A stretch of 64,000 nt of DNA from Baekduia alba (GTDB lineage Bacteria; Actinomycetota; Thermoleophilia; Solirubrobacterales; Solirubrobacteraceae), in NCBI RefSeq assembly GCF_028416635.1, contig NZ_CP114013.1, positions 5,580,001-5,644,000 of the forward strand, written 5' to 3'. Positions 1 to 64,000 of this stretch are shown in pieces. A program made the position numbers and the translations under genes. Under the pieces are notes generated by a model. That model made no database searches. It was not told the DNA's origin and was given only the letters and a program-made list of their open reading frames with translations. Position 1 is the first letter of the stretch. Every line of letters begins with the position of its first letter.

Positions 1-350
1 TTGCCGGTGTCGGACTGGACGGTCGCGGTCGCGGAGGTGCCGTCGATCGCGACCTTCTTGACGTCGAGCTCCCATGAGTCGACGTCGCGCAGCGCGTCCT
101 TGAGGACCTTCTCGCAGGTGCCCTTGGAGGCGGTCTTGATCTTGGTCACCAGCGCGGGGGCCAGGAGGTCCGCGCAGATCTTGGTCTCGTCGCGCTTCTT
201 GCTGGCCTTCTGGAGGTCTTCGACGGTCTGCGCGACCGCCTTCTGGTCGCCTTTGAAGTCCGATGACGAGTCGTCGTCGGTCTGCCCGCAGGCGGTCAGG
301 GTAAGCGCGCTGAGGCAGAGCAACGCGGCGAGGCGGGTGGTGGCGGCCAT
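1..350 (-). CDS. Putative secreted lipoprotein, C-terminus cut by window edge
   Basis: Function unknown. Read from the ATG at 350 the protein opens with a short lipoprotein signal (MAATTRLAALL, hydrophobic core, lipobox LTAC with Cys at residue 21), so it should be anchored on the outer face of the membrane. An Asp/Ser-rich tether follows, then a Lys/Glu-rich domain with two more Cys (KICADLL, KGTCEKV) that could form a disulfide. 116 codons are visible before the edge. The start is supported by TACGCT eight bases upstream. It is divergent from the TetR gene at 398. Confidence 0.75.
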   Translation of the reverse strand, partial: MAATTRLAALLCLSALTLTACGQTDDDSSSDFKGDQKAVAQTVEDLQKASKKRDETKICADLLAPALVTKIKTASKGTCEKVLKDALRDVDSWELDVKKVAIDGTSATATVQSDTG

Positions 351-397
351 CGTGCTGGAGCGTACCTCCTGCCCTGCCGCCTAGGATTCAGCGACGC

Positions 398-1057
398 ATG
401 GCCGACTCCGACGCATCCCGCACCACCGTTCCCACCGTCGTTCCGCGAGGTCGTCACGCGCCGCCGCTGGAGGTCCGGCTGACGGTGCAGCGCCGCCGGC
501 TGTTCGAGGCGGCGGCCACGGTCTTCGCCAAGCGCGGCTTCGCCGACGCCACCGCGGAGGCGATCAGCCGCGAGGCCGGGATGTCGAAGGCGACGTTCTA
601 CGAGCACTTCGCCAACAAGGAGGAGGCGATCCTCGCGCTGTTCGACGAGGCCGCCACCGAGTGCATGCGCCAGATGGCGCTCGCCGCCGACGAGCAGACC
701 GAGGACTACCCGACGCACCTCGCCAACGGCACGCGCGCGTTCCTGCGCACGCTCGCCGACTGGCCCGACGCGGCGCAGACGCTCCTGGTCGAGATCATCG
801 GCGCCGGCCCGCGCGCGACCGAGCGCCGCGACGCGATCCTCGACGCGTTCGCCGACGCCATCTACCGCGACAACGAGCGCACGGCGCCGAAGTACGGCGC
901 GCCGCGCTTCGCCTCGCGCGACGACGCGTTCGCGTGCGTCGGCGCGATCGTCGAGCTCGCCTCGCGCCAGCTGCGCACCGGCAACCCCGGCGACATCCGC
1001 GAGCTCGAGCCCGTGATCGACCGCCTCATGCTCGGAATCCTCGAGCAGAGCCGCTGA
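398..1057 (+). CDS. TetR/AcrR family transcriptional regulator
   Basis: A 219-residue DNA-binding repressor of the TetR family. After an unstructured 25-residue leader comes the helix-turn-helix (about residues 30-75): [15 protein letters not shown], then [17 protein letters not shown], the family's recognition-helix pattern, then [13 protein letters not shown]. The rest is a helical ligand-binding domain whose ligand cannot be read from sequence. A TAGGAT box (382-387) lies ten bases before the ATG and no Shine-Dalgarno is seen. It is divergent from the lipoprotein gene, with no clear palindrome in the 47-base gap. The downstream uracil-DNA glycosylase starts 52 bases after it and may be co-transcribed. 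Confidence 0.9.
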
Positions 1058-1109
1058 TGGTCGCCGACACGCTCAGCGAGAGGCTTCCCAGGATCCTGCA
1101 GCAGGCGGG

Positions 1110-1826
1110 ATGAGCCGCCGCCACGCGGACCCCGGCCTCGCCGCCCTGGAGGCGGAGGTCACGCGGTGCCGGCGCTGTCCGCGCCTGGTCGACTGGCGCG
1201 AGCAGGTCGCGCGCGAGAAGCGCGCCTCGTTCAAGGACGACACCTACTGGGGCCGCCCGATCCCGGGCTTCGGCGACCCGCGCGCCCGCGTCCTGATCCT
1301 CGGGCTCGCGCCCGCCGCCCACGGCGCCAACCGCACCGGGCGCGTCTTCACCGGCGACCGCAGCGGCGACTTCCTCTTCGCCTCGTTGCACCGCACCGGC
1401 TTCGCCAACAAGCCGACGAGCGTCGCGCGCGACGACGGCCTCCAGCTCACGGACGCCTGGATCACCGCCGCCGTGCGCTGCGCGCCGCCGGCCAACAAGC
1501 CGACGCCCGACGAGCGCGACGCGTGCCTGCCGTGGACGGTCGCCGAGCTGGAGCACGTGAGCGACGTGCGCGTCGTCGTCTGCCTCGGCGCGTTCGCCTG
1601 GGACGCCGCGCTGCGGCTGCGCGCCGCGCTCGGCCATGCGCCGCCGCGGCCCAAGCCGAAGTTCGGCCACGGCGCGCTCTGGTACGACGACGACCGGGAG
1701 GACGGTGGCTGGGCGCTTCTGGGCACCTACCACCCGTCCCAGCAGAACACCTTCACCGGCGTTCTGACCGAGGCGATGATGGACGACGTGTTCACCACCG
1801 CGCGCGACGTGGCGGGCCTGGCGTGA
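1110..1826 (+). CDS. udgB: Type 5 uracil-DNA glycosylase (UdgB family)
   Basis: Removes uracil and other deaminated bases from DNA at the start of base excision repair. The 238-residue length fits family 5. Visible motifs: [12 protein letters not shown] near the N-terminus (Cys20, Cys23) and two later Cys (VRCAPP and RDACLPW) that should hold the family's [4Fe-4S] cluster; motif 1 [14 protein letters not shown]; and the C-terminal [10 protein letters not shown]. The GLAPAAHG form of motif 1 separates UdgB from family 4 enzymes. The following small gene starts inside its stop codon. High GC makes cytosine deamination a plausible selective reason for this enzyme, but that is inference. Confidence 0.93.
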
Positions 1827-2236
1827 TCGTCCCGCAGGCCGAGGTCGCCGGCGTCCACCTGCTGATGAGCGAGACGGGCGTCCGCCACGTCCTCGGCCGG
1901 CCCAAGTCCATGCGGTCGGTCAAGGACGGACTCGGACCCACCCGCCCGATCCGCGTCATGGACTACGGCAAGACCAAGGTCTACCTCTCGGCCACCGCCG
2001 ACGGCACGGTCTTCGACGTGACGACGACCGACCGCCGCCAGAAGACGAAGAGCGGCGTCGGCGTCGGCTCCTCCGAGCGCGCGGTCAAGCGCGGCGTCGC
2101 GCACGTCACCTGCACCGGACCGCGCACGCTGCGCTCCTGCACCGTCGGCCGGCTGCTGGCCGGCCAGCGCGTCACCACCTTCCGGCTCAGCCACGACCGC
2201 GTCCGCCAGATCACGCTCGGCTTCGTGATCGACTAG
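1823..2236 (+). CDS. Conserved small protein of unknown function, coupled to udgB
   Basis: A 137-residue protein I do not recognise by name. It starts at a GTG that overlaps the udgB stop by four bases (GTGA), so translation is probably coupled. The N-terminal half contains [20 protein letters not shown], which resembles the 'G..L.MS...V...LG.P' motif of SmpA/BamE-like and related actinobacterial proteins. The rest alternates short beta-strand-like segments and carries two Cys (HVTCTGP, LRSCTVG). Unlike most such proteins it has no signal peptide from this start. An upstream start inside udgB in the same frame cannot be excluded. Confidence 0.65.
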
Positions 2237-2239
2237 CGG

Positions 2240-3010
2240 CTACAGCACCGCGCCGCCCGTCGCGTCGAGGAACTGCCCGGTCACGAACCGGGCGTCGTCG
2301 GACGCGGCGAAGGCGACGACGCTCGCGACGTCCTCCGGCTCGGTCAGCCGCCCGAACGGCGACATGCCCTCGGCGTGCGCGCGCGCCGCGTCGTCGCCGC
2401 GCAGCCAGCCGGCGTTCATGTCCGTGTCGACCACGCCGGGCGCGACGACGTTGACGGTGATGCCGCGCGGCGCCAGCTCCTTGGCCAGCGTCTGGGACAT
2501 CACGTCGATCGCCGCCTTCGACATCGCGTAGGCGACGAGCTCGGGCTTGACCTGCTTGGTCAGGCCGGTGCCGATCGTGATGACCCGGCCGCCCGCGTCC
2601 ATCCGCTCGGCCGCGGCCTGCGTGATGAAGAACGGCGCGCGGGCGTTGATCGCGAAGTGCTCGTCGAACAGCTCCGACGTCGTCCCGGCGAGGTCGGCGT
2701 GGGTGGCGACGCCGGCGTTGTTGACGAGGATGTCGAGCCGCGTCGAGCCGGTCCGGCGCGCCATCACGGCGTCGAGCTGGCCGAAGAGCCCGGCGACGTC
2801 GCCGGCCACGCCCAGCGGCTGGCCGAGCGCGAAGGCCTGCCCGCCGTCGGCCTCGATCGCGGCGACGACCGCGGCCGCCGCCTCGGCCTGCCGGCCGTAG
2901 TGCACGGCGACGAGCGCGCCGTCGGCCGCGAGGCGCTGCGCGATCGCGCGGCCGATGCCGCGCGAGCCGCCGGTGACCAGCGCGACCTTGCCTGCGAGGG
3001 ACCTCGACAT
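2240..3010 (-). CDS. SDR family NAD(P)-dependent oxidoreductase
   Basis: A 256-residue classical short-chain dehydrogenase. The Rossmann glycine motif TGGSRGIG is at residues 13-20, NNAG follows strand beta4, and the catalytic YAMSK is present. The usual catalytic Ser 13 residues before the Tyr is replaced by Thr within ITIGTG, which can still hydrogen-bond. Substrate unknown. It is divergent from the TetR gene at 3100, and the 89-base gap holds two TetR-type palindromes, so this SDR is the likely regulated target. It converges on the udgB-linked gene with a three-base gap between stop codons. Confidence 0.9.
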   Translation of the reverse strand: MSRSLAGKVALVTGGSRGIGRAIAQRLAADGALVAVHYGRQAEAAAAVVAAIEADGGQAFALGQPLGVAGDVAGLFGQLDAVMARRTGSTRLDILVNNAGVATHADLAGTTSELFDEHFAINARAPFFITQAAAERMDAGGRVITIGTGLTKQVKPELVAYAMSKAAIDVMSQTLAKELAPRGITVNVVAPGVVDTDMNAGWLRGDDAARAHAEGMSPFGRLTEPEDVASVVAFAASDDARFVTGQFLDATGGAVL

Positions 3011-3028
3011 GGGGAGACCTACCTTTGG

Positions 3029-3044
3029 TGTAGCGATCGATACA
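3029..3044. promoter_or_regulatory. TetR-type operator 1 (SDR side)
   Basis: Near-perfect 16-base palindrome TGTAGCGATCGATACA (TGTA-N8-TACA, one mismatched pair) between the divergent SDR and TetR genes, 18 bases upstream of the SDR start. Its TACAGAACG flank is repeated in inverted orientation next to operator 2, so an exact 12-base inverted repeat (3038-3049 and 3068-3079) links the two sites. Confidence 0.7.
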
Positions 3045-3072
3045 GAACGGGGGCGCGGACGCTAGCACGTTC

Positions 3073-3088
3073 TGTATCGCGCGCTATA
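3073..3088. promoter_or_regulatory. TetR-type operator 2 and TetR promoter -10
   Basis: TGTATCGCGCGCTATA, a 16-base imperfect palindrome (two mismatched pairs) of the same TGTA-N8-TAYA form as operator 1, centred 44 bases from it. A TAGAAT box (3087-3092) overlaps its right end and lies seven bases before the TetR ATG, so a bound repressor would block the regulator's own promoter. Confidence 0.65.
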
Positions 3089-3099
3089 GAATTCAGGCC

Positions 3100-3654
3100 A
3101 TGGCCCGCCCCCGCAGCTTCGACCGCGACGCCGCCCTGGAGCAGGCGATGCGCGCGTTCTGGGCCCAAGGCTACGAGCAGACGTCGATCAGCGACCTGAC
3201 GCGGGCGATGGGGATCGCGCCGCCGAGCCTCTACGCGGCGTTCGGCGACAAGCGCCGCCTCTTCGACGAGGCGGTCGCGCGCTACCAGAGCGACGCGGGC
3301 GCGCCGGTCCGCCAGGGCCTGGCCGCCGACACGGCGCGCGGCGCCGTCGAGCGGATGCTGCGCGTCGCGGCGACCGAGTACACCCGCGACGACACGCCGC
3401 AGGGCTGCTTCATCCTCTCCGAGCCGCTGCTGGGCGACGAGCGCGCCCGCTCCGACGGCGCGCTGCGCGACCGGCTGCAGCGCGGCGTCGACGCCGGCGA
3501 GCTGCCCGCCGGGACCGACGTCGCCACGCTCGCCGCGTTCTACGGCTCGGTGCTCAACGGCATGTCGGCGCGGGCACGCGACGGCGCCGGCGTCGACGAG
3601 CTGCGCAACGTGGCCGAGCTGGCGCTGAGGGCTTGGCCGACGGCCGTACCCTGA
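3100..3654 (+). CDS. TetR/AcrR family regulator, probable repressor of the adjacent SDR
   Basis: A 184-residue TetR-family protein. It opens MARPRSFDRDAALEQAMRAF, then the helix-turn-helix TSISDLTRAMGIAPPSLYAAF (residues 27-47) and GDKRRLFDEA. This RPRxFD...LYxxFGDK form is typical of the subfamily that includes ComR/AcuR-like repressors, and a Cys in the ligand domain (QGCFILSEP) is a recurrent feature of that group. Its promoter and that of the divergent SDR each carry a TGTA-N8-TACA-like palindrome, which suggests autoregulation and control of the SDR. It ends eight bases before lhr. Ligand unknown. Confidence 0.9.
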   Translation: MARPRSFDRDAALEQAMRAFWAQGYEQTSISDLTRAMGIAPPSLYAAFGDKRRLFDEAVARYQSDAGAPVRQGLAADTARGAVERMLRVAATEYTRDDTPQGCFILSEPLLGDERARSDGALRDRLQRGVDAGELPAGTDVATLAAFYGSVLNGMSARARDGAGVDELRNVAELALRAWPTAVP

Positions 3655-3661
3655 GGGGTCC

Positions 3662-6600
3662 GTGTCTTCGCTCGAAGCCTTCAACCTCCAGACGCAGGAT
3701 TGGTTCGCGCGGGCGTTCGCGGGCCCGACCGCGGTGCAGGAGCAGGCGTGGCCGGCGATCGCGACCGGTGAGCACGTCCTGATCTCCGCGCCGACCGGCT
3801 CGGGCAAGACGCTCGCCGCCTTCCTGTGGTCGCTGGACCGCCTCGCCAACACGCCGCGCGAGGACGGCACCGGCGTGCGCGTCGTCTACGTCTCGCCGCT
3901 CAAGGCGCTGTCCTACGACGTCGAGCGCAACCTGCAGGCGCCGCTGATCGGCATCGGCGCACACCTGAAGGTCGGGATCCGGACCGGCGACACGCCGCAG
4001 AAGGAGCGGGCCCAGATGCGACGCACGCCGCCGGACGTCCTCATCACGACGCCCGAGTCGTTGTACCTCATGTTGACCTCGCAGGCGCGCGACGTGCTGC
4101 GCGACGTCGAGGCCGTGATCGTCGACGAGATCCACGCGGTCGCGTCGACCAAGCGCGGCGCGCACATGGCGCTGACGCTGGAGCGGCTCAGCGCGCTCGT
4201 GCAGGCCGAGCACGGCCGCGACCCGCAGCGCATCGGGCTGTCGGCGACCCAGAACCCGCTCGAGGAGGTCGGCCGCTTCATGGTCGGCCCGCAGCGGACC
4301 TGCCGGATCGTCGACGCCGGCGTGCGCAAGCCGCTGGACCTGAAGATCCAGGTGCCGGTCGAGTCGATGGTCGAGCCCGAGCAGTCCGCGCCGCTGGACC
4401 CGCTGGAGCCCGGGGTGGGCGGCAGCGAGGCGACGCGCAAGTCGATCTGGCCCGCCATGTACCCGCAGTTGCTCGAGCTGGTCCAGGCGCACCGCTCGAC
4501 GATCATCTTCGTCAACAACCGGCGCGGTGCCGAGCGCCTGGCGCTGCGCCTCAACGAGCTGGCCGAGGCCGAGATCGCGCGCGCCCATCACGGGTCGCTG
4601 GCGCGCGAGGAGCGCCTCGTCGTCGAGGAGCAGCTGAAGGCCGGCCAGCTGCCGTGCCTGGTCGCGACGTCGTCGCTGGAGCTCGGCATCGACATGGGCG
4701 CCGTCGACCTGGTGCTGCAGGTCGAGTCCCCCAAGTCGGTCTCGCGCGGCCTGCAGCGCATCGGCCGCGCCGGCCACAGCGTCGGCGACGTCTCCAAGGG
4801 ACGGATCTTCCCGAAGTTCCGCGCCGACCTGCTGGAATGCGCCGTCGTCGTCAAGCTCATGCGCGAGGGCAAGATCGAGCCGACGGTCGTCCCCCGCAAC
4901 CCGCTCGACGTCCTCTGCCAGCAGATCGTCGCGATCGCCGCCGGCGTGGAGAGCGACGAGGAGGGCGCGACCCTCCTGGTCGACGACCTGTACGCCCTGG
5001 TCACCAAGACCTACACCTACGCCGAGCTGTCGCGGCCGGTCTTCGAGAACGTCCTCGACATGCTCGACGGCCGCTACCCGTCACAGGAGTTCGGCGAGCT
5101 CCGCCCGCGCGTCGTGTGGGATCGAGTCGCCGGCACGGTCCGCCCGCGCAAGGGCGCGCGCCAGCTGGCGATCACCAACGCGGGCACGATCCCCGACCGC
5201 GGCCTGTTCGCGGTCGTCCTGCCCGACGGCCGCCGCGTCGGCGAGCTCGACGAGGAGATGGTCTACGAGGCGCGACCGGGCCAGACGTTCCTGCTCGGCG
5301 CGTCGTCGTGGCGCATCGAGGAGATCCAGCGCGACCGCGTGGTCGTCTCGCCGGCGCCGGGCGTCCCGGGCGCCGTCCCGTTCTGGAAGGGCGACTCGGT
5401 CGGCCGGCCCAAGGAGCTGGGCCGCGCGATCGGCGAGTTCTCGCGCTGGGCCGTCGACCAGACGCCGGAGCTGCTCGAGGCCGACTACGACCTCGACCCG
5501 CTGGCCGCGCGCAACCTGGTGGACTTCCTGCGCGAGCAGCAGGAGGCGACGCGGGTGATCCCGTCGGACCGCACGATCGTGGTCGAGCGCTTCCGCGACG
5601 AGATCGGCGACTGGCGCCTGTGCGTCCTCAGCCCGTACGGCGGGCGCGTGCACGCCGCGTGGGCGCTGGCGCTGAGCGCCAAGATCCGCGACGAGCACGG
5701 CCTGGAGTCCGACGCGATCTGGTCCGACGACGGGATCATCGTCCACCTCCCCGACGCCGACGAGCCGCCCGGCGCCGACCTGGTGATGCTCGACCCGGAG
5801 GACATCGAGGACCAGGTCGTCGCGGAGCTGGGCTCGTCCGCGCTGTTCGGCGCGCGCTTCCGCGAGAACGCCGGCCGCGCGCTGCTGATCCCGCGCGCCT
5901 ACCCGGGCAAGCGAACGCCGCTGTGGCAGCAGCGCCTCAAGGCGCAGTCGCTGCTGGAGGTCGCCAAGCAGTACGGCGACTTCCCCATCATCTTGGAGAC
6001 CTACCGCGAGTGCCTGCGCGACGTCCTCGATGTCCCGGGCCTGACCGAGCTGCTCTCCGGGCTGCACTCGCGCGAGCTGTCGCTGGTCGAGGTCGAGACC
6101 CGCACGGCGTCGCCGTTCGCGTCGTCGTTGTTGTTCGACTACGTCGCGACCTACATGTACGAGGGCGACACGCCCAACGCGGAGCGGCGCGCCGCGGCGC
6201 TGTCGCTGGACCGCGACCTCCTGCGCGAGCTGCTCGGCCAGGAGGAGCTGCGCGACCTCATCGACGCCGACGCGCTGGACCTCGTCGAGGCCGACCTCCA
6301 GCACCGGTCCGTACGCACGCAGGCCGCCGATGGCGACGCGCTCGCCGACGTCCTGCGCCGCGTCGGCGACCTGAGCGCCGCCGAGGTCCGGGCCCGCGTC
6401 CTGGCCGCGCTCGACAGCGACGCGTTGTTGTCGTCCTTGATCGACGAGCGGCGCGCGGTGCGGCTGCGCGTCGGCGGCGAGGAGCGCTGGATCGCGGCCG
6501 ACGACGCGGGCCTGTACCGCGACGCGTTCGGCGCCGTCCCGCCGGGCGGCCTGCCCGCCGCCTTCCTCGAGTCGGTGGATAAGCCGACCGAGCGGCTGTT

Positions 6601-8164
6601 CGCGCGCTACGCCCGGACGCACGGGCCGTTCACGACGGCCGACCTGCGCGAGCGCTACGGCGTCGACCCGTCGAGCGCGCTGGCCGCGCTGGAGACCGCC
6701 GGCGGGCTCGTCCGCGGCGAGCTACGCCCCGGCGGCACCGAGCGCGAGTGGTGCGACACCGACGTCCTGCGCCGCATCCGGCGCGCGTCGCTGGCCGTGC
6801 TGCGCAAGGAGATCGAGGCGACCGACCAGCGGGCGCTGGCCGCCTTCCTGCCCTCGTGGATGGGCGTGGACCGGCATCCGGCCGCCGGCGCCGGGATCGA
6901 CCGGCTGCGCGAGATGTTGGTGCCCTTGCAGGGGCTGGCGCTGCCCGCCGACGTGTGGGAGCGCGACGTGCTGCCGCGCCGCGTCGGCGCGTACTCGCCG
7001 GTCTGGCTGGACCAGCTGTGCGCCGCGGGCGAAGTCGTATGGGTCGGCGCGGGCGCGCTGGGCCGCAACTCCGGGCGCGTCGCGCTGTACTTCCGCGAGG
7101 ACGCCGCAGCGCTGGGGAATCCGGCCCACCCGCCCCGCGGCGGCGTCGAGCGGCCCGAGGGCGAGACGCACGACCTGCTGCGCGAGCGGCTGGCGCAGTC
7201 GCCGTGCTTCTTCACCGACTTCCTCGCCCAGGTGCCGGCCGCGCCGGAGGAGATCCAGGACGCGCTGTGGGACCTCGTCTGGGCGGGCGAGGTGACCAAC
7301 GACGCGTTCGCGCCGCTGCGCGCGCCGCGGCTGACGCTGGCGCGGGCGCAGAAGGCGTCGCTCGCGGGCCGGCGCGGCACGCGCGCGGGGACCCGCTTCG
7401 GCTCGCGCCGCGGGACCGGCGCGGCCGCCCAGGTCCAGGGTCGCTGGGCGCTGACGACGTCGATCTTCGGCGCCGAGGCCGTCGGGGCGGGTGGGGACGG
7501 GGTCCGCAGGCGCACGATCGCCGAGCTGATGCTGGAGCGCTACGGGATCGTGACGCGCGAGCACGTCCTGGCCGAGGGCGTGCCCGGCGGGTTCTCGTCG
7601 CTGTACGACTCGCTGTCGACGCTGGAGACGCTCGGCGTCTGCCGGCGCGGCTACTTCGTCGAGGGCCTGGGCGGCGCGCAGTTCGCGCTCCCGGGCGCGG
7701 TCGAGCGGCTGCGCACGCAGGCCGACCGCGCCGAGGAGACGCCGCCGGTCGTGCTCGCCGCGACCGATCCGGCGCAGCCCTTCGGCGCAGCGCTGCCGTG
7801 GCCGAAGCGCCGTGACTCTGCGGAACCCGCCACCGGCGGCCGCGCCGGGACCGACGACTCAGGGGCGAGTTCCGGACGCGCGAAGCCGGCGCGCGCGCAG
7901 GGCGCCTACGTCGTCCTCGCCGGCGCCGAGCCGGTCCTCTACGTCGAGCGCGGCGGCCGCGGCCTGCAGGTGCTGGTGGAGCGCAACGACCCGCGGCTGA
8001 TCCCGGCGCTCGAGGCGCTCACCGCCTTCGTGACCGGCGACCGCCGGCACAAGCTGTCGCTGGAGCGGGTGGATGGCGAAGCGGTGGTCGGCTCCGACCT
8101 GGAGGCGCTGCTCATCGAGGTCGGCTTCCGCGCAGGGCCGCGGAAGCTCACCTTGAGCGCTTGA
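3662..8164 (+). CDS. lhr: Large ATP-dependent helicase Lhr
   Basis: A 1500-residue superfamily 2 helicase, the usual length for full bacterial Lhr. Walker A is SAPTGSGKT (42-50), motif II VDEIH (154-158) and motif III GLSATQNP. The second RecA lobe has IIFVNNRRGAERLA, ATSSLELGIDMGAVD and QRIGRAGH. The rest holds the Lhr winged-helix and core domains and the long C-terminal domain, with a low-complexity insert near residue 1390 (PATGGRAGTDDSG). In mycobacteria Lhr is a 3'-to-5' translocase of the DNA damage response. It starts at GTG nine bases after TACCCT (3647-3652). Its stop codon overlaps the -35 box of the next gene. Confidence 0.96.
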   Translation: MSSLEAFNLQTQDWFARAFAGPTAVQEQAWPAIATGEHVLISAPTGSGKTLAAFLWSLDRLANTPREDGTGVRVVYVSPLKALSYDVERNLQAPLIGIGAHLKVGIRTGDTPQKERAQMRRTPPDVLITTPESLYLMLTSQARDVLRDVEAVIVDEIHAVASTKRGAHMALTLERLSALVQAEHGRDPQRIGLSATQNPLEEVGRFMVGPQRTCRIVDAGVRKPLDLKIQVPVESMVEPEQSAPLDPLEPGVGGSEATRKSIWPAMYPQLLELVQAHRSTIIFVNNRRGAERLALRLNELAEAEIARAHHGSLAREERLVVEEQLKAGQLPCLVATSSLELGIDMGAVDLVLQVESPKSVSRGLQRIGRAGHSVGDVSKGRIFPKFRADLLECAVVVKLMREGKIEPTVVPRNPLDVLCQQIVAIAAGVESDEEGATLLVDDLYALVTKTYTYAELSRPVFENVLDMLDGRYPSQEFGELRPRVVWDRVAGTVRPRKGARQLAITNAGTIPDRGLFAVVLPDGRRVGELDEEMVYEARPGQTFLLGASSWRIEEIQRDRVVVSPAPGVPGAVPFWKGDSVGRPKELGRAIGEFSRWAVDQTPELLEADYDLDPLAARNLVDFLREQQEATRVIPSDRTIVVERFRDEIGDWRLCVLSPYGGRVHAAWALALSAKIRDEHGLESDAIWSDDGIIVHLPDADEPPGADLVMLDPEDIEDQVVAELGSSALFGARFRENAGRALLIPRAYPGKRTPLWQQRLKAQSLLEVAKQYGDFPIILETYRECLRDVLDVPGLTELLSGLHSRELSLVEVETRTASPFASSLLFDYVATYMYEGDTPNAERRAAALSLDRDLLRELLGQEELRDLIDADALDLVEADLQHRSVRTQAADGDALADVLRRVGDLSAAEVRARVLAALDSDALLSSLIDERRAVRLRVGGEERWIAADDAGLYRDAFGAVPPGGLPAAFLESVDKPTERLFARYARTHGPFTTADLRERYGVDPSSALAALETAGGLVRGELRPGGTEREWCDTDVLRRIRRASLAVLRKEIEATDQRALAAFLPSWMGVDRHPAAGAGIDRLREMLVPLQGLALPADVWERDVLPRRVGAYSPVWLDQLCAAGEVVWVGAGALGRNSGRVALYFREDAAALGNPAHPPRGGVERPEGETHDLLRERLAQSPCFFTDFLAQVPAAPEEIQDALWDLVWAGEVTNDAFAPLRAPRLTLARAQKASLAGRRGTRAGTRFGSRRGTGAAAQVQGRWALTTSIFGAEAVGAGGDGVRRRTIAELMLERYGIVTREHVLAEGVPGGFSSLYDSLSTLETLGVCRRGYFVEGLGGAQFALPGAVERLRTQADRAEETPPVVLAATDPAQPFGAALPWPKRRDSAEPATGGRAGTDDSGASSGRAKPARAQGAYVVLAGAEPVLYVERGGRGLQVLVERNDPRLIPALEALTAFVTGDRRHKLSLERVDGEAVVGSDLEALLIEVGFRAGPRKLTLSA

Positions 8165-8189
8165 CAAAACTAAGACTCTTAGTCATATT
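8161..8189 (+). promoter_or_regulatory. Strong sigma-70-type promoter with embedded palindromic operator
   Basis: TTGACA (8161-8166), a 17-base spacer and CATATT (8184-8189) form a near-consensus promoter whose -35 overlaps the lhr stop. The spacer holds the perfect inverted repeat ACTAAGACTCTTAGT (8169-8183, 7-base arms, 1-base centre), exactly where a repressor would block RNA polymerase. The predicted transcription start falls on the ATG at 8197, so the mRNA would be leaderless. The regulator is not identifiable here. Confidence 0.75.
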
Positions 8190-8196
8190 GCGATCT

Positions 8197-8541
8197 ATGT
8201 TCACCGCGCTCTCCGGCCTGAACCTCACGCTCCGCTTCGTCGTCGAGCTGGCGGCGTTCGCCGCCCTCGGCGTCTGGGGCTGGCACGTCGGCGGCCCGGT
8301 CCCCGGGCTGGCGCTGCCGGTCGCGGCGATGGTCCTCTGGGGACTGTTCGCCGCACCGAAGGCCCGGATCGCGGCACCGGACGCCGTCCGGCTCGGCACC
8401 CAGGCGCTGGTCCTCGGCGGCGCGGCGGTCGCGCTGGTCGCCGCGGGTGCGCCCGTGGCGGGCGCGGTGCTCGGGATCGTGGTCGCCGTCAACTCCGCGC
8501 TGATCGCGGTGCTGCCCGCCCCGAGTTGGGCGCGCGCCTAG
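8197..8541 (+). CDS. YrdB/DUF2568-like small integral membrane protein
   Basis: A 114-residue hydrophobic protein with four likely membrane helices (LTLRFVVELAAFAALGVWGW; LALPVAAMVLWGLFAAP; LGTQALVLGGAAVALVAAGA; AVLGIVVAVNSALIAVL). The order NLTLRFVVEL...WGLF..PKA is typical of the YrdB/DUF2568 family, whose function is not established. The ATG at 8197 was preferred over the in-frame TTG at 8161 because the latter is the -35 box itself. Expression should be controlled by the palindrome within its promoter. It converges on the FAD oxidase with a 43-base gap that shows no hairpin. Confidence 0.8.
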   Translation: MFTALSGLNLTLRFVVELAAFAALGVWGWHVGGPVPGLALPVAAMVLWGLFAAPKARIAAPDAVRLGTQALVLGGAAVALVAAGAPVAGAVLGIVVAVNSALIAVLPAPSWARA

Positions 8542-8584
8542 CGCGCAGGCGACACCACCACCGACGACGACATCCGGCACGCGC

Positions 8585-9904
8585 CTACGGCTCCTTCTTG
8601 CCCGGGTTGAACAGCCCTTTGGGATCCAGCGCGCGCTTGACCGCGCGCGCCGCCTCGACCGCCGCCGGCGCCCACTGCCGCGACAGCTGCCCGCCCTTCA
8701 GGAGCCCGATCCCGTGCTCGCCGCTCGCGGTACCGCCGAGCGCGCGGGCCAGGTCGAAGAGCTCGCTCGCGGCGGCGTCGGCCCGCGCACGCATCTCCGC
8801 GTCGCCGGGGTCGAGCAGGAACGTCGCGTGCAGGTTGCCGTCGCCCGCATGCCCCCACGAGCAGCCCTCCAGGCCGTGGCGGGCGCCGATGGCGATCGTG
8901 CCCTCGATCGCGTCGGCCAGCCGCTCGCCCGGGACCGCGACGTCCTCGGACAGCTTCTCGCCGCGCGCCGCGCGCACGGCGATGGAGACGCCCTCGCGCC
9001 AGCGCCAGACCTCGGCCGGCGGCGGGGCGACGGCGCCCGTGCCCAGGGCCTCCAGCAGCTCGTCGCGATCGCGCGCCGACTCGGCCTCGCAGACGACCAG
9101 CAGCTCGGCGCCGTCGGCGTCCGGGAGGAACGGCGGCGGCGCGGCGGCGATGCAGCGGCCGTCCAGGTACTCGACGGCCGCCGGCACGACGCCGCTGCCC
9201 AGCACCGCGTCGACCGCGTCGCACCCCGCGCGCACGCTGGCGTATGCGGCGGCGACCACGAACGTCTCGGCCGGCGCCGGCACCAGCGCCAGCCACGCGC
9301 TGGTGATGATCCCGAGCGTCCCCTCGGAGCCGATCAGCAGCGCGCGTAGGTCCAGGCCCGCGACGTCCTTGCGCACCGGCCCGCCGAAGGCCACCAGCTC
9401 GCCGGGCGCGATCACGGCCTCCACGCCGGTGACCCACCGGCCCGTCACCCCGTACTTGAAGGCGTGCGGCCCGCCGGCGTTCGTCGCCAGGTTCCCGCCC
9501 AGCTGGGACTGCTCGGCGGCGCCCGGGTCGGGCGGGAACAGCAGGCCGCTCTCCCGCGCGCGGCGCGCGATCGTCGCCGTCGTCACACCCGCCTCGGCCT
9601 CCATGCGCCAGCGCAGCGGATCGAACGACCGGACGCGGTCCAGGCGGTCCAAGGCAATGGCTATGACATCCCCGGCGCCGGCGTCCGGCACCGGGACGAT
9701 CCCGCCCGAGTACCCGCTGCGCCCGCCGACCGGGATCATCGCCACGTCCCGCGCGTAGCACCAGGCGACCACCGCGGCGACCTCCGCCGCGCTGCCCGGC
9801 GTGACCAGCGCACGCGCGACGCCCGACAGCCCGGAGGCGTCGCCCAGAGCCACGTCGTCGGCGACGTGGTCGGCGCCCACCAGCGCGGCGAGATCGGCGT
9901 GCAC
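8585..9904 (-). CDS. FAD-linked oxidase (GlcD/D-lactate dehydrogenase-like)
   Basis: A 439-residue flavoprotein of the glycolate oxidase subunit D/D-2-hydroxyacid dehydrogenase family. The PCMH-type FAD domain shows MIPVGGRSGYSGG, the central GGNLATNAGG and GSEGTLGIIT. The C-terminal FAD-oxidase domain has GHAGDGNLH and ends SGEHGIGLLKG...LDPKGLFNPGK, all typical. It probably oxidises a D-2-hydroxy acid, but the substrate cannot be read. I chose the GTG at 9904; a longer frame reaches back to 9949 but would overlap the divergent glycosylase gene. Confidence 0.9.
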   Translation of the reverse strand: MHADLAALVGADHVADDVALGDASGLSGVARALVTPGSAAEVAAVVAWCYARDVAMIPVGGRSGYSGGIVPVPDAGAGDVIAIALDRLDRVRSFDPLRWRMEAEAGVTTATIARRARESGLLFPPDPGAAEQSQLGGNLATNAGGPHAFKYGVTGRWVTGVEAVIAPGELVAFGGPVRKDVAGLDLRALLIGSEGTLGIITSAWLALVPAPAETFVVAAAYASVRAGCDAVDAVLGSGVVPAAVEYLDGRCIAAAPPPFLPDADGAELLVVCEAESARDRDELLEALGTGAVAPPPAEVWRWREGVSIAVRAARGEKLSEDVAVPGERLADAIEGTIAIGARHGLEGCSWGHAGDGNLHATFLLDPGDAEMRARADAAASELFDLARALGGTASGEHGIGLLKGGQLSRQWAPAAVEAARAVKRALDPKGLFNPGKKEP

Positions 9905-9929
9905 GTCCCCACCGTACCCTCGAAGACGC

Positions 9930-10715
9930 ATGCCCGAGGGCGACACCATCCACTACGCCGCCAACCGGATCCGGCCGGTCCTGGAGGGCCAGGTGCCGGA
10001 CGCGATCCGGACGCCGCGGGGCGGGCGGGGCGGCGTCGGCCGCGAGCGCTGGGCGCAGCGGCTCGAGGGGCGCGCCGTCACCGCGGTCACTGCCCACGGC
10101 AAGCACCTGTTCCTGCGCTTCGGCGACGACCTGACGATCCACTCGCACCTGCGGATGACCGGCGCGTGGCGGGTCCATCCCGAGGGCGCGCGCTGGGCGC
10201 GCTCGCCGCGGCGCGCCTGGCTGGTCATCACCAAGGGCGACGACAGCGTGATCCAGTTCGACGGCCCGGTGCTGGAGCTGCTGACCGAGACGCGGCGTCG
10301 CTTCGACCGCCGGCTCGCGCTGCTCGGGCCGGACATCGTCGCCGAGGACTTCGACCGCGCGGTCGTGCTCAAGCGCCTGCGCGAGGACGACCCGACGCGC
10401 GGCATCGGCGACGCGCTGCTGGACCAGCGCATCGTCGCGGGCATCGGGAACCTCTGGAAGGCCGAGGGCTGCTGGCTGGCGCAGGTCGACCCGTGGCGCG
10501 CCGCGCGCGACGTCGGCGACGAGGAGGTCGGGCGCATCCTCGACGAGCTCAGGCCGCGGATGCGCGAGTCGGCCCGCGACGGCAACCAGGCGCGCCATCG
10601 CAACATCTACAACAACGCCGGTCGCCCCTGCCCGCGCTGCGGAGCGGCGGTCGCCGCCCGCGGGCAGGGTGACGACAACCGGACGACATACTGGTGTCCC
10701 GGATGCCAGAGATGA
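9930..10715 (+). CDS. Fpg/Nei family DNA glycosylase (endonuclease VIII-like)
   Basis: A 261-residue base-excision repair glycosylase/AP lyase. The mature N-terminus PEGDTIHYAA has the catalytic Pro and Glu; PEGDT, rather than PELPE, points to the Nei side of the family. HSHLRMTGAW, GNLWKAEGCW and the helix-two-turn-helix region are recognisable. The C-terminus carries a four-Cys zinc finger (CPRCG ... YWCPGCQR). A TACCCT box (9915-9920) sits nine bases before the ATG. The gene overlaps the downstream phosphodiesterase by four bases (ATGA). Confidence 0.92.
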   Translation: MPEGDTIHYAANRIRPVLEGQVPDAIRTPRGGRGGVGRERWAQRLEGRAVTAVTAHGKHLFLRFGDDLTIHSHLRMTGAWRVHPEGARWARSPRRAWLVITKGDDSVIQFDGPVLELLTETRRRFDRRLALLGPDIVAEDFDRAVVLKRLREDDPTRGIGDALLDQRIVAGIGNLWKAEGCWLAQVDPWRAARDVGDEEVGRILDELRPRMRESARDGNQARHRNIYNNAGRPCPRCGAAVAARGQGDDNRTTYWCPGCQR

Positions 10716-11434
10716 CCGACATGCCCCGCCCGCGCCGCATCGGCCACAAGGGCGCCGACCACATCGCGCCCGGCAACACGCTGGCCAGCTTCGACGCCGC
10801 GCTCACGCACGGCTGCGACATGGTCGAGTTCGACGTCCTGCCCGAGCACCCGGACGGCTCCGGCGCGCTCATCCTCGCCCACGACTTCAAGGACGCCGGC
10901 AAGCGCACGCCGCTGACGCTCGAGGAGGGCCTGGACCACCTGAGCAGCCAGGCGTTCGCCGGCGTCGAGATCGACGTGGACCTCAAGACCCACGGCTACG
11001 AGGACCGCGTGATCGCGGCGCTGCGCGAGCGCGGCATGGAGGACCGGACGCTCATCTCCACCATGGAGGTCGTGTCGCTCCCGGTCCTGCGCCGCGCCAG
11101 CGACGCGATCCGAATCGGCTGGTCGGTCCCCAAGGTCAAGCGCAACTACCTCGCGAACCCGGCGACCAAGCCGCTCGCGCTGGCCACGGTGCAGATCCTG
11201 CGCCGCACGGTCCCCCGCGCGGTGACCCGCGCGATGCGCGCCGGCGAGATCGACGCCGTGATGTCGCACTTCTCGCTCGTCACGCCGCACTTCGTCCGCG
11301 CGGTCCGCCGCGCCGGCGGCGAGCTCTACGTCTGGACCGTCGACGACGCCCAGCGCATCCGCCGCTTCGAGCGCATGGGCGTGACCGGCGTGATCACCAA
11401 CGACCCACGCCTGTTCGACCCGCTGCCGGCCTGA
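10712..11434 (+). CDS. Glycerophosphodiester phosphodiesterase family protein
   Basis: A 240-residue cytoplasmic GDPD-fold enzyme that probably hydrolyses glycerophosphodiesters to glycerol-3-phosphate and an alcohol. The active-site signatures are GHKGADHIAPGNTLASFDAA (HxG...PENT region, here PGNT), a downstream VEFDV pair and AHDF, and a C-terminal LYVWTVDDAQRI ... GVTGVITNDP. The canonical 'HRG' is HKG here. The start is the ATG overlapping the glycosylase stop (ATGA), so translation is coupled. It converges on the secreted protein gene, seven bases away. Confidence 0.9.
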   Translation: MTDMPRPRRIGHKGADHIAPGNTLASFDAALTHGCDMVEFDVLPEHPDGSGALILAHDFKDAGKRTPLTLEEGLDHLSSQAFAGVEIDVDLKTHGYEDRVIAALRERGMEDRTLISTMEVVSLPVLRRASDAIRIGWSVPKVKRNYLANPATKPLALATVQILRRTVPRAVTRAMRAGEIDAVMSHFSLVTPHFVRAVRRAGGELYVWTVDDAQRIRRFERMGVTGVITNDPRLFDPLPA

Positions 11435-11441
11435 TCGAGCG

Positions 11442-11951
11442 CTACGGCTTGATCGTGCACTCGGCCGCGGAGAACGTCTTCGGGTCCGCGCCGAAGGTGC
11501 CCTTGTGCCCGGAGTGCGTGCGCTTCTGTGCCTTGCGGACGACCTTCTTGCCGACGCGCCACTCGTAGGACACGAGGCCGCGGAGGCGGTAGGTCTGGCC
11601 CTGCGGCGGCGGGGTGATCGAGAAGTTCCAGCCCGACTCGCGGCGGCGGAACTTCGCCGAGCCGACGGACTGGAAGCCGGAGTCGACGGTCGCGTCGGCC
11701 GGGGCCCACTTCTTCGTCGAGGCGCGGAAGTACTGCACCTGGAAGCGCATGTACATCTTCTCGCCCGTCTTGCCCGAGCCGGGCATCGAGGCGCGGATCC
11801 CGATCGTGTCCGGGTGCTTGGTGGTGTCGCAGATGTTGATGGTCGCCCACAGCAGCGGGCTCTTGTCGACCGTCGGGCCGCTGTCGGCGGCGGTGGCCGT
11901 GGACGCCCCCGCGAGGGCGAGGCCGGCGATCGCGGCGAGCAAGGTGCGCAC
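11442..11951 (-). CDS. Secreted protein of unknown function
   Basis: A 169-residue exported protein. The GTG at 11951 gives a classic signal peptide (VRTLLAAIAGLALAGASTATA, cleavage near ATA-AD). The mature part has NICDTTKHPDTIGIRASMPG, a WNFSITPPPQGQTYRLRG segment and a closing YEWRVGKKVVRKAQKRT...CTIKP, with Cys near both ends that may form a disulfide. Beta-rich proteins of this pattern occur in Thermoleophilia genomes but I know no function. TACCCT (11958-11963) six bases upstream supports this start over a longer frame reaching 12029. Confidence 0.75.
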   Translation of the reverse strand: MRTLLAAIAGLALAGASTATAADSGPTVDKSPLLWATINICDTTKHPDTIGIRASMPGSGKTGEKMYMRFQVQYFRASTKKWAPADATVDSGFQSVGSAKFRRRESGWNFSITPPPQGQTYRLRGLVSYEWRVGKKVVRKAQKRTHSGHKGTFGADPKTFSAAECTIKP

Positions 11952-12027
11952 GAGCGGAGGGTATCCAGGCCAACCCGCCCCTGTGATGGATCGGCCGTTG
12001 GACCGTAGTGTCGGTGTGGGAACAGTC

Positions 12028-12549
12028 ATGGAGCTCTCGACTTCCGAACCGACGACCGCCCGGTTCGATGCGCTGTACCGCGAAACCGCCTCGGACGTCT
12101 TCGCCTACGTCATGACGCTGGTCCGCGACCGCGCAGGGGCGGAGGACGTCACCGCGCAGACCTTCGAGCGCGCCTACCGGCGCCAGGCGGGCTTCGACCC
12201 CAAGCGCGGGACGCAGCGGGCGTGGCTGTTCGGGATCGCCCGCAACGCGGCGCTGGACGAGCTGCGCCGGCGCAAGCGCACGGCGGCGCTCCTGACCGAT
12301 CCGGAGGACGCCGATCCGGGGCGCGCGCCCGACGAGGACGCCGCCGAGGCCGCCGTCCGCCGCGCGGTCGTCCGGACCGCGCTCGCCCAGCTCGACCCGC
12401 GCGAGCGCGAGCTGATCGCCCTCAAGTTCCATGCCGGCCTCTCGAACGCCGAGATCGCCAAGGTCCTGAACATCTCCGTCGCCAACGCCGGCACGCGCGT
12501 GCATCGCGCCGTGACCCGACTCCGGAAGGCCTGCCATGCGCCGTCGTGA
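12028..12549 (+). CDS. RNA polymerase ECF-type sigma factor (sigma-70 family)
   Basis: A 173-residue sigma factor with only regions 2 and 4. Region 2: FDALYRETASDVFAYVMTLV, DRAGAEDVTAQTFERAYR and WLFGIARNAALDELRRRKR (residues 12-88). Region 4: LDPRERELIALKFHAGLSNA followed by EIAKVLNISVANAGTRVHRA (about 125-165), the DNA-binding helices for the -35 element. The downstream membrane gene overlaps it by 14 bases and is the likely anti-sigma partner. An in-frame GTG at 12016 is an alternative start; a TAGTGT box lies at 12006-12011. It is divergent from the secreted protein gene at 11951. Confidence 0.92.
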   Translation: MELSTSEPTTARFDALYRETASDVFAYVMTLVRDRAGAEDVTAQTFERAYRRQAGFDPKRGTQRAWLFGIARNAALDELRRRKRTAALLTDPEDADPGRAPDEDAAEAAVRRAVVRTALAQLDPRERELIALKFHAGLSNAEIAKVLNISVANAGTRVHRAVTRLRKACHAPS

Positions 12550-13765
12550 CGCGCTCCCCGATCCCGAGGTCGAACGCGGCCTGCGCGAGCTCGAGGCCGC
12601 GCTGGCCGGCGAGCCGACCGCGGACCCCGACCTGGTCGCCCTCGTCGCCGACGTCGATGCCGCGCGGCCGGAGCCGAGCGCCGCGTTCCTGGCGTCGCTC
12701 GACGCCCGCGTCCACGCGGGCTTCCCGCGCGAGGACGAGACGCCGGCCCGGCGCGCGCCGTCGCCCTGGCACGCCCGGCTGCGCCGGCCGCAGGTGCTGG
12801 TGCCGTCGGTCGGCGGGACGCTGGCGGCGGCGCTGGTGGTCGTGGTGATCGCCTCGAGCGGCGGCGGGACCGACAACGACGTGTCCTCGTCGGCGTCGTC
12901 GGCGCCGGCCGAGCAGTCGACGACGGAGCTCGTGGCGCCGAGCGCGGCCGACTCGTCGGCGAGCGCGGGCGGCGCGGCCAGCCCCGCGCCGACGACCGCG
13001 GCGCAGAAGACCAAGACGTCGAGCACGGCGCCACAGGGCTCGCCCATGCCGTCGGTCCCGCTGCCGTCGATCTCCCAGAACCGCAAGGTCCAGCGCGCCG
13101 CCGAGCTGACGCTCACCCCGTCGCCCGGCGACGTCCAGGACACGGCGGACGGCGTCGTGCGCGAGACGCAGGCCGCCGGCGGCTACGTGCAGCAGTCCAG
13201 CGTCGCGACGCGCGACGACGGCGGCACGGCCTCGTTCACGCTGCGGATCCCCTCCGCGCACCTCGACGACGCGCTCGCCGGCCTGTCCAAGCTCGCGCAC
13301 GTCGGCGCGCTGAACCAGTCGGCGTCCGACATCACGGCCGAGACCGCGTCGGCCGCCGACCAGCTCTCCGACGCCCGCGCCGAGCGCCAGGCGCTGCTGC
13401 GCGCGCTCGGCCGCGCCACGACCGACCGCCAGATCGCGAGCCTCAAGGCGCGGCTGCGCGACAACCGCTCCGAGATCGCGCAGCGCAAGGGCGCGCTCGA
13501 CGCCCAGCGCCGCCGCGCCGACCTCGCGACGGTCGCGGTGAACGTGCAGGGCACGGGCCAGGCCGACAGCGGCGACGGAGGCGGCGCCTGGACCCCTCGC
13601 GACGCCCTCCACGACGCCGGCCGCGTCCTGGAGGTCGCCGGCGGCGTGGCCCTGATCGCACTCGCCATCCTGGCCCCGCTGGCGATCCTCGCCCTCCTCG
13701 CCCTCCTCGCCGCACGCGGCCTCCGCCGCCACCGCCGCGAGACGGCCCTGGACCGCTCGGCGTAG
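12536..13765 (+). CDS. DUF4349-containing membrane protein, probable anti-sigma partner
   Basis: A 409-residue protein in distinct parts. The N-terminal 80 residues are cytoplasmic and acidic/basic mixed (PEVERGLRELEAALAG; FLASLDARVHAGF). A membrane helix follows (VLVPSVGGTLAAALVVVVIA, 87-106), then a Ser/Thr/Pro linker to about 180, the DUF4349 domain (RAAELTLTPSPGDVQDTADG onward), a coiled coil (LSDARAERQALLRALGRATT...) and a second membrane helix near 370-395. Usual DUF4349 proteins begin with a signal or lipobox, so the cytoplasmic N-terminus overlapping a sigma gene suggests an anti-sigma function. No zinc-binding HxxxCxxC motif is present. Confidence 0.8.
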   Translation: MRRRDALPDPEVERGLRELEAALAGEPTADPDLVALVADVDAARPEPSAAFLASLDARVHAGFPREDETPARRAPSPWHARLRRPQVLVPSVGGTLAAALVVVVIASSGGGTDNDVSSSASSAPAEQSTTELVAPSAADSSASAGGAASPAPTTAAQKTKTSSTAPQGSPMPSVPLPSISQNRKVQRAAELTLTPSPGDVQDTADGVVRETQAAGGYVQQSSVATRDDGGTASFTLRIPSAHLDDALAGLSKLAHVGALNQSASDITAETASAADQLSDARAERQALLRALGRATTDRQIASLKARLRDNRSEIAQRKGALDAQRRRADLATVAVNVQGTGQADSGDGGGAWTPRDALHDAGRVLEVAGGVALIALAILAPLAILALLALLAARGLRRHRRETALDRSA

Positions 13766-13831
13766 GACTGCGCGAGGCGCGGCGCGCCCAATGTGCGCCA
13801 GCCGTCACACATGTCGCATAGACTCGTCGCC

Positions 13832-14524
13832 GTGCCCTCCAGTGCGCAGAGCGTCGAGCTGCTGGCCCAGGTGCCGGTCTTCGAAGCGCTCGCGCCGGCC
13901 GATCTCGGGCGGGTTGCCGATGTCGCCGTTCCGCGGCATTTCGCCGGCGGCTCGGTGATCTTCCGTGAGGGCGACGCGAGCGACACGTGCTACGTCGTCG
14001 GCCGCGGTCATGCCCGCGCCGTGCGCGAGAACGTGGACGGCCGCACGATCACGCTTGCGCACTTCGGGCCCGGCGACATCTTCGGCGAGCTGGCGATGTT
14101 CGACGACGAGAAGCGCTCGGCCACGATCGAGACGCTCGACGACGTCGAGGCGATCGGCATCCTCGGCCAGGACATGCGCCGGCTGCTGCGCGAGCACCCG
14201 GACATCGCGGTCAAGCTCGTCATCGGCCTCGGCCGCCGCCTGCGCGAGGCCAACGAGCGCCTGGCGCGCCAGTCGTTCCAGACCGTGCAGTCGCGCGTGG
14301 CCGGCGTGCTCGGCCAGCTCGTGCGCCAGGCGCAGTCCGAGGGTGCCGGCGAGCGTGACGTCCTCGTGACGATCACGCAGGCCGACATCGCCCAGCTCGC
14401 GGGCTCCTCACGCGAGTCCGCGTCGCGCTTCCTGGCCGTGCTCGAGCGCGCCGGCGTCGTCACGCAGGGCCGCGGCCGCGTCACGGTCCACGAGCCCTCC
14501 GCGCTGGAGCGCTACGTCTACTGA
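13832..14524 (+). CDS. Crp/Fnr family transcriptional regulator
   Basis: A 230-residue regulator. The N-terminal cyclic-nucleotide-binding fold (QVPVFEALAPADLGRVADV, residues 11-29) has the phosphate-binding cassette FGPGDIFGELAMFDDEKRSA, close to the FGELALLxxxxRSA of true cNMP binders. The C-terminal winged helix reads ITQADIAQLAGSSRESASRF then LERAGVVTQGRGRVTVHEP. I chose the GTG at 13832 because TAGACT (13819-13824) lies seven bases before it. In-frame starts at 13793 and 13811 exist, but the latter would put the box inside the gene. It overlaps the Nudix gene by one base (TGATG). Confidence 0.9.
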   Translation: MPSSAQSVELLAQVPVFEALAPADLGRVADVAVPRHFAGGSVIFREGDASDTCYVVGRGHARAVRENVDGRTITLAHFGPGDIFGELAMFDDEKRSATIETLDDVEAIGILGQDMRRLLREHPDIAVKLVIGLGRRLREANERLARQSFQTVQSRVAGVLGQLVRQAQSEGAGERDVLVTITQADIAQLAGSSRESASRFLAVLERAGVVTQGRGRVTVHEPSALERYVY

Positions 14525-14961
14525 TGGCCGAGGTCCAGCGTCCCACGGAGTTCTCGGCCGGCGGCGTGGTCGTGCGCGGACAGGACGTCGTGGTCATCGT
14601 GCCGACGCGGCGCGCGGCCAACGGCGCCAAGGTCCTCGCGCTGCCCAAGGGCCACGTCGACCCGGGCGAGACGCCGGTCCAGGCCGCGGCGAGGGAGGTC
14701 CGCGAGGAGGCCGGCGTCGACGCCGAGCCGCGCGGCGAGCTCGGGGCCGTGCGCTACTGGTACATGCGCAAGGGCAAGCGCATCGCCAAGCAGGTCGACT
14801 TCTACCTCTTCGCATACCTGGGCGGCGACGTCGAGGACCACGATCACGAGGTCGAAGTGGCCCGCTGGATGCCCCTCGCGGAGGCCGCCGAGGCCCTGAC
14901 CTATGAGGGCGAGCGGGAGATGGCGGCGCGCGCCCTGTCGCGGATCAGCTCCGACGGGTAG
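14524..14961 (+). CDS. Nudix hydrolase
   Basis: A 145-residue Nudix-fold pyrophosphohydrolase. The Nudix box is intact (GHVDPGETPVQAAAREVREE, then AGV), with the REVREE metal-binding glutamates. The preamble FSAGGVVVRG and RYWYMRKGKRIAKQVDFYLF resemble the diadenosine polyphosphate/MutT-like subgroup, but substrate prediction is unsafe. It is translationally coupled to the Crp gene (TGATG) and its stop codon TAG forms part of the TAGTCT box before the ASCH gene. Confidence 0.93.
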   Translation: MAEVQRPTEFSAGGVVVRGQDVVVIVPTRRAANGAKVLALPKGHVDPGETPVQAAAREVREEAGVDAEPRGELGAVRYWYMRKGKRIAKQVDFYLFAYLGGDVEDHDHEVEVARWMPLAEAAEALTYEGEREMAARALSRISSDG

Positions 14962-14974
14962 TCTCCGGCGTCGG

Positions 14975-15373
14975 ATGCAGGTGTTGAACTTCTACTCCAC
15001 GATCTTCGCCGACCAGCTCAAGCGGGGTCGCAAGACCGCGACGATCCGGCTCGGCGACAAGTCGCACAAGTACAAGAAGAACCAGGCGGTGATGGTGACC
15101 ATCGGCTACCAGCACTCGCCGCGCGAGAAGATCTTCGACGCGGTCATCGACCAGGTCGAGGTCAAGCGCGTCCGCGACCTGACGCCGCGGGACATCGAGC
15201 ACGACAACCCCGAGTTCCGGCGCCACGAGGAGATGATCCACTTCCTCGAGCAGATCTACGGCAAGAAGGTGACGATGGAGGACATCGTCACGGTCGTGCG
15301 CTTCTCGCAGATCATCGTCCACCCACCGTCGTTCACCGATGCCCGGCTGGGCATCGGCGGCGCGCAGAACTAG
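14975..15373 (+). CDS. ASCH/PUA-like domain protein
   Basis: A 132-residue protein matching the ASCH fold, a PUA-related module thought to bind RNA or nucleotides. Typical features: an N-terminal FYSTIFADQLKRGRKTATIR (the family's 'I..G.KT.t.R' loop), a basic GDKSHKYKKNQAVMVTIGY strand and VIDQVEVKRVRDLTPRDIEH. It is rich in Lys for this genome. The ATG at 14975 follows TAGTCT by ten bases. Position after Crp and Nudix genes suggests a small nucleotide- or stress-related unit, but no role can be assigned. Confidence 0.8.
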   Translation: MQVLNFYSTIFADQLKRGRKTATIRLGDKSHKYKKNQAVMVTIGYQHSPREKIFDAVIDQVEVKRVRDLTPRDIEHDNPEFRRHEEMIHFLEQIYGKKVTMEDIVTVVRFSQIIVHPPSFTDARLGIGGAQN

Positions 15374-15401
15374 CGCGCCCGGGTCGCACGGTCGGTCCTC
15401 C

Positions 15402-15791
15402 GTGCTGCGCGTCTACATCGCCGACGACTCGCTCGGGTTCGGCACGCTGGCCGCCGCATGGCTGGAGGCCCACGACGACATCGAGGTCGTCGGGGCGGTC
15501 CGCAGCGCGGCCGAGGCGATCGCCGAGGTCGCGGCCGCACGCCCCGACGTGGTGATCCTCGACCGCCTGCTGCCCCAGCCCGAGCACTCCGAGCAGGTCC
15601 TGGAGCACGTGCGCGCCACGCTGCCCGGCGCCGCGATCCTGCTCGTGTCCGGGATGCCGGACGAGGACCTCGCGGGCGAGGCGCGCTCCGCCGGCGCCGA
15701 CGGGCACGTGAGCAAGGCCGCCAACGCCGAGGCGCTGGCCGACGCGGTGCGCCGCGTGGCGGCGGCCCGCAGCGGCGACCCGGCGGACTAG
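15402..15791 (+). CDS. Stand-alone response regulator receiver domain
   Basis: A 129-residue CheY-like receiver with no output domain. The GTG start gives VLRVYIADDSLGFGTLAAAW (acidic pair ADD), the phospho-acceptor Asp in VVILDRLLPQ (about residue 51), a Ser at the switch position (ILLVSGMPDE) and the invariant Lys in GHVSKAANAEAL. The helix-turn-helix normally following in NarL-type regulators is absent because a stop comes directly after the last receiver helix. No histidine kinase is in the window, so partner and output are unknown. It converges on the membrane protein gene, five bases away. Confidence 0.88.
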   Translation: MLRVYIADDSLGFGTLAAAWLEAHDDIEVVGAVRSAAEAIAEVAAARPDVVILDRLLPQPEHSEQVLEHVRATLPGAAILLVSGMPDEDLAGEARSAGADGHVSKAANAEALADAVRRVAAARSGDPAD

Positions 15792-15796
15792 CGGCG

Positions 15797-16438
15797 CTAC
15801 GCGCCCGGCGGCGGCACCGAGCCGTGGCCCGGCGTCCCGGGCGCCGGCGCGAAGACCGGCGGCAGCTCGGGGTCCAGCCGGGCGAAGCCCGACGACGCGC
15901 TCGCGCGCTCCGTGCCGTCCTGCGGCCGCGCCGCGGCCATCAGCCCACCGGCGAGCATCGCGCCCGCCCCGGCCAGCGCGATCCAGACGCCCTGCTCCAC
16001 GTGGACGTAGTCGGCGGCCGCCGCGCCGCCCGGCTTGTGGACGACGTGCAGCCCGACGATCGCCAGCGTCGCGGCGCCGAGCGCCGCGATCGCGCTTCCG
16101 CACGCGTGCGGGTCGATCCGGACGGCAGCGCCGAACGCGTCCGCCGCGACGAGCACGAGCACGCAGACCGCGACGGCGGCGACGCACAGCGCCACGTCGG
16201 CCCCCTGCAGCTCCTTCCAGCCCGACGCCTCGATCGACGCCGGCAGCGCCGCGGCGAGCGAGCGCGCCATCTGCCCGAGCAGGCCGGGATCCTGCCCGAG
16301 TTGCCCCGAGGTGCCGAACGCCTCGCGGATCTGCGGCGGGAACGTCACCGAGTACCACGGCCGCCACAGCGCCAAGAGCACGCCCAGCGCACCCGCCAGC
16401 GCGACGATGTGGCCGATACGCAGGCCTTTCTGGTCCAT
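15797..16438 (-). CDS. Four-helix membrane protein of unknown function
   Basis: A 213-residue integral membrane protein. From the ATG at 16438 the helices are IGHIVALAGALGVLLALWRP, VALCVAAVAVCVLVLVAADA, IAALGAATLAIVGLHVVH and VWIALAGAGAMLAGGLMAAA, with an extracellular-type loop between helices 1 and 2 and a Pro-rich cytoplasmic tail (ELPPVFAPAPGTPGHGSVPP). The plan 'RxG...LxxWRPWYS' resembles the protein at 39878-40570 (FLRWYDTG), so both may belong to one family. A longer start at 16471 is possible. Its upstream region contains CIRCE element 1, which could influence it. Confidence 0.7.
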   Translation of the reverse strand: MDQKGLRIGHIVALAGALGVLLALWRPWYSVTFPPQIREAFGTSGQLGQDPGLLGQMARSLAAALPASIEASGWKELQGADVALCVAAVAVCVLVLVAADAFGAAVRIDPHACGSAIAALGAATLAIVGLHVVHKPGGAAAADYVHVEQGVWIALAGAGAMLAGGLMAAARPQDGTERASASSGFARLDPELPPVFAPAPGTPGHGSVPPPGA

Positions 16439-16510
16439 ACCCACCAGATCGACCGTTCGGGCCCGGATCATCACTGCTGGGGACCCCTTCGTCGACACAT
16501 GGCCGATCGC

Positions 16511-16537
16511 TTGGCACTCGGATGTGAAGAGTGCCAA
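16511..16537. promoter_or_regulatory. CIRCE element 1 (HrcA operator)
   Basis: Perfect inverted repeat TTGGCACTC-N9-GAGTGCCAA, the high-GC form of the CIRCE consensus TTAGCACTC-N9-GAGTGCTAA. It lies just upstream of the groES promoter and 73 bases upstream of the minus-strand membrane gene. No hrcA gene is in the window. Confidence 0.93.
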
Positions 16538-16544
16538 CCGGGCC

Positions 16545-16572
16545 TTGACCAACCGGGCCGACCCGCTACCAT
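16545..16572 (+). promoter_or_regulatory. groES promoter between two CIRCE elements
   Basis: TTGACC (16545-16550), a 16-base spacer and TACCAT (16567-16572). The predicted transcription start near 16579-16580 lies immediately before CIRCE element 2, so the element would also form the 5' end of the mRNA. Confidence 0.75.
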
Positions 16573-16581
16573 CGAGGTGCG

Positions 16582-16608
16582 CTGGCACTCACCCCCTTCG
16601 AGTGCCAA
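16582..16608. promoter_or_regulatory. CIRCE element 2 (HrcA operator)
   Basis: CTGGCACTC-N9-GAGTGCCAA, a CIRCE repeat with one outer mismatch, 52 bases upstream of the groES ATG. With element 1 it brackets the promoter, the arrangement expected for tight HrcA repression and heat induction. Confidence 0.92.
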
Positions 16609-16659
16609 ATACGCGCGCAGAACTGTCTGCAGTCCGTCACCTCACTGGAGGTCACCAGA

Positions 16660-16953
16660 ATGAAGCTCAAGCCCCTCGGCGATCGTTTGATCGTGCGGGC
16701 AGTCGAAGAGGAAGCGACCACGGCCAGCGGCCTGGTCCTCCCTGACACGGCCAAGGAGAAGCCCCAGAAGGGCGAAGTCGTCGCTGTCGGCGACGGTCGC
16801 TTTGACGAAGACGGCGACAAGCGCATCCCGCTTGACGTCACCGCCGGCGACACGGTCCTGTACAGCAAGTACGGCGGCACCGAGATCGTCTTCGACGGCG
16901 AGGACTTCCTGGTCCTGCGCGAGTCGGACGTCCTCGCCAAGATCGAGAACTAG
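16660..16953 (+). CDS. groES: Co-chaperonin GroES
   Basis: The 97-residue lid of the GroEL chaperonin. It opens [20 protein letters not shown] and has the mobile loop ([20 protein letters not shown]) that docks on GroEL, then [17 protein letters not shown]. Length and sequence are standard. An AGGAG-like site (CTGGAGGTC) precedes the ATG, so unlike many genes here the transcript is led. groEL starts nine bases downstream. Codon choice is relaxed relative to its neighbours (more CTT/GCT), a common trait of highly expressed genes. Confidence 0.98.
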
Positions 16954-16962
16954 GAGACCTTC

Positions 16963-18594
16963 ATGGCTCACAAGGAACTGAAGTACAACGCGGCTGCACG
17001 CCAGGCCCTCGAGGCCGGCGTCGACGCCGTTGCCAACGCCGTCAAGGTCACGCTCGGCCCCAAGGGTCGCTACGTCGTCCTCGACAAGAAGTTCGGCGCT
17101 CCCACGATCACCAACGACGGTGTGACCATCGCTCGTGAGATCGAGGTCGAGGACGTCTTCCAGAACCAGGGCGCGCAGCTCGTCCGCGAGGTCGCCACGG
17201 CGACCAACGACGTCGCCGGCGACGGCACGACGACCGCGACGGTCCTGGCCCAGGCCATCGTCCGCAACGGCCTGAAGAACGTCACCGCTGGTGCGAACCC
17301 GCTCGGCCTGAAGAAGGGCATCGAGATCGCGGTCAACCAGATCGTCGACAACATCCGCAAGCTGTCCAAGCCCGTCCAGGGCAAGGAGCAGATCGCCCGC
17401 GTCGCCACCATCTCGGCCGGCGACGAGGAGATCGGCGACGTCATCGCCGACGCGATCGAGAAGGTCGGCAAGGACGGCGTCGTCAACGTCGAAGAGGGCC
17501 AGACCTTCGGCATGGACCTCGAGTTCACCGAGGGCATGCAGTTCGACAAGGGCTACGTCTCCCCGTACATGGTCACCGACCAGGAGCGCATGGAGGCCGT
17601 CCTCGAGGATCCCTACATCCTCATCGCCAACCAGAAGATCGGCTCGGTCCGCGACGTGCTGCCGGTCCTGGAGCAGGTCATCCAGTCGGGCCGTCCGATC
17701 CTGATCATCGCCGAGGACGTCGAGGGCGAGGCCCTCGCGACGCTCGTCGTGAACAAGCTGCGCGGCACCTTCACCGGTGTGGCGGTCAAGGCGCCGGGCT
17801 TCGGCGACCGCCGCAAGCGCATGCTTGAGGACATCGCGATCCTCACCGGTGGCGAGGTCATCACCGAGGAGATGGGCCTCAAGCTCGAGAACACGCAGCT
17901 CTCGCAGCTCGGCCGCGCCCGTCGCGTCGTCGTCGCCAAGGACAACACCACGATCGTGGACGGCTCCGGCGACCTCGAGGCCATCAAGGGCCGCATCAAC
18001 CAGATCAAGTCGGAGATCGAGTCCACCGACTCGGACTTCGACCGTGAGAAGCTCCAGGAGCGCCTCGCCAAGCTCTCCGGCGGCGTCGCCGTCGTGAAGG
18101 TCGGCGCGGCCACCGAGACGGAGATGAAGGAGAAGAAGCACCGCGTCGAGGACGCCCTCCAGGCGACCCGCGCTGCGCTCGAAGAGGGCATCGTCCCCGG
18201 TGGCGGCGTCGCGCTGCTGCAGGCGTCGGCCGGCGTCAACGCCGACAACATCGCCGACGAGGACGAGCGCACCGGTGCGCGCATCATCCTGCGCTCGCTC
18301 GAGGAGCCGCTGCGTCAGATCGCCGAGAACGCGGGCCTCGAGGGCTCCGTCGTCGTCGCTGACGTGCGCAAGGCCAAGAAGGGCTTCGGCCTGAACGCCG
18401 CGACCGGCGAGATCGTCGACCTCGTCGCCGCGGGCGTCATCGACCCGGCCATGGTCACCCGCTCCGCGCTGCAGAACGCGGCGTCGATCGCCAAGAACAT
18501 CCTCACGACCGAGGCCATCGTGGCCGAGATCCCGGAGAAGGATGGGGCCGGCGGCGGCATGCCCGACATGGGCGGCATGGGCGGCATGATGTAG
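16963..18594 (+). CDS. groEL: Chaperonin GroEL
   Basis: The 543-residue 60-kDa chaperonin subunit that folds proteins inside an ATP-driven double ring. ATP-site motifs are intact ([34 protein letters not shown]) and the signature [17 protein letters not shown] is present. It ends with the Gly-Met tail [13 protein letters not shown], which is typical of the main folding chaperonin rather than of His-tailed actinobacterial GroEL1 paralogues. An AGGAG Shine-Dalgarno precedes the ATG. It is co-transcribed with groES and followed by a strong hairpin terminator. Confidence 0.98.
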
Positions 18595-18628
18595 GCATCG
18601 CCTCACGGCGAACGCCTGTTGGACCGGA

Positions 18629-18655
18629 GGGCCCGGCGCATCGCGCGCCGGGCCC
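18629..18655 (+). terminator. Rho-independent-type terminator of groESL
   Basis: Perfect 11-base stem GGGCCCGGCGC / GCGCCGGGCCC with a five-base loop, followed by TTCGTCGTT, 34 bases after the groEL stop. The T-run is weak, as is common in GC-rich genomes. Confidence 0.85.
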
Positions 18656-18687
18656 TTCGTCGTTGCGAGGGGAGTAGAACTCGGCGC

Positions 18688-19314
18688 GTGATCTTCTACG
18701 AGCCGGGTGCGCGCGACACCGAGCTGCTGCCCCACGACCCCTTCAAGGCGCTCGTCGCGCCGCGGCCGATCGGCTGGGTCTCGACGCTGAGCGGCGGCGC
18801 GGTGAACCTCGCGCCCTACAGCTTCTTCAACGCGATCTGCGACCGGCCGCCGATGGTGATGTTCTCCAGCAGCGGGATGAAGGACAGCGCGACGTTCGCG
18901 CACGCGACCCGCGAGTTCGTGTGGAACCTGCCGACCTACGCGCTGAGCGAGGCGATGAACCTGACGTCCGCCGCCCTGCCGCGCGGCGAGAGCGAGTTCG
19001 CGCACGCCGGGCTGTCGACGGCGCCGTCGCGCATCGTCGATACCCCGCGCGTGGCGGAGTCGCCGGTCGCCTTCGAATGCCGCGTGACGCAGACGCTCGA
19101 GCTCGTCGACGTCGACGGCGCGGCGACCAACCGCCACGTCGTGATCGGCCAGGTCGTGGGCGTCCACCTCGACGAGTCGTTCATCGACGACCGCGGCCAG
19201 GTCGACACCGCCGCGCTGGCCCCGATCGCGCGCTGCGGCTACACGGACGAGTACACGGTGGTGGACGCGCTGTTCCGGATGAAGCGCCCGGACGACGTGC
19301 CGAGCTGGCGCTGA
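18688..19314 (+). CDS. Flavin reductase family protein (FMN-binding split barrel)
   Basis: A 208-residue flavin reductase-like protein that should bind FMN and use NAD(P)H. Family signatures: FKALVAPRPIGWVSTL (PRPIGWVST is the hallmark), NLAPYSFFNAICDRPPMVMF and DSATFAHATREFVWNL. The start is the GTG at 18688, seven bases after TAGAAC. A longer frame to 18619 would begin inside the groEL terminator. Partner monooxygenase unknown; none lies adjacent. Confidence 0.92.
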   Translation: MIFYEPGARDTELLPHDPFKALVAPRPIGWVSTLSGGAVNLAPYSFFNAICDRPPMVMFSSSGMKDSATFAHATREFVWNLPTYALSEAMNLTSAALPRGESEFAHAGLSTAPSRIVDTPRVAESPVAFECRVTQTLELVDVDGAATNRHVVIGQVVGVHLDESFIDDRGQVDTAALAPIARCGYTDEYTVVDALFRMKRPDDVPSWR

Positions 19315-19335
19315 GCGCGCGGCTAGCGGCCGGCG

Positions 19336-19782
19336 CTAGTCGTGCGAGTGGCCGTGGCCGTGCTCGTCGTCGTGCGAGTGGCCGTGGCCGTGGTCCTCGG
19401 CCTCGCCCGCGATCGACTCGAGCAGGGACATCGCGGCCAGCTGCGCCGGCGTTCCGGCGATGGAGCCGTCCTGCATCTCCTCCAGCTGCGGCGCGAACGT
19501 CACGTGGACGTTGACCTCCTCGCCGCCGGAGTCCTCCAGGACGATGACGGCGCGGCCCGCGCCTTCCGGGATCCCGCCGGCGCCGGTCAGCGCCTCGCGC
19601 GCGGCGCTCAGCACCTCGACCGTCAGCTCGCGCCAGTGGTTGGCCGCCTCGACCTGCTCCTCCGGCGCCATCGAGGCCAGGTGGTGGCGGTTGCGTCCCG
19701 CCAGCGCGGACACGCCAGCCTCCACCGCTCGGGTCCCGAGCAGCGCGTCGGCGTCGATCGTCACAGGTCCGTCGTTGGCCAT
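19336..19782 (-). CDS. Hypothetical protein with His-rich metal-binding tail
   Basis: A 148-residue protein I do not recognise. The N-terminal 60 residues are helical (DADALLGTRAVEAGVSALAG, RNRHHLASMAPEEQVEAANH), followed by a short beta-rich stretch (GRAVIVLEDSGGEEVNVHVT). The last 19 residues are HGHGHSHD repeats (DHGHGHSHDDEHGHGHSHD), strongly suggesting Ni, Zn or Co binding or storage. The tail is encoded by two 24-base direct repeats. No nickel enzyme or transporter is nearby. Start ATG at 19782; a longer frame to 19815 exists. Confidence 0.7.
   Translation of the reverse strand: MANDGPVTIDADALLGTRAVEAGVSALAGRNRHHLASMAPEEQVEAANHWRELTVEVLSAAREALTGAGGIPEGAGRAVIVLEDSGGEEVNVHVTFAPQLEEMQDGSIAGTPAQLAAMSLLESIAGEAEDHGHGHSHDDEHGHGHSHD
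19339..19392. repeat. Two 24-base direct repeats encoding the His-rich tail
   Basis: Identical 24-base units at 19339-19362 and 19369-19392, separated by six bases, in frame with the gene. Each codes for HGHGHSHD-type residues, so the tail grew by an in-frame duplication. Confidence 0.9.
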
Positions 19783-20016
19783 GCGCCCATCGTCGCAGAT
19801 GGGCGCGCGGACCAACCTGGCGCTCTACGCCGCCACGGTGAGGCGCGCGGCGAGCGCTTCGAGGCGCTCGTGCGCGCGGAGCTCGCGCGGTCCTCGGCGG
19901 CGACGGCGGTGTCGGGGCCGCGGTCGGCCTTCGATCCGAACACCTTCTCCCAGCAGGAGAGGTCACCTCTCCCAGATCGCGCTCAGGGTGACCGCGCTCT
20001 GAGACCCAGCGACGGC
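19783..20016 (-). pseudogene. Gene-free stretch, possible decayed coding remnant
   Basis: No intact gene is seen in these 234 bases. On the minus strand three short protein-like segments lie in different frames, in order: SQSAVTLSAIWER, then LSCWEKVFGSKADRGPD and TAVAAED, then RELRAHERLEALAARLTVAA ending in a TAG at 19827-19825. They would join with two frameshifts. This could be the tail of a broken gene or chance in GC-rich DNA. The 17-base palindrome at 19956 lies inside it. Confidence 0.25.
19956..19972. promoter_or_regulatory. Perfect 17-base palindrome of unknown role
   Basis: GGAGAGGT-C-ACCTCTCC, eight-base arms around one central base, in the gene-free stretch downstream of the RmlD-like gene. 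TCTCCCAG occurs directly on both sides. The one-base centre is unsuited to a hairpin, so a protein-binding site is more likely than a terminator, yet no promoter box is evident beside it. Confidence 0.4.
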
Positions 20017-20862
20017 TCACGCGCCGCCGAGCACCTCGCGCGCGCCGCGGAGGCGCACGCGCAGGAGGTCCCGCGCACGACTGCTGTCCAGTGGGCAGAA
20101 GCGTGGCCGGTCGACCGGCGCCGCGACGCCGCGCAGCGCGCTCGCGTCGTGGCCGCGGGCGGTCACGATCAGGCGCGCGAAGTCCAGGCGGCTGAGCGGG
20201 TCGGCCCCGCCGACGTGCAGCGGTCCGGCCCAATCGGTCGTCGCGACCTCCAGCAGCGCGGCCGCGAGGTCGTCGACCTGGATCGGGCTGCGGACCTCGT
20301 CGGTGTAGAACATCATGTCGGTCCGCTCGCCGCGGGCGACGGCGAGCGCGGGCCGCTCCTGCGCGGCCGGATCGTGCCCGGGCCCGCCGTAGATCAGCGA
20401 GGTCCGGACGATCGCCGCGTCCGGGCACAGGCGCGCGACGTGCGCCTCGGCCTGCGCCTTGGTCGCGCCGTAGGCCGTCACCGGGCTCGGGGCGTCGGCC
20501 TCGACCAGCGGGCGCGGGAGCCGGCCGTCGAAGATCGCGTCGGTGGACACGTGGACGAGGCGGACGCCGGCGTCCGCGGCCGCGCGCGCGACGTGCTCGG
20601 TCCCGCCGGCGTTGACGGCCGGCGCGTCGGTGCCCTGGACGTACGCGGTGTGGATCACGACGTCCGGCGCGGCCGCGCGCACCGCGCTCGCGACCGCCGC
20701 GTCGTCGCGCACGTCGAGCGCGACGACGTCGGCCAGCCCGGCGGGCGCGGCGCCGGGCCGCGCGCCGACCGTCCCGACGACCGTCCATCCCGCGTCCCGC
20801 GCGCGGGACGCGAGGGCGCTGCCGAGGTAGCCGGAGGCGCCGGTCACGAGGAGCTTGGGCAC
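20017..20862 (-). CDS. RmlD-like NAD(P)-dependent sugar-nucleotide reductase/epimerase
   Basis: A 281-residue extended-SDR protein resembling dTDP-4-dehydrorhamnose reductase. The nucleotide-binding motif is LLVTGASGYLGSAL (residues 4-17). Other features are DVVIHTAYVQGTDAPAVNAG, VHVSTDAIFDG (STD-VFDG type), the catalytic YGATK and RTSLIYGG. No other rhamnose or cell-wall sugar genes lie nearby, so the substrate is open. The GTG start follows TATCGT by nine bases. This box overlaps the TACGAT box of the divergent MOSC gene, so both promoters share the same few bases. Confidence 0.85.
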   Translation of the reverse strand: MPKLLVTGASGYLGSALASRARDAGWTVVGTVGARPGAAPAGLADVVALDVRDDAAVASAVRAAAPDVVIHTAYVQGTDAPAVNAGGTEHVARAAADAGVRLVHVSTDAIFDGRLPRPLVEADAPSPVTAYGATKAQAEAHVARLCPDAAIVRTSLIYGGPGHDPAAQERPALAVARGERTDMMFYTDEVRSPIQVDDLAAALLEVATTDWAGPLHVGGADPLSRLDFARLIVTARGHDASALRGVAAPVDRPRFCPLDSSRARDLLRVRLRGAREVLGGA

Positions 20863-20882
20863 GCGGCGCCTACGATACGGCG

Positions 20883-21605
20883 GTGCCCGTCGGATCCGTC
20901 GCCTCGCTGCACCGCTGGCCCGTGAAGTCGCTCGCCGGCGAGGACGCCGACGCGCTCAACCTGGACCCGCGCGGCATCGCCGGCGACCGCGCGCACGCGC
21001 TGTACGACACGCACAAGGGCGCGCCGCGCCGCCTCACGGCACGCGAGGCGCCCGCGATGCTGCGCTGGCGCGCGACCTACGACGGCGTCCCGGGCGCGGC
21101 GATGACGCCGGCGCGGATCCCGCTCCCGACGGTGACCGCGCCCGACGGAACGGCGTTCCCCTGGGACGACCCGGAGCTTCCGAGCGCGCTCAGCGACGAC
21201 CTCGGCCGCGAGGTCGCCCTGCGCCGCGACCTGTCGCTCATGCAGGACCTCGGCAACTCGATCCTCGTCACGACCCAGGCGACGCTCGACGCCGTCGCCG
21301 GCGAGCTCGGCCGCGACCTCGACCTGCGCCGGTTCCGCACCAACATCCACGTCGTGCTCGACGACGCCGCGGCCTACGCGGAGGAGACCTGGGAGGGCCG
21401 CCGGCTGCGCGTCGGCGAGGTCGAGCTCCAGCTCCTGCACCCGTGCGTGCGCTGCGTGATCCCCACGCGCGACCCGGACACGACGGCTAAGGACCCCAAC
21501 ATCCTGCGGTGGCTCACCCGGCATCACGGCGGCCTCTTCGGCATCAACGCCCGACCGCGTGGCGACGGCAGGATCGCCGTCGGCGCTCAGGTCGAGCTGC
21601 TCTGA
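20883..21605 (+). CDS. MOSC domain-containing protein
   Basis: A 240-residue protein with an N-terminal MOSC beta-barrel (LHRWPVKSLAGEDADAL, RGIAGDRAHALYD) and the C-terminal MOSC domain with the conserved Cys in HPCVRCVIPTRDPDT. It is related to molybdenum cofactor sulfurase C-terminal domains and YcbX/mARC proteins, which carry or use Moco-bound sulfur. The GTG start follows TACGAT (20871-20876) by six bases. It converges on and overlaps the TetR gene by 19 bases. Confidence 0.9.
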   Translation: MPVGSVASLHRWPVKSLAGEDADALNLDPRGIAGDRAHALYDTHKGAPRRLTAREAPAMLRWRATYDGVPGAAMTPARIPLPTVTAPDGTAFPWDDPELPSALSDDLGREVALRRDLSLMQDLGNSILVTTQATLDAVAGELGRDLDLRRFRTNIHVVLDDAAAYAEETWEGRRLRVGEVELQLLHPCVRCVIPTRDPDTTAKDPNILRWLTRHHGGLFGINARPRGDGRIAVGAQVELL

Positions 21606-22225
21606 CGCGCCGCGGCGCCCAGGGCGAAGAGCTCCAACATGGTGGAGAACAGGTCGTCCGGCACGGCGTCGGGCTCGACGAGCTGCTCGAAGCCGATCCC
21701 GTTGGCCATCGCGAAGATCATCGTCGCCAGCTGGTCGAACGGCACGCCGGAGTCGAAGCCGCCGGCCTCGGACCGCGCGCGCAGCAGGTCGGCCATCCGC
21801 GCCCGCATCCCCGCGTAGTGCTCCTGGAGCTTGAGCCGGAACGCGTCGTCGCGCGACGCGTGCAGCGCCGCCTCGAAGAACAGGCGCTTCCAGTCGGGGT
21901 CGCTGCCGAGGAACTCGACGAAGTCGCGCCCCGCGGCCCGCGCCTGGATCTCCGGCGGCTCGTCGGTCGACATCGCGCGCTCCATGTCGACCAGCCGGCG
22001 CGCGAAGCGCACGTCGAGCATCTGGAGGAACAGCTCCTCCTTGGAGCCGAAGTTCGCGTAGACCGCGCCCTTGGTGAACCCGGCGTCGGCCGCGACCTCG
22101 TCCACCGACGCCTGCGTCAGCCCCCGGCGCGCGAAGACGCGGCCGGCGGACTCCAGCAGGCACCGGCGGGTGTGCTCCTGGCGCTGCTTGCGGGTGAGGC
22201 GCTGCGGCTCGGCCTGACTGCTCAC
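21587..22225 (-). CDS. TetR family regulator of the P450 operon
   Basis: A 212-residue TetR-family repressor with helix-turn-helix ASVDEVAADAGFTKGAVYAN (about residues 38-58) then FGSKEELFLQMLD. It is the second gene of the P450 operon, overlapping the P450 stop by four bases (ATGA), so repressor and enzyme are made together. A perfect GATACCG-N2-CGGTATC palindrome at the operon promoter is the obvious operator, giving a simple feedback loop. Ligand unknown but likely the P450 substrate or a related compound. Confidence 0.92.
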   Translation of the reverse strand: MSSQAEPQRLTRKQRQEHTRRCLLESAGRVFARRGLTQASVDEVAADAGFTKGAVYANFGSKEELFLQMLDVRFARRLVDMERAMSTDEPPEIQARAAGRDFVEFLGSDPDWKRLFFEAALHASRDDAFRLKLQEHYAGMRARMADLLRARSEAGGFDSGVPFDQLATMIFAMANGIGFEQLVEPDAVPDDLFSTMLELFALGAAARQSSST

Positions 22226-23562
22226 GTGGCGATGATCTCAGCCCCGCGCCCCGGAACGAGCGTGATGACCCGCCGGCCCACGCGCTCGGACTCCGGGACG
22301 GCCGGCCGCAGGCGCACCTGGCCGACGATCGCGGCCAGGACCGCGCGCATCTCGGTCTCCGCGAAGCTGGCGCCCAGGCAGCGGCGGATGCCGCCGCCGA
22401 ACGGCAGGAACGTGTAGGGATTGGGGCGCACGCCGAGCCAGCGCTCGGGCCGGAACGCGGCCGGGTCCGGGTAGATGTCGGGCCGCCGGTGCACGAGGTG
22501 GATGCTCGGCGCCACGCGGACGCCCGCCGGCAGGTCCCAGCCGCCGATCGTCTGCGGCTCGCTGAGCTTGCGTCCGACGAACGGGATCACCGGCCGCAGG
22601 CGCAGCGTCTCGCGGATCACCCCGTCGACATACTCGTCGCCGGCGCCGGCGCGGACCTCCTCGGTCAGGCGCTCCAGCGCCGCCGGGTGGCGCGTCAGGC
22701 GCTCCAGCGCCCAGGCCAGCGCGGTCGCCGTCGTCTCATGGCCGGCGACCAGGAGCGTGACGAGCTCGTCGCGCAGCTCGACGTCGTCCATCGGCGCGCC
22801 GTCCTCGTGGCGGGCGAGGAGCAGCATGGACAGCACGTCGTCGCGCTCGGCGAGGTCGTCGCGCTTGCGGTGGTCGGCGATGACCCGGCCGATGATGTCG
22901 TCCACCGGGTCGAGGACGTGGGCGAAGATGCGCTTGCGGTCCGCCTTCTCCGGCCCGTAGAACAGCAGCTTGCGCAGCTCGCGCGAGCTGGCCGTCGACT
23001 CCAGGAAGGTGCGCAGGCGCGTGCGCAGCTCGGCCAGGCGCGGGTCCCCCTCGTCGATGCCGAAGACGATCCGCATGATCACCTCGAGCGTCACCTTCTG
23101 CATGTGCGGGTGCGCCTTGAACGGCACGCCGCGCGGCCACGAGGCCACCTCGCGCTCGGCGATCTCGGCCATCAGGTCGACGTGGCGGCGCATCTTCTCG
23201 CCGTGGAACGGCGGCAGCAGCAGCCGGCGCTGGCTGAGGTGCTGAGCGCCGTCGAGCAACAGCACCGACTTGCTGCCCAGGAACGGGAGCAAGATGATGT
23301 TGCTGACGCCCGCGTGGTAGATCGCGGGGTCGCCGGTGAACACCTGCTTGACGTCGGCGGGGTCCGACAGCACGACGAACGTGTCGCGCGCGATGTGCAT
23401 GGTGAACATGTCGCCGTACTGCGCGCGGGCGCGCTCGACGAACTGGAACGGCCGGGTCAGCCAGCCGATCGTCTGCAGCGCGCGCGGCATGCGCGGGCTG
23501 GGCGGAAGCGGAGCGCGCCTGGCGAAGCGGGGAAGCGGCGCGGTGGTCGGGGAGGCAGCCAT
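22222..23562 (-). CDS. Cytochrome P450
   Basis: A 446-residue soluble P450 with no N-terminal membrane anchor. All landmarks are present: I-helix LLVAGHETTATALAW (oxygen activation, E-T pair), K-helix ETLRLRPV (ExxR), and heme-binding FLPFGGGIRRCLGASFAETE with the thiolate Cys. The N-terminal FVERARAQYGDMFTMH and the CPR-independent style resemble the CYP110/CYP1xx-like group widespread in actinobacteria and cyanobacteria. Substrate cannot be predicted. Electron donors are not adjacent; the ferredoxin at 30.6 kb is a conceivable but unproven partner. Confidence 0.95.
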   Translation of the reverse strand: MAASPTTAPLPRFARRAPLPPSPRMPRALQTIGWLTRPFQFVERARAQYGDMFTMHIARDTFVVLSDPADVKQVFTGDPAIYHAGVSNIILLPFLGSKSVLLLDGAQHLSQRRLLLPPFHGEKMRRHVDLMAEIAEREVASWPRGVPFKAHPHMQKVTLEVIMRIVFGIDEGDPRLAELRTRLRTFLESTASSRELRKLLFYGPEKADRKRIFAHVLDPVDDIIGRVIADHRKRDDLAERDDVLSMLLLARHEDGAPMDDVELRDELVTLLVAGHETTATALAWALERLTRHPAALERLTEEVRAGAGDEYVDGVIRETLRLRPVIPFVGRKLSEPQTIGGWDLPAGVRVAPSIHLVHRRPDIYPDPAAFRPERWLGVRPNPYTFLPFGGGIRRCLGASFAETEMRAVLAAIVGQVRLRPAVPESERVGRRVITLVPGRGAEIIAT

Positions 23563-23564
23563 CA

Positions 23565-23580
23565 GATACCGGACGGTATC
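23565..23580 (-). promoter_or_regulatory. TetR operator overlapping the P450 promoter -10
   Basis: Perfect inverted repeat GATACCG-GA-CGGTATC. On the minus strand TACCGT (23578-23573), ten bases before the P450 ATG, is embedded in it, so binding of the co-encoded TetR protein would occlude the -10. A further GGATAC half-site lies at 23582-23587. Confidence 0.8.
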
Positions 23581-23618
23581 CGGATACTGACCGGAATGTC
23601 AAGAGGCGCGCGCGACCG

Positions 23619-23942
23619 TCAGGGCGACGGCTTGTGCCGCGACGGCGGCACGAACTCGCCGAGCACCTCGACGACGCGGTGCCAGTCGTCGCGCAGCGAG
23701 CGGTAGACGCGGCGCACCGTGTTCTCGCCCACCCCGGCCGGCTCGACGCGCACGAGCTCGATCAGACCGGAGCGATGCAGCGCCCGCACGGCGTAGACGA
23801 CGGTGTCGAGCGGGGCGTCGAGGCGCTCCGCGAGCTGCGACGGGCTCAGGTGCTCGTCGGCGAGCGCGAGCAGGATGGGCAGCCGGACGGGATGGCGGAT
23901 CTCCGCCAACAACGACCCCAGACGCTCGTCCCCTCGCTCCAC
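23619..23942 (-). CDS. ArsR-like winged-helix transcriptional regulator
   Basis: A 107-residue winged-helix protein: LAEIRHPVRLPILLALADEH (helix 1-2), SPSQLAERLDAPLDTVVYAV (recognition helix), then LHRSGLIELV and a wing. This 'RHPVRLPIL...SPSQLA..L..PL..V.YHVR.L' pattern is common in Thermoleophilia regulators and lacks the Cys metal site of ArsR. The GTG start at 23942 has TAAGGT nine bases upstream. Target unknown; it lies upstream of the P450 operon on the same strand with a 56-base gap. Confidence 0.85.
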   Translation of the reverse strand: MERGDERLGSLLAEIRHPVRLPILLALADEHLSPSQLAERLDAPLDTVVYAVRALHRSGLIELVRVEPAGVGENTVRRVYRSLRDDWHRVVEVLGEFVPPSRHKPSP

Positions 23943-24044
23943 GAACCGGCGACCTTATGGGAGCGACGGGCGCCGACGGGATTACGGCGCCGGAGTGGAT
24001 TGCGCCACGTTGACGGCCGCTTATCGATACACACGAGTGTCGAT

Positions 24045-24073
24045 TTGCACACGACACCGTATTCGATTACGGT
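24045..24073 (+). promoter_or_regulatory. Orphan promoter with inverted repeat over the -10
   Basis: TTGCAC (24045-24050), a 17-base spacer and TACGGT (24068-24073). The inverted repeat ACCGTA-N6-TACGGT (24056-24073) covers the -10, as an operator would. No sizeable gene follows on this strand. Confidence 0.6.
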
Positions 24074-24079
24074 ATGCGC

Positions 24080-24127
24080 ATGCGCTGGGACCATCGACCC
24101 GCCGCATTCGCAGCATGGTCTTCGTGA
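24080..24127 (+). CDS. Possible leaderless 15-residue peptide or small RNA
   Basis: Downstream of the orphan promoter an ATG six bases after the -10 opens a 15-codon frame (MRWDHRPAAFAAWSS). The strong hairpin at 24162-24191 follows, so a transcript of about 110 bases could be made. It may be a leader peptide, a small RNA or both. Only promoter and position support it. Confidence 0.35.
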   Translation: MRWDHRPAAFAAWSS

Positions 24128-24161
24128 CCGCGTAGGCCAAGCAGCGACTCTTCCGCAGGTG

Positions 24162-24191
24162 CCGGCGCCCCGGGTCTTCCCGGGGCGCCGG
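24162..24191. terminator. Strong hairpin terminator
   Basis: Perfect 13-base stem CCGGCGCCCCGGG / CCCGGGGCGCCGG with a four-base loop (TCTT). It lies 50 bases past the citrate synthase stop on the minus strand and would also end the orphan plus-strand transcript, so it is probably bidirectional. Confidence 0.8.
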
Positions 24192-24240
24192 TGCGCTTAA
24201 GGCCCTTTCGCCGCTGAACGGCCCTCAGCGCGCCGGGGCG

Positions 24241-25338
24241 TTACGCGCCCGGGACGTCCGACACCGGACGCGGGCTCGGCCCGACGTACTTCGCCGTCGG
24301 CCGGATCAGCCGCGCCTCGCGCTTCTGCTCGAGGATGTGCGCCGACCAGCCGGCGACGCGCGCACAGGTGAACATGGAGGTGAACAGCTCCGGCGGGACC
24401 TCGGCCGTGTCGAGCACGACCGCCGACCAGAACTCCACGTTGGTCGCCAGGACGCGGTCCGGGCGGCGGGCCTTCAGCTCGGCCAGCGCGGCCTGCTCCA
24501 GCGCCTCGGCGACCTCGAAGCGCGCCGAGCCGATGTCCTTGGCGGTGCGGCGCAGCACGCGCGCCCGCGGATCCTCGGCGCGGTAGACGCGGTGGCCGAA
24601 GCCCATGAGGCGCTCGCCGCGGTCCAGCGCGGCCTTGACCCACTTGTCGGCGTCGCCGAGCTGCGCGACCTCGTCGAGCATCTTCAGCACGCGCGACGGC
24701 GCGCCGCCGTGCAGCGGGCCCGACAGGGCGCCGACCGCGCTCGACAGCGCGGCGGCGACGTCGGCGCCGGTGGACGCGACGACGCGCGCCGTGAAGGTCG
24801 AGGCGTTCATGCCGTGCTCGGCCGCGGAGATCCAGTAGGCGTCGACGGCCTTCGCATGATCGGGATGCGCCTCGCCGCGCCAGCGGATCAGGAAGCGCTC
24901 GGCCAGCGTGGAGCCCTGGTCGATCTCGGCCTGCGGGACCCACGGCTTGCCGAGGCCGCGCGCGCTCTGCGCGACGAAGCTCAGCGCCATGACCGACGCC
25001 CGGGCCAGGTCGTTGCGGGCCTGCTCGTCGGAGATGTCGATGAGCTGCTGCAGGCCCCACTCCGGCGCCAGCGCGGCGATCGCCGCCTGCACGTCCACGC
25101 GCGGGTCGCCGCTGCGGATCGTGAGCGGATGCTGCTCGGCCGGCGCGAGGCCGGGCGCGAAGCTGCCGTCGACGAGCAGACCCCAGACCCGCTCGTAGGG
25201 GACGGTGCCGACGAGATCCTCGATGTCCACGCCGCGGTACCGGAGAGCACCGCCCTCCTTGTCGGGCTCGGCGATCTCGGTCGCGAAGGCGACGACGCCC
25301 TCCAGACCTGACTGCACGCCGTCGATCGTGCTGCTCAT
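24241..25338 (-). CDS. Citrate synthase
   Basis: A 365-residue citrate synthase family enzyme condensing acetyl-CoA (or a related acyl-CoA) with oxaloacetate. Active-site regions: ISAAEHGMNASTFTARVVAS (first catalytic His), GPLHGGAPSRVLKML, MGFGHRVYRAEDPRA (second His) and the C-terminal catalytic Asp region. The length and 'YRGVDIEDL' N-terminus match the short Gram-positive/archaeal type, which also includes 2-methylcitrate synthases. Its ATG overlaps the MFS stop (ATGA), so it is the third gene of a CGNR-MFS-citrate synthase operon. Confidence 0.93.
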   Translation of the reverse strand: MSSTIDGVQSGLEGVVAFATEIAEPDKEGGALRYRGVDIEDLVGTVPYERVWGLLVDGSFAPGLAPAEQHPLTIRSGDPRVDVQAAIAALAPEWGLQQLIDISDEQARNDLARASVMALSFVAQSARGLGKPWVPQAEIDQGSTLAERFLIRWRGEAHPDHAKAVDAYWISAAEHGMNASTFTARVVASTGADVAAALSSAVGALSGPLHGGAPSRVLKMLDEVAQLGDADKWVKAALDRGERLMGFGHRVYRAEDPRARVLRRTAKDIGSARFEVAEALEQAALAELKARRPDRVLATNVEFWSAVVLDTAEVPPELFTSMFTCARVAGWSAHILEQKREARLIRPTAKYVGPSPRPVSDVPGA

Positions 25339-26606
25339 GCGCTTGCTCCTGTCGCTGTGCTTGTTGAAGTCCTTGCGATCGCGCCGGCGGCGACGCGCGT
25401 GGCGCGGTCGGCGGCGCGGCGCGCCTCGTCGCGCTGCAGCGGCGCGAGCAGCGCCAACGCCACGACGGGACCGACCGCCGCAGCGCCGTAGGCCGCGCTC
25501 CAGCCCGCCGCGTGCACGAGCGCGCCGAAGCCGGTCGGCGCGAGCGTCGAGCCGACCGACACCACCGTGTTCTGCAGGCCCATCGCGGTGCCGGCGCGGT
25601 GGCGCCCGGCGATCTCGGCCGCGGCGGTGAAGGCCAGGCCGTTCCAGCACATCGCGATGACGCCGGCCGTGAGCAGGATGGGGTACAACAGCGCGCCCGG
25701 GCCGCCGGCCAGCAGCGCGCACGCGCCGAGCAGGACGCCGTCGGCGGCGGCGATGCGGCGCAGGAGCGGGATGCGGAGCCCCTCGCGGTCCGAGCGGCGG
25801 CCGGCGAGGATGCGCGCGACCGCGCCCAGCAGCTGCAGTGCCGCGAGGCCGGCAGCGGCGATGCCGGTCGACAGCCCGCGCGCGTCGACCAAGAACAGGA
25901 CGATGAACCCCAACAACGCCGACTGCCCGACGACGAGCAGGCCGGACGCGGCGCCGAGGCGCCACTGGCGCGGGTCGTGCGTGGGCTGCTCCACGTCGGG
26001 CGTGTACTCGGCGTGGGTCAGCTGCGGCGCCGGCGCGTCGCGCATGAGCAGCAGCGCGGCGAGCGCGGCGGTGAGCGCGACCCCGCTGAGCGTCAGGAAC
26101 GCGGCCTCCAGCCCGCCGGCGCCGATCAGCCGCGGCAGGATGAGCGAGCCGATCGCGCCGCCCAGCGGCAGCGCCATCTGGCGGATGCCCAGCGCGGTGC
26201 CGCGCTCGGCCCGCGAGAACCAGCCCATGACCGCGCGGCCCGAGGCGCCCGTGGCGCTGGCGCCCATCGCGCCGGCCAGGAACATCCCCACCAGCAGCGC
26301 GCTGTAGGACGAGGAGAACCCCGTGATGCCGATGGCCACCGCGAACGCGGTCAGGCCGCCGGCCATCACCGGGCGCTCGCCGACGCGGTCGGTGAGGATC
26401 CCCCAGGGCAGCAGCGCGACGCAGACGCCGAACGCGACGGTGGAGAAGACGAGCCCGACCTGCGTCAGCGTCAGGTCGAACTCGTCGCGCAGCGCCGGGC
26501 CCAGCGCCGGCAGGCCCATGCGCAGCATGGCGAACGACGCGGCGCCGAACGCGCCGGTGAACAGCACGACCCACTTGTAGTTCTCGCCGCTGAGGCGCGC
26601 GCGCAC
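25335..26606 (-). CDS. Major facilitator superfamily transporter
   Basis: A 423-residue MFS permease with about 12 membrane helices. Between helices 2 and 3 is the family motif GILTDRVGERPVM, and its counterpart in the second half is GRRSDREGLRIPLL. The central cytoplasmic loop (ARDAPAPQLTHAEYTPDVEQ region) is typical. Similar to NNP/OFA-like anion or metabolite carriers in overall plan, but the substrate is unknown. The GTG start overlaps the CGNR stop by one base (TAGTG) and its own stop overlaps citrate synthase, so all three genes are translationally coupled. Transport of an organic acid is a reasonable inference. Confidence 0.9.
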   Translation of the reverse strand: MRARLSGENYKWVVLFTGAFGAASFAMLRMGLPALGPALRDEFDLTLTQVGLVFSTVAFGVCVALLPWGILTDRVGERPVMAGGLTAFAVAIGITGFSSSYSALLVGMFLAGAMGASATGASGRAVMGWFSRAERGTALGIRQMALPLGGAIGSLILPRLIGAGGLEAAFLTLSGVALTAALAALLLMRDAPAPQLTHAEYTPDVEQPTHDPRQWRLGAASGLLVVGQSALLGFIVLFLVDARGLSTGIAAAGLAALQLLGAVARILAGRRSDREGLRIPLLRRIAAADGVLLGACALLAGGPGALLYPILLTAGVIAMCWNGLAFTAAAEIAGRHRAGTAMGLQNTVVSVGSTLAPTGFGALVHAAGWSAAYGAAAVGPVVALALLAPLQRDEARRAADRATRVAAGAIARTSTSTATGASA

Positions 26607-27232
26607 TACGCGCCGGCCTTCTGGCGCTCGCGGTGCCGCCGGGCCTTCGTGACGTTGCCGCAGGTGCGCATCGAGCACCAGCGGCGCTTGCCGGCCGGCG
26701 AGCGGTCGAAGAAGCGGCCGCTGCAGGTCTCCGACGCGCAGATCCGGATCCGCGAGCGCTGAGCGGTCCCGAGCATCTGGGCGGCGTCGAGGGCGATCAT
26801 CCCCAGCGCGCGGCGCGGGGAGTCGGCGGCGGCGCGCTCGGTGAGCCGGGCGCCGGGGGTCGCGTCGTCGTCGAGGACGAGCTGCGGGCGCACGCCGGCG
26901 AAGACGAGCCAGTCGTCGACCAAGGTGATGGCCTCGGTCGGCAGCGGCCGGCCCTCGATCTGCGCGACCATGAGCGCGTCGATCGCCTCGCGCAGCTCGC
27001 GCGCCTGCTCGAGCACGGCGCGCGTGACCGGCGCGGGCGCGTCCATGACCCCGGCGCGCACGAACCACGTCGCGAGGTCGTCGGGCGTGACGAGCGTCTC
27101 GACGCCGCGGCGCCAGCGCTCCCGCCGCGTGTTGGCGAAGTCGACCGCGGGCCGCCCGCCCGACCAGTACCACCACGGCTCGCCGGTGGCGAGCGGGAGG
27201 ACGAGGTCCTCGGGGAGGTCGCGGTCGGGCAT
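26606..27232 (-). CDS. CGNR zinc finger (DUF1470/ABATE) regulator
   Basis: A 208-residue putative transcription regulator. The N-terminal ABATE domain (GGRPAVDFANTRRERWRRGV, residues 27-46) precedes a C-terminal zinc finger RICASETCSGRFFDRSPAGK then RRWCSMRTCGNVTKARRHR. The four Cys are intact, but the name-giving CGNR is CGNV here. A TACCAT box (27239-27244) lies six bases before the ATG at 27232; an alternative start at 27253 would place the box inside the gene. It heads the operon with the MFS carrier and citrate synthase and may regulate it. It is divergent from the amidase. Confidence 0.9.
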   Translation of the reverse strand: MPDRDLPEDLVLPLATGEPWWYWSGGRPAVDFANTRRERWRRGVETLVTPDDLATWFVRAGVMDAPAPVTRAVLEQARELREAIDALMVAQIEGRPLPTEAITLVDDWLVFAGVRPQLVLDDDATPGARLTERAAADSPRRALGMIALDAAQMLGTAQRSRIRICASETCSGRFFDRSPAGKRRWCSMRTCGNVTKARRHRERQKAGA

Positions 27233-27301
27233 AACCCCATGGTACCGCGTCATGTGGTTACGCCGGCACGCGGGGTCGGCGCGGCCGTTACTGTCGGCGC
27301 C

Positions 27302-28738
27302 ATGTCCACCGCCGCCGGCGCCGATCTCCTGTTCCGCCCCGTCCACGAGCTCGCCGCCCTCGTGCGGTCGGGCGAGCTCTCCGCCCGCGAGCTCGTGCAG
27401 GCGTCGCTGGACCGGATCGCGGAGCTCAACCCCACGCTCAACGCGTTCGTCGACGTCTTCGCCGAGGACGCGCTGGCCGAGGCCGACCAGATCGGCCCGG
27501 GCGACCCGCGCCCGTTCGCCGGCGTGCCGATCGCCATCAAGAACAACCGCGCGGTCGCCGGCAAGCGGCTGACGTTCGCCGCCAACCTCGTCGGCGACTT
27601 CCTCGCGCCCTACGACCACAACGTGGTCGCGCGGCTCAAGGCGGCGGGCTTCATCGTCGTGGGCACGACCACGCTGCCGGAGTGGGGCATCCTGCCGACC
27701 ACCGAGACCGCGCGCTTCGGGCCGACGCGCAACCCGTGGGACCAGTCGCGCACGCCCGGGGGATCCAGCGGCGGCAGCGCGGCCGCGGTCGCCTCCGGCA
27801 TGGTCCCGATCGCGCACGCCAACGACGGCGGCGGCTCGACGCGCATCCCGGCCGCCTGCTGCGGGCTGGTGGGCCTGAAGCCCCAGCGCGGGCGGATCTC
27901 GCTCGGCCCCGAGATCGGCCACGCGTTCCTCGTGGCCGACGGCGTCCTGACGCGCAGCGTGCGCGAGACCGCCGAGGTGCTCGACGTCCTGCAGGGCCCG
28001 TCGCTGGGCGACATGGCGTGGGCGCCGCCGCCGGCCGAGCCGTTCGCGACCTCCGCCGGCCGCACGCCGGGCAAGCTGCGCATCGCGATGTCCACGCTGT
28101 CGCCGGTGCCCGAGGCGGCGGTCGACCCGGTCGCCGTCCAGGCGGTCCAGGACGCGGCGCGGCTGCTGGAGTCGCTCGGCCACGAGGTCGTCGAGGCCGA
28201 CCCGCCGTGGTCGCGGCCCGAGCTGTCGGCGGTCTTCACGGCATCGTTCGGGCCTGCGGTCTGCGCCCAGATCAAGCTCGGCGAGATGATCGCCGGGCGC
28301 GAGGCGACCGCCGCCGACATGGAGCCGCTGAGCTGGGCGCTCTACCAGCTGTGCCAGTCCATCAACTCGGTCGACGCGCTGCTTGCCGAGTTCCAGCTGC
28401 ACGGCGTCGGGCGCGACCTGATCACCTGGGTCGACCAGTACGACGCGCTGCTGACGCCGTCGCTGGCCGAGGCGCCGCTGCCGCTCGGGACGCTGAACCC
28501 GCTGGACGAGGCCGACCCGATGGGCGCGTTCACGCGCAGCGCGTCGTTCACCCCGTTCACGCCGCCGTGCAACATCAGCGGCCAGCCGGCGATCTCGCTG
28601 CCGCTGTTCGAGCGCGAGGACGGCCTCCCGCTCGGCGTGCAGCTGATCGGCCAGCCGGCCGGCGAGGGCGCGCTGCTGGCGCTCGCCGCCCAGGTCGAGG
28701 CGGCCCAGGACTGGGCGGGCCGGCGGCCCGACCTGTAG
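27302..28738 (+). CDS. Amidase signature family enzyme
   Basis: A 478-residue amidohydrolase of the GatA/FAAH class. The Ser-cisSer-Lys triad is readable: Lys in VPIAIKNN (about residue 81), Ser in GGSSGGSAAAVASG and the nucleophile Ser in NDGGGSTRIPAACCGLVGLK. No GatB/GatC partner is adjacent and the sequence is closer to free amidases, so a catabolic or detoxifying role is likelier than tRNA amidation. TACTGT (27289-27294) lies seven bases before the ATG. It is divergent from the CGNR operon, which might regulate it. Confidence 0.93.
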   Translation: MSTAAGADLLFRPVHELAALVRSGELSARELVQASLDRIAELNPTLNAFVDVFAEDALAEADQIGPGDPRPFAGVPIAIKNNRAVAGKRLTFAANLVGDFLAPYDHNVVARLKAAGFIVVGTTTLPEWGILPTTETARFGPTRNPWDQSRTPGGSSGGSAAAVASGMVPIAHANDGGGSTRIPAACCGLVGLKPQRGRISLGPEIGHAFLVADGVLTRSVRETAEVLDVLQGPSLGDMAWAPPPAEPFATSAGRTPGKLRIAMSTLSPVPEAAVDPVAVQAVQDAARLLESLGHEVVEADPPWSRPELSAVFTASFGPAVCAQIKLGEMIAGREATAADMEPLSWALYQLCQSINSVDALLAEFQLHGVGRDLITWVDQYDALLTPSLAEAPLPLGTLNPLDEADPMGAFTRSASFTPFTPPCNISGQPAISLPLFEREDGLPLGVQLIGQPAGEGALLALAAQVEAAQDWAGRRPDL

Positions 28739-28746
28739 GCCTTGGG

Positions 28747-29295
28747 CTAGCCGTCCTCGTCCTGGGCGTCCGGTCCCGAGACCGGCTCGCACTGCGGGTC
28801 GGCCTGGCCGGGGCCGGTGCCGGCGCGGCAGTCGGGGTCCTGGGAGGCCTTCGACGTCGAGGTCCCGCCGCCGGTCGTGCTCGTGCCCGGGCTCGTCGAC
28901 GACGGCGCGCTGCCGTCGTCCGCCGCCCCGCCGGTGTTGTCGTTCTGCGGCGCGGCGTGCCCGCCGGTGTCCTGCGGCGTCGTGGAGGTCGTGGTCTGCG
29001 ACGGCGCGGTCGTGGTCTGCCCGGGCGAGCCGCCGGGGACCGTCGTCGCGCCGGGCGCGGCCGTCGAGCCCGGTGCGGTGTCGCTGGGCATCGCGTCGCT
29101 GGCGCCGTCGGTGATGGCGGGGTTGTCGACGTCCGGGTTCGTCTCGCCGGAGACCGTGGACGGCTGGGTCTGGGCGTCGCTGGCGGGCTCGGAGTCGCCG
29201 CCGCAGCCGGCGATCGCGCCCATGCCACCGCCGAGCGCGAGCACGGCGAGCAGGCTCGCGACGCGGGCCTTGGGGGTGGGAAGGAGGGACGGCAT
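28747..29295 (-). CDS. Low-complexity lipoprotein, Thr/Ser/Gly-rich
   Basis: A 182-residue surface lipoprotein of unknown function. The signal has RVASLLAVLALGGGMGAIAG then lipid-Cys in AIAGCGG (about residue 30). Most of the remainder is disordered Ser/Thr/Pro/Gly/Asp sequence (SQTTTSTTPQDTGG, SSTSPGTSTTGGGTSTS), perhaps a wall-spanning or glycosylated stalk, ending with three Cys-containing short motifs (DPDCRAG, DPQCEP). I chose the ATG at 29295; a GTG three codons earlier (29304) is equally possible. It follows the NDUFA9-like gene by 11 bases. Confidence 0.7.
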   Translation of the reverse strand: MPSLLPTPKARVASLLAVLALGGGMGAIAGCGGDSEPASDAQTQPSTVSGETNPDVDNPAITDGASDAMPSDTAPGSTAAPGATTVPGGSPGQTTTAPSQTTTSTTPQDTGGHAAPQNDNTGGAADDGSAPSSTSPGTSTTGGGTSTSKASQDPDCRAGTGPGQADPQCEPVSGPDAQDEDG

Positions 29296-29306
29296 CCCCT
29301 TCACAC

Positions 29307-30212
29307 CTAGCAGGCCGGTCCGTCGTCGAGCTTAAGGACGGCCCGCATCGGGCTCGGCTCCACACCGAGAAGCTGCGCGTCGGCGACGCCGCGCGCGGTC
29401 AGCAGGGAGACCTCCATCAGCTCGGCCTCGTCCCACGTCGCGGGCGCTTTGGACTTCAGGATCGCCTCGCTCGCGCGCAGCGCCCGGGACACGATCGGCG
29501 TCGGGACGTGGACGAGGCGGCGCGGGCGGCCGGCGGCGCGCAGGAGCAGCTCGGTGATCTGGGTGTAGGTGAGCGTCTCGGGGCCGCCGAGCTCGTAGCG
29601 GTTCCGCGCCGGCGGCGGCGCAGCGTCGTCGCGCAGCAGCGCCATGACGCAGTCGGCGACGTCGTCGGCCCAGATCGGCTGGTATTCGGCGCGGCCGCTG
29701 CCGCTGACCGGGACGACGGGCGCGATCGCCGCCATCCGGCTCAGCAGCGTCATGAACACGTCGCCGGGCGCGTAGATGATCGACGGCGCGACCACGACGT
29801 GTTCGAGGTCGCTGGCGACGACGGCCTCCTCGGCCAGCGCCTTGGCCCGCAGGAACCGCGTGCGATCGTGGGCGGACGCGCCGAGCGCGCTGAAGAACAC
29901 GAAGCGCCGGACGCCGGCGGCCTCCGCCGCCTGGACCATCCGCCACGTCGCGATGCCGTTGAGCTCCTCGATGGAGCCGCGCGGCTGGTCGCGGATCGCC
30001 GCCGCGAGGTGCACGACGGTCGTCACGCCGCGCAGCGCGTTGCGGAACGACGGCGGGTCGGCGAGGTCGCCCAGCGCGATCTGCACGCGGACGCGCTCGG
30101 GCCCGAGGCGCCGCGGATCGCGGACCAGGCAGCGCACCGGGATCCGCGCGGCCGTGAGGCGGCGCAGCACCCGGGAGCCGACCAGTCCGGTGGCGCCGGT
30201 GAGCAGGAGCAT
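29307..30212 (-). CDS. NDUFA9-like atypical SDR (NAD(P)H-binding protein)
   Basis: A 301-residue atypical short-chain dehydrogenase. The Rossmann motif LLLTGATGLVGSRVLRRL is at residues 2-19. ALGDLADPPSFRNALRGVTT and VRRFVFFSALGASAHDRTRF match the SDR_a5/NDUFA9-like group of actinobacteria, in which the catalytic YxxxK is altered. Such proteins bind NAD(P)H and are linked to quinone or lipid metabolism, but the function here is unknown. A TAGTCT box (30228-30223, minus) lies ten bases before the ATG. Confidence 0.85.
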   Translation of the reverse strand: MLLLTGATGLVGSRVLRRLTAARIPVRCLVRDPRRLGPERVRVQIALGDLADPPSFRNALRGVTTVVHLAAAIRDQPRGSIEELNGIATWRMVQAAEAAGVRRFVFFSALGASAHDRTRFLRAKALAEEAVVASDLEHVVVAPSIIYAPGDVFMTLLSRMAAIAPVVPVSGSGRAEYQPIWADDVADCVMALLRDDAAPPPARNRYELGGPETLTYTQITELLLRAAGRPRRLVHVPTPIVSRALRASEAILKSKAPATWDEAELMEVSLLTARGVADAQLLGVEPSPMRAVLKLDDGPAC

Positions 30213-30233
30213 CGCCGGCCAGAGACTAGGGGT

Positions 30234-30386
30234 CTAGGTCAGCGCGCGGATGAAGAGGATCGCGCAGGCGGAGATCGCGAGGAGGTCGGCGGCGAGCCAG
30301 GCGGCGCGGGCATGCAGCCAGCGAACCGCGCGGCGCCGACGGCTCCGGATCTCGATATGGGTCTCAGTAACGGGTGGCGTCGCCAT
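30234..30386 (-). CDS. Small single-helix membrane protein (50 residues)
   Basis: A short frame with typical high-GC3 codon use. From the ATG at 30386 it encodes MATPPVTETHIEIRSRRRRA, a basic stretch, then one hydrophobic helix (WLAADLLAISACAILFIRAL) up to a TAG at 30236-30234. Arg-rich N-terminus plus single helix predicts an N-in membrane protein. Its stop lies 21 bases upstream of the NDUFA9-like start, so the two may be co-transcribed. No ribosome site is obvious. Function unknown. Confidence 0.5.
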   Translation of the reverse strand: MATPPVTETHIEIRSRRRRAVRWLHARAAWLAADLLAISACAILFIRALT

Positions 30387-30426
30387 TGCGAAGTGGATGC
30401 GTCACCCTCAGCCGCCATCCATTGTG

Positions 30427-30533
30427 GGTGCGCGAGACAGGGATGCACCGCCGATGGGCGAACTGCATGGCTTCACCCCGCTGGGACGCAGGGAAGCTGC
30501 AGGCCGCACCCCCCGGGACGCCTCGGAGCGGCC
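30427..30533 (+). ncRNA. Structured region upstream of the ferredoxin gene, possible RNA element
   Basis: Three consecutive hairpins can form: GGTGC/GCACC (30427-30449); a long stem with arms CTGCA+GCTTC (30463-30474) and GAAGC+TGCAG (30493-30502); and GGCCGC/GCGGCC (30502-30533). They precede the ferredoxin ATG at 30588. I could not match them to a known riboswitch or small RNA family. Between 30387 and 30587 no gene is seen. Confidence 0.35.
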
Positions 30534-30587
30534 TTTGGCAGAATGCCGCGTCCAACCCCGTCGAAACCCCCCGGCACGAGGAACTTC

Positions 30588-30851
30588 ATGGCGTACGTCA
30601 TCACCGAGCCCTGCATCGGCACCAAGGACAACTCCTGCGTCGAGGTCTGCCCGGTCGACTGCATCCACCCGACCCCGGACGAGCCCGACTACGACTCGGT
30701 CGAGATGCTCTACATCGACCCCGAGGAGTGCATCGACTGCGATGCGTGCGTCGAGGCCTGCCCGGTCGACGCCTGCTTCGCCGAGGACCAGGTCCCGGAG
30801 GAGTGGAACAAGTTCGTGCAGATCAACGCGGACTACTTCAAGAAGGCGTAG
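30588..30851 (+). CDS. fdxA: 7Fe ferredoxin ([3Fe-4S][4Fe-4S])
   Basis: An 87-residue cytoplasmic electron carrier. Cys spacing is C9-x7-C17-x3-C21-x3-C25 and C48-x2-C51-x2-C54-x3-C58, the pattern of Azotobacter-type 7Fe ferredoxins, where Cys17 of the first motif belongs to the 3Fe cluster. Motifs seen are VEVCPVDCIHP and ECIDCDACVEACPVDACF. A GAGGAA Shine-Dalgarno sits upstream of the ATG. Actinobacterial FdxA feeds P450s and other reductases; the ferredoxin-reducing oxidoreductase at 59.4 kb is another possible partner. Structured DNA flanks it on both sides. Confidence 0.95.
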   Translation: MAYVITEPCIGTKDNSCVEVCPVDCIHPTPDEPDYDSVEMLYIDPEECIDCDACVEACPVDACFAEDQVPEEWNKFVQINADYFKKA

Positions 30852-30857
30852 GGAGCG

Positions 30858-30948
30858 CCGGCCCAGGGGGCCGGGTTGCCTACGGGTATCGGCCCAGGGG
30901 GCCGAACCCGCCCTCGGGCCGGCAGAGCGGCGCCGCGCCGGGCCGCTC
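30858..30948 (+). terminator. Cluster of stem-loops after the ferredoxin gene
   Basis: Three hairpins: CCGGCCC-AGG-GGGCCGG (30858-30874), TCGGCCC-AGG-GGGCCGA (30889-30905) and GAGCGGC/GCCGCTC (30925-30948). The first two share a 13-base core. CGGGTT (30872-30877) can instead pair with AACCCG (30905-30910), giving an alternative fold. The first begins seven bases after the ferredoxin stop and is the likely terminator. Confidence 0.6.
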
Positions 30949-30969
30949 GCCCTCCGGTCGGGCTTTCTC

Positions 30970-30991
30970 CATAAAGTCGGTAGGCTTTATG
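30970..30991. promoter_or_regulatory. Inverted repeat upstream of carbonic anhydrase gene
   Basis: CATAAAG-N8-CTTTATG, perfect seven-base arms, with TAGGCT (30981-30986) inside, 28 bases before the ATG. The AT-rich arms stand out from the surrounding GC-rich DNA. An operator overlapping the -10 is likely; no regulator lies adjacent. Confidence 0.6.
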
Positions 30992-31019
30992 CCTCATTCG
31001 ACAGCCGAGGAGGCTCTCC

Positions 31020-31511
31020 ATGTCCGTCACCGACGACCTGCTGCGCAACGCCGAGGACTACGCGTCGCGCTTCACCAAGGGTGACCTGCCGCTGCCGCCG
31101 GCCAAGAAGGTCGCGGTGGTCGCGTGCATGGACGCGCGGCTCGACCCGCAGGCCCTGCTCGGCCTCGACGAGGGCGACGCGCACGTCATCCGCAACGCGG
31201 GCGGCGTCATCACCGACGACGAGATCCGCTCGCTGGCGATCTCGCAGCGGCTGCTGGGGACCGAGGAGATCGTCCTCATCCACCACACCGACTGCGGGAT
31301 GCTCACCTTCCGCGACGACGAGTTCCGCCGCTCGATCCAGGACGACACCGGCATCAAGCCCGAGTGGGCGGCCGAGGCGTTCCCGGACCTCGAGGAGGAC
31401 GTCCGGCAGTCGATCGCGCGGATCCGCTCGAGCCCGTTCGTCCCGCGCAAGGAGTCCGTGCGCGGGTTCGTCTACGAGGTCGAGACGGGCAAGCTGCGGG
31501 AAGTGATCTAG
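31020..31511 (+). CDS. Beta-carbonic anhydrase
   Basis: A 163-residue zinc enzyme interconverting CO2 and bicarbonate. Zinc ligands are Cys36 (VACMDARLDP, with the Asp38-Arg40 dyad), His89 and Cys92 (IHHTDCGM). The small size and sequence match the type II/Rv1284-like clade of beta-carbonic anhydrases. A GAGGAGG Shine-Dalgarno precedes the ATG. An upstream inverted repeat suggests regulated expression. It ends in a hairpin shared with the convergent apbC gene. Confidence 0.95.
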   Translation: MSVTDDLLRNAEDYASRFTKGDLPLPPAKKVAVVACMDARLDPQALLGLDEGDAHVIRNAGGVITDDEIRSLAISQRLLGTEEIVLIHHTDCGMLTFRDDEFRRSIQDDTGIKPEWAAEAFPDLEEDVRQSIARIRSSPFVPRKESVRGFVYEVETGKLREVI

Positions 31512-31513
31512 CC

Positions 31514-31541
31514 GGCTGATCGCCCCCTGGGCGATTCAGCC
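31514..31541. terminator. Bidirectional terminator between carbonic anhydrase and apbC
   Basis: GGCTGATCGCCC / GGGCGATTCAGCC, a 12-base stem with one bulged T and a CCT loop, in the 24-base gap between the convergent stop codons and reaching into the apbC stop. Confidence 0.75.
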
Positions 31542-32708
31542 CGCCATCGGCAGGCTGATCCCGCTCGTCCGCTTCTCGGCGGGCGGGATCACGTCCAGCG
31601 GCGAGGTCGGCGCGGGCGCGCCGGCCAGGATCGGCAGCTCGACCGGCATCAGCGCGATCAGGCCGCGCGCGGCCTGGCGGATCGCCTGCGCGGCGGCGTC
31701 GTCCGGATCGGTGCCGACCAGCGGCGCGCCGGCGTCGGCCTGCTCGCGCAACGGCATCGTCAGCGGGACCTTGCCGAGCAGCGGGACGTCGAGCTCGTCG
31801 GCCAGCTCCTGGCCGCCGCCCTCGCCGAAGAGCTGGAAGCGCTGGCCGTCCGGGGTCGTGAAGCCGGACATGTTCTCGATGACGCCCGCGATGTCGAGCG
31901 ACACCTTGTGGGCCATCTCGGCGGCGCGGCGCGCGACCTTCTGCGCCGTCGGCTGCGGCGTCGTGACGAGCAGGAACTTCGCGTCGGGCAGCAGCTGCGC
32001 GAGCGTCATCGAGACGTCGCCGGTGCCCGGGGGCAGGTCGACGAGCAGGAAGTCGAGCTCGCCCCAGTCGACGTCCTCGAGGAACTGCGTCAGCGCCTTG
32101 TGCAGCATCGGGCCGCGCCAGACGACCGCGCTGTCCTCCTGGACGAAGAAGCCGATCGACATGATCTTCACGCCGTGGGCCTCGAGCGGCAGGATCTTGC
32201 GCTCCGGCGACACCGGCGGGCGGTCGCCGCCGAGGCCGAACATGCGCGGGATCGAGTAGCCCCAGACGTCGGCGTCGAGGATGCCGACCTTCTTGCCGTC
32301 GGCGGCGAGCGCCGCGGCGAGGTTGGAGGTCAGCGTCGACTTGCCGACACCGCCCTTCCCGGAGCCGATGCAGACGACGTTCTGGACCTGCGCGAGCGCG
32401 CCGGTCGGCAGCGAGCCGCCGCGGCCGAGCTTCTTCTGGAGGTTGGACTTCTCGCTGTCGGACAGGACGTCGAAGGCCACCGACACCTTCGGGACGCCCA
32501 GCTCCTGGACGGCCTTGGCGACCGAGGTCTGGAAGTGGTTGCGGATCGGGCAGCCGGCGGTGGTCAGCGAGACGGTGATGGCGACGCTGCCATCGTCCGC
32601 GATCGCGATGTCGCGAACCATGCCGAGCTCGACGATGTTCTCACGCAGCTCCGGGTCGATGACGACCGTGAGCGCCTGCAGGATCTCGTCGCGGGAAGGG
32701 GAGGCCAT
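31536..32708 (-). CDS. apbC: Iron-sulfur cluster carrier protein, Mrp/ApbC family P-loop ATPase
   Basis: A 390-residue Fe-S cluster carrier. The N-terminal MIP18/DUF59 domain reads ALTVVIDPELRENIVELGMV. The deviant Walker A is CIGSGKGGVGKSTLTSNLAA (residues 110-129), and FLLVDLPPGTGDVSMTLAQL holds the Walker B region. The ATPase domain ends EMAHKVSLDIAGVIENMSGF. Most homologues have a CxxC for the cluster after ENMS; here no such pair is visible (ENMSGFTTPDGQRFQLFG), as in some actinobacterial members. The ATG at 32708 was preferred over 32717. Confidence 0.93.
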   Translation of the reverse strand: MASPSRDEILQALTVVIDPELRENIVELGMVRDIAIADDGSVAITVSLTTAGCPIRNHFQTSVAKAVQELGVPKVSVAFDVLSDSEKSNLQKKLGRGGSLPTGALAQVQNVVCIGSGKGGVGKSTLTSNLAAALAADGKKVGILDADVWGYSIPRMFGLGGDRPPVSPERKILPLEAHGVKIMSIGFFVQEDSAVVWRGPMLHKALTQFLEDVDWGELDFLLVDLPPGTGDVSMTLAQLLPDAKFLLVTTPQPTAQKVARRAAEMAHKVSLDIAGVIENMSGFTTPDGQRFQLFGEGGGQELADELDVPLLGKVPLTMPLREQADAGAPLVGTDPDDAAAQAIRQAARGLIALMPVELPILAGAPAPTSPLDVIPPAEKRTSGISLPMAG

Positions 32709-32746
32709 GCGCACCATTGTCGCAAACGGCGGTCGCCCCTTAAGTG

Positions 32747-32780
32747 ACGACGGGCCGTCTCATGCGAGACGGCCCGTCGT
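32747..32780 (-). terminator. Terminator after the histone-like gene
   Basis: Perfect 15-base stem ACGACGGGCCGTCTC / GAGACGGCCCGTCGT with loop ATGC, between the stop at 32828 and the apbC start, on the reading direction of both genes. It should insulate apbC from upstream transcription. Confidence 0.85.
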
Positions 32781-32827
32781 GGGGGAGGAGTCGTGCTGGT
32801 GCTGCGGTTCGGAGAGCCCTGGTCGCG

Positions 32828-33418
32828 CTAGGCGACGGAGGCGATGCGCTCCTGGACGGTGGTCGCGGCCTTCTGGCCGGCGGTGAGGCCCGTCTGGAGC
32901 AGGTTGGAGGCGCGGGCGGTGACGAAGTCGGCCTGCGTCGTGATCGGCTTGACTTGCTTGGTGACGTCGGCGCGGAGGCCCTTGACGTCCTTGGTCACGC
33001 GGGTGCGGGTCTTCTTGGCCTCGCGCTCGAAGCGCTTGACCTCGGTCGAGCCGCGGCGCTCGAAGCGCTTGATCTCGGCCTCGAGGCGCTTGCGGCGGAG
33101 CTGGAGCTCCTTCTCGACCTTGTCGCGCGAGGAGAGCGTGCCGCGGACGGAGTCGACGGCCTCGGTGATCACGTCGCGGGCGACGAGGGCGGCGCCGACC
33201 TGGACGAGCGCGGCGCGCTCGGCGTACTCCTGCACGCGGTCGACCGGCGTCTTGGCCAGCTCGCGGCGCGTCTCGGCGGCCTTCTTGGCGGCGGTGGTGC
33301 GCTTGCGCGCCTCGGCGGCCTGGTTGGCCGAACGAGTCTGCGCGGCCTTCTTGGCGGCCGTCGAGCGCTTGGTGGCGTTGGTCTTGCGGGTGGTGGCGGC
33401 GGTGTTGGTCGTAGCCAT
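32828..33418 (-). CDS. Histone H1/HbhA-like basic coiled-coil protein
   Basis: A 196-residue highly basic protein. Residues 1-60 are Ala/Lys/Thr repeats (RSTAAKKAAQTRSANQAAEA, RTTAAKKAAETRR) like bacterial H1 and Hup tails that bind DNA. The centre (RDVITEAVDSVRGTLSSRDK) and long helices (KELQLRRKRLEAEIKRFERR) resemble phasins or mycobacterial HbhA. DNA, heparin or storage-granule binding are all possible. The ATG has a strong GAGGAGA ribosome site. The upstream AT-rich segment (33443-33500) contains GTTCGC-N13-GCGAAC. No adjacent PHB genes support a phasin role. Confidence 0.75.
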   Translation of the reverse strand: MATTNTAATTRKTNATKRSTAAKKAAQTRSANQAAEARKRTTAAKKAAETRRELAKTPVDRVQEYAERAALVQVGAALVARDVITEAVDSVRGTLSSRDKVEKELQLRRKRLEAEIKRFERRGSTEVKRFEREAKKTRTRVTKDVKGLRADVTKQVKPITTQADFVTARASNLLQTGLTAGQKAATTVQERIASVA

Positions 33419-33521
33419 GTGGTTTCTCCTCGGGCTAAGCAAGTTAGATCTAAGTCGTTGTTCGCCCTCAGCTTACCAGCGAACACATGTTTGTAAACCC
33501 GTCCGGCCGCACGGTTACAGT

Positions 33522-33537
33522 CCGAACACGGGTTCGG
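33522..33537 (-). terminator. Hairpin downstream of the DUF2342 gene
   Basis: CCGAAC-ACGG-GTTCGG, a six-base stem 58 bases past the DUF2342 stop. A perfect 12-base palindrome TTCGGGCCCGAA lies between it and the gene (33546-33557). Together they may end the minus-strand operon. Confidence 0.45.
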
Positions 33538-33594
33538 CAGTGATTCGGGCCCGAAAGGGCGCGCGCCAGGGCGTCGCGCGAGGGCGCCCGCGCG

Positions 33595-34653
33595 TTACGC
33601 CGCGGCCGACTCGGTGCGCGCCAGCCAGGCTGCGGGCGCCGCCAGCTCGGCGGCGGTCGGCGCCAGGTCCGCGGCGGCCCAGGCGTCGCGGAGGCCGGCC
33701 TCGCCGCGCGCGGCGACGACCGTGTCGCAGAAGACGCGCCCCTGCGCGTACTGCTTGAGCTTGAGGTCGAAGCCGAGCAGGCGGTCGAGGATCCGCAGCA
33801 GCGGCGCGCGGTCCTCGCGGCGGCGGTCCATCGCGTCGCGCAGCGCCTCGACGTCGTCGAGCACCTCGCCGCCGGCGCGGTCCATCGCCCACTCCGCGTG
33901 CCCCTCGACGAGACCCATCGTCCCCTGAACCCGGTCCAGCAGCGCCTTGCGCTCCGCGCCCATCACCGCGCCGACCAGCCCGCCCTCACGCACGGACTCG
34001 GCCAGCGCCTTGAGGTCGTCGACGCCGACCCGCAGCAGCGCGCGCGGATCGAGCTGCACGTCCATGGCCTTGACCAGCTCCTGCAGCGCGTCGCCGAGGC
34101 GCGGCCGCAGCCAGTCCACCGCGCCGAACTGCACCGCGTGGGTGACCTCGTGCAACGTGACCCACGTGACGACCTGGTCGCGGTCGGCGCCCAGCTCGCG
34201 CGCCGCGCGATCGAGGTTCGGCCCGACGAGCAGCAGCCGCGGCGCGACGTCCGGGTTGGTGAGGTCGAGCTCGTACTGGCCGAGGACGCGCCGGGCGAAC
34301 AGCCCGAGCAGCCCGCCGATCTCCGCCGCGACCACCGCGCCGCCGGCGTTCTGCAGCGCGCCCAGCGCCCCGGACGCCGGCGCGGACGACCCGCCGCCCG
34401 CCACGTTCTCCAGCGCCGGCCCGATCGTCGAGCGCATGGTCTTGAGGTTCGCGTCGATCCACGCGCCGCGGTCGACCCACTCGGCCGGCGGCAGCGGCAC
34501 GGTCGGCTCCAACCCCGTCGCCGCGACGATCTGGTCGCGTGCCGCGGCCGCGGTGCCGTCGAGGCTCGAAGGCGCGACCGACGCGGCCGCGCCGTCTCCC
34601 TCGCCCGCCGCGCTGCGCGCGATCCGCGCTGCCAGTTCCCAATCAACGTGCAT
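33595..34653 (-). CDS. Zinc-dependent metalloprotease, DUF2342 family
   Basis: A 352-residue protein of the actinobacterial DUF2342/'coenzyme F420 biosynthesis-associated' family. The zincin motif is WVTLHEVTHAVQF (HExxH, about residue 174), with a downstream GLVEGHAEWAMDRAG where the third ligand Glu/His lies. LPPAEWVDRGAWIDANLKTM and LLGLFARRVLGQYELDL are other family blocks. Peptide substrate unknown. It starts five bases after the stop of the phosphatase gene, so they form an operon. Confidence 0.9.
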   Translation of the reverse strand: MHVDWELAARIARSAAGEGDGAAASVAPSSLDGTAAAARDQIVAATGLEPTVPLPPAEWVDRGAWIDANLKTMRSTIGPALENVAGGGSSAPASGALGALQNAGGAVVAAEIGGLLGLFARRVLGQYELDLTNPDVAPRLLLVGPNLDRAARELGADRDQVVTWVTLHEVTHAVQFGAVDWLRPRLGDALQELVKAMDVQLDPRALLRVGVDDLKALAESVREGGLVGAVMGAERKALLDRVQGTMGLVEGHAEWAMDRAGGEVLDDVEALRDAMDRRREDRAPLLRILDRLLGFDLKLKQYAQGRVFCDTVVAARGEAGLRDAWAAADLAPTAAELAAPAAWLARTESAAA

Positions 34654-34658
34654 CGGCG

Positions 34659-35510
34659 CTAGGAGACCGCGGGAAGGTGGAGGAGCTGCTCGAGCGACGC
34701 CTGCGTGCGCGCGGCGACGACCGCGTGGTGGGGCTCGAGGTCCAGCGGCGCGCTCAGCGGCCCGTCGGGCGCGCCGACGAACGCGACCTGCCCGCCGGAC
34801 TCGCGCACGATCAGCTGCGCGGCGGCGGCATCGACCGCCCGCGTGCGCGCCAGCGAGGCCATCGCGTCCACGCGTGTCGCGGCGACCTGGCACATCGACA
34901 CCGCGATCGAGCCCATCGCGCGGATCCGCCGCGTGGCGGCGACGAGGTCGTCCGACGCCAGCGCCAGCCAGCGCGGGTCCGCGGACTCGACCGCGAGCAG
35001 CTCCAGGCGGCCGTCCGGCGTCCGGCGCTCGGGCGGCGGCGCGTCGAGCGCCACGTCGTTCAGGAACGCGCCCGCGCCGGCCTCGGCGCGCCACTCCTCG
35101 CCGGGGCCGAGGTCGTAGACGTAGCCGAACACGACGTCGGCCATCGTCGTCCCGGTAGCGACCGCGACCGACAGCGCGTGGTGCGGCAGCCCGCGCTTGG
35201 CGTTCAGCGAGCCGTCGATCGGATCGACGACGACCAGGACCTCGTCGGACCCGAAGTCGACCGTCCCGCGCTCCTCCGAGACGACCGTGAACCGGGCGCC
35301 GCCGTCGTGCAGCTGCTGCAGCTGCGCGAAGACGCGATCCTCGGCCTCGGCGTCGATCACGAGCGTCTTGTCGCCGCCCTTGCCGCGCACGCCGGTCTCG
35401 ATCACCCGCTCGATGCTGGTCGGATGGTCGCGCAACACGGACCGCAGTCCCTCGGCCGCCGCGCGACACGCTCCCAACCAGTCGTGTTCGAGAGCGGGGT
35501 GCGACGTCAT
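34659..35510 (-). CDS. Inositol monophosphatase family protein
   Basis: A 283-residue Mg-dependent phosphatase of the IMPase/FBPase fold. Metal-binding motifs: VVSEERG (Glu of motif 1) and VVVDPIDGSLN (DPIDG of motif 2, residues about 94-104), with RAVDAAAAQLIVRESGG as the distal WD-like motif in altered form. Possible substrates include inositol phosphates, fructose-1,6-bisphosphate or 3'-phosphoadenosine phosphate. I chose the ATG at 35510, nine bases after TAGGAT (35525-35520). The ATG at 35519 abuts that box. It is divergent from the helicase gene, with overlapping promoters. Confidence 0.88.
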   Translation of the reverse strand: MTSHPALEHDWLGACRAAAEGLRSVLRDHPTSIERVIETGVRGKGGDKTLVIDAEAEDRVFAQLQQLHDGGARFTVVSEERGTVDFGSDEVLVVVDPIDGSLNAKRGLPHHALSVAVATGTTMADVVFGYVYDLGPGEEWRAEAGAGAFLNDVALDAPPPERRTPDGRLELLAVESADPRWLALASDDLVAATRRIRAMGSIAVSMCQVAATRVDAMASLARTRAVDAAAAQLIVRESGGQVAFVGAPDGPLSAPLDLEPHHAVVAARTQASLEQLLHLPAVS

Positions 35511-35530
35511 CAGGGCCATATCCTAGGGTC

Positions 35531-38500
35531 GTGCCCGCTTCTCCCGGCGCCATCACCCCTGAGACCGCCGAGGCGGCCCAGGCGCGCGCCGTCTCCCACC
35601 GCGGCGGGCCGCTGCTCGTCCTGGGCGGCGCGGGGAGCGGCCGGACGCAGACGCTCGTCGACCGGTTCGCCTGGCTGGTGACCTCCGGCGGCGTCGCGCC
35701 CGAGGAGATCCTGGTGCTCACGCGCGGCGCCGCGGCGGCCGAGTCGCTGCGCGCGCGCGTCGAGGACGCGCTCGGCGATCGCGCGTTCGAGGACCTGCCG
35801 GTGCTGCCCATCCACGGGATGTGCGCGCGGCTGCTGCGCGACGAGGCGCTGGAGGCCGGGATCGACCCGTTCGCGGTGACCGCGACGCCGGCCGACCGGC
35901 TGGCGCTGCTGCTCGACCGCGTCGACGAGCTCACGCTGCGCCGCCACGACCTGCGCGGCCGCCCCGCCGCGGTGCTGTCCGCGGTGCTCGGGCGGATCGA
36001 CCGGCTCAAGGAGTCCGGGATCTCGCCGGCGCGGTTCGCCGAGTGGGCGGCGAGCCTGCCGGACGACGGCGCCGGCGAGCGCGCCGAGCGCGAGCGCGAG
36101 TTCGCGTCGCTGTACGAGACCCACGACCGGCTCATGCTCGAGCACGGGCTCCTGGACTTCGGCGAGCTCGTCCTGCGCGCGCACTCGCTGCTGGAGCAGC
36201 GGCCGCACGTCCGGGCGCGGGTCGCGGGGCGCTGGCGCCACGTGCTGGTCGACGACGTCGAGGACACGACGCCCGCCCAGCTGCGGTTGATCATGCTCTT
36301 GGCCGCCGAGCACGGCGAGCTGGTCGCGACCGCCGACGACGACCAGGCGGTCGACGAGCCGCGCGGCGTCGCGGCCCGCCTGCGCGGCGTGGTCGGCGCG
36401 CGGATCGGCGGGCGGCCGGTCGACGTCGTCGTCCTCGGTCGATCGCAGCGGTGCCCGGACCGGGTGGTCGTGGCGGCCGAGGCGGTCGTCGCGCCGATCG
36501 CCGACCGGCTGGAGGAGCGCTGGTCGGGGACCGACGTCGTCGGACGCGGCTTCGAGGGCGACGTCCGGCTGTGGCGCTGCGAGAGCGATCGCGCGCAGGC
36601 CCAGGGCGTCGCCACGGCGGTCGAGCGGTTGGTGCGCGAGGGCGTCTCGCCCGGGCGGATCGGCGTGCTGGTGCGGTCGGTGCGGTCCGAGGGCCAGGAG
36701 CTGGCGGTCGCGTTGGAGGAGCGGGCGCTGCCGTTCCGGCTGGCCGGCGCCGCGGCGTTCTTCGGGCAGGCCGAGGTCCGCGACGTCCTGGCGTGGCTGC
36801 GGCTGCTGGTGAACCCGAGCGACGCGGGCGCGGTCGTGCGCGCGCTGGCGCGGCCGCCGATCGAGCTGCACGCGGTCGACCTCGCCCGCTGCATCCAGAT
36901 CGCCAAGCGCCGCAAGTTGGACATGGTGACCGGTCTGGTCGCGGCGACCGAGTCGCCGCAGCTGCCGCCGGAGGCGCGCGAGCGCGTCCTGGCCTTCCTG
37001 AAGCTGCACCGGCAGGCGGCCGCCGCGCTGGACACGACGCGCCCGGACCTGTTCGTCCACCGGCTGATCGAGCGGCTGGGGCTCCGGCGCCAGCAGGTGT
37101 TCGCGGCGCAGGCCGACGTCGTGGAGCGCCTCGTCTCCCTCGCGCATGTTGGTGAGCTTGCCGCGTCGTACGTCCGCCGTGCGCCGCAGGCGACGCCGCG
37201 CGAGTTCGCGCGCTGGCTGGCGGCGGTGGCCGAGGCCGGCGGCCTGGGCGACGTCGAGGAGCAGGACGGCGCGCCGCCGCGCGACGACGCCGTGGCGGTC
37301 CTGCCGCTGCACGCGGTCAAGGGGCTCGAGTTCGACCACGTGTTCATCTGCGGCTTGCAGTCGTCGCGGATGCCGGGCGCGCGGCGCGTGCTGGTGGAGC
37401 CGCTGCCGCCGGGCCTGTCGGTGCCCGGCATCGCCGACAGCGAAGGGGGCGACTCGCGCGAGGCGCACGTCGACGAGATGCGGCGCGTGCTGCACGTGGC
37501 GATGACGCGGGCGCGCGAGGGCTTGGTCCTGGCCTACGCGGCGCAGAGCGAGCGCGGCGCGCCGCAGCATCCGTCGCCGTTCGCCGAGGAGGCGCGGGCC
37601 GCGCTGGGCGAGGAGTGGGAAGATGTAGAAGAACAGCTCTTCGGGCCCGACGAGGCGCTGCACGCGGCGATCGGGCAGCTGCGCGACGAGCTTCTGCGCG
37701 ACGTCCAGCAGATCGGCGCGCGGCTGGGCGAGCTGCGGTTGGACACCGACCTGGACGTCGCCCACGGCGTGTCCCGATACCTGGAGCTGCTGAAGCTGGC
37801 GGCGCTGCACGCCCGGCCCGAGGGGCAGGAGGTCGCCGACGCGCTGCCCGGCGTCAACGCGGCGATCCTGCACGCGGCGACCGCGCAGCAGCGCGAGATC
37901 CTCCAGACCTCGTCGCTGGACGACGTGCTGCTGGACGGCGAGCGCGACGCCAGCGTGCGCGCGAAGGCGAGCGCGGCGCGGCACGAGCCGTCGCTGGCGC
38001 CGTTCCTCCCGACGCGGGGCGACGGGCTGGCGCTGAGCGCCTCCGACATCGAGACCTACCGGACGTGCCCGTTGAAGTACAAGTTCGCGCGCGTGTTCCG
38101 GGTGCCGCAGGAGCCGACGATCAACCAGCGGTTCGGCATCGTCGTCCACCAGGTGCTGGAGCGCTACCACCAGTCGGGCGGGCAGTCGGTCGACGAGTTG
38201 CTGGGGCTGTTGGAGGCGAGCTGGCGGCGCAGCGGCTTCGGCCCCAGCGACGAGGAGAACCAGCTGCACGGCAAGGCGGAGAACGCGCTGAAGCGCTACC
38301 ACGAGCGCTTCCAGGCCGACGACGCCGAGCCGATGTGGTTCGAGAAGTCCTTCAACTTCAAGATCGGGGCGCATACGCTGCGCGGGCGCGTCGACCGCGT
38401 CGACCGGATGGCCGACGGGCGCTACGAGCTGATCGACTACAAGACGGGCCGGCCGAAGGCGCCGGCGCAGCTGCGCGACGACGTGCAGCTGGCGCTGTAC

Positions 38501-38734
38501 GCGGTCGCGGCCGACAGCGCCTGGCACCTCGAGTCGAGCGTCCAGTCCTACTTGTACGTCTTGGACGACCAGAAGGTCCCGCTGCCCGACGACGCCAACG
38601 ACGCCGAGTGGATCACCGAGACGGTGATGGAGGTCGCCGACGGCATCCTCGGACAGGGCTTCGAGCCGACGCCGTCCTACGCGGCCTGCTCGATCTGCGA
38701 CTACCGGATCGCCTGCCCGGCGGCCGAGCGCTAG
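35531..38734 (+). CDS. UvrD/AdnA-like protein with degenerate helicase motor and Fe-S nuclease domain
   Basis: A 1067-residue protein with the plan of AddAB/AdnAB subunits. The motor looks impaired: Walker A is LGGAGSGRTQT (about 31-41), with Arg38 in place of the catalytic Lys, and motif II is VLVDDVEDT (238-246) rather than DExD. Later motifs survive (AVKGLEFDHVFICG, VAMTRAREGL). The C-terminal PD-(D/E)XK nuclease appears intact: GRVDRVD, then ELIDYKTGR near 969. Four Cys (846, 1053, 1056, 1062; TCPLKYKF ... CSICDYRIAC) fit the AddB-type [4Fe-4S] latch. GTG start six bases after TATCCT. No partner subunit is adjacent. Confidence 0.9.
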   Translation: MPASPGAITPETAEAAQARAVSHRGGPLLVLGGAGSGRTQTLVDRFAWLVTSGGVAPEEILVLTRGAAAAESLRARVEDALGDRAFEDLPVLPIHGMCARLLRDEALEAGIDPFAVTATPADRLALLLDRVDELTLRRHDLRGRPAAVLSAVLGRIDRLKESGISPARFAEWAASLPDDGAGERAEREREFASLYETHDRLMLEHGLLDFGELVLRAHSLLEQRPHVRARVAGRWRHVLVDDVEDTTPAQLRLIMLLAAEHGELVATADDDQAVDEPRGVAARLRGVVGARIGGRPVDVVVLGRSQRCPDRVVVAAEAVVAPIADRLEERWSGTDVVGRGFEGDVRLWRCESDRAQAQGVATAVERLVREGVSPGRIGVLVRSVRSEGQELAVALEERALPFRLAGAAAFFGQAEVRDVLAWLRLLVNPSDAGAVVRALARPPIELHAVDLARCIQIAKRRKLDMVTGLVAATESPQLPPEARERVLAFLKLHRQAAAALDTTRPDLFVHRLIERLGLRRQQVFAAQADVVERLVSLAHVGELAASYVRRAPQATPREFARWLAAVAEAGGLGDVEEQDGAPPRDDAVAVLPLHAVKGLEFDHVFICGLQSSRMPGARRVLVEPLPPGLSVPGIADSEGGDSREAHVDEMRRVLHVAMTRAREGLVLAYAAQSERGAPQHPSPFAEEARAALGEEWEDVEEQLFGPDEALHAAIGQLRDELLRDVQQIGARLGELRLDTDLDVAHGVSRYLELLKLAALHARPEGQEVADALPGVNAAILHAATAQQREILQTSSLDDVLLDGERDASVRAKASAARHEPSLAPFLPTRGDGLALSASDIETYRTCPLKYKFARVFRVPQEPTINQRFGIVVHQVLERYHQSGGQSVDELLGLLEASWRRSGFGPSDEENQLHGKAENALKRYHERFQADDAEPMWFEKSFNFKIGAHTLRGRVDRVDRMADGRYELIDYKTGRPKAPAQLRDDVQLALYAVAADSAWHLESSVQSYLYVLDDQKVPLPDDANDAEWITETVMEVADGILGQGFEPTPSYAACSICDYRIACPAAER

Positions 38735-38738
38735 CCGC

Positions 38739-39881
38739 TCAGCCCAGGAAGCCGACGAGCAGCCCGAGCAGGACGAACGCGAAGAGCGCCAGGGCCGCGA
38801 CGGCGACCCAGCGGCTCAGGTTCGGGCCGTGGCGCTGCGCCGGGTCGTGGCCGTCGGGCGCGATCAGGTCGTGGAGCGTCGCCTCGCGCGGGGCCTTCGG
38901 CTCGGCCGACGGGCCGAAGGGCTGCGTCGCGTCGTCGTCGGCGTCGCGCTGCTCGGCGACGGTGAAGGGGCGGGTGGGGTCGGCGGCGGCGTGGAGGACG
39001 CGCGTCTCGGGTTCGGCGGGCGCGTCGCCGTCGCCGTCGTCTTCGCGTGCCGCGTCGAGTTGCTGCTCGAGCTCGGCGATCGCGACCTGCGAGCGCTCCC
39101 GCTCCTCGACGAGCTCGGCCCGCAGCACGTCGATGCCCTCCCGCGCGGCGTTCAGCTCCTGCTCGAGCGCGTCCGCGTCGATCACCGACGCCATCTCCGC
39201 CGTGAACGGCTCCGCCTCGGCGGCCTGCCGCGCCTCCTCGGCCTGCGTCGCGCGCGCCTCGGCCTCTGCAACACGGGTCTCGGCCTCCGCAACGCGGGTC
39301 TCGGCCTCTGTGGCGCGGGTCTCGGCGGCCTCGGCGCGAGCCGTCGCTTCGGCGAGGGCCCGCTCATTGTGGGTCGTGGCCGCCTCGAGCTGCTGCTCCA
39401 GCGCGGCGATGCGCTCGGTGGGGCCGGCGAGCGCCTCGTCGCGGGCGGCGCTCACGGCGGCGCCGAGCTCGGCACGGACGGACGCGGCGTCGGCCTCCGC
39501 CCGCTCGAGCTCGCGGCGCAGGCGGTTGGCCTCGCGGGCGACGGCGGTGAAGCGCTCGCCGTCGTCGGGCTCGTCGGGCGGCGGCAGCTCGAGCAGCGTG
39601 CCGCGGAGGCCGAGCGACAGGCGCGTGCCGGGCGCCAGCGCCTCGGCGGGCGCGGCATAGGCCGCCTCCCACCGCTGGCCGTCGGCGAGGGTCCGGATCG
39701 GCGTCAGCTCGATGCGGCGCTGGTCCTCGCCCGGCTCGACGACGAGGACCGGCGGCCGGCCGAACCGCGTCGCGGTCCGGAAGCGCCCTTCGAGCTCCAG
39801 CACGACGAGCGCACCCGAGATGGGCGTCGCCTCGAAGCGCAACAGCTCGAACGGGGCGCCGCTTCGCGCCTGCGGCGTCAC
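38739..39881 (-). CDS. Coiled-coil protein with C-terminal membrane anchor
   Basis: A 380-residue protein of unknown function. Residues 1-110 form a beta-rich domain (PFELLRFEATPISGALVVLE; GTRLSLGLRGTLLELPPP). A long coiled coil follows (about 125-290), including AETRATEAETRVAEAETRVA heptads. A Glu/Asp-rich linker then leads to a single C-terminal membrane helix (WVAVAALALFAFVLLGLLVG). Its GTG overlaps the stop of the preceding membrane protein gene (GTGA). The pair may form a membrane-tethered scaffold. It converges on the helicase-nuclease gene with a four-base gap. Confidence 0.75.
   Translation of the reverse strand: MTPQARSGAPFELLRFEATPISGALVVLELEGRFRTATRFGRPPVLVVEPGEDQRRIELTPIRTLADGQRWEAAYAAPAEALAPGTRLSLGLRGTLLELPPPDEPDDGERFTAVAREANRLRRELERAEADAASVRAELGAAVSAARDEALAGPTERIAALEQQLEAATTHNERALAEATARAEAAETRATEAETRVAEAETRVAEAEARATQAEEARQAAEAEPFTAEMASVIDADALEQELNAAREGIDVLRAELVEERERSQVAIAELEQQLDAAREDDGDGDAPAEPETRVLHAAADPTRPFTVAEQRDADDDATQPFGPSAEPKAPREATLHDLIAPDGHDPAQRHGPNLSRWVAVAALALFAFVLLGLLVGFLG
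39261..39323. repeat. Three tandem 21-base repeats in the coiled-coil gene
   Basis: Units at 39261-39281, 39282-39302 and 39303-39323, each encoding seven residues of the AETRVAE heptad type. Twenty-one bases equals one coiled-coil heptad, so slippage here would change rod length by whole heptads. Confidence 0.85.
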
Positions 39882-40570
39882 GGCCGCTCCGCGTCCTCCT
39901 CGTCGGGCAGCGCCGACATCGGCTGCGTCCGCTCGAGGTCGTGGGCGCGGGGCGCCTCCTCGCCCGCGGCCTCGCGCGCCGTGATCCGGCCGGAGCGCAG
40001 CGGCGGCTCGTCGCTCTCGTCGATGTCGTCGCCACGGTCGTCGCGACGGCCCAGGCCGGAGAAGAGGCTCGGCACGCGCGGCTCGGAGGCGACGGGGCCC
40101 TCGGCGTCGGCGTCGAGGTCCTCGGCGAGATCGTCGTCGCTCGCCCCGCGGCGGTGGTCGACGGCGGTCACACGGCGCCGGAGGTCGCGCTCGCGCACCT
40201 GGATCGTCACCGAGATGGCAGCCAGCGACAGCGCCGCGCCGGCCGCCATCAGGAACGCGCCGGCGAGCGCGAGCCAGGCGCCGGACGACGGGTCGCCGCC
40301 GCCCGCGGCCGGCGGCGCGTTGACCAGCTGGACGAAGACGATCAGCAGCGCGGCGCCGGGCACGCCCGCCGCGGCCCACGGCGCGGTCGTGTCCGGCCGC
40401 ACCGACGCGACCATCCCCGCGACCGCCAGCGCGGCGAGCACGAGGTCCAGCGCCTCGAAGACCTCCCAGCCCGTCGGGCCGGTGTCGTACCAGCGCAGGA
40501 AGAGGGAGACGAAGAGCAGGGCCGACCCGGCGAAGAGCACGGCGCGGCCAAGGTCGATGCGACGAGGCAT
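39878..40570 (-). CDS. Four-helix membrane protein with acidic cytoplasmic tail
   Basis: A 230-residue protein. Helices: LGRAVLFAGSALLFVSLFLR, ALDLVLAALAVAGMVASVRP, WAAAGVPGAALLIVFVQLV and WLALAGAFLMAAGAALSLAA. The remaining 95 residues are a charged tail (DLAEDLDADAEGPV, RRDDRGDDIDESDE). FLRWYDTGPTGWEVFE after helix 1 parallels WRPWYSVTFP in the protein at 15797-16438. Upstream of its ATG is GAGGGTGG. It is translationally coupled to the coiled-coil gene and follows the gamma-lyase gene after 40 bases on the opposite side of its operon. Function unknown. Confidence 0.75.
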   Translation of the reverse strand: MPRRIDLGRAVLFAGSALLFVSLFLRWYDTGPTGWEVFEALDLVLAALAVAGMVASVRPDTTAPWAAAGVPGAALLIVFVQLVNAPPAAGGGDPSSGAWLALAGAFLMAAGAALSLAAISVTIQVRERDLRRRVTAVDHRRGASDDDLAEDLDADAEGPVASEPRVPSLFSGLGRRDDRGDDIDESDEPPLRSGRITAREAAGEEAPRAHDLERTQPMSALPDEEDAERP

Positions 40571-40610
40571 GACCACCCTCTTCCCACCGGTCTGCCCGAT
40601 GACACCCTCT

Positions 40611-41696
40611 TTAGGCGCCGGCGCCGATCGCGCGCCGCAGGTCGTCGACCAGATCCTCCGGCGCCTCGACGCCGCAGGAGAGCCGGACCAGGTCGGCGGG
40701 GACCGCGGCATCGGAGCCTTCGACCGACTGGTGGGTCATCGCCTGCGGGACCTCGATGAGCGACTCGACGCCGCCGAGCGACTCGGCCAACGTGAACAGC
40801 TTGGTCCGCTGCGCGATGCCGATGGCGTCCGGGTGGCGGAAGGAGACCATCCCGGAGAAGCCGGGCCAGCGGACGTCGACCACGCCGGGCGCCGCCTTCA
40901 GGAAGCCGACGACCGCCTCGGCGCTCGCGGCGTGCGCGGCCATCCGCAGGTGCAGCGTCCGCAGGCCGCGGTGGACGAGGAAGCAGTCGAACGGGCCCGC
41001 CACGGCGCCGACGCTGTTCTGGACGAAGCGCACGCGCTCGTGGACCTCGGGGTCCTTGACGATCACCGCGCCGCCGACCGTGTCGGAGTGCCCGCCGAGG
41101 TACTTGGTGACCGAGTGCACGGCCGCGTCGGCGCCGAGCTCCAGCGGCCGCTGGTTGACCGGCGTGGCGAACGTGTTGTCGACCACGACGAACGGCGTGG
41201 CGCCGCCGGCGCGCACGCGCGCGATGACCGCGCGCACGTCCACGACGTTCAACAAGGGGTTGGTCGGCGTCTCGATCCACACGACCTTGGTCTGCGGCGT
41301 GAGCGCGGCGGCCACGGCGTCGAGGTCGGTCTGGTCGACCAGGGTGTAGGTCAACCCGAAGCGGGTCAGCACCTTGTCGACCAGCCGGAACGTCCCGCCG
41401 TACAGGTCGTTGGGCAGCACCACGTGGTCGCCGGCGCTGCACACCGCCGTGAGCAGCGCGTGCGTCGCCGCCATCCCGGACGAGAACGACGACCCGAGGC
41501 CGCCCTCCAGCTCGCCGAGCGCGGTCTCCAGCGCCGACCGCGTCGGGTTGGCGCTGCGGGCGTAGTCGTAGTCCTCCACGAACTCGCCGACCGCGGGCTG
41601 CGCGAACGTCGAGGTCTGGTGGATGGCCGGGATGACCGACCGATAGGTGGGATCCGGCTCGAGGCCGGCGTGGACGGCGCGGGTGGCGAACTTCAT
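40611..41696 (-). CDS. Cystathionine gamma-synthase/gamma-lyase (PLP-dependent transsulfuration enzyme)
   Basis: A 361-residue Cys/Met metabolism PLP enzyme. The cofactor Lys is K198 in AAVHSVTKYLGGHSD; FVVVDNTFATPVNQRPLELG and DYDYARSANPTRSALETALG are family blocks. Coupled by ATGA to cystathionine beta-synthase, it most likely works as gamma-lyase in reverse transsulfuration (cystathionine to cysteine), although the family also includes gamma-synthases and sequence alone does not settle direction. Confidence 0.92.
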   Translation of the reverse strand: MKFATRAVHAGLEPDPTYRSVIPAIHQTSTFAQPAVGEFVEDYDYARSANPTRSALETALGELEGGLGSSFSSGMAATHALLTAVCSAGDHVVLPNDLYGGTFRLVDKVLTRFGLTYTLVDQTDLDAVAAALTPQTKVVWIETPTNPLLNVVDVRAVIARVRAGGATPFVVVDNTFATPVNQRPLELGADAAVHSVTKYLGGHSDTVGGAVIVKDPEVHERVRFVQNSVGAVAGPFDCFLVHRGLRTLHLRMAAHAASAEAVVGFLKAAPGVVDVRWPGFSGMVSFRHPDAIGIAQRTKLFTLAESLGGVESLIEVPQAMTHQSVEGSDAAVPADLVRLSCGVEAPEDLVDDLRRAIGAGA

Positions 41697-43102
41697 CGAG
41701 CCAGCGATTCCAGCAGGTCCGCGCGGGTGACGATGCCCGCGGGGCGCCCATCGGCCATCACGAGCAGCGCCTGGCGCTCGCCGACGAGCAGCTCGACCGC
41801 CTCGCGCACCGGGTCCTCGGCGGACACGGCGTGCAGGGGCGGCTCCATCACCGCCACGATCTCGGCGCCCAGCAGCGCGGGCTCGTCGATCGCGCGCGAC
41901 AGCAGCCCGCGCTCGCCGACCGAGCCGACGACCGTGCCCGGGTCCTTCGCGCTGACGACCGGCAGCTGGGAGACGCCGTGCTCGTGCAGCAGCGCGACCG
42001 CGTCGCTGACCTTCTGGTGCGTCTGGACCGTGACGAGCGACGGCATCCCGCCCGACGGCGTGGCGGCGGCCTTGCGGCGCAGGACGTCGCCGACGGCGAG
42101 GTCGCCCGCGCGCTCCAGGAAGCCGTACTGCGTCATCCACGCGTCGTTGAAGATCTTGGACAGGTAGGAGCGGCCGCCGTCCGGGAGGACGACCACGACC
42201 AGCGCGTCCGGGTCCTCGATGGTCTTGGCCGCCTCCAGCGCCGCCCACATCGCCGTGCCGCACGAGCCGCCCGCGAGGATGCCCTCCTCCATCGCCAGCC
42301 GGCGCGTGGTCAGGAACGAGTCCTTGTCGGTCACCGCGATCCAGCGGTCGACGATCGTGCGGTCGAACGTCTCCGGCCAGAAGTCCTCGCCGACGCCCTC
42401 GACCAGGTACCCCTTGATCTCGTCGTCGGACGGCGCGCTGTAGATCGACCCGACGGGATCGGCGCCGATGATCTCGATGTCCGGGTTGCGCTCCTTGAGG
42501 TAGCGCCCGATGCCGGTGACCGTGCCGCCGGTCCCGACGCCCGCGACCAGGTGCGTGATCCTGCCGCCGGTCTGCTCCCAGATCTCGGGCCCGGTCGACT
42601 CGTAGTGCGCGCGCGGGTTGTTCTGGTTGAAGTACTGGTTGGGCTTGAAGGCGCCCGGGATCTCGGCCGCCAGGCGGTCCGAGACCGAGTAGTAGGACTC
42701 GGGCGACTCCGGCTCGACGTTGGTCGGGCACACCACGACCTCGGCGCCGTAGGCGCGCAGGAGGTCGATCTTCTCCTTGGACATCTTGTCCGGCATGACC
42801 GCGATCACGTGGTAGCCCTTGAGCCGCGCGGCCATCGCGAGGCCCGTGCCGGTGTTGCCGGAGGTCGGCTCGACGATCGTGCCGCCGGGGCGCAGGAGCC
42901 CGTCGCGCTCGGCCGCGTCGATCATCGCGAGCGCCGCGCGATCCTTGATCGAGCCGCCCGGGTTGAGGGCCTCGACCTTCGCGACGATCTGCGGCGTCAG
43001 GCCGGCGCCGATGCGCGAGAGGCGCACCAGCGGCGTGTCGCCGACGGTGTCGATGATCGAGTCGTGGATGACGGCGTTCGAGGCCTTGACGGCGGTGTCC
43101 AT
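41693..43102 (-). CDS. cbs: Cystathionine beta-synthase with C-terminal CBS pair
   Basis: A 469-residue PLP enzyme making cystathionine from homocysteine and serine. The PLP Lys is K53 in NPGGSIKDRAALAM; VEPTSGNTGTGLAMAA binds the substrate carboxylate and GVGTGGTVTGIGRYL the PLP phosphate. Residues about 345-469 form a Bateman module of two CBS domains (QTHQKVSDAVALLHEHGVSQ; SAEDPVREAVELLVGERQAL), the sensor part in eukaryotic and mycobacterial enzymes. No heme-binding N-terminal region. First gene of the cbs-gamma-lyase operon, divergent from an Lrp regulator. Confidence 0.95.
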   Translation of the reverse strand: MDTAVKASNAVIHDSIIDTVGDTPLVRLSRIGAGLTPQIVAKVEALNPGGSIKDRAALAMIDAAERDGLLRPGGTIVEPTSGNTGTGLAMAARLKGYHVIAVMPDKMSKEKIDLLRAYGAEVVVCPTNVEPESPESYYSVSDRLAAEIPGAFKPNQYFNQNNPRAHYESTGPEIWEQTGGRITHLVAGVGTGGTVTGIGRYLKERNPDIEIIGADPVGSIYSAPSDDEIKGYLVEGVGEDFWPETFDRTIVDRWIAVTDKDSFLTTRRLAMEEGILAGGSCGTAMWAALEAAKTIEDPDALVVVVLPDGGRSYLSKIFNDAWMTQYGFLERAGDLAVGDVLRRKAAATPSGGMPSLVTVQTHQKVSDAVALLHEHGVSQLPVVSAKDPGTVVGSVGERGLLSRAIDEPALLGAEIVAVMEPPLHAVSAEDPVREAVELLVGERQALLVMADGRPAGIVTRADLLESLAR

Positions 43103-43211
43103 GGTGTTCAGTGAAGCATCTGTTTCGCTAGAACGCCACAGCCCCGCAGGATCTTCGGAAATTCACAGCAGAGTCGCAGGAAATACGGTGCGGTCTGCAA
43201 CACTTCCGGCC

Positions 43212-43697
43212 ATGCCGAACGACCTGCGCCTCGACGAGACCGACCGCGCGATCCTCGAAGCGCTGAGCGAGAACGCCCGCATCCCCAACAACAAGCTCGC
43301 CGAGCGCGTCGGCGTCGCGCCGTCGACCGCACTGCAACGCGTGCGCGCGTTGCGCGAGGCCGGCGTGCTGCGCGGCTTCCACGCCGAGGTCGACCTCGCG
43401 GCGCTCGGCCGGCCGCTCCAGGCGATGGTCGCCGTGCGGCTCGCAGTCCACAACCGCGAGCAGATCGAGACCTTCACCAGCGTCGTGCGCCAGCTGCCCG
43501 GCGTGCTCACCGTCTTCCACCTCGCGGGCGCCACCGACTACCTCGTCTGGCTGGCCGCGGCCGACGCGCAGGACCTCCGCGAGTTCGTCGTCGACCACCT
43601 CGCCACGCATCCCGCGGTGGCGCACGCCGAGACGTCGCTGATCTACGAGCACCGCCGCGGCCCCGGGATCTGGGGCGCGGCGGAGCCGAGCAGCTAG
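43212..43697 (+). CDS. Lrp/AsnC family transcriptional regulator
   Basis: A 161-residue feast/famine regulator. The N-terminal helix-turn-helix is LDETDRAILEALSENARIPN then NKLAERVGVAPSTALQRVRA; the C-terminal RAM/AsnC ligand domain is TVFHLAGATDYLVWLAAADA. The divergent position relative to cbs strongly suggests it controls transsulfuration, probably sensing an amino acid such as Met, Cys or homocysteine (inference). The 109-base gap contains relatively AT-rich GGAAATTCACAG and AGGAAATAC segments that may hold its binding sites. Confidence 0.93.
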   Translation: MPNDLRLDETDRAILEALSENARIPNNKLAERVGVAPSTALQRVRALREAGVLRGFHAEVDLAALGRPLQAMVAVRLAVHNREQIETFTSVVRQLPGVLTVFHLAGATDYLVWLAAADAQDLREFVVDHLATHPAVAHAETSLIYEHRRGPGIWGAAEPSS

Positions 43698-43797
43698 AAG
43701 ACGCCGGCCGCGCCCAGCCGCTGCTCCCTGTAGTGATCGCGTCCGCCAGGCGAGGAGCGCGCGCTCGGCGCCCTCCCCTGGCCGCCCACGGCGTGCC

Positions 43798-44898
43798 TCA
43801 GGGGGCGGCTGGCGTCGCGGTGCCGAGGATGGCCGCGTAGTGGCCGACGAACAGGTCGGCGCTCTTCATCTGGATCGTCGTCGCGGTGTCGACCACGCCG
43901 CCCATCGCCGGGACGTACGATGCTCCGCCCTCGGGGCCGAGCGGCAGCACGAGCATGGGAAGGTCGGGCTGGTAGGTCGTCAGCTCGTCACCGCCTTCGA
44001 TCAGCGTGCGGATGTTCGCGGCGACCACCTCGGCGTGCTTCGCGGCGGCGCTGGCCTGTTTGCCCTCGGCGATCGCGGTGACGTCGCCGATGGCGAACAC
44101 GCGGTCCTGGTTCGGCAGCCGCAGGTCATCGGTCACGACGACGTGGCCGGTGAGAGCGCGCGCAGCCGCGAGCGCCGGGCCGAGGTAGTCGCTGACCGGC
44201 GTCACGCCGTAGCAGCGGTACCAGATGTCGGCGTTCAGCTCGCGCCCGTCCTCGGTCGTCACAGAGACAGACCCGCGGACGCCGGTCGGTGCGAGGGGCT
44301 CGGCGACCAGGCCTGAGCCAAGAACGAGCTCGACGCCGCGATCGACGAGCTGCCGTCGCACTTCCGCGCGGAACTCGGGGCTGTAGCGCCAGGCGAGGAC
44401 GTCGTCGATCGGGTCGACGATCGTCACCCGCTTGTCGGGCCACGTCGCCGTGATCTCCCCGGCGAACTCGAGGCCCACCGCACCTGCGCCGACGATCAGG
44501 ACCGACTCCGCGCCGGCCAGCTCGGCGTTGCCGTGCGCGAGTGCGGCACGACCCTCGGTGGAGTCCACGCTCGGCAGCTTGGCCGGAAACGGGTACGTCG
44601 AGCCGGTCGCCAAGACGATGTACTCGGCCTCCAGCGGCTCGCCGGAGGCCAACTCGATCCGGCCGGGCTCGACGAGGACGGCGCGGTCGCGCAGCACACG
44701 CCCGCGGCTGAGCAATCCTTCGTAGGACAGGAACAGGCGCTCAGCCCACCCCGGATCGACCACGCTGCGCAGCGCCGCGACGTTGTGGACGAACGTGTCG
44801 CGCGGATCGATCAGGACGACGTCGGCGACCTCGTCGAGATCTTTGGCTACGGCGATCCCGCCGTACCCACCACCGATGACTGCGACTGTCGGGGCCAT
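43798..44898 (-). CDS. NDH-2/FSP1-like FAD-dependent oxidoreductase
   Basis: A 366-residue pyridine nucleotide-disulfide oxidoreductase fold protein. FAD motif VAVIGGGYGGIAVAKDL (residues 5-21), NAD(P)H motif SVLIVGAGAVGLEFAGEI and the second FAD block RVFAIGDVTAIAEGKQASAA. HNVAALRSVVDPGWAERLFL is typical of the AIFM2/FSP1-like quinone reductases. There is no membrane anchor. AGGAG precedes the ATG. A TTGACA promoter and the palindrome ACGGATAGTCCGT lie upstream; the neighbouring MarR gene has a related site, so MarR control is likely. Confidence 0.88.
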   Translation of the reverse strand: MAPTVAVIGGGYGGIAVAKDLDEVADVVLIDPRDTFVHNVAALRSVVDPGWAERLFLSYEGLLSRGRVLRDRAVLVEPGRIELASGEPLEAEYIVLATGSTYPFPAKLPSVDSTEGRAALAHGNAELAGAESVLIVGAGAVGLEFAGEITATWPDKRVTIVDPIDDVLAWRYSPEFRAEVRRQLVDRGVELVLGSGLVAEPLAPTGVRGSVSVTTEDGRELNADIWYRCYGVTPVSDYLGPALAAARALTGHVVVTDDLRLPNQDRVFAIGDVTAIAEGKQASAAAKHAEVVAANIRTLIEGGDELTTYQPDLPMLVLPLGPEGGASYVPAMGGVVDTATTIQMKSADLFVGHYAAILGTATPAAP

Positions 44899-44920
44899 GC
44901 TTGCTCCTGTTGTTCGAAAG

Positions 44921-44933
44921 ACGGATAGTCCGT
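44921..44933. promoter_or_regulatory. Candidate MarR operator in the FAD/LLM intergenic region
   Basis: ACGGATAGTCCGT, perfect five-base arms around TAG, between the minus-strand promoter and the FAD oxidoreductase start. A similar TCCG-TAGTG-CGGA lies at the marR promoter. Confidence 0.55.
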
Positions 44934-44943
44934 TGTCCGAAGC

Positions 44944-44974
44944 ATATCAACGTCTCTCGGCGACTGTATGTCAA
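44944..44974 (-). promoter_or_regulatory. Promoter of the FAD oxidoreductase gene
   Basis: On the minus strand TTGACA (44974-44969), a 19-base spacer and TGATAT (44949-44944). The spacer is long but both hexamers are good. The palindrome at 44921-44933 falls just downstream of the predicted transcription start. Confidence 0.55.
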
Positions 44975-45045
44975 ACGAACTATCTGCCTTCCGTACAGTA
45001 CGCTCAACTCATCGCTGCCGCGGCCCACCTACGAAGGGAAGAACG

Positions 45046-45951
45046 ATGAGAACGCCGCTGTTCGGCTTCGGCCTGGGCACTGCGCTGCACCAGGTCCCGG
45101 CCCTGCTCGAGCACGTCACGCAGGCCGATGACGCAGGACTCGACCTCGTCAGCCTGTCCGACCACCCTTACGAGCCCGATCGCGTCGACGCCTACGCCGC
45201 GCTCGGCGTCGTTCTCGGCCGCACCACGCGCATCAGCGCCCTGGCGAACGTCACGAACCTGCCGACCCGCCCCGCGCCGATGCTCTCCCGGACCGTCGCC
45301 AGCCTCTCGGCGCTTTCCGGCGGACGCGTGGTCCTCGGCATGGGCGCCGGCGGGCTGTGGGACGCGATCGCCAAGCTCGGCGTCCCACGGCGCACGCCCG
45401 GCGAGTCGGTTCGCGCGCTCGAGGAGGGCATCCAGCTCATCCGGGCCTTGCACGGAGGCGGTGCCCCGGTCGTGTTCGACGGCGAGTTCTACGAGGTCTC
45501 CGGGCTCGAGCCCTCCCCCGTCCCGGTCCCAGCGATCTGGACCGGCTCCAACGGCCCCAAGTCCCTCGCGGTCACCGGACGACTCGCCGACGGCTGGATC
45601 CCCGGCTACGCCGCCGACTGGCTGAGCGAGCGCTTCGCATGGTCGCGCCCGCTCATCGACGAGGCCGCCGTCGCCACCGGACGACAGCCCGCAGACGTCC
45701 AGACGGTCTACAACCTCCCCGGTCGCATCACCGCGACGCCGCTGCAGACGACCCGCGACGATCAGCGCCGCTGGATCGGTGGCTCGCCGGATCAGTGGAT
45801 CGAGGAGCTGACCGGCGCGGTCCTGGAGCACGACGCTGCCGGGTTCATCTACTTCCCGATCCCTGATGGCACTCCGACCGACGTCGCGCTGGGCCGCTGG
45901 GCGACCGAGATCGCGCCCGCCGTCCGCGCAGCGCTCCCGACGGCGCGCTGA
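45046..45951 (+). CDS. LLM class flavin-dependent oxidoreductase
   Basis: A 301-residue luciferase-like monooxygenase fold enzyme using FMN or F420. Blocks: FGFGLGTALHQVPALLEHVT, LDLVSLSDHPYEPDRVDAYA, RISALANVTNLPTRPAPMLS, SGGRVVLGMGAGGLWDAIAK and PAIWTGSNGPKSLAVTGRLA. Substrate unknown. GAAGGGAAG precedes the ATG. It is divergent from the FAD oxidoreductase and next to a convergent marR gene; the three probably form one regulated unit. CCGTACAG (44991-44998) upstream is the reverse of the CTGTACGG motif found in the cluster further right. Confidence 0.88.
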   Translation: MRTPLFGFGLGTALHQVPALLEHVTQADDAGLDLVSLSDHPYEPDRVDAYAALGVVLGRTTRISALANVTNLPTRPAPMLSRTVASLSALSGGRVVLGMGAGGLWDAIAKLGVPRRTPGESVRALEEGIQLIRALHGGGAPVVFDGEFYEVSGLEPSPVPVPAIWTGSNGPKSLAVTGRLADGWIPGYAADWLSERFAWSRPLIDEAAVATGRQPADVQTVYNLPGRITATPLQTTRDDQRRWIGGSPDQWIEELTGAVLEHDAAGFIYFPIPDGTPTDVALGRWATEIAPAVRAALPTAR

Positions 45952-45961
45952 ACGACGCCCG

Positions 45962-46447
45962 CTACGACGCCTCCTCGCCCGTGGACAACGGGCGGCCGTT
46001 GTCGGCGAGGAGATCGACGACGATCTTCGTCAGCCGCGTCGCGCTGGACGGTGCCAACCCGCTGGTCAGCGCGTCGACCTTCGTGGTGACCGCACCATAG
46101 GACTTCATCGCCAGCCGCCGGCCCTTGGGGGTCAGCGCGATCTGGATGGCACGGCGATCCTTCGGGTCGGGCGCGCGCTTGACGAGCTCCCGGCGCTCCA
46201 CCCGGTCCACGAGTCCCGTCATCGTCGAGCGCTCGACGTTGAGCAGCCCGGTCAGCTCGGTCATCCCCATCGGGCGCGGCATCAGCTCGCACAGCAGCTG
46301 GGCCTGCTGCGGCGTCAACCCGTTCGCGCGGCTCGCGTCGGCGAACAGGTGGTCGATGAGATGCGCGAACTGCACCAGCGCATCGGCCAGCCGCAGATCG
46401 CCGCCGCGAACGGCGGCAGTGGTCGTCGGCTCTGTCGTCGCGCTCAT
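45962..46447 (-). CDS. MarR family transcriptional regulator
   Basis: A 161-residue winged-helix repressor. ANGLTPQQAQLLCELMPRPM and MTELTGLLNVERSTMTGLVD form the DNA-binding part (about residues 50-85), followed by the wing RAPDPKDRRAIQIALTPKGR, the family signature. TTGTCG-N18-TACCCT upstream of the ATG gives a leaderless-type promoter, and TCCGTAGTGCGGA next to the -35 suggests autoregulation. Effectors of MarR proteins are often phenolics, which would fit the flavoenzymes beside it. Confidence 0.92.
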   Translation of the reverse strand: MSATTEPTTTAAVRGGDLRLADALVQFAHLIDHLFADASRANGLTPQQAQLLCELMPRPMGMTELTGLLNVERSTMTGLVDRVERRELVKRAPDPKDRRAIQIALTPKGRRLAMKSYGAVTTKVDALTSGLAPSSATRLTKIVVDLLADNGRPLSTGEEAS

Positions 46448-46457
46448 GGTGCGATCA

Positions 46458-46500
46458 AGGGTACGCCCCGACGCGCAGCACCGACAATCCGTAGTGCGGA
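46458..46500 (-). promoter_or_regulatory. marR promoter and operator
   Basis: On the minus strand TTGTCG (46487-46482), an 18-base spacer and TACCCT (46463-46458), ten bases before the ATG. TCCG-TAGTG-CGGA (46488-46500) abuts the -35 and resembles the palindrome at 44921-44933. Confidence 0.6.
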
Positions 46501-46572
46501 CCTTCGCTCCTACCTACGATCACACAGACGAACCAACCGCCGAGCGTTCGGCAGGGCCCCGGCCGACCTCGT

Positions 46573-47370
46573 CTACTGTGCCGTGAAGCCGCCGTCGAGC
46601 GCGATCGTCGAGCCGGTCATGAAGGCGGACTCGCCAGACAGCAGATAGGCGATCAAGGGTGCGTACTCCTCGGGCTGGCCCATCCGGCTCAGCGGCGTGC
46701 CGGCGGCGATGTGCGCCTTGTCCTCGTCGGTGACGTTCTTGTGCATCGGCGTGTTGATCGAGCCCGGCGCGATGCTGTTGACGCGGACGTGCGGCGCATA
46801 CTCGATGGCCGCCTGGCGCGAGAGCGACTGCAACGCGCCCTTGCTCGACGAGTAGGCCGCCAGATCCTTGAGGCCGACGTTGGCCGCCCCCGAGGTGACG
46901 TTGACGACCGCGCCCGAGCCCTGCGCGAGCAGGTGCGGGATGACGGCCCGCATGCCGAGCATCGGGCCGCGCACGTTGACGGCGTAGACCCAGTCCCAGT
47001 CCTCCAGGGACACCGTGTGGATCGCATCGGGACGGTCGGCCGCCGCCGACAGGACGATCCCCGCCACGTTGGCGAGGCCGTCGATGCGCCCGAACTCGTG
47101 CAGGCAGCCGTCCACGGCCTGCTGCCACGTGGCCGGGTCGTTGACGTCGCCGTCGACGCCGAAGCTGCCGGCGCCCGCGTCGCGCAGCTCCGCGGCCGTC
47201 GCGTCGGCGCCGGTGAGGTCGAGGCACGCGACCGCGGCGCCCTCCTGGGCGAGCCGCCGCGCGGTCGCCTGCCCGAGGCCGCGACCCGCGCCCGTGACGA
47301 TCGCGACCTTGCCGGCGAGGCGTGGCGCGACCCCCGGCATCGTCGCTGCGTTCTGCTTCGTGTCCGACAT
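46573..47370 (-). CDS. SDR family oxidoreductase, downstream of the ABC importer
   Basis: A 265-residue classical SDR: VAIVTGAGRGLGQATARRLA (cofactor motif, residues 23-42), CLDLTGADATA after beta2 (Asp suggests NAD), ANVAGIVLSAA, the catalytic Ser in NVTSGAANVG and YSSSK. It ends ITGSTIALDGGF-like (MTGSTIALDGGFTAQ). It is the last gene of the importer operon; a GCGCGC-GAA-GCGCGC hairpin lies in the 121-base gap before it. Probably oxidises the imported compound. GGAGAGA precedes the ATG. Confidence 0.9.
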   Translation of the reverse strand: MSDTKQNAATMPGVAPRLAGKVAIVTGAGRGLGQATARRLAQEGAAVACLDLTGADATAAELRDAGAGSFGVDGDVNDPATWQQAVDGCLHEFGRIDGLANVAGIVLSAAADRPDAIHTVSLEDWDWVYAVNVRGPMLGMRAVIPHLLAQGSGAVVNVTSGAANVGLKDLAAYSSSKGALQSLSRQAAIEYAPHVRVNSIAPGSINTPMHKNVTDEDKAHIAAGTPLSRMGQPEEYAPLIAYLLSGESAFMTGSTIALDGGFTAQ

Positions 47371-47419
47371 GCTGTTCTCTCCATCCCGCGGTCGTGGCCG
47401 CGCTCGTTTCCTCTGGGCT

Positions 47420-47434
47420 GCGCGCGAAGCGCGC
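47420..47434 (-). other. Intercistronic hairpin in the importer operon
   Basis: GCGCGC-GAA-GCGCGC, a six-base stem with a stable triloop, plus GCCGA-CGA-TCGGC about 30 bases away (47452-47464). They could stabilise or attenuate the mRNA between permease and SDR genes. Confidence 0.45.
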
Positions 47435-47491
47435 TTCAGTCACGTTCTGAGGCCGACGATCGGCTCGCGCGTCCTGGGCCGCGCCCGGACC

Positions 47492-48562
47492 TCAGGTGCC
47501 GACCTCGGACGCGCCCGTGCGGCGGCGGCGGAACTGCGCCGAGACGATGATCGCGATGACGACCGCGGACCCGTTGAACACGTCGGTCACCCACGGACGC
47601 ACGCCGAGCAGCGCGAGGCCGCTCACCGCCGTGCCCACGAAGAACAGGCCGAGGATCGTCCCCGGCACGTTGTACTTGCCGGGATGCCAAGTCGTCGCGC
47701 CGAGGAAGACCGCGGCGAGCGCCGGAACGATGAAGTTGATGCCGCCGACCGACGGGTCGCCGCTTCCGGTCGCGCCAACCTGCAGCACGCCCGCGACGCC
47801 CGCGAGCAGCCCTGAGAGCACGAAGCTCCACATCACCTTGCGTTGCACGTCGACGCCGGTCAGCACCGCGGCGCGCAGGTTGGAGCCGATCGCCGCGAGG
47901 TTGCGACCGTAGGGCGTCTGCGTCAGCAGGAACCAGACGACGACCGCAAACGCCAGCATCACCAGGAACAGCGCCGGCACGCCCAGCACCATCTTCGCGC
48001 TGAAGTCCGTGAGGCGAGGGGACAGGCCACTGCTGATCGGGATGCCGTTGGTGTACGCCGAAACGAGCCCTCCCATGATCGTCGAGGTGCCGAGCGTCGC
48101 GATGATCGAGTTGACGCCGAGGTAGGCGACGATGATCCCGTTGATCGACCCGAGCACCGCGCCGATCGCGAGCGCGACCGCGATCGCCGGGACGAGCGGG
48201 AGGCCGTGCTTGCTCATCGCCGCCGTGCAGGCGATCGAGCAGAGCCCGAGGATCGCGCCGACGGAGACGTCGAAGCGGCCGCTGATAAGCGGCACGATCA
48301 GCGCGAGCGCCGCGACCGCCAGCACCGACTGCGACGTCGCGATCGTCTGCCAGTTCGCGGTCGTGGCGAACGTGTCCGGACGCAGCAGGCTGAACAGCAC
48401 GACCAGCGCGACGAACAGCATGAGCAGGCCGAAGCGCTCGAGCAGCGTCAGGGGATCCCAGCGGCCTTGGCGCCCGGTGCCGGTCCGCTCGCCCGACGAC
48501 CTGCCCGACGGCTCCGCGTCCGCGCTCTCCCTGGTGGGATCGATGCTTGCTGTCGTGGTCAC
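47492..48562 (-). CDS. Sugar-type ABC transporter permease (RbsC-like)
   Basis: A 356-residue membrane subunit of a CUT2/ribose-type importer with about ten helices after a 35-residue cytoplasmic leader. Typical blocks: FDVSVGAILGLCSIACTAAM, IVAYLGVNSIIATLGTSTIM, YGRNLAAIGSNLRAAVLTGV (the EAA-like ATPase contact) and GGINFIVPALAAVFLGATTW. Overlaps the ATPase gene by four bases (ATGA). Confidence 0.93.
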   Translation of the reverse strand: MTTTASIDPTRESADAEPSGRSSGERTGTGRQGRWDPLTLLERFGLLMLFVALVVLFSLLRPDTFATTANWQTIATSQSVLAVAALALIVPLISGRFDVSVGAILGLCSIACTAAMSKHGLPLVPAIAVALAIGAVLGSINGIIVAYLGVNSIIATLGTSTIMGGLVSAYTNGIPISSGLSPRLTDFSAKMVLGVPALFLVMLAFAVVVWFLLTQTPYGRNLAAIGSNLRAAVLTGVDVQRKVMWSFVLSGLLAGVAGVLQVGATGSGDPSVGGINFIVPALAAVFLGATTWHPGKYNVPGTILGLFFVGTAVSGLALLGVRPWVTDVFNGSAVVIAIIVSAQFRRRRTGASEVGT

Positions 48563-50139
48563 GCTGCTTCCTCCTGCGTTGTGAAGACGAGTTCGGTGAG
48601 GCGTTGGCGCGAGAGCTCGTCACCGCGCAGCTCGGCCACCAGCCGCCCGCCGCGCAGGACGAGCACCCGGTCCGACGCGAGCGCGAGCTCTTCGAAGTCG
48701 GACGTCACGAGGATCGCGCCCATGCCGCCCTCGACCGCCCGGCGCACCGAGCGGTAGGCATCTGCGCGCGCCCCGACGTCGACGCCCTGGGTCGGCTCGT
48801 CGAGCAGCAGCAGCCGCGGGTCGCGGCGCAGCCAGCGGGCGAGGATCACCTTCTGCTGGTTGCCGCCCGAGAGCGACGACAGCAGCTCCCCATCGCCGGG
48901 GGTGCGGATCGTGAACTCCTCGATCGAGCGCAGCGCGTCGGCGCGCTCCTGGGCGTGCTGGATGCGCCCGTGCGACTGATAGCGGCCGACCTGCGCGGCC
49001 GACAGGTTCTCGCGGACGGTCATGTCGAGGAAGGCGGCGTCCAGCTCGCGGTCTTCCGGGACGAACGCGATGCCGAGCGCCATCGCGTCCTTCGGGCGAC
49101 CGATGCGCACCTCGTCGCCGCCCAGGCGGATCTGGCCGCCGGCGGGGGCGCGCAGGCCGAACAGCAGCTCCAGCAGCTCGGTGCGGCCCGAGCCGAGCAG
49201 GCCGGCGATGCCGACGACCTCCCCGCGCCCGACCGTGAAGCTCACGTCCTTCAGGCGCTCGCCGTCGCCGAGGCCCTGGACCTGGAGCAGCGTCTCCAGC
49301 GCCTGCTGCTCGGACGGCGGCGAGAAGACCTGCTCCAGCGGCCGCCCGACGATGTGCTCGATCAGCGCCGCCTCGGTGAGGCCCTCGGTCGGACGCGTGA
49401 CGACGTGCTGGCCGTCGCGCAGGACCGTCACCGCGTCGGTGATCGAGAGGACCTCCTCGATGCGGTGGCTGACGTAGAGGATCGTCTGCCCCTGCGCCGC
49501 ATAGCGCCGCAATGCGCTGAGCAGGACGTCGACCTCGTGCTCGGGCAGCGAGGCGGTCGGCTCGTCGAGCACGAGCACCGAGACCGCGCCGCCGTCGCCG
49601 TCCTCGTCCTGCAGAGCGCGCGCGATCGTGACCATCGTCTGGTCCGCCGCCCCCAGCTCGCCGAGCAGGTCGTCGGGATGCGCGTCGATCTCGAAGCGCT
49701 CGAGCAGCGACCGCGTCTCGCGGCGCAGCTGACCCCAGCGGACGCGCCCGAGCCGTGTCGGGAAGCCGCCGCCGATCGCGATGTTCTCGGCGACCGTCAT
49801 GTCGGGGAACGTGGTCGAGCTCTGGTGCACGAAGCGCAGCCCGCACGCGTACGCCAGCTCAGGCGTGGTGGCATCGGAGGCCACGGTGCGCGTGCCGAAT
49901 GCCAGCTCCCCGCCCGCGTCGCCGGCGTGCACGCCGGCGAGGATCTTGATCAGCGTCGACTTGCCCGAGCCGTTGCCGCCGAGCAGCCCGTGGATCTGGC
50001 CCGGAGCGACCGCGAAGCTCACGTCGCACAGCGCCTGCGTTCCCGGGAACGTCTTGGAGAGGCGGCTGACGGTCAGAGCCGCGGTGCGACCCTGACCGTT
50101 CAGCAGAGGAGTCGTCGTCATGGACGTCTCGCTCGTCAT
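48559..50139 (-). CDS. Sugar-type ABC transporter ATPase (RbsA-like, two domains)
   Basis: A 526-residue double ATPase. Domain 1: Walker A GLLGGNGSGKSTLIKIL (53-69), Walker B VLVLDEPTASLPEHE, signature variant LGAADQTMVTIARAL. Domain 2: the usual degenerate P-loop GIAGLLGSGRTELLELLFGL and intact signature LSGGNQQKVILARWL with LLLDEPTQGVDVGARA. This asymmetry is normal for RbsA/XylG proteins. It energises the permease encoded downstream. Confidence 0.95.
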   Translation of the reverse strand: MTSETSMTTTPLLNGQGRTAALTVSRLSKTFPGTQALCDVSFAVAPGQIHGLLGGNGSGKSTLIKILAGVHAGDAGGELAFGTRTVASDATTPELAYACGLRFVHQSSTTFPDMTVAENIAIGGGFPTRLGRVRWGQLRRETRSLLERFEIDAHPDDLLGELGAADQTMVTIARALQDEDGDGGAVSVLVLDEPTASLPEHEVDVLLSALRRYAAQGQTILYVSHRIEEVLSITDAVTVLRDGQHVVTRPTEGLTEAALIEHIVGRPLEQVFSPPSEQQALETLLQVQGLGDGERLKDVSFTVGRGEVVGIAGLLGSGRTELLELLFGLRAPAGGQIRLGGDEVRIGRPKDAMALGIAFVPEDRELDAAFLDMTVRENLSAAQVGRYQSHGRIQHAQERADALRSIEEFTIRTPGDGELLSSLSGGNQQKVILARWLRRDPRLLLLDEPTQGVDVGARADAYRSVRRAVEGGMGAILVTSDFEELALASDRVLVLRGGRLVAELRGDELSRQRLTELVFTTQEEAA

Positions 50140-50154
50140 GGTTCCGATGCCGGC

Positions 50155-51351
50155 CTACTTCGCCGCCGCGGCGGCCCAGGCGTCGGCCCGCAGCTTGCGG
50201 TAGTCGAACGGCACCTGGATCGCGTCGGCGCTCGCCGGCAGGTTGTGCGTGGCGTCGGCGACGACGAAGCCGCCGCCCTCGTTGGGCAGGTCGGCCGCCT
50301 TGACGCCGGAGAGCAGCTGGTTGAGCTGGTCGGCCATCGACCACGTGTCGTAGCCGTAGGGCCAGTACTCCATCGCGGTGACCGTCCCGTCGCGCAGCCA
50401 CTTGACGTCCTCGCCCGAGCCACAGCAGACCACCATGCCGCGGCTCTTGACGGCGTTCAGCGCGCTGCCGAGGCCGAGCGTGATGTACGCGTCGCTGTTG
50501 AAGGCGACGGCCTTCGCGTCGGGGTTGGCCGTGATCGCCGTCTTCCAGATCTGCACGGCCGGGTTCGGCACCTGCGCGTTGGTGAAGCGCACGCGGACCA
50601 GGTCGCAGCTCGGACAGAGGCTCTTGAGCTTCGCCTCGTACGCGTTCCAGTAGGCCTTGTGATGCTCCTGCTCGACCTGCTGGACCATCAGCACCTTGCC
50701 GCTGTGGACCCCGCGCTGCTTGAGCAGGCCGTTGGTGAAGTCGGCTGCCGCCTCGCCGCGCTTGGCGGTGAAGTCGGTGATCTTCTGCGACCCCATGATG
50801 TTGACGCTGGCGCTGAACTCCGGCGTGTCCGGGCAGTCGACGCCGACGTAGTTGACGGTGGGGATGCCGGCGGACTTCGCCGCGAGCAGGCCGCCCTTGA
50901 TCGTCGCGCAGTCGAAGGCCACCGTCGCGATGCCGTCGGCCTTGGCCGCGACCGCCTGGCGGATGCCGGCCGTCGCCTTCGTCGGATCGCCCGCCGAGTC
51001 GAACACGGTCACCTTCCAGCCGAGCAGCTTCGCCGCGGCCTCGAACTCGTCGGAGACCTGCGTGCAGACCGGGAACTTCTGGCCACAGGAGATCATCCAG
51101 ACGTTCTTCCCGCGCACTGGAGCGGGAACGCTCGTCGGGGGCTTCTCGAAGACGCCCTTGTAGTACTTGGCCAGCGTCGCGCTTGCCGCCGCGCCGTCGC
51201 TGGAGCCGGTCGTGCTCGTGCTGCCACCGCTCGGGCTGCTGCCCGACGCGGACGTCGAACTGCCGCCGCACGCGCTGAGCACCTGCGCCGCCGCGAGGCA
51301 GACGGCGAACGCCACCAGCCACGGCCTGTTGCGAGCCATGCGTCGCTTCAT
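50155..51351 (-). CDS. ABC transporter substrate-binding lipoprotein, Cys-rich
   Basis: A 398-residue periplasmic-binding-protein-type lipoprotein. Signal WLVAFAVCLAAAQVLSACGG with lipid-Cys about residue 26, a Ser/Gly/Thr tether, then a type 1 binding fold (KNVWMISCGQKFPVCTQVSD, KATAGIRQAVAAKADGIATV, AVAFNSDAYITLGLGSALNA). Unusually for an RbsB-like protein it has at least eight further Cys (SCGQKFPVC, FDCAT, VDCPD, LCPSC, VVCCG), consistent with several disulfides. GGAGGAGGAG precedes the ATG at 51351. The ligand is not predictable. Promoter with TGTACGG-type operator lies upstream. Confidence 0.92.
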   Translation of the reverse strand: MKRRMARNRPWLVAFAVCLAAAQVLSACGGSSTSASGSSPSGGSTSTTGSSDGAAASATLAKYYKGVFEKPPTSVPAPVRGKNVWMISCGQKFPVCTQVSDEFEAAAKLLGWKVTVFDSAGDPTKATAGIRQAVAAKADGIATVAFDCATIKGGLLAAKSAGIPTVNYVGVDCPDTPEFSASVNIMGSQKITDFTAKRGEAAADFTNGLLKQRGVHSGKVLMVQQVEQEHHKAYWNAYEAKLKSLCPSCDLVRVRFTNAQVPNPAVQIWKTAITANPDAKAVAFNSDAYITLGLGSALNAVKSRGMVVCCGSGEDVKWLRDGTVTAMEYWPYGYDTWSMADQLNQLLSGVKAADLPNEGGGFVVADATHNLPASADAIQVPFDYRKLRADAWAAAAAK

Positions 51352-51459
51352 TGCTCTCCTCCTCCGAGGATGCCGAAGGGGCGCGTCGCACCGGAACCGG
51401 CGCGCGCGTCGGAAGTCCCCCGAACCCGACATCCACACTCTCTCTCCTGGACGACGGGC

Positions 51460-51502
51460 ATCCTCTCACCGTGCCCACGCAGTGTCAAGTTGTACGGCAC
51501 AA
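51460..51502 (-). promoter_or_regulatory. Importer operon promoter with TGTACGG operator
   Basis: On the minus strand TTGACA (51488-51483), a 17-base spacer and GAGGAT (51465-51460). Immediately upstream of the -35 is TTGTACGGCACAA (51490-51502, plus orientation), nearly identical to the element at 57113-57125. A 108-base leader separates the -10 from the ATG. The rest of the gene-free stretch 51352-51636 holds this promoter and the element at 51577. Confidence 0.7.
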
Positions 51503-51576
51503 TTTACCCTCATCGTCCAGCCCGGCTCGTCGTCTGGGCCCGGCTAGCGCTAAAAATGCGAGCACGGCGTGTTCCG

Positions 51577-51597
51577 CTGTACGACGCCACTGTACGA
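51577..51597 (+). promoter_or_regulatory. Tandem CTGTACGA repeats upstream of the SDR gene
   Basis: Two direct CTGTACGA copies (51577-51584, 51590-51597), 13 bases apart, 40 bases before the SDR ATG. The half-site matches that in the two neighbouring operon promoters. Confidence 0.55.
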
Positions 51598-51636
51598 TCA
51601 CTTCGTCTCAGCGCACACGAACAAGGAGGAGTGAGC

Positions 51637-52416
51637 ATGGCGGTTCAACGAGCGGTGATCGTCACGGGCGGCGCGTCGGGCATCGGGCTGGGCGCGGCCC
51701 GCCTGCTCGGCGAGGAGGGTTGGGCCACGGTGCTCGTCGACCGCGACCCCGACGCGCTCGACGTCGCCGTGACCGCCCTGCGCGAGGCCGGCGCGACGGT
51801 TGCCGCCGCGCTCCCCGCCGACATCCGCGAGACCGAGACCGCGGAGCGCGCCGTCGCCGCCGCCGAGGCGCAGGGCCATGAGCTGCGCGGGCTGGTCAAC
51901 GCCGCGGCCGCCGTCTTCCAAGGCTCGCTGTGGGACCTCGACCCCGACGACCTCGACCGCTGCCACGCCGTCAACGTGCGCGGCACCTTCCAGATGATGC
52001 GCGCGGCCGCCCCCGCGATGCGCGCGCACGGCGGCGGCTCGATCGTCAACGTCGGCTCCGGCGACTCGTTCCTCGGCGAGCGCGACCAGCTGGCCTATTG
52101 CACGACGAAGGCGGGCGTGCTGAACATGACCCGCGCCGCCGCGATGGACGCGGCCGACGCCGGCATCCGCGTCAACTGCGTGTGCCCGGGCGTGATCGAC
52201 ACGCCCTTCTTCCGCGCCGGGATCGCCGGCGCGCGGGACCCCGACGGGATCGTCGCGATGGTCGAGGGGCGCCAGCCGCTGGGGCTGCTGGCGCCCGACG
52301 CGGTCGCGCAGGCGATCGCGTTCCTCGTCTCCGACCGCGGCGCCGGCATGACCGGCAGCGCGCTCGTCGTCGACGGCGGGCTCAGCGCGTCGTGGTGGTA
52401 CGAGCGGCGAGCGTGA
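51637..52416 (+). CDS. SDR family oxidoreductase, divergent from the importer operon
   Basis: A 259-residue classical SDR: VIVTGGASGIGLGAARLLGE (residues 7-26), VDRDPDALDV (Asp after beta2 suggests NAD), NAAAAVFQGSLWDLDPDDLD, catalytic Ser in VNVGSGDSFLGE and YCTTK. Ends MTGSALVVDGGLSASWWY. AAGGAGGAG precedes the ATG. The shared intergenic region with the importer operon indicates a linked role in oxidising the imported compound. A hairpin separates it from the convergent aldolase gene. Confidence 0.92.
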   Translation: MAVQRAVIVTGGASGIGLGAARLLGEEGWATVLVDRDPDALDVAVTALREAGATVAAALPADIRETETAERAVAAAEAQGHELRGLVNAAAAVFQGSLWDLDPDDLDRCHAVNVRGTFQMMRAAAPAMRAHGGGSIVNVGSGDSFLGERDQLAYCTTKAGVLNMTRAAAMDAADAGIRVNCVCPGVIDTPFFRAGIAGARDPDGIVAMVEGRQPLGLLAPDAVAQAIAFLVSDRGAGMTGSALVVDGGLSASWWYERRA

Positions 52417-52424
52417 GCCCAGGT

Positions 52425-52456
52425 GCCGCGCGGGTCGCCAGGGCGGCCCGCGCGGC
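52425..52456. terminator. Bidirectional terminator between SDR and aldolase genes
   Basis: Perfect ten-base stem GCCGCGCGGG / CCCGCGCGGC with a 12-base loop in the 53-base gap between convergent stop codons. Confidence 0.75.
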
Positions 52457-52469
52457 GCGGGCGGGCGTC

Positions 52470-53462
52470 TCAGCCCGCCGCGAGAACCCCGCGCACGCTC
52501 GCGCGCGCGCGCTCGGGATCCGGCTCGGCGTCGAGCGCCCAGCCGTACGGCTCGCTCTCGAGGATGCCCATGGCGTCGAGCTCGGCGGCGAGCGCCGCGA
52601 CCTCCTCCGCCGCCAGCGGCAGCACTGGCAGGCGCGTCGGCCCGACCTCGCGGCCCATGATCCCGGCGGCGGCCTTGATCGTCGCCGGATAGCGCGACGT
52701 GAGCAGCAGGAACAGCTGGCCCATCTTCCACTGCAGCTCGCGCGCGCCCTCGAAGTCGCCGGTGGAGGCGGCCTGCCACAGCGCGGTCAGCAGCCGCGGC
52801 GCGACGACGCCGCACGCCGACAGCGAGCCGCAGCCCCCGAGCGCGAGCGCCGGCAACAGGTACTCGACGCCGGCGAAGACCGAGAAGTCCGGTCGCGCGA
52901 CGTGCAGCGCACGCACCATCTCGGTGAACGTCTGCATGTCGTAGTCGGCCTGCTTGGCGCCGAGGTAGTTCGGCAGCCGCTCGACCAGCCGCGTCGCGAC
53001 CTGCGGCGACACGCCGACCCCGAACGCGGCCGGGTAGCTGTAGGTCAGCAGCGCCACGTCGACCGATGAGCCGACCGCGACGAAGTGCTCGTAGAGCCCC
53101 TCGTCGGTCGGGCGCCAGTGGTAGGGCGTCACCGACACGACGCCTTGCGCGCCGACCGACTGCGCGTGCTCTGCCAGCTCCACCGTGTGCTGCGTGCCGG
53201 GCAGGCTGACGTGCGCGATCACCGGGACGCGGCCGGCGGCGACCTCGACGGTCAGCTCCGTCACGCGCCTGCGCTCGTCGGCCGACAGGTTCAGCGACTC
53301 GCCGACGTGCATCAGCGAGCACAGCGCGGGCGCGCCGTTGCCGATCAGGAACTCGACCTCCTGCGCGTAGACCTCCTCGTCGATGCGGCCGGCGGCGTCG
53401 TAGGGCGTCAGCGGCGACCCGAAGTACCCGCGCCACTGGCCTGGGGTGTTGAAGAGTCCCAT
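52470..53462 (-). CDS. DapA-family aldolase/lyase
   Basis: A 330-residue class I (Schiff-base) lyase of the dihydrodipicolinate synthase/N-acetylneuraminate lyase superfamily. The Schiff-base Lys is K170 (NYLGAKQADYD) and the partner Tyr is Y141 (TYSYPAAF). FGSPLTPYD and a GTTGE-like loop changed to MHVGES are seen, so the substrate carboxylate pocket differs from DapA. It lies 22 bases downstream of the molybdenum hydroxylase genes in one operon, far from lysine genes, so a catabolic role on a 2-oxo acid is likely. AGGAGA precedes the ATG. Confidence 0.88.
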   Translation of the reverse strand: MGLFNTPGQWRGYFGSPLTPYDAAGRIDEEVYAQEVEFLIGNGAPALCSLMHVGESLNLSADERRRVTELTVEVAAGRVPVIAHVSLPGTQHTVELAEHAQSVGAQGVVSVTPYHWRPTDEGLYEHFVAVGSSVDVALLTYSYPAAFGVGVSPQVATRLVERLPNYLGAKQADYDMQTFTEMVRALHVARPDFSVFAGVEYLLPALALGGCGSLSACGVVAPRLLTALWQAASTGDFEGARELQWKMGQLFLLLTSRYPATIKAAAGIMGREVGPTRLPVLPLAAEEVAALAAELDAMGILESEPYGWALDAEPDPERARASVRGVLAAG

Positions 53463-53484
53463 GTCCGTTCTCCTGTCGTGTCGT

Positions 53485-55584
53485 TCAGATCAGCTTCGGC
53501 GGCGTGATCGGCAGCTCGCGGATGCGGCGACCGGTGGCGTGGAAGACCGCGTCGATGACCGCGGCCTCGACGCCGGTCGCGCCGACCTCGCCGATCCCCT
53601 TGCCGCCGATCGGGCTCGCGTGGTCGACCTCGGTGACGAAGCCGACGTCGATGTCGGCGGGGATGTCGGCGTTGACCGGGATCGCCACCCCGGCGAGGTT
53701 CTTCGACAGCCAGCGGCCGAGGCGCGGCTCGTGGTGGCTCTGCTCCATCGCCGCCTTGCCCCAGCCCCAGATGATCCCGCCCGTCATCTGCGCGCGGGCC
53801 GTGCGCGGGTTCATGATCCGGCCGACGCTGTAGCGCCCGACCGCGCGGCGCAGGCGCAGCAGGCCGAGCTGCGGGTCGACGCCGACCTCGACGAAGATCG
53901 CGCCGAACGTGCGCATCACGTACGGGCTGTCGGTGGCCGGCGCGAACGAGCCCTCGCCGACGATCTCCGCCCGTCCGCTCGCACGCAGCGCGGCGGCCAC
54001 CTGCTCCGGGCTCGCGTGGTCGCGCACGCCGAGCTGGGCGAGCACGTCGGCCGCGGCGCGCACCACCGCGGCGCCGACGCTCATCGTCGTGGTCGAGCCG
54101 TAGGTCGGCGCCGCCTCGGGCAGCCGCGTATCGCCCATCCGGCACTCGACGCGGGCCGGCTCGACGCCGAGCACCTCCGCGACGAGCTGCGAGACGACCG
54201 TCGAGGTTCCCGTGCCGATGTCCTGGAAGCCACACTCGGCGACGGCGCTGCCGTCGGCTCGCAGCCGCACGCGCGCCTGCGAGCCGGCCTGCGGGGTGCC
54301 GCCGTGCAGGCAGGTGGCCATCCCCTGCCCGACGATCCAGCGGCCGTCGCGGCGCGGCGCGGCGCGCCAGCCGAACGCCCGCGCGCCCTGCTCGTAGCAC
54401 GCGCGCAGCTCCTTCGAGGACCATGGCTTGCCGCTGTCGGGATCGACCTCGGCGTAGTTGCGCAGCCGCAGCTCCAGCGGGTCGACGTCGAGCGTGTGGG
54501 CGAGCTCGTTCATCGCTGCCTCGAGCGGGAAGATCCCGCAGCCCTCCGTCGGCGGGCGCATCGCCGTCGGGAAGTCGACGTTCGCGCGCTGGACGCGTTG
54601 GGTGAGCCGCATCGTGGGTGTGGCGTACGTGGACCTCGTGCCCTCGGTCGCGTACTCGACCCAGTCGTCGAAGACGGCGGTGACGTTGACCGCGTCGTGC
54701 TCGAGCGCGGCGAGCCGGCCCGAGTCGTCGGTCGCCAGCGTGATCGCCTGCACGAGCTGGGACTGGTAGCCGACCATCCCGTACATCTGCGCGCGCGTGA
54801 GCGCGATCCGCACCGGCCGCTCCAGGACGATCGACGCCGCCGCGGTCAGCACCTGGTGGGGCCACACGAAGCCCTTGCAGCCGAAGCCGCCGCCGGTGTG
54901 CGGGGAGCGCACGCGCACCTGCTCGGGCTCGAGCCCGAAGACGCCGCACAGCACCCACTGGACGCCGTAGACGTGCTGGACGGCGTCGACCAGCGTGAGC
55001 ATCCCGTCGCGCCAGTCGGCGAGCGTCGCCGAGGGCTCCATCGGGTTGTGGTGGCGCGCGGGCTGGACGTAGACGCCCTCGTGCACGACCGGCGCCGCGG
55101 CGATCGCGGCGTCCACGTCGCCCTTGACGACCGTCGTCGGGAACCACGTGTAGCTGCTGGCCGGCGGCTCGATCGCGCCGGCGTCGTCGCCGTCGGGATA
55201 CGGCGTGAACGGCGCCGCCTCGATGTCCACGCGCACGAGGCTGGCCGCGTGCTCGGCCGCCTCGAGCGTCTCGGCCAGCACGATCGCGACGGGCTGGCCG
55301 TCGTGGCGGATCCGGTCGTCCTGCATCGGCAGGTGCGCTCCGGCCGAGATGACCGCGGTCGCCTCGCCATAGCGCGGCATGTCCTCGTGCGTGAGCACGG
55401 CCACGACGTCGGGCACCGCGCGGGCGGCGTCTGCGTCGATCGCCCGGACGCGACCGGCCGGCGCGGACGCGGTCACGAACGTGCCGTAGAGCATCCCGTC
55501 GACGCGGTGGTCGGCGGCGAAGCGCGCGCGGCCGGTGACCTTCGCGGGCCCGTCGAGCCGCGCCAGCGGCGTGCCGACGCTCAT
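53485..55584 (-). CDS. Molybdenum hydroxylase large subunit (PaoC/xanthine dehydrogenase family)
   Basis: A 699-residue molybdopterin-binding subunit, the length of PaoC/YagR rather than of xanthine dehydrogenase. RLDGPAKVTGRARFAADHRV opens the protein; the Moco-binding core includes RSPHTGGGFGCKGFVWPHQV and a glycine-rich FQDIGTGTSTVVSQLVAEVL. The catalytic Glu near the C-terminus is in GKGIGEVGATGVEAAVIDAV. It hydroxylates an aldehyde or heterocycle; the FAD subunit type favours an aldehyde. Its ATG overlaps the FAD-subunit stop (ATGA). Confidence 0.93.
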   Translation of the reverse strand: MSVGTPLARLDGPAKVTGRARFAADHRVDGMLYGTFVTASAPAGRVRAIDADAARAVPDVVAVLTHEDMPRYGEATAVISAGAHLPMQDDRIRHDGQPVAIVLAETLEAAEHAASLVRVDIEAAPFTPYPDGDDAGAIEPPASSYTWFPTTVVKGDVDAAIAAAPVVHEGVYVQPARHHNPMEPSATLADWRDGMLTLVDAVQHVYGVQWVLCGVFGLEPEQVRVRSPHTGGGFGCKGFVWPHQVLTAAASIVLERPVRIALTRAQMYGMVGYQSQLVQAITLATDDSGRLAALEHDAVNVTAVFDDWVEYATEGTRSTYATPTMRLTQRVQRANVDFPTAMRPPTEGCGIFPLEAAMNELAHTLDVDPLELRLRNYAEVDPDSGKPWSSKELRACYEQGARAFGWRAAPRRDGRWIVGQGMATCLHGGTPQAGSQARVRLRADGSAVAECGFQDIGTGTSTVVSQLVAEVLGVEPARVECRMGDTRLPEAAPTYGSTTTMSVGAAVVRAAADVLAQLGVRDHASPEQVAAALRASGRAEIVGEGSFAPATDSPYVMRTFGAIFVEVGVDPQLGLLRLRRAVGRYSVGRIMNPRTARAQMTGGIIWGWGKAAMEQSHHEPRLGRWLSKNLAGVAIPVNADIPADIDVGFVTEVDHASPIGGKGIGEVGATGVEAAVIDAVFHATGRRIRELPITPPKLI

Positions 55585-56573
55585 GCGACCCGCTCCTCCA
55601 GGCCGGCCGCGATCCGCAGCGCGCGCAGCGCCGCGTTGCGCGCGAGCGGGATCTTGTAGCCGTTCTGCGCGAGCGGACGCGCGTCGGCGAGCGCGACCTC
55701 GAGCGCCACCTCGACCTCCGGCGCGTCGGGGGCCAGCCCGACGAGCGTCTGCTCGGCGCTGTCCAGCCTCCATGGACGCATCGCGACCGATCCAAGCGCG
55801 ACGCGCGCGTGGCGGATCGTCCCGCCGTCGAGCGCGAGCGCGACGCCGGCGGAGACCAGCGCGTACTCGTAGGACTGGCGCTCGCGCACCTTGACGTAGG
55901 CCGACGCGGGCGCCGGCGCGGGCAGCTCGAGCGCGACGATCAGCTCGCCGGGCGCGAGCACGCTGTCGGCGACCGCCTCGGTCGGCAGCACGTGGAAGTC
56001 GCGGACGGGGATCGTGCGCCCGCCGTCGGGGCCGGCGACGACGACGCGCGCGTCGAGCGCGGCCAGCGCGACCGCCGGGTCCGACGGGTGCGTGGCGATG
56101 CACGCCTCGCTCCAGCCGAAGATCGCGTGGTTGGCGTTGAAGCCCTCGTGCGCGCTGCAGCCCGAACCCGGCGCGCGGCGGTTGCAGGCCACGGGGTCCT
56201 CCGACCGGAAGTAGGGGCAGCGCGTCTTCTGCAGCAGGTTGCCGCCAAGCGTCGCGCGGTTGCGGATCTGCGCCGAGGCCGACAGGTGGATCGCCTCGCG
56301 CAGCACCGGCCATCCTTCCGCCACGCGCGCGTCGGCCGCGGCGTCGTGGAGCGTGACGGCGGCGCCGATCCGCAGGCCGCCGTCGGGCAGCGGCGCGATC
56401 CGTGCGAGCTCCGGGATGCGGCTGACGTCGAGCAGCCGGTCGGGGGCCACGACGCCGAGCCGCAGCCAGTTCAGCAGCTCCGTGCCGCCCGCGAGGAGCG
56501 TCGTGCCCTCGACGGCGGCGTCGGCGACCGCGTCGGCGACGCGCTCGGCGCGGGCGTAGGCGAGCGGCCGCAT
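55581..56573 (-). CDS. Molybdenum hydroxylase FAD subunit with [4Fe-4S] insertion (PaoB-like)
   Basis: A 330-residue FAD-binding subunit. FAD motifs are TTLLAGGTELLNWLRLG and IRNRATLGGNLLQ. Directly after comes KTRCPYFRSEDPVACNRRAP then GSGCSAHEG and SEACIATHP: Cys119, 130, 139 and 158. This four-Cys insertion binds an extra [4Fe-4S] cluster in PaoB and in the beta subunit of 4-hydroxybenzoyl-CoA reductase, and is missing from ordinary xanthine dehydrogenases. Coupled to both neighbours by overlapping stop/start codons. Confidence 0.93.
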   Translation of the reverse strand: MRPLAYARAERVADAVADAAVEGTTLLAGGTELLNWLRLGVVAPDRLLDVSRIPELARIAPLPDGGLRIGAAVTLHDAAADARVAEGWPVLREAIHLSASAQIRNRATLGGNLLQKTRCPYFRSEDPVACNRRAPGSGCSAHEGFNANHAIFGWSEACIATHPSDPAVALAALDARVVVAGPDGGRTIPVRDFHVLPTEAVADSVLAPGELIVALELPAPAPASAYVKVRERQSYEYALVSAGVALALDGGTIRHARVALGSVAMRPWRLDSAEQTLVGLAPDAPEVEVALEVALADARPLAQNGYKIPLARNAALRALRIAAGLEERVA

Positions 56574-57070
56574 CAGGCGTGCGCGGCCGCAGCCTGCACG
56601 GCCTCGACGATCTGCGGGTAGGCGCTGCAGCGGCAGAGGTTCCCGCTCATCCACTCGCGGATCTCGGCGGCCGAGCCGGCGTGGCCCTCGGCGATGCAGG
56701 CCACCGCCGAGATCACCTGACCCGGGGTGCAGTAGCCGCACTGGAAGGCGTCGTGGTCGATGAACGCCTGCTGCACCGGGTGCAGCGCGTCGCCGTCGGC
56801 GAGCCCCTCGACGGTCGTGACCTCGCGGCCGTCGGTGCTCGCGGCCAACACCAGGCACCCGTTGACGCGTTGCCCGTCGAGCAGCACCGTACAGGCGCCG
56901 CACTCGCCGCGGTTGCAACCCTTCTTCGCGCCGGTCAGGTCGAGCCGCTCGCGCAGCAGGTCGAGCAGCGTCGTGCGCGCGTCCACGCCAGCGAGCACCT
57001 GGCGCTCGCCGTTGACGTGCAGCACCAGTTCCTGCTGCTCGGCGAAGGCGTGGGAGGTCGTCGAGGGCAT
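56573..57070 (-). CDS. Molybdenum hydroxylase [2Fe-2S] subunit (PaoA-like)
   Basis: A 165-residue iron-sulfur subunit with a plant-type cluster (KGCNRGECGACTVLLDGQRV, NGCLVL) and the second, helical cluster domain (QCGYCTPGQVISAVA ... GNLCRCSAYPQIVEAV). It lacks the Tat signal of E. coli PaoA, so the enzyme should be cytoplasmic. The start at 57070 is seven bases after the -10 TAACCT. First gene of the operon, followed by FAD subunit (TGATG overlap), Mo subunit and aldolase. Confidence 0.94.
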   Translation of the reverse strand: MPSTTSHAFAEQQELVLHVNGERQVLAGVDARTTLLDLLRERLDLTGAKKGCNRGECGACTVLLDGQRVNGCLVLAASTDGREVTTVEGLADGDALHPVQQAFIDHDAFQCGYCTPGQVISAVACIAEGHAGSAAEIREWMSGNLCRCSAYPQIVEAVQAAAAHA

Positions 57071-57077
57071 GGCTTCC

Positions 57078-57106
57078 AGGTTACGGTCGGGCGCCCAAGG
57101 TGTCAA
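57078..57106 (-). promoter_or_regulatory. Promoter of the molybdenum hydroxylase operon
   Basis: On the minus strand consensus TTGACA (57106-57101), a 17-base spacer and TAACCT (57083-57078), seven bases before the ATG, giving a leaderless transcript. The TGTACGG element sits just upstream of the -35. Confidence 0.8.
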
Positions 57107-57112
57107 GCAATG

Positions 57113-57125
57113 CTGTACGGTGCAA
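57113..57125. promoter_or_regulatory. TGTACGG operator between hydroxylase operon and quinone oxidoreductase
   Basis: CTGTACGGTGCAA, matching TTGTACGGCACAA at 51490-51502 in 10 of 13 positions, with the same placement upstream of a TTGACA box. It could serve both divergent genes. Confidence 0.6.
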
Positions 57126-57179
57126 ACCCGAATTGGACAACGCGTTCGCCGTCGCGGCGGAGCAAAGGAGCGACCAGTG

Positions 57180-58190
57180 ATGAAGGCTGCCTTCTACGAC
57201 GCTGTCGGCGGCACCGACGTGCTGCGCCTGGGCGAGCTGCCCGAGCCGCAGCCGGAGCCGGGCGAGGTGCGGGTGCGGATCGCCGCGAGCGGGATCAACC
57301 CGGTCGACATCAAGCGCCGTCGCGGCCGCACGCTCCATCGCGCGGGAGCGCGTCCGGTGCAGCTGTTCGACCGCACGATCCCGCACGACGACGGCGCCGG
57401 CACGATCGACGCCGTCGGCGAGGGCGTCGACCCGGCACGCGTCGGCGAGCGCGTGTGGGTGCGGATGGCGCAGACGCTCGGTCGTCCGTTCGGCACCGCC
57501 GCGCAGTGGTGCTGCGTGCCCGCCGCGTTCGCGGTGACGCTGCCCGAGACCGTCGCGCTGCACGAAGGCGCGGCGCTCGGCGTCAACGCGGTCACCGCCC
57601 ACTACGCCGTCCACTGCGACGGTCCGCTGCGCGAGGACGCGACGGTCGTCGTGCAGGGGGCGACGAGCGGTGTCGGCCGCTATGCCGTGCAGCTCGCGCG
57701 CGAGGCCGGCGCGACGGTGATCGCCACGGCCGGCAGCGAGGGCAACCGCGAGCTGGCGAGCAAGCTCGGCGCCCACCACGTCTTCGACCACCAGGATCCG
57801 GACCTCGTCGCCAAGGTGCGCGAGCTGACCGGCGGACGGGGCGTCGACGTCGTCGTGGAGGTCGAGTTCGGGATCAACTGGGCCAACGACGCCGAGATGC
57901 TCGCCGAGGACGCGGCGATCTCGGTGTTCGGCAGCGACCGCAAGCTCGAGTTCGAGTTCGAGCCTTACGCGCTCTGCGCCGGCAACCACCGCGTGCACTT
58001 CATCGGCGTTTACTGGATCGCGCAGGCCGCGGCGCAGGCCGCGGTCGACGACATCGGCCGGATGCTCGCCGAGGGCCGGCTCGAGAACCTCGTCACGGAG
58101 CGGCTGCCGCTCGACCGGATCGCCGAGGCGCACGACCGCACCGAGAAGCCCTCCGCCACCGCCGTCAAGGTCGTGCTCGACGTCGACTGA
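57180..58190 (+). CDS. Zinc-independent quinone oxidoreductase (MDR superfamily)
   Basis: A 336-residue NAD(P)H-dependent medium-chain reductase. MKAAFYDAVGGTDVLRLGEL opens the GroES-like domain; the cofactor domain has TVVVQGATSGVGRYAVQLAR (residues 157-176). The zinc-ligand Cys/His set of alcohol dehydrogenases is missing, as in QOR/zeta-crystallin. AAAGGAG precedes the ATG. Divergent from the molybdenum hydroxylase operon with a shared TGTACGG element, so it probably acts in the same pathway. It converges on the acyl-CoA dehydrogenase gene, 12 bases away. Confidence 0.9.
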   Translation: MKAAFYDAVGGTDVLRLGELPEPQPEPGEVRVRIAASGINPVDIKRRRGRTLHRAGARPVQLFDRTIPHDDGAGTIDAVGEGVDPARVGERVWVRMAQTLGRPFGTAAQWCCVPAAFAVTLPETVALHEGAALGVNAVTAHYAVHCDGPLREDATVVVQGATSGVGRYAVQLAREAGATVIATAGSEGNRELASKLGAHHVFDHQDPDLVAKVRELTGGRGVDVVVEVEFGINWANDAEMLAEDAAISVFGSDRKLEFEFEPYALCAGNHRVHFIGVYWIAQAAAQAAVDDIGRMLAEGRLENLVTERLPLDRIAEAHDRTEKPSATAVKVVLDVD

Positions 58191-58202
58191 GCGAGGCTGC
58201 CG

Positions 58203-59435
58203 CTACGCCGGCTCACCGACGTAGCGGCAGCTCGCGGCGCGCAGGTGCGGGCTGAGCGTCTCGTCGTCGGGCAGCCGCGCGGCGATCTTCTGCAGCATCA
58301 CCTGGTTGGTGGCGGCGGCGGGATGGAAGAGCGTGGCGGCGTCGCGGAAGAACTTCTCCACCGGGTACTCCTCGGTCACGCCGTAGCCGCCGAAGACCTG
58401 GATCGCGCGCCGCGTCACCTCGGCGGCCATCTCGGTCGCATGGACCTTCGCCATCATGCCGAGCAGGCTGACCATGCCGCCGGGGTCGGGCGTCGTGCAC
58501 GAGCGCCAGACGAGCGTCCGCGCCGCCTCGAGCCCGATCGCCATCTCCGCCAGCAGCGCCGCGACCTGCGGGTGCTCGATGATCGGCCTGCCGCCCTGCA
58601 CGCGCCAGCGAGCGCGGGCGAGCGCCGCCTCGTAGGCACCGCGGGCCACGCCGATCGCCTGCGCGGCGCCGAGCGCCGGGTTGCTGTGGATGCCCAACGA
58701 GGCAGCGCCGTCATGGGCGCCGAAGCGGTTGCCGGCCGGGATCACGCAGTCCTCGAAGATCAGCTCGGCGTTGGTCGCGAGCCGCTGGCCGAGCTTGTCG
58801 TAGACGTGGCCGACGCGCAGGCCGGGCGTGTCGTGGGGCACGAGGAACCAGCTCGTGCCCTGCCGCGGCGCCACGCTCGGATCGGTGCGCGCCCAGATGA
58901 AGTAGTAGCGCGCGACGCCGCCGCTGGTGATCAGCGTCTTGCGTCCGTTGAGGCGGTAGCGGTCGCCCTCGCGGACCGCCGTCGTGTGCGGCCCGCCCTC
59001 GACGCCGTCGTAGGGCAACGAGTGGTCCGAGCCGGTCTCGGGCTCCGTCATGGCGCCGGCCAGGACGCAGCGCGGGTTCTCCAACAGCTCCGGCAGGAAG
59101 CGCGCGCGCTGCGCGTCGGTGGCGACGACGTTGAACAGCTCGGTGTAGACGAACTGCGCGCGGAGCACCTGCGCGATCCCCATGTCGCCGGCCGAGAGCT
59201 CCTCGAGCACCAGCGCCTGCGCCAGCTCGTCGGCGCCGCCGCCGCCGTGCTCGGTGCGCAGCGTGAGGGTCAGCAGGCCCTCGGCGGCGGCGGCCTCGAC
59301 GATGTCCCACGGGAAGCGCGCCAGCGGGTCGCGCCGCTTCTCGCGCTCCGTCGCCTTGGGGCGGACCTCGCGCTCGACGAAGGCGCGCACGCGCTCGCGC
59401 AGCTCGACGTGGCCCTGTGGCAGCGTGAGGTCCAT
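58203..59435 (-). CDS. Acyl-CoA dehydrogenase
   Basis: A 410-residue FAD enzyme introducing a 2,3-double bond into an acyl-CoA. Blocks: GAMTEPETGSDHS (FAD/substrate loop), LNGRKTLITSGGVARYYFIW, AIGVARGAYEAALARARWRV and the C-terminal IQVFGGYGVTEEYPVEKFFR. Catalytic Glu is probably the one in this C-terminal region. It follows the 2-oxoacid oxidoreductase with a one-base overlap (TGATG), so its substrate should be the acyl-CoA made by that enzyme. Confidence 0.93.
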   Translation of the reverse strand: MDLTLPQGHVELRERVRAFVEREVRPKATEREKRRDPLARFPWDIVEAAAAEGLLTLTLRTEHGGGGADELAQALVLEELSAGDMGIAQVLRAQFVYTELFNVVATDAQRARFLPELLENPRCVLAGAMTEPETGSDHSLPYDGVEGGPHTTAVREGDRYRLNGRKTLITSGGVARYYFIWARTDPSVAPRQGTSWFLVPHDTPGLRVGHVYDKLGQRLATNAELIFEDCVIPAGNRFGAHDGAASLGIHSNPALGAAQAIGVARGAYEAALARARWRVQGGRPIIEHPQVAALLAEMAIGLEAARTLVWRSCTTPDPGGMVSLLGMMAKVHATEMAAEVTRRAIQVFGGYGVTEEYPVEKFFRDAATLFHPAAATNQVMLQKIAARLPDDETLSPHLRAASCRYVGEPA

Positions 59436-62400
59436 CAGCCCTTCCCTGCGCTGGCGTCGACCTGGACGATCGCGAGCGGGCCGCCTGCGTCGCCCTGCTC
59501 ACCGATCGCGGCGACGGACCGCGCAGCCTCGGCGCGGAAGCGCTCCACGTTGCCGAGCTTGACCTCCTCGTAGCCGCGCACCAGCTCGGGCAGCTCGGCG
59601 ACGGCGAGCACCTGGGCGTGCGTCTCGGGCGTGAGCCGCGCGAGCGCGTCGGCCATCAGGCCGCGGTACTCGTCGATCAGCTCGCGCTCGACGCGGCGCA
59701 CGTGCGCGCGGCCGAACGGGTCGAGCGCCGTGCCGCGCAGCCGCCGGCTCGCGTAGAGCACGCCGAACAGCGGCTTGGCGACCCCGCTCGGGATCCGCAG
59801 CTTGCGGTCCACGCCGAGCGCGCGCAGGAACGGCGGGTGCAGCAGGAAGCGCACCTTCGGGCGCGCGCCGAACGCCGCGGTCAGCTTCGCCTGCTCGACG
59901 GCGTCGAGGTGCAGGCGCGCGACCTCGTACTCGTCCTTGTACGCGGTCAGCTTGTGCAGCCCGCGCGCGTAGGCCTCCGCGATCGACGTCTCGCCCGGCG
60001 CGCCGCGCTCGGCCTCGACCGCCGCGACCGCCAGCGCGCGCTCGACGTACTCGCGCGCGCAGGCGAAGTCCTGGAACCGCTCGAGGTCGGTCGCGCGCAG
60101 CGCGAGCAGGTCACGCAGCTCGCCCTCGGCGCCCAGCTGGTCGAGCAGCCGCTCGACGCGCGCAGACGTGACGGGCTCGGGCGCCGGCGGGTGGACCGCC
60201 GCGTCGACGGCCTCCGGATCGGCGACCGCGGCCCGGCCCCAGCCGAAGGCGGCGAGGTTCGCGTCGACCGCCGCGCCGTTGAGGCGGATCGCCTCCTCGA
60301 TGCGCGCCGCGCTCACGGGGATGCAGCCGTGCTGGTACGCGGCGCCGAGCACGATCATGTTCGCCGACATGTGGTCGTCGAACAGCGTCTCGGCCAGCTC
60401 CAGCGCGTCGAGGTAGACGTTCTCCTGGGCGCGCGTGCTGCGCTCGATCGTCCGGATCGTCCGCGTGCGCGAGGCGCGCGCGGCCAGCGCCGTCGTCATC
60501 GCCGCCGTCGGCAGCTGGCCGGTGTTGATCACCGCGATCGTGCGCTCGGGGTCGGCCGTCTTGAGCGTGTCGGGCATCGCCGCGCCGAGCATGTCGAGGC
60601 CGAGGATCACGTCGACCTGGGCGACCGTCGCGCGGTGCGCGCCGGTGATCGGCGCCGTCGAGAGGCGCACGTCGGAGATCACCGGTCCGCCCTTCTGCGC
60701 GAGGCCCGTCTGGTCGAGCCCGGCGGCCGAGCGGCCGTCGAGGTGCGCGGCCATCTGCAGGACCTGCGAGATCGTCACGACGCCGGTCCCGCCGACGCCC
60801 GGCATGCGGATCACCACGTCGTCGCCCCGGACGCGCGACGCCGGCTCGGGCAGCGCCACGGGAAGCTTCGGGATCGTGCGCTTCGGCCGCTTGCCGGGCG
60901 TCACGACCATGAACGACGGGCAGTCGCCGTCCAGGCACGAGAAGTCCTGGTTGCAGGAGGTCTGGTGGATCTGCGTCTTGCGGCCGAGGTCCGTGTCGAC
61001 CGGGATCACCGACAGGCACGTCGACTTGTGGCCGCAGTCGCCGCAGCCCTCGCAGACGCGCTCGTTGATCCACGCCCGCTCGGCGGGCGCCGGCAGCTTG
61101 CCGCGCTTGCGCAGGCGGCGTTCCTCGGTCGCACAGCGGTCGTCGTGGATGATCACCGTCACGCCCTCGACCTCGGCGAGCTCGGCCTCCGCCGCCACGA
61201 AGTCGTCGCGGTGGCGCACCGAGGCGATCGCGTCCAGCGCGCCCGTGCCGTGGCTCTCCGGCTCGGGCGTGGTGACGATCACGCGCTTGACGCCCTCCAG
61301 CGCCAGCCAGCGCGTGAGGCTCGGCACGGAGAGCCGGCCCTGGGGGTACTGGCCGCCGGTCATCGCGACGGCGTCGTTGTAGAGCAGCTTGTAGGTGACG
61401 TTCGCACCTGCGGCCACTGCGGCGCGCAGCGCCAGCGATCCTGAGTGATGGAACGTCCCGTCGCCGATGTTCTGGACGAAGTGCGGATCGTCGGTGAACG
61501 GCCCCATGCCGAGCCACTGCGCACCTTCGCCGCCCATCTGCGGTGCGCCGCCCAGCAGCAGGCCGCGCTGGTCGGAGGGGTCGACGGCGACGAGCGAGTG
61601 GCAGCCGATGCCGGCGCCGACGAGCTGGTCGGGCGCGGCCTTGGTCGAGATGTTGTGCGGGCAGCCCGAGCAGAAGAAGGGCGTCCGCGCCGCCTCGGGC
61701 ACGATCGCGGCGACCGCCTGCTCGCGCGTGGTGAGCTGCTCGAGCCGCGCCGCGGCGGACGGCGGCAGCGCGTCGCCGGGCAGCCTCGCGCCGAGCGCGC
61801 GGGCGATCGCGTCGGCGTCGAGCGAACCCCGCGAGGGCACCAGCGGACGGCCGTCGACGTCCTCCTTGCCGAGCACGCGCGGCACGCCGGCGACGCCGTA
61901 CAGCGCCTCCTTGACGTAGGTCTCGACGAACGCGAGCTTGTCCTCGATGATCAGCAGCTCTTCGAGGTCGGCCGTCAGCTCGCGCACGTCGTCGCGATCG
62001 AGCGGCCACGGCATGTCGAGCCGGATCAGGCGGATGCCGAGGCCGTCGAGCGCCGCCTCGCCGAGCCCGAGGTCGTCGAGCGCGCGCAGCAGCGTCGCGA
62101 AGGTCAGCCCGGCCGCCATCACGCCGAGGCGCGGGCGCGCGGGCTCGAACATGACGCGGTTGAGCTTGGCCGCGCGGGCGTAGGCGCGGGCGCGGCCCAG
62201 CCGCGCGGTGAAGAGGTCGTGCTCGGCCTCGACGGAGCCGGGCGCGAGCAGCACCGGGGCGCTCCCGCGGCTCGCGCCCGGCGGCATCGGGATCTCGGCG
62301 AACGCGCCGGCCAGATCGATCGTCGCCGCGCCGTCGGCGATGTCGGAGACGATCTTCATGCCGGTCCACATGCCGGTCGCGCGCGACAGCGCGACGGCGT

Positions 62401-62965
62401 GCAGGCCGAGGCGCCCGATCTCGGCGATGCTGCTCGGCGCGAGCAGCGGCAGCACGAGGCTGCGCGCCATCGCCTCGCAGGAGCCCGGAAGCGTCGACGA
62501 CTTGCACCACGGGTCGTCGCCGATCAGCGCGACCGCGCCGCCGAGGTGCGTGGTCCCGGCGACGTTGCCGTGGCGGATCGCATCGGCTGCGCGGTCGAGC
62601 CCCGGCGTCTTGCCGTACCACACGCCGACGACGCCGTCGAGGCGGCGGCCCGGCAGCTCGGGCACGAGCTGGGTCCCGTTGACGGCGGTCGCGGCCAGCT
62701 CCTCGTTGAGGCCCGGCTGGAAGACGATCTCGGCCTCGTCGAGATGCGTGCGCGCACGGCCCAGCTCGAGGTCGAGCCCGCCCAGCGGGGAGCCGGGGTA
62801 GCCGCTGACGTAGAGGCCGGTGGTGAGCCCGCGCGCGCGGTCGAGCCGGCGCTGGTCGAGCAGCAGCCGCACGAGCGCCTGAGTGCCGGTCAGCATCGCG
62901 CGCCCCTCCTCCAGCAGGTACTTGTCCTGGAGCGTGACGGGTGGTCGGTCGGCGATCGCGCTCAT
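59435..62965 (-). CDS. Fused indolepyruvate (2-oxoacid):ferredoxin oxidoreductase
   Basis: A 1176-residue single-chain enzyme converting a 2-oxo acid, CoA and oxidised ferredoxin to acyl-CoA, CO2 and reduced ferredoxin. N-terminal pyrimidine domain GLYVSGYPGSPLGGLDLELG; TPP domain FFCSGCPHNIST (Cys432, 435) and AGIGCHSL with IGDGTFHHSGSLALRAAVAA; a ferredoxin-like part with CEGCGDCGHKSTC (638-650) and CNQDFSC/DGDC; gamma domain GVGGTGVVTISQVLQ (from 723); and a long C-terminal domain as in the proteobacterial fused forms. Ranges from arylpyruvates to branched oxo acids are possible. Overlaps both neighbours. Confidence 0.94.
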   Translation of the reverse strand: MSAIADRPPVTLQDKYLLEEGRAMLTGTQALVRLLLDQRRLDRARGLTTGLYVSGYPGSPLGGLDLELGRARTHLDEAEIVFQPGLNEELAATAVNGTQLVPELPGRRLDGVVGVWYGKTPGLDRAADAIRHGNVAGTTHLGGAVALIGDDPWCKSSTLPGSCEAMARSLVLPLLAPSSIAEIGRLGLHAVALSRATGMWTGMKIVSDIADGAATIDLAGAFAEIPMPPGASRGSAPVLLAPGSVEAEHDLFTARLGRARAYARAAKLNRVMFEPARPRLGVMAAGLTFATLLRALDDLGLGEAALDGLGIRLIRLDMPWPLDRDDVRELTADLEELLIIEDKLAFVETYVKEALYGVAGVPRVLGKEDVDGRPLVPSRGSLDADAIARALGARLPGDALPPSAAARLEQLTTREQAVAAIVPEAARTPFFCSGCPHNISTKAAPDQLVGAGIGCHSLVAVDPSDQRGLLLGGAPQMGGEGAQWLGMGPFTDDPHFVQNIGDGTFHHSGSLALRAAVAAGANVTYKLLYNDAVAMTGGQYPQGRLSVPSLTRWLALEGVKRVIVTTPEPESHGTGALDAIASVRHRDDFVAAEAELAEVEGVTVIIHDDRCATEERRLRKRGKLPAPAERAWINERVCEGCGDCGHKSTCLSVIPVDTDLGRKTQIHQTSCNQDFSCLDGDCPSFMVVTPGKRPKRTIPKLPVALPEPASRVRGDDVVIRMPGVGGTGVVTISQVLQMAAHLDGRSAAGLDQTGLAQKGGPVISDVRLSTAPITGAHRATVAQVDVILGLDMLGAAMPDTLKTADPERTIAVINTGQLPTAAMTTALAARASRTRTIRTIERSTRAQENVYLDALELAETLFDDHMSANMIVLGAAYQHGCIPVSAARIEEAIRLNGAAVDANLAAFGWGRAAVADPEAVDAAVHPPAPEPVTSARVERLLDQLGAEGELRDLLALRATDLERFQDFACAREYVERALAVAAVEAERGAPGETSIAEAYARGLHKLTAYKDEYEVARLHLDAVEQAKLTAAFGARPKVRFLLHPPFLRALGVDRKLRIPSGVAKPLFGVLYASRRLRGTALDPFGRAHVRRVERELIDEYRGLMADALARLTPETHAQVLAVAELPELVRGYEEVKLGNVERFRAEAARSVAAIGEQGDAGGPLAIVQVDASAGKG

Positions 62966-63972
62966 GCGGCGGCCGCCAGCCGGTCGTCGACCATCGCCTC
63001 GGCGACGGCGACCGTCGTGCGGCCGCTCGCGGCGGCCTCGACCAGCACGCGCTCGGCGCGCTCGCCGATGCGCACGAGCGCCGCCTCCAGCCGCGCCGGC
63101 GACCAGCCGTCGCGCAGCGCGCGCACGTGGATCACGCCGCCTGCGCTGGCGACGAAGTCGGGCACGTAGGCGATCTCGCGCGCGCGCAGCGCCTCCGCCA
63201 ACGCGGGCTCGGCGAGCACGTCGTTGGCTGCGCCGGCGATCACGCGGCAGGCGAGGCGGTCGATCGTGTGGGCGTCCACCACCCGCGCGGTCGCGCACGG
63301 AACGAGCACGTCGCACGCGGTCGCGACGGCGTCGTCGGCCGCGATGGCCGTCCCGCCGATCTCCGCGGCGAGCAGCTCGGCACGGCCGCCGTCGAGGTCG
63401 GCGACGAGCACCTCCGCCCCCGCGTCCGCGAGCCGGCGCGCGAGGTCCGCGCCGACGTGTCCGACGCCCTGAACGACCACGCGCACGGCGTCCAGCGGAC
63501 CGCCTAGCGCGTGCTCGACGGCGCGCTCGATCGCGGCGAAGACGCCGCGGGCGGTCGCCGGCGACGGATCGGCGTCGTCGCAGGAGACGTCGGGTGCGAC
63601 CTCCGCGACGACCTGCAGGTCGGCGACCGAGGTGCCCATGTCGACCGCCGGCACGTAGGCGCCGTCGAGCGCCGCGACGAAGCGGCCGAACGCGCGCAGC
63701 AACGCTCCACGGTCGGCGATCGGGCCGTCGGCGACGATCACCGACTTGCCGCCGCCGAAGCCGATCTCGGCGAGCGCGTTCTTGCGCGTCATGCCGCGCG
63801 CGAGCCGGCGGCACTCCTCCTCGGCGGCGTCGAGGGTCGGGTAGGGGCGCAGGCGGATGCCGCCGAGCGCGGGGCCGAGCGTCGTGTCGTCGACGACGAT
63901 CACGCCGCGCAGGCCGCTCGTCGCGTCCTCGCAGCGAACGACGCGCTCGGGCCGATCGGCGAGCGCGCTCAT
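62962..63972 (-). CDS. Leu/Val/Phe-type amino acid dehydrogenase
   Basis: A 336-residue NAD-dependent dehydrogenase of the Glu/Leu/Phe/Val family, deaminating an amino acid to its 2-oxo acid. GPALGGIRLRPYPT, then K64 and K76 in MTRKNALAEIGFGGGKSVIV (substrate-binding and catalytic Lys), PAVDMGTSVADLQVVAEVAP and the NAD motif VVVQGVGHVGADLARRLADA. Size and GGIR/GGGK pattern match leucine/phenylalanine rather than glutamate dehydrogenase. Its product would feed the oxidoreductase whose ATG overlaps its stop (ATGA). Confidence 0.93.
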   Translation of the reverse strand: MSALADRPERVVRCEDATSGLRGVIVVDDTTLGPALGGIRLRPYPTLDAAEEECRRLARGMTRKNALAEIGFGGGKSVIVADGPIADRGALLRAFGRFVAALDGAYVPAVDMGTSVADLQVVAEVAPDVSCDDADPSPATARGVFAAIERAVEHALGGPLDAVRVVVQGVGHVGADLARRLADAGAEVLVADLDGGRAELLAAEIGGTAIAADDAVATACDVLVPCATARVVDAHTIDRLACRVIAGAANDVLAEPALAEALRAREIAYVPDFVASAGGVIHVRALRDGWSPARLEAALVRIGERAERVLVEAAASGRTTVAVAEAMVDDRLAAAA

Positions 63973-64000
63973 CCTGCGGCCTCCGGCTCCAGCGACAGCA
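63969..64000 (-). CDS. C-terminal end of an upstream gene (partial)
   Basis: In the frame that ends in TGA overlapping the dehydrogenase ATG (ATGA), the last visible residues are LSLEPEAAG. The four-base overlap matches the other junctions of this operon, so a further coupled gene very likely continues beyond the window. Nothing can be said about its product. Confidence 0.5.
   Translation of the reverse strand, partial: LSLEPEAAG

Follow-up and report, generated by a model that had tools for sequence, protein, structure and literature searches.

The ten genes at positions 46573-58190 of the window analysed here (64,000 nucleotides of Baekduia alba contig NZ_CP114013.1) are best explained, with about an even chance that the explanation is right, as a lineage-specific patchwork of catabolic genes from known families, which would form two functional units: an importer for a ring compound together with a short-chain dehydrogenase (SDR1), and an aldehyde-forming lyase together with a molybdenum hydroxylase. 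The importer operon would take in a small compound with an aromatic or other ring, which SDR1 would oxidise or reduce, while a DapA-type Schiff-base lyase would split a carbonyl substrate to release an aldehyde. A probably cytosolic PaoABC-like enzyme would then convert the aldehyde to a carboxylate, which could feed a ring-cleavage route encoded elsewhere; intradiol dioxygenase-family genes are present elsewhere in the genome. We infer the substrate class, the coupling of lyase to hydroxylase and any link between the two units. Comparison with its sequence relatives gives no hint that the locus is a regulon conserved between genomes.

All ten genes are intact, correctly placed open frames, and GC3 is 0.94-0.97 in each of them, a range normal for coding sequence when GC is 73%. 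Profile searches with Pfam and NCBIfam assign them to two SDRs, a CUT2-type permease, a double ABC ATPase, a Peripla_BP_4 protein, a PF00701 lyase, a three-subunit xanthine-oxidase-family enzyme nearest PaoABC and a PIG3-like quinone oxidoreductase (QOR). The initial annotation, which had described complete genes for uptake, oxidation and 2-oxo acid cleavage, named the right enzyme classes, and every gene that it named is intact. It had counted three adjacent transcription units; gene spacing suggests four, arranged as two divergent pairs. The first pair consists of binding protein, ATPase, permease and SDR1 on the minus strand and SDR2 on the plus strand, and the second of the [2Fe-2S], FAD and molybdopterin subunits and the DapA-type lyase on the minus strand and QOR on the plus strand, with the SDR2 and DapA-type genes convergent. 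A gap of 121 bp separates the permease gene from SDR1, which follows it downstream. SDR2 (259 aa, 51637-52416; Pfam adh_short_C2, 8e-54) is preceded by AAGGAGGAG, and QOR (57180-58190), a member of the medium-chain dehydrogenase family, scores 158 bits against the NCBIfam quinone_pig3 model, whose cut-off is 297.

The importer has the full CUT2 architecture in Pfam terms, with a substrate-binding protein (50155-51351, minus strand; Peripla_BP_4, 76 bits), a tandem ATPase (48559-50139, minus strand; ABC_tran in two stretches) and a permease with a GTG start (47492-48562, minus strand; BPD_transp_2, 1e-35), the last two encoded by genes that overlap by 4 bp. The binding protein is probably a lipoprotein, since reading of its sequence places Cys28 in a lipobox-like stretch. 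Its best PDB sequence match has an E value of 1e-4, and it matches RbsB/XylF weakly. A moderate AlphaFold model (pLDDT 68.5) has a ribose-binding-type fold, with ribose- and arabinose-type binders as the nearest solved structures; because the models of this protein and of the DapA-type lyase are mediocre, they were used for fold family alone. The double ATPase, single BPD_transp_2 permease, Peripla_BP_4 protein and fold are those of the ribose, xylose and arabinose importers of the CUT2 family. Unlike those importers, all three components score far under the NCBIfam sugar-importer cut-offs, including the ATPase, whose nearest models are AraG and RbsA, and the closest relatives adjoin ring-cleavage and amidohydrolase genes.

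These closest relatives share 37-41% identity in the binding protein and 54-64% in the permease. Three of them (L070, L071 and L072) have a common block of genes for an iron alcohol dehydrogenase, an ApbA-type reductase, an amidohydrolase and an intradiol dioxygenase, and a fourth close relative, L023, also adjoins a PRK08204-type amidohydrolase. L070-L072 are very similar to one another and may be one case. When the neighbours of 19 importer loci were pooled (131 in all), amidohydrolases and SDRs came out as the most frequent families (seven members each), and no sugar kinase or isomerase appeared in the best 25 of the 132 families for this pool. Each locus contributed at most seven genes of at least 150 aa, called within 6.5 kb by a simple gene caller; frames with unknown residues were excluded, and a small number of those included are probably spurious. 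We took L075 and L077 as duplicates of L024 and L028 because their contigs are equally long, L075 and L024 also having an identical flanking protein, and left L083 out of the importer count because it matches the binding protein over a short stretch only. The plasmid loci L036 and L037 were looked at and kept out of the pool, and L029 has binding-protein matches with no ATPase or permease match.

Since a ring-cleaving dioxygenase and an amidohydrolase occur in the block common to three of the closest relatives, an aromatic or otherwise cyclic importer substrate seems likelier than a sugar. Identity of about 39% between relatives does not guarantee a shared substrate. A precedent for a CUT2 family member outside sugar uptake comes from Rhodococcus sp. 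AH-ZY2, in which phthalate esters are degraded less when a CUT2-family binding protein is knocked out (PMC13188901). That importer (4497-4499), which we liken to ours by description, is assigned to CUT2 by its authors, has the same binding protein-ATPase-permease order and shows low similarity to known binders; unlike here, no hydroxylase-aldolase operon is mentioned for AH-ZY2 in the available part of that source.

The initial annotation had called the importer sugar-type. Its CUT2 membership stands; the sugar reading is weakened by the genes adjoining the closest relatives, and a sugar-specific importer lost its lead once the neighbours had been surveyed, though sugar-type genes were found near three distant relatives of about 30% identity: a LacI regulator and a GH15 gene at L028/L077, an SMP-30/gluconolactonase-family gene at L078 and a mandelate-racemase/muconate-cycloisomerase-family gene (enolase family) at L081. 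Those three cases slightly raised the probability that we give to the locus being a single regulon that serves an oxidative, nonphosphorylative route for a sugar or sugar acid, with CUT2 import, SDR oxidation, dehydration by an unlinked IlvD/Edd enzyme, DapA-type cleavage and molybdenum-dependent aldehyde oxidation, which we nevertheless regard as improbable. Such a route has a precedent in archaea, where KDG aldolase is followed by a molybdenum glyceraldehyde oxidoreductase, and it would fit the CUT2 family and ribose-binding-type fold as well as SDR1 (265 aa, 46573-47370, minus strand; adh_short_C2, 2e-58), which falls 2.4 bits short of PRK07231, a broad subfamily labelled glucose 1-dehydrogenase, and lies below the cut-offs of the best 25 NCBIfam families listed. 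The dehydratase that the initial annotation had found missing is indeed absent from the ten genes by Pfam and NCBIfam, an absence that leaves room for a sugar route, given that the genome has three IlvD/Edd-family genes at other places. However, a kinase, a lactonase and a LacI-type regulator are also absent from the ten genes, the binding protein is distant from sugar binders, the block beside the closest importer relatives is of the ring-cleavage type, and the DapA-type protein (P0006) scores far under the cut-offs of the NCBIfam sugar-acid aldolase and dehydratase models.

A sugar regulon is also opposed by the lack of conserved linkage. The initial annotation had proposed a single regulon and a search for the same gene set in related genomes, where importer and hydroxylase prove rarely to co-occur, a result that by the annotation's own reasoning speaks against its proposal. 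At 20 hydroxylase loci (6 order-level and 14 phylum-level), tblastn at E 1e-5 found an importer or DapA relative at none, while the FAD gene was kept throughout and the FeS gene wherever the contig reaches; at L035, L058, L062 and L064 the absence of neighbours is weak evidence because the contigs are under 7.2 kb. Conversely, a molybdenum hydroxylase relative, of another type, was found on only one of 19 distinct importer contigs (L079), and the plasmid loci L036 and L037 have neither a hydroxylase nor a DapA relative. Across 151 genomes of the order, in searches that score the best first-look candidates per genome, the binding protein occurs in 9, the molybdopterin subunit in 7 and the DapA-type protein in 1, with more than one of these three anchors in the B. 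alba genome only. The proposed regulon fails this comparison and is unproven, and what the locus presents is known gene families in an unusual combination.

The FeS-FAD-MoL-DapA operon, in which MoL is the molybdopterin subunit, is the most coherent unit of the locus. Its enzyme has the three expected subunits, namely a [2Fe-2S] protein (P0009; 56573-57070, minus strand; NCBIfam PaoA, 205 bits) with Fer2/Fer2_2 domains, an FAD protein (55581-56573, minus strand; PDB 5g5g_B, 7e-67) with FAD_binding_5/CO_deh_flav_C domains and a molybdopterin protein (53485-55584, minus strand; NCBIfam PaoC, 501 bits; PDB 5y6q_C, 4e-124) with MoCoBD domains. Subunits and domains are those of Escherichia coli PaoABC (PDB 5g5g) and of aldehyde oxidase 5y6q, the GE(V/L)G motif of the large subunit aligns with both structures, and four cysteines of the FAD subunit align with PaoB and 5y6q_B in a PaoB-type loop, where we take them to be [4Fe-4S] ligands. 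The NCBIfam equivalog cut-offs are missed by a wide margin (322 bits for PaoA and 1180 for PaoC). In contrast to the E. coli enzyme, the [2Fe-2S] subunit has no N-terminal extension (the PaoA profile match begins at position 45 of 218), so the enzyme is probably cytosolic; a PF00701 lyase is attached to the operon, and Pfam finds no XdhC/PaoD-type chaperone gene among the ten genes, with five XdhC loci elsewhere in the genome, the nearest at a distance of about 17 kb from the cluster.

The lyase gene (52470-53462, minus strand; Pfam DHDPS, 4e-57) is the last of this operon, 22 bp from the molybdopterin gene, and the initial annotation had rightly placed it with the hydroxylase. The protein resembles DapA and other PF00701 lyases in family and in Lys170 and Tyr141, presumably the Schiff-base lysine and catalytic tyrosine, which are invariant in an alignment with four paralogues from the same genome and L072. 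It differs from DapA in a score of 165.8 bits, under the dapA cut-off of 206.15, and in its motifs: the carboxylate-binding GTTGE reads MHVGE, the second Tyr of PYY is His, and the Arg after YNxP is lost. As the usual carboxylate-binding motif is missing, pyruvate-releasing chemistry is not assured, a point against our best explanation. On the score and the changed motifs we reject a DapA of lysine biosynthesis, and another protein of the genome, L003, passes the dapA cut-off. No close relatives were found across the order genomes and a species-representative collection, the latter scanned with short peptide patterns that are likely to miss distant relatives, and identities in a plasmid collection reach 33.5% among the 20 matches listed, so that within present sampling the protein is, by sequence, an orphan. 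Its AlphaFold model has a pLDDT of 57.3.

A sharper form of our best explanation, compatible with it, would make this lyase a hydratase-aldolase of the NahE/PhdJ kind, releasing an aromatic aldehyde and pyruvate, the aldehyde then being oxidised by the PaoABC-like enzyme. The PF00701 family includes hydratase-aldolases, and the pairing of lyase and hydroxylase in one operon fits the idea, as does the oxidation of benzaldehyde by PaoABC reported in the available text of PMC4287710. We hold it to be quite unlikely, however, as none is present among the best 60 of 147 PDB matches or the NCBIfam families listed, the ten genes include no ring-dihydroxylating or extradiol gene, and the carboxylate-binding motif is altered.

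A broader alternative is that the two units are simply unrelated neighbours, with the molybdenum operon serving general aldehyde detoxification, the role described for E. coli PaoABC in the available part of PMC3958847, the importer serving another pathway and their adjacency being accidental. We consider this possible, though clearly behind the patchwork explanation. It would account for the occurrence of the hydroxylase core without the importer at all 20 loci, but the DapA-type gene sits inside the molybdenum operon, and functionally linked genes often show an arrangement of this kind, with two divergent pairs in 12 kb. The two intergenic regions bear on it in both directions. The region between the importer operon and SDR2 (51352-51636) holds the near-palindrome TTGTACGGCACAA at 51490-51502, and that between the molybdenum operon and QOR (57071-57179) the partial palindrome CTGTACGGTGCAA at 57113-57125; the consensus TTGTACSGTACAA, chosen after the sites had been seen, has four genomic occurrences with at most two mismatches, of which two lie in these divergent promoters, although a reversed control pattern gives the same genomic count. 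The joint palindrome score does not exceed chance, being reached by 65 of 300 shuffles for lengths 11-18 and by 41 of 300 for length 13, and this favours unrelated neighbours. Matches without gaps, of 16 and 20 bases, are at shuffle level, an equally enriched shared hexamer arises in 85 of 500 shuffles, and TGTACG at four copies arises in none of 1000. At the same stringency the palindrome has no match in a set of 23 loci of importer relatives that includes two duplicates; a promoter scan found 0 against 0.2 expected, and there is one terminator-like site against 2.5 expected. Because each divergent promoter contains a palindrome, co-regulation is conceivable. A candidate local regulator, judged by its position, is the MarR-family protein (45962-46447, minus strand; Pfam MarR, 1e-10) encoded on the same strand as SDR1, 125 bp downstream of it. 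In the most far-reaching reading, a long shot in our estimation, one palindrome-binding regulator, perhaps this MarR protein, would govern both promoters, a CUT2-derived importer would bring in a non-sugar cyclic substrate, and an orphan DapA clade with a rebuilt carboxylate pocket would hand an aldehyde to a co-transcribed, cytosolic PaoABC-like enzyme.

In summary, there is little support for the locus as a regulon or as a new sugar pathway. If it is true that the importer carries ring compounds, the automatic label of sugar ABC transporter would mislead for a group of binding proteins from Actinobacteria and Alphaproteobacteria. Furthermore, since its partner enzyme points to an aldehyde as the product, the DapA-type protein, an orphan, makes a tangible candidate for a lyase of new activity.

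The ten genes at window positions 46573-58190 have intact frames in a genome that is a single contig of 5.86 Mb, their content is as given in the initial annotation, and GC3 is 0.94-0.97 across all of them. Gene spacing suggests two minus-strand operons. The first starts with the binding protein gene; the ATPase gene comes after a gap of 15 bp, the permease gene overlaps that of the ATPase by 4 bp, and SDR1 lies 121 bp further on, with a MarR gene another 125 bp beyond SDR1. In the second, overlaps of 1-4 bp join the FeS, FAD and MoL genes, and 22 bp separate the last of these from the DapA-type gene. SDR2 is the divergent partner of the first operon and the quinone oxidoreductase gene (QOR) that of the second, and the spacing gives four transcription units in two divergent pairs rather than the three originally proposed. 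Just outside the set lies a gene for an F420-dependent LLM-class oxidoreductase (window 44968-45951; true start probably at 45046), convergent with the MarR gene. Window positions 58203-63814 hold an acyl-CoA dehydrogenase gene and then a long frame, the C-terminal part of which matches a POR domain and DUF6537, and which on reading resembles indolepyruvate ferredoxin oxidoreductase.

The locus had been read as a putative regulon uniting a sugar-type importer, a PaoABC-like molybdenum hydroxylase and a DapA-type aldolase, a reading to which conservation gives no support. Among 151 genomes of the order, 9 had a match to the binding protein (E 1e-40), 7 to the molybdenum subunit (E 1e-130) and 1 to the DapA-type protein (E 1e-60), and only B. 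alba itself appeared in more than one of these lists; at these thresholds none of the three proteins turned up in the four congeneric genomes that were included in the search. All 20 hydroxylase loci that we compared (6 from the order, and another 14 that the phylum search gave in 13 genomes) have the FAD gene, and the FeS gene too wherever the contig extends far enough, with SDR relatives at 4 of them and an importer or DapA relative at none. Likewise, no hydroxylase or DapA relative was found in the 8 order-level importer neighbourhoods. When 14 further named importer loci from a collection scan were included, and two duplicates and one fragment removed, a molybdenum hydroxylase relative was present on one of 19 importer contigs. 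In the loci compared, importer and hydroxylase rarely co-occur, a result that the initial annotation had itself set down as refuting the regulon. A Bradyrhizobiaceae locus (L079:1-16384) combines the importer family with an adjoining SDR, a QOR 42% identical to the one here (P0010) and a molybdenum hydroxylase, whose molybdenum subunit is nearest to glyceraldehyde-dehydrogenase and CO-dehydrogenase models, not PaoC; it also encodes an isochorismatase-family hydrolase, a 2OG-Fe oxygenase and an allantoinase-like deacetylase. In a Rhizobium MAG (L072), a 29% DapA relative lies 7.8 kb from the importer.

In the region that separates SDR2 from the importer operon lies a near-palindrome, TTGTACGGCACAA, of which the other divergent region, that of QOR and the molybdenum operon, has a less perfect copy, CTGTACGGTGCAA; the pair may point to co-regulation. 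A consensus built post hoc from these sites, allowing up to two mismatches, has four matches genome-wide, these two included; by reading, the third (L039:1501-1513, 2 mismatches) lies between MarR-like and MFS-like genes and the fourth overlaps a coding region. A reversed control pattern is as frequent in the genome, and the joint score was matched by shuffled intergenic sequences in 65 of 300 trials.

The only linkage backed by the sequence itself is that within the predicted molybdenum operon. Its enzyme is closest to E. coli PaoABC and the aldehyde oxidase 5y6q, and retains the GE(V/L)G motif in the large subunit, the glutamate of which is catalytic in this family. All four PaoB-loop cysteines are there too, and the N-terminal extension that PaoA carries is missing from the small subunit. 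No XdhC/PaoD-type gene is found among the ten; of five such loci in the genome, the one closest to the cluster lies about 17 kb beyond it. The DapA-type protein belongs to PF00701 (4e-57), with a score of 165.8 bits where the DapA cut-off is 206.15. Alignment shows that it retains Lys170, the Schiff-base lysine, and Tyr141, the catalytic tyrosine; the GTTGE motif, which binds carboxylate, is replaced by MHVGE, a histidine stands for the second tyrosine of PYY, and the arginine following YNxP is absent. Four other PF00701 members in the genome are 29-32% identical to it, one of which (L003) lies above the DapA cut-off. Searches of 150 further genomes of the order (E 1e-60) and of 395 more from the phylum (E 1e-55) gave no relatives, nor did a pattern scan of an 84,980-species collection. 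Within present sampling the predicted protein is an orphan, with no close relative from which to transfer a substrate. The presence of a lyase and then an aldehyde oxidoreductase in one operon suggests aldehyde release and oxidation: the DapA-type Schiff-base lyase would release an aldehyde, which the molybdenum enzyme would oxidise to the acid. An aromatic acid could be consumed by Dioxygenase_C-family enzymes encoded elsewhere, given the four such matches in the genome, two of them adjacent and apparently arranged as in protocatechuate 3,4-dioxygenase.

Domain assignments give the importer a CUT2 architecture, with component scores far under the curated cut-offs of known sugar systems. Its binding protein matches solved ribose binders at E about 1e-4 at best, and a model of moderate confidence (pLDDT 68.5) shows their fold; a search of 396 phylum genomes with a tight profile (E 1e-60) yielded no further member, and the one paralogue in the genome is remote (27%). 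For the two SDRs and the QOR, family assignment points to no particular substrate; SDR1 falls 2.4 bits under PRK07231, a subfamily labelled glucose 1-dehydrogenase. The closest importer relatives are in Celeribacter (L070), Salipiger (L071), the Rhizobium MAG, Amycolatopsis (L073) and one order-level genome (L023). The first three share a block (L070:5034-14606, L071:5066-14557, L072:5003-14564) in which the importer stands with genes for an iron alcohol dehydrogenase, an ApbA-type reductase, an amidohydrolase (82-95% identical) and an intradiol ring-cleavage dioxygenase (72-85%), with families assigned by HMM in L070 and relatives at 62-95% identity in the other two; the block also has, by reading, a LysR-type gene, and it resembles a cluster for ring catabolism, as yet uncharacterised. 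A PRK08204-type amidohydrolase is present in L023, an FAD_binding_3 monooxygenase at 3.7 kb in L073 and a StyA-related monooxygenase in one further locus (L024/L075), and a 30% relative on a Streptomyces plasmid adjoins a gentisate-like set of genes that carry the annotations cupin protein, fumarylacetoacetate hydrolase and maleylpyruvate isomerase. Amidohydrolases and SDRs (7 each) are the most frequent of 131 pooled neighbours from 19 loci, followed by TetR regulators (6), MFS proteins (5) and 4 proteins of the polysaccharide-deacetylase type; one of these 4, that of L079, was checked and is allantoinase-like. The best 25 of 132 pooled-neighbour families contain no sugar kinase or isomerase. 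A published knockout in Rhodococcus ties an importer of the CUT2 family to the degradation of phthalate esters (PMC13188901).

These neighbours make an aromatic or cyclic substrate, possibly nitrogen-containing, likelier for the importer than a sugar, at relatives' identities of only about 39%. Genes suggestive of sugars do stand beside relatives at about 30%, namely a LacI regulator with a GH15 gene (L028/L077), an SMP-30/gluconolactonase-family gene (L078) and an MR_MLE-family gene (L081), and a sugar route keeps some plausibility because three IlvD/Edd-family genes lie elsewhere in the genome; however, the importer's closest relatives do not favour it, and the sugar reading of the initial annotation finds no support in conservation. 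All parts of the locus belong to known families, and their combination is seen only here among the loci compared; what deserves note is the DapA-type orphan and the substrate of the importer, which is likelier to be aromatic or cyclic.
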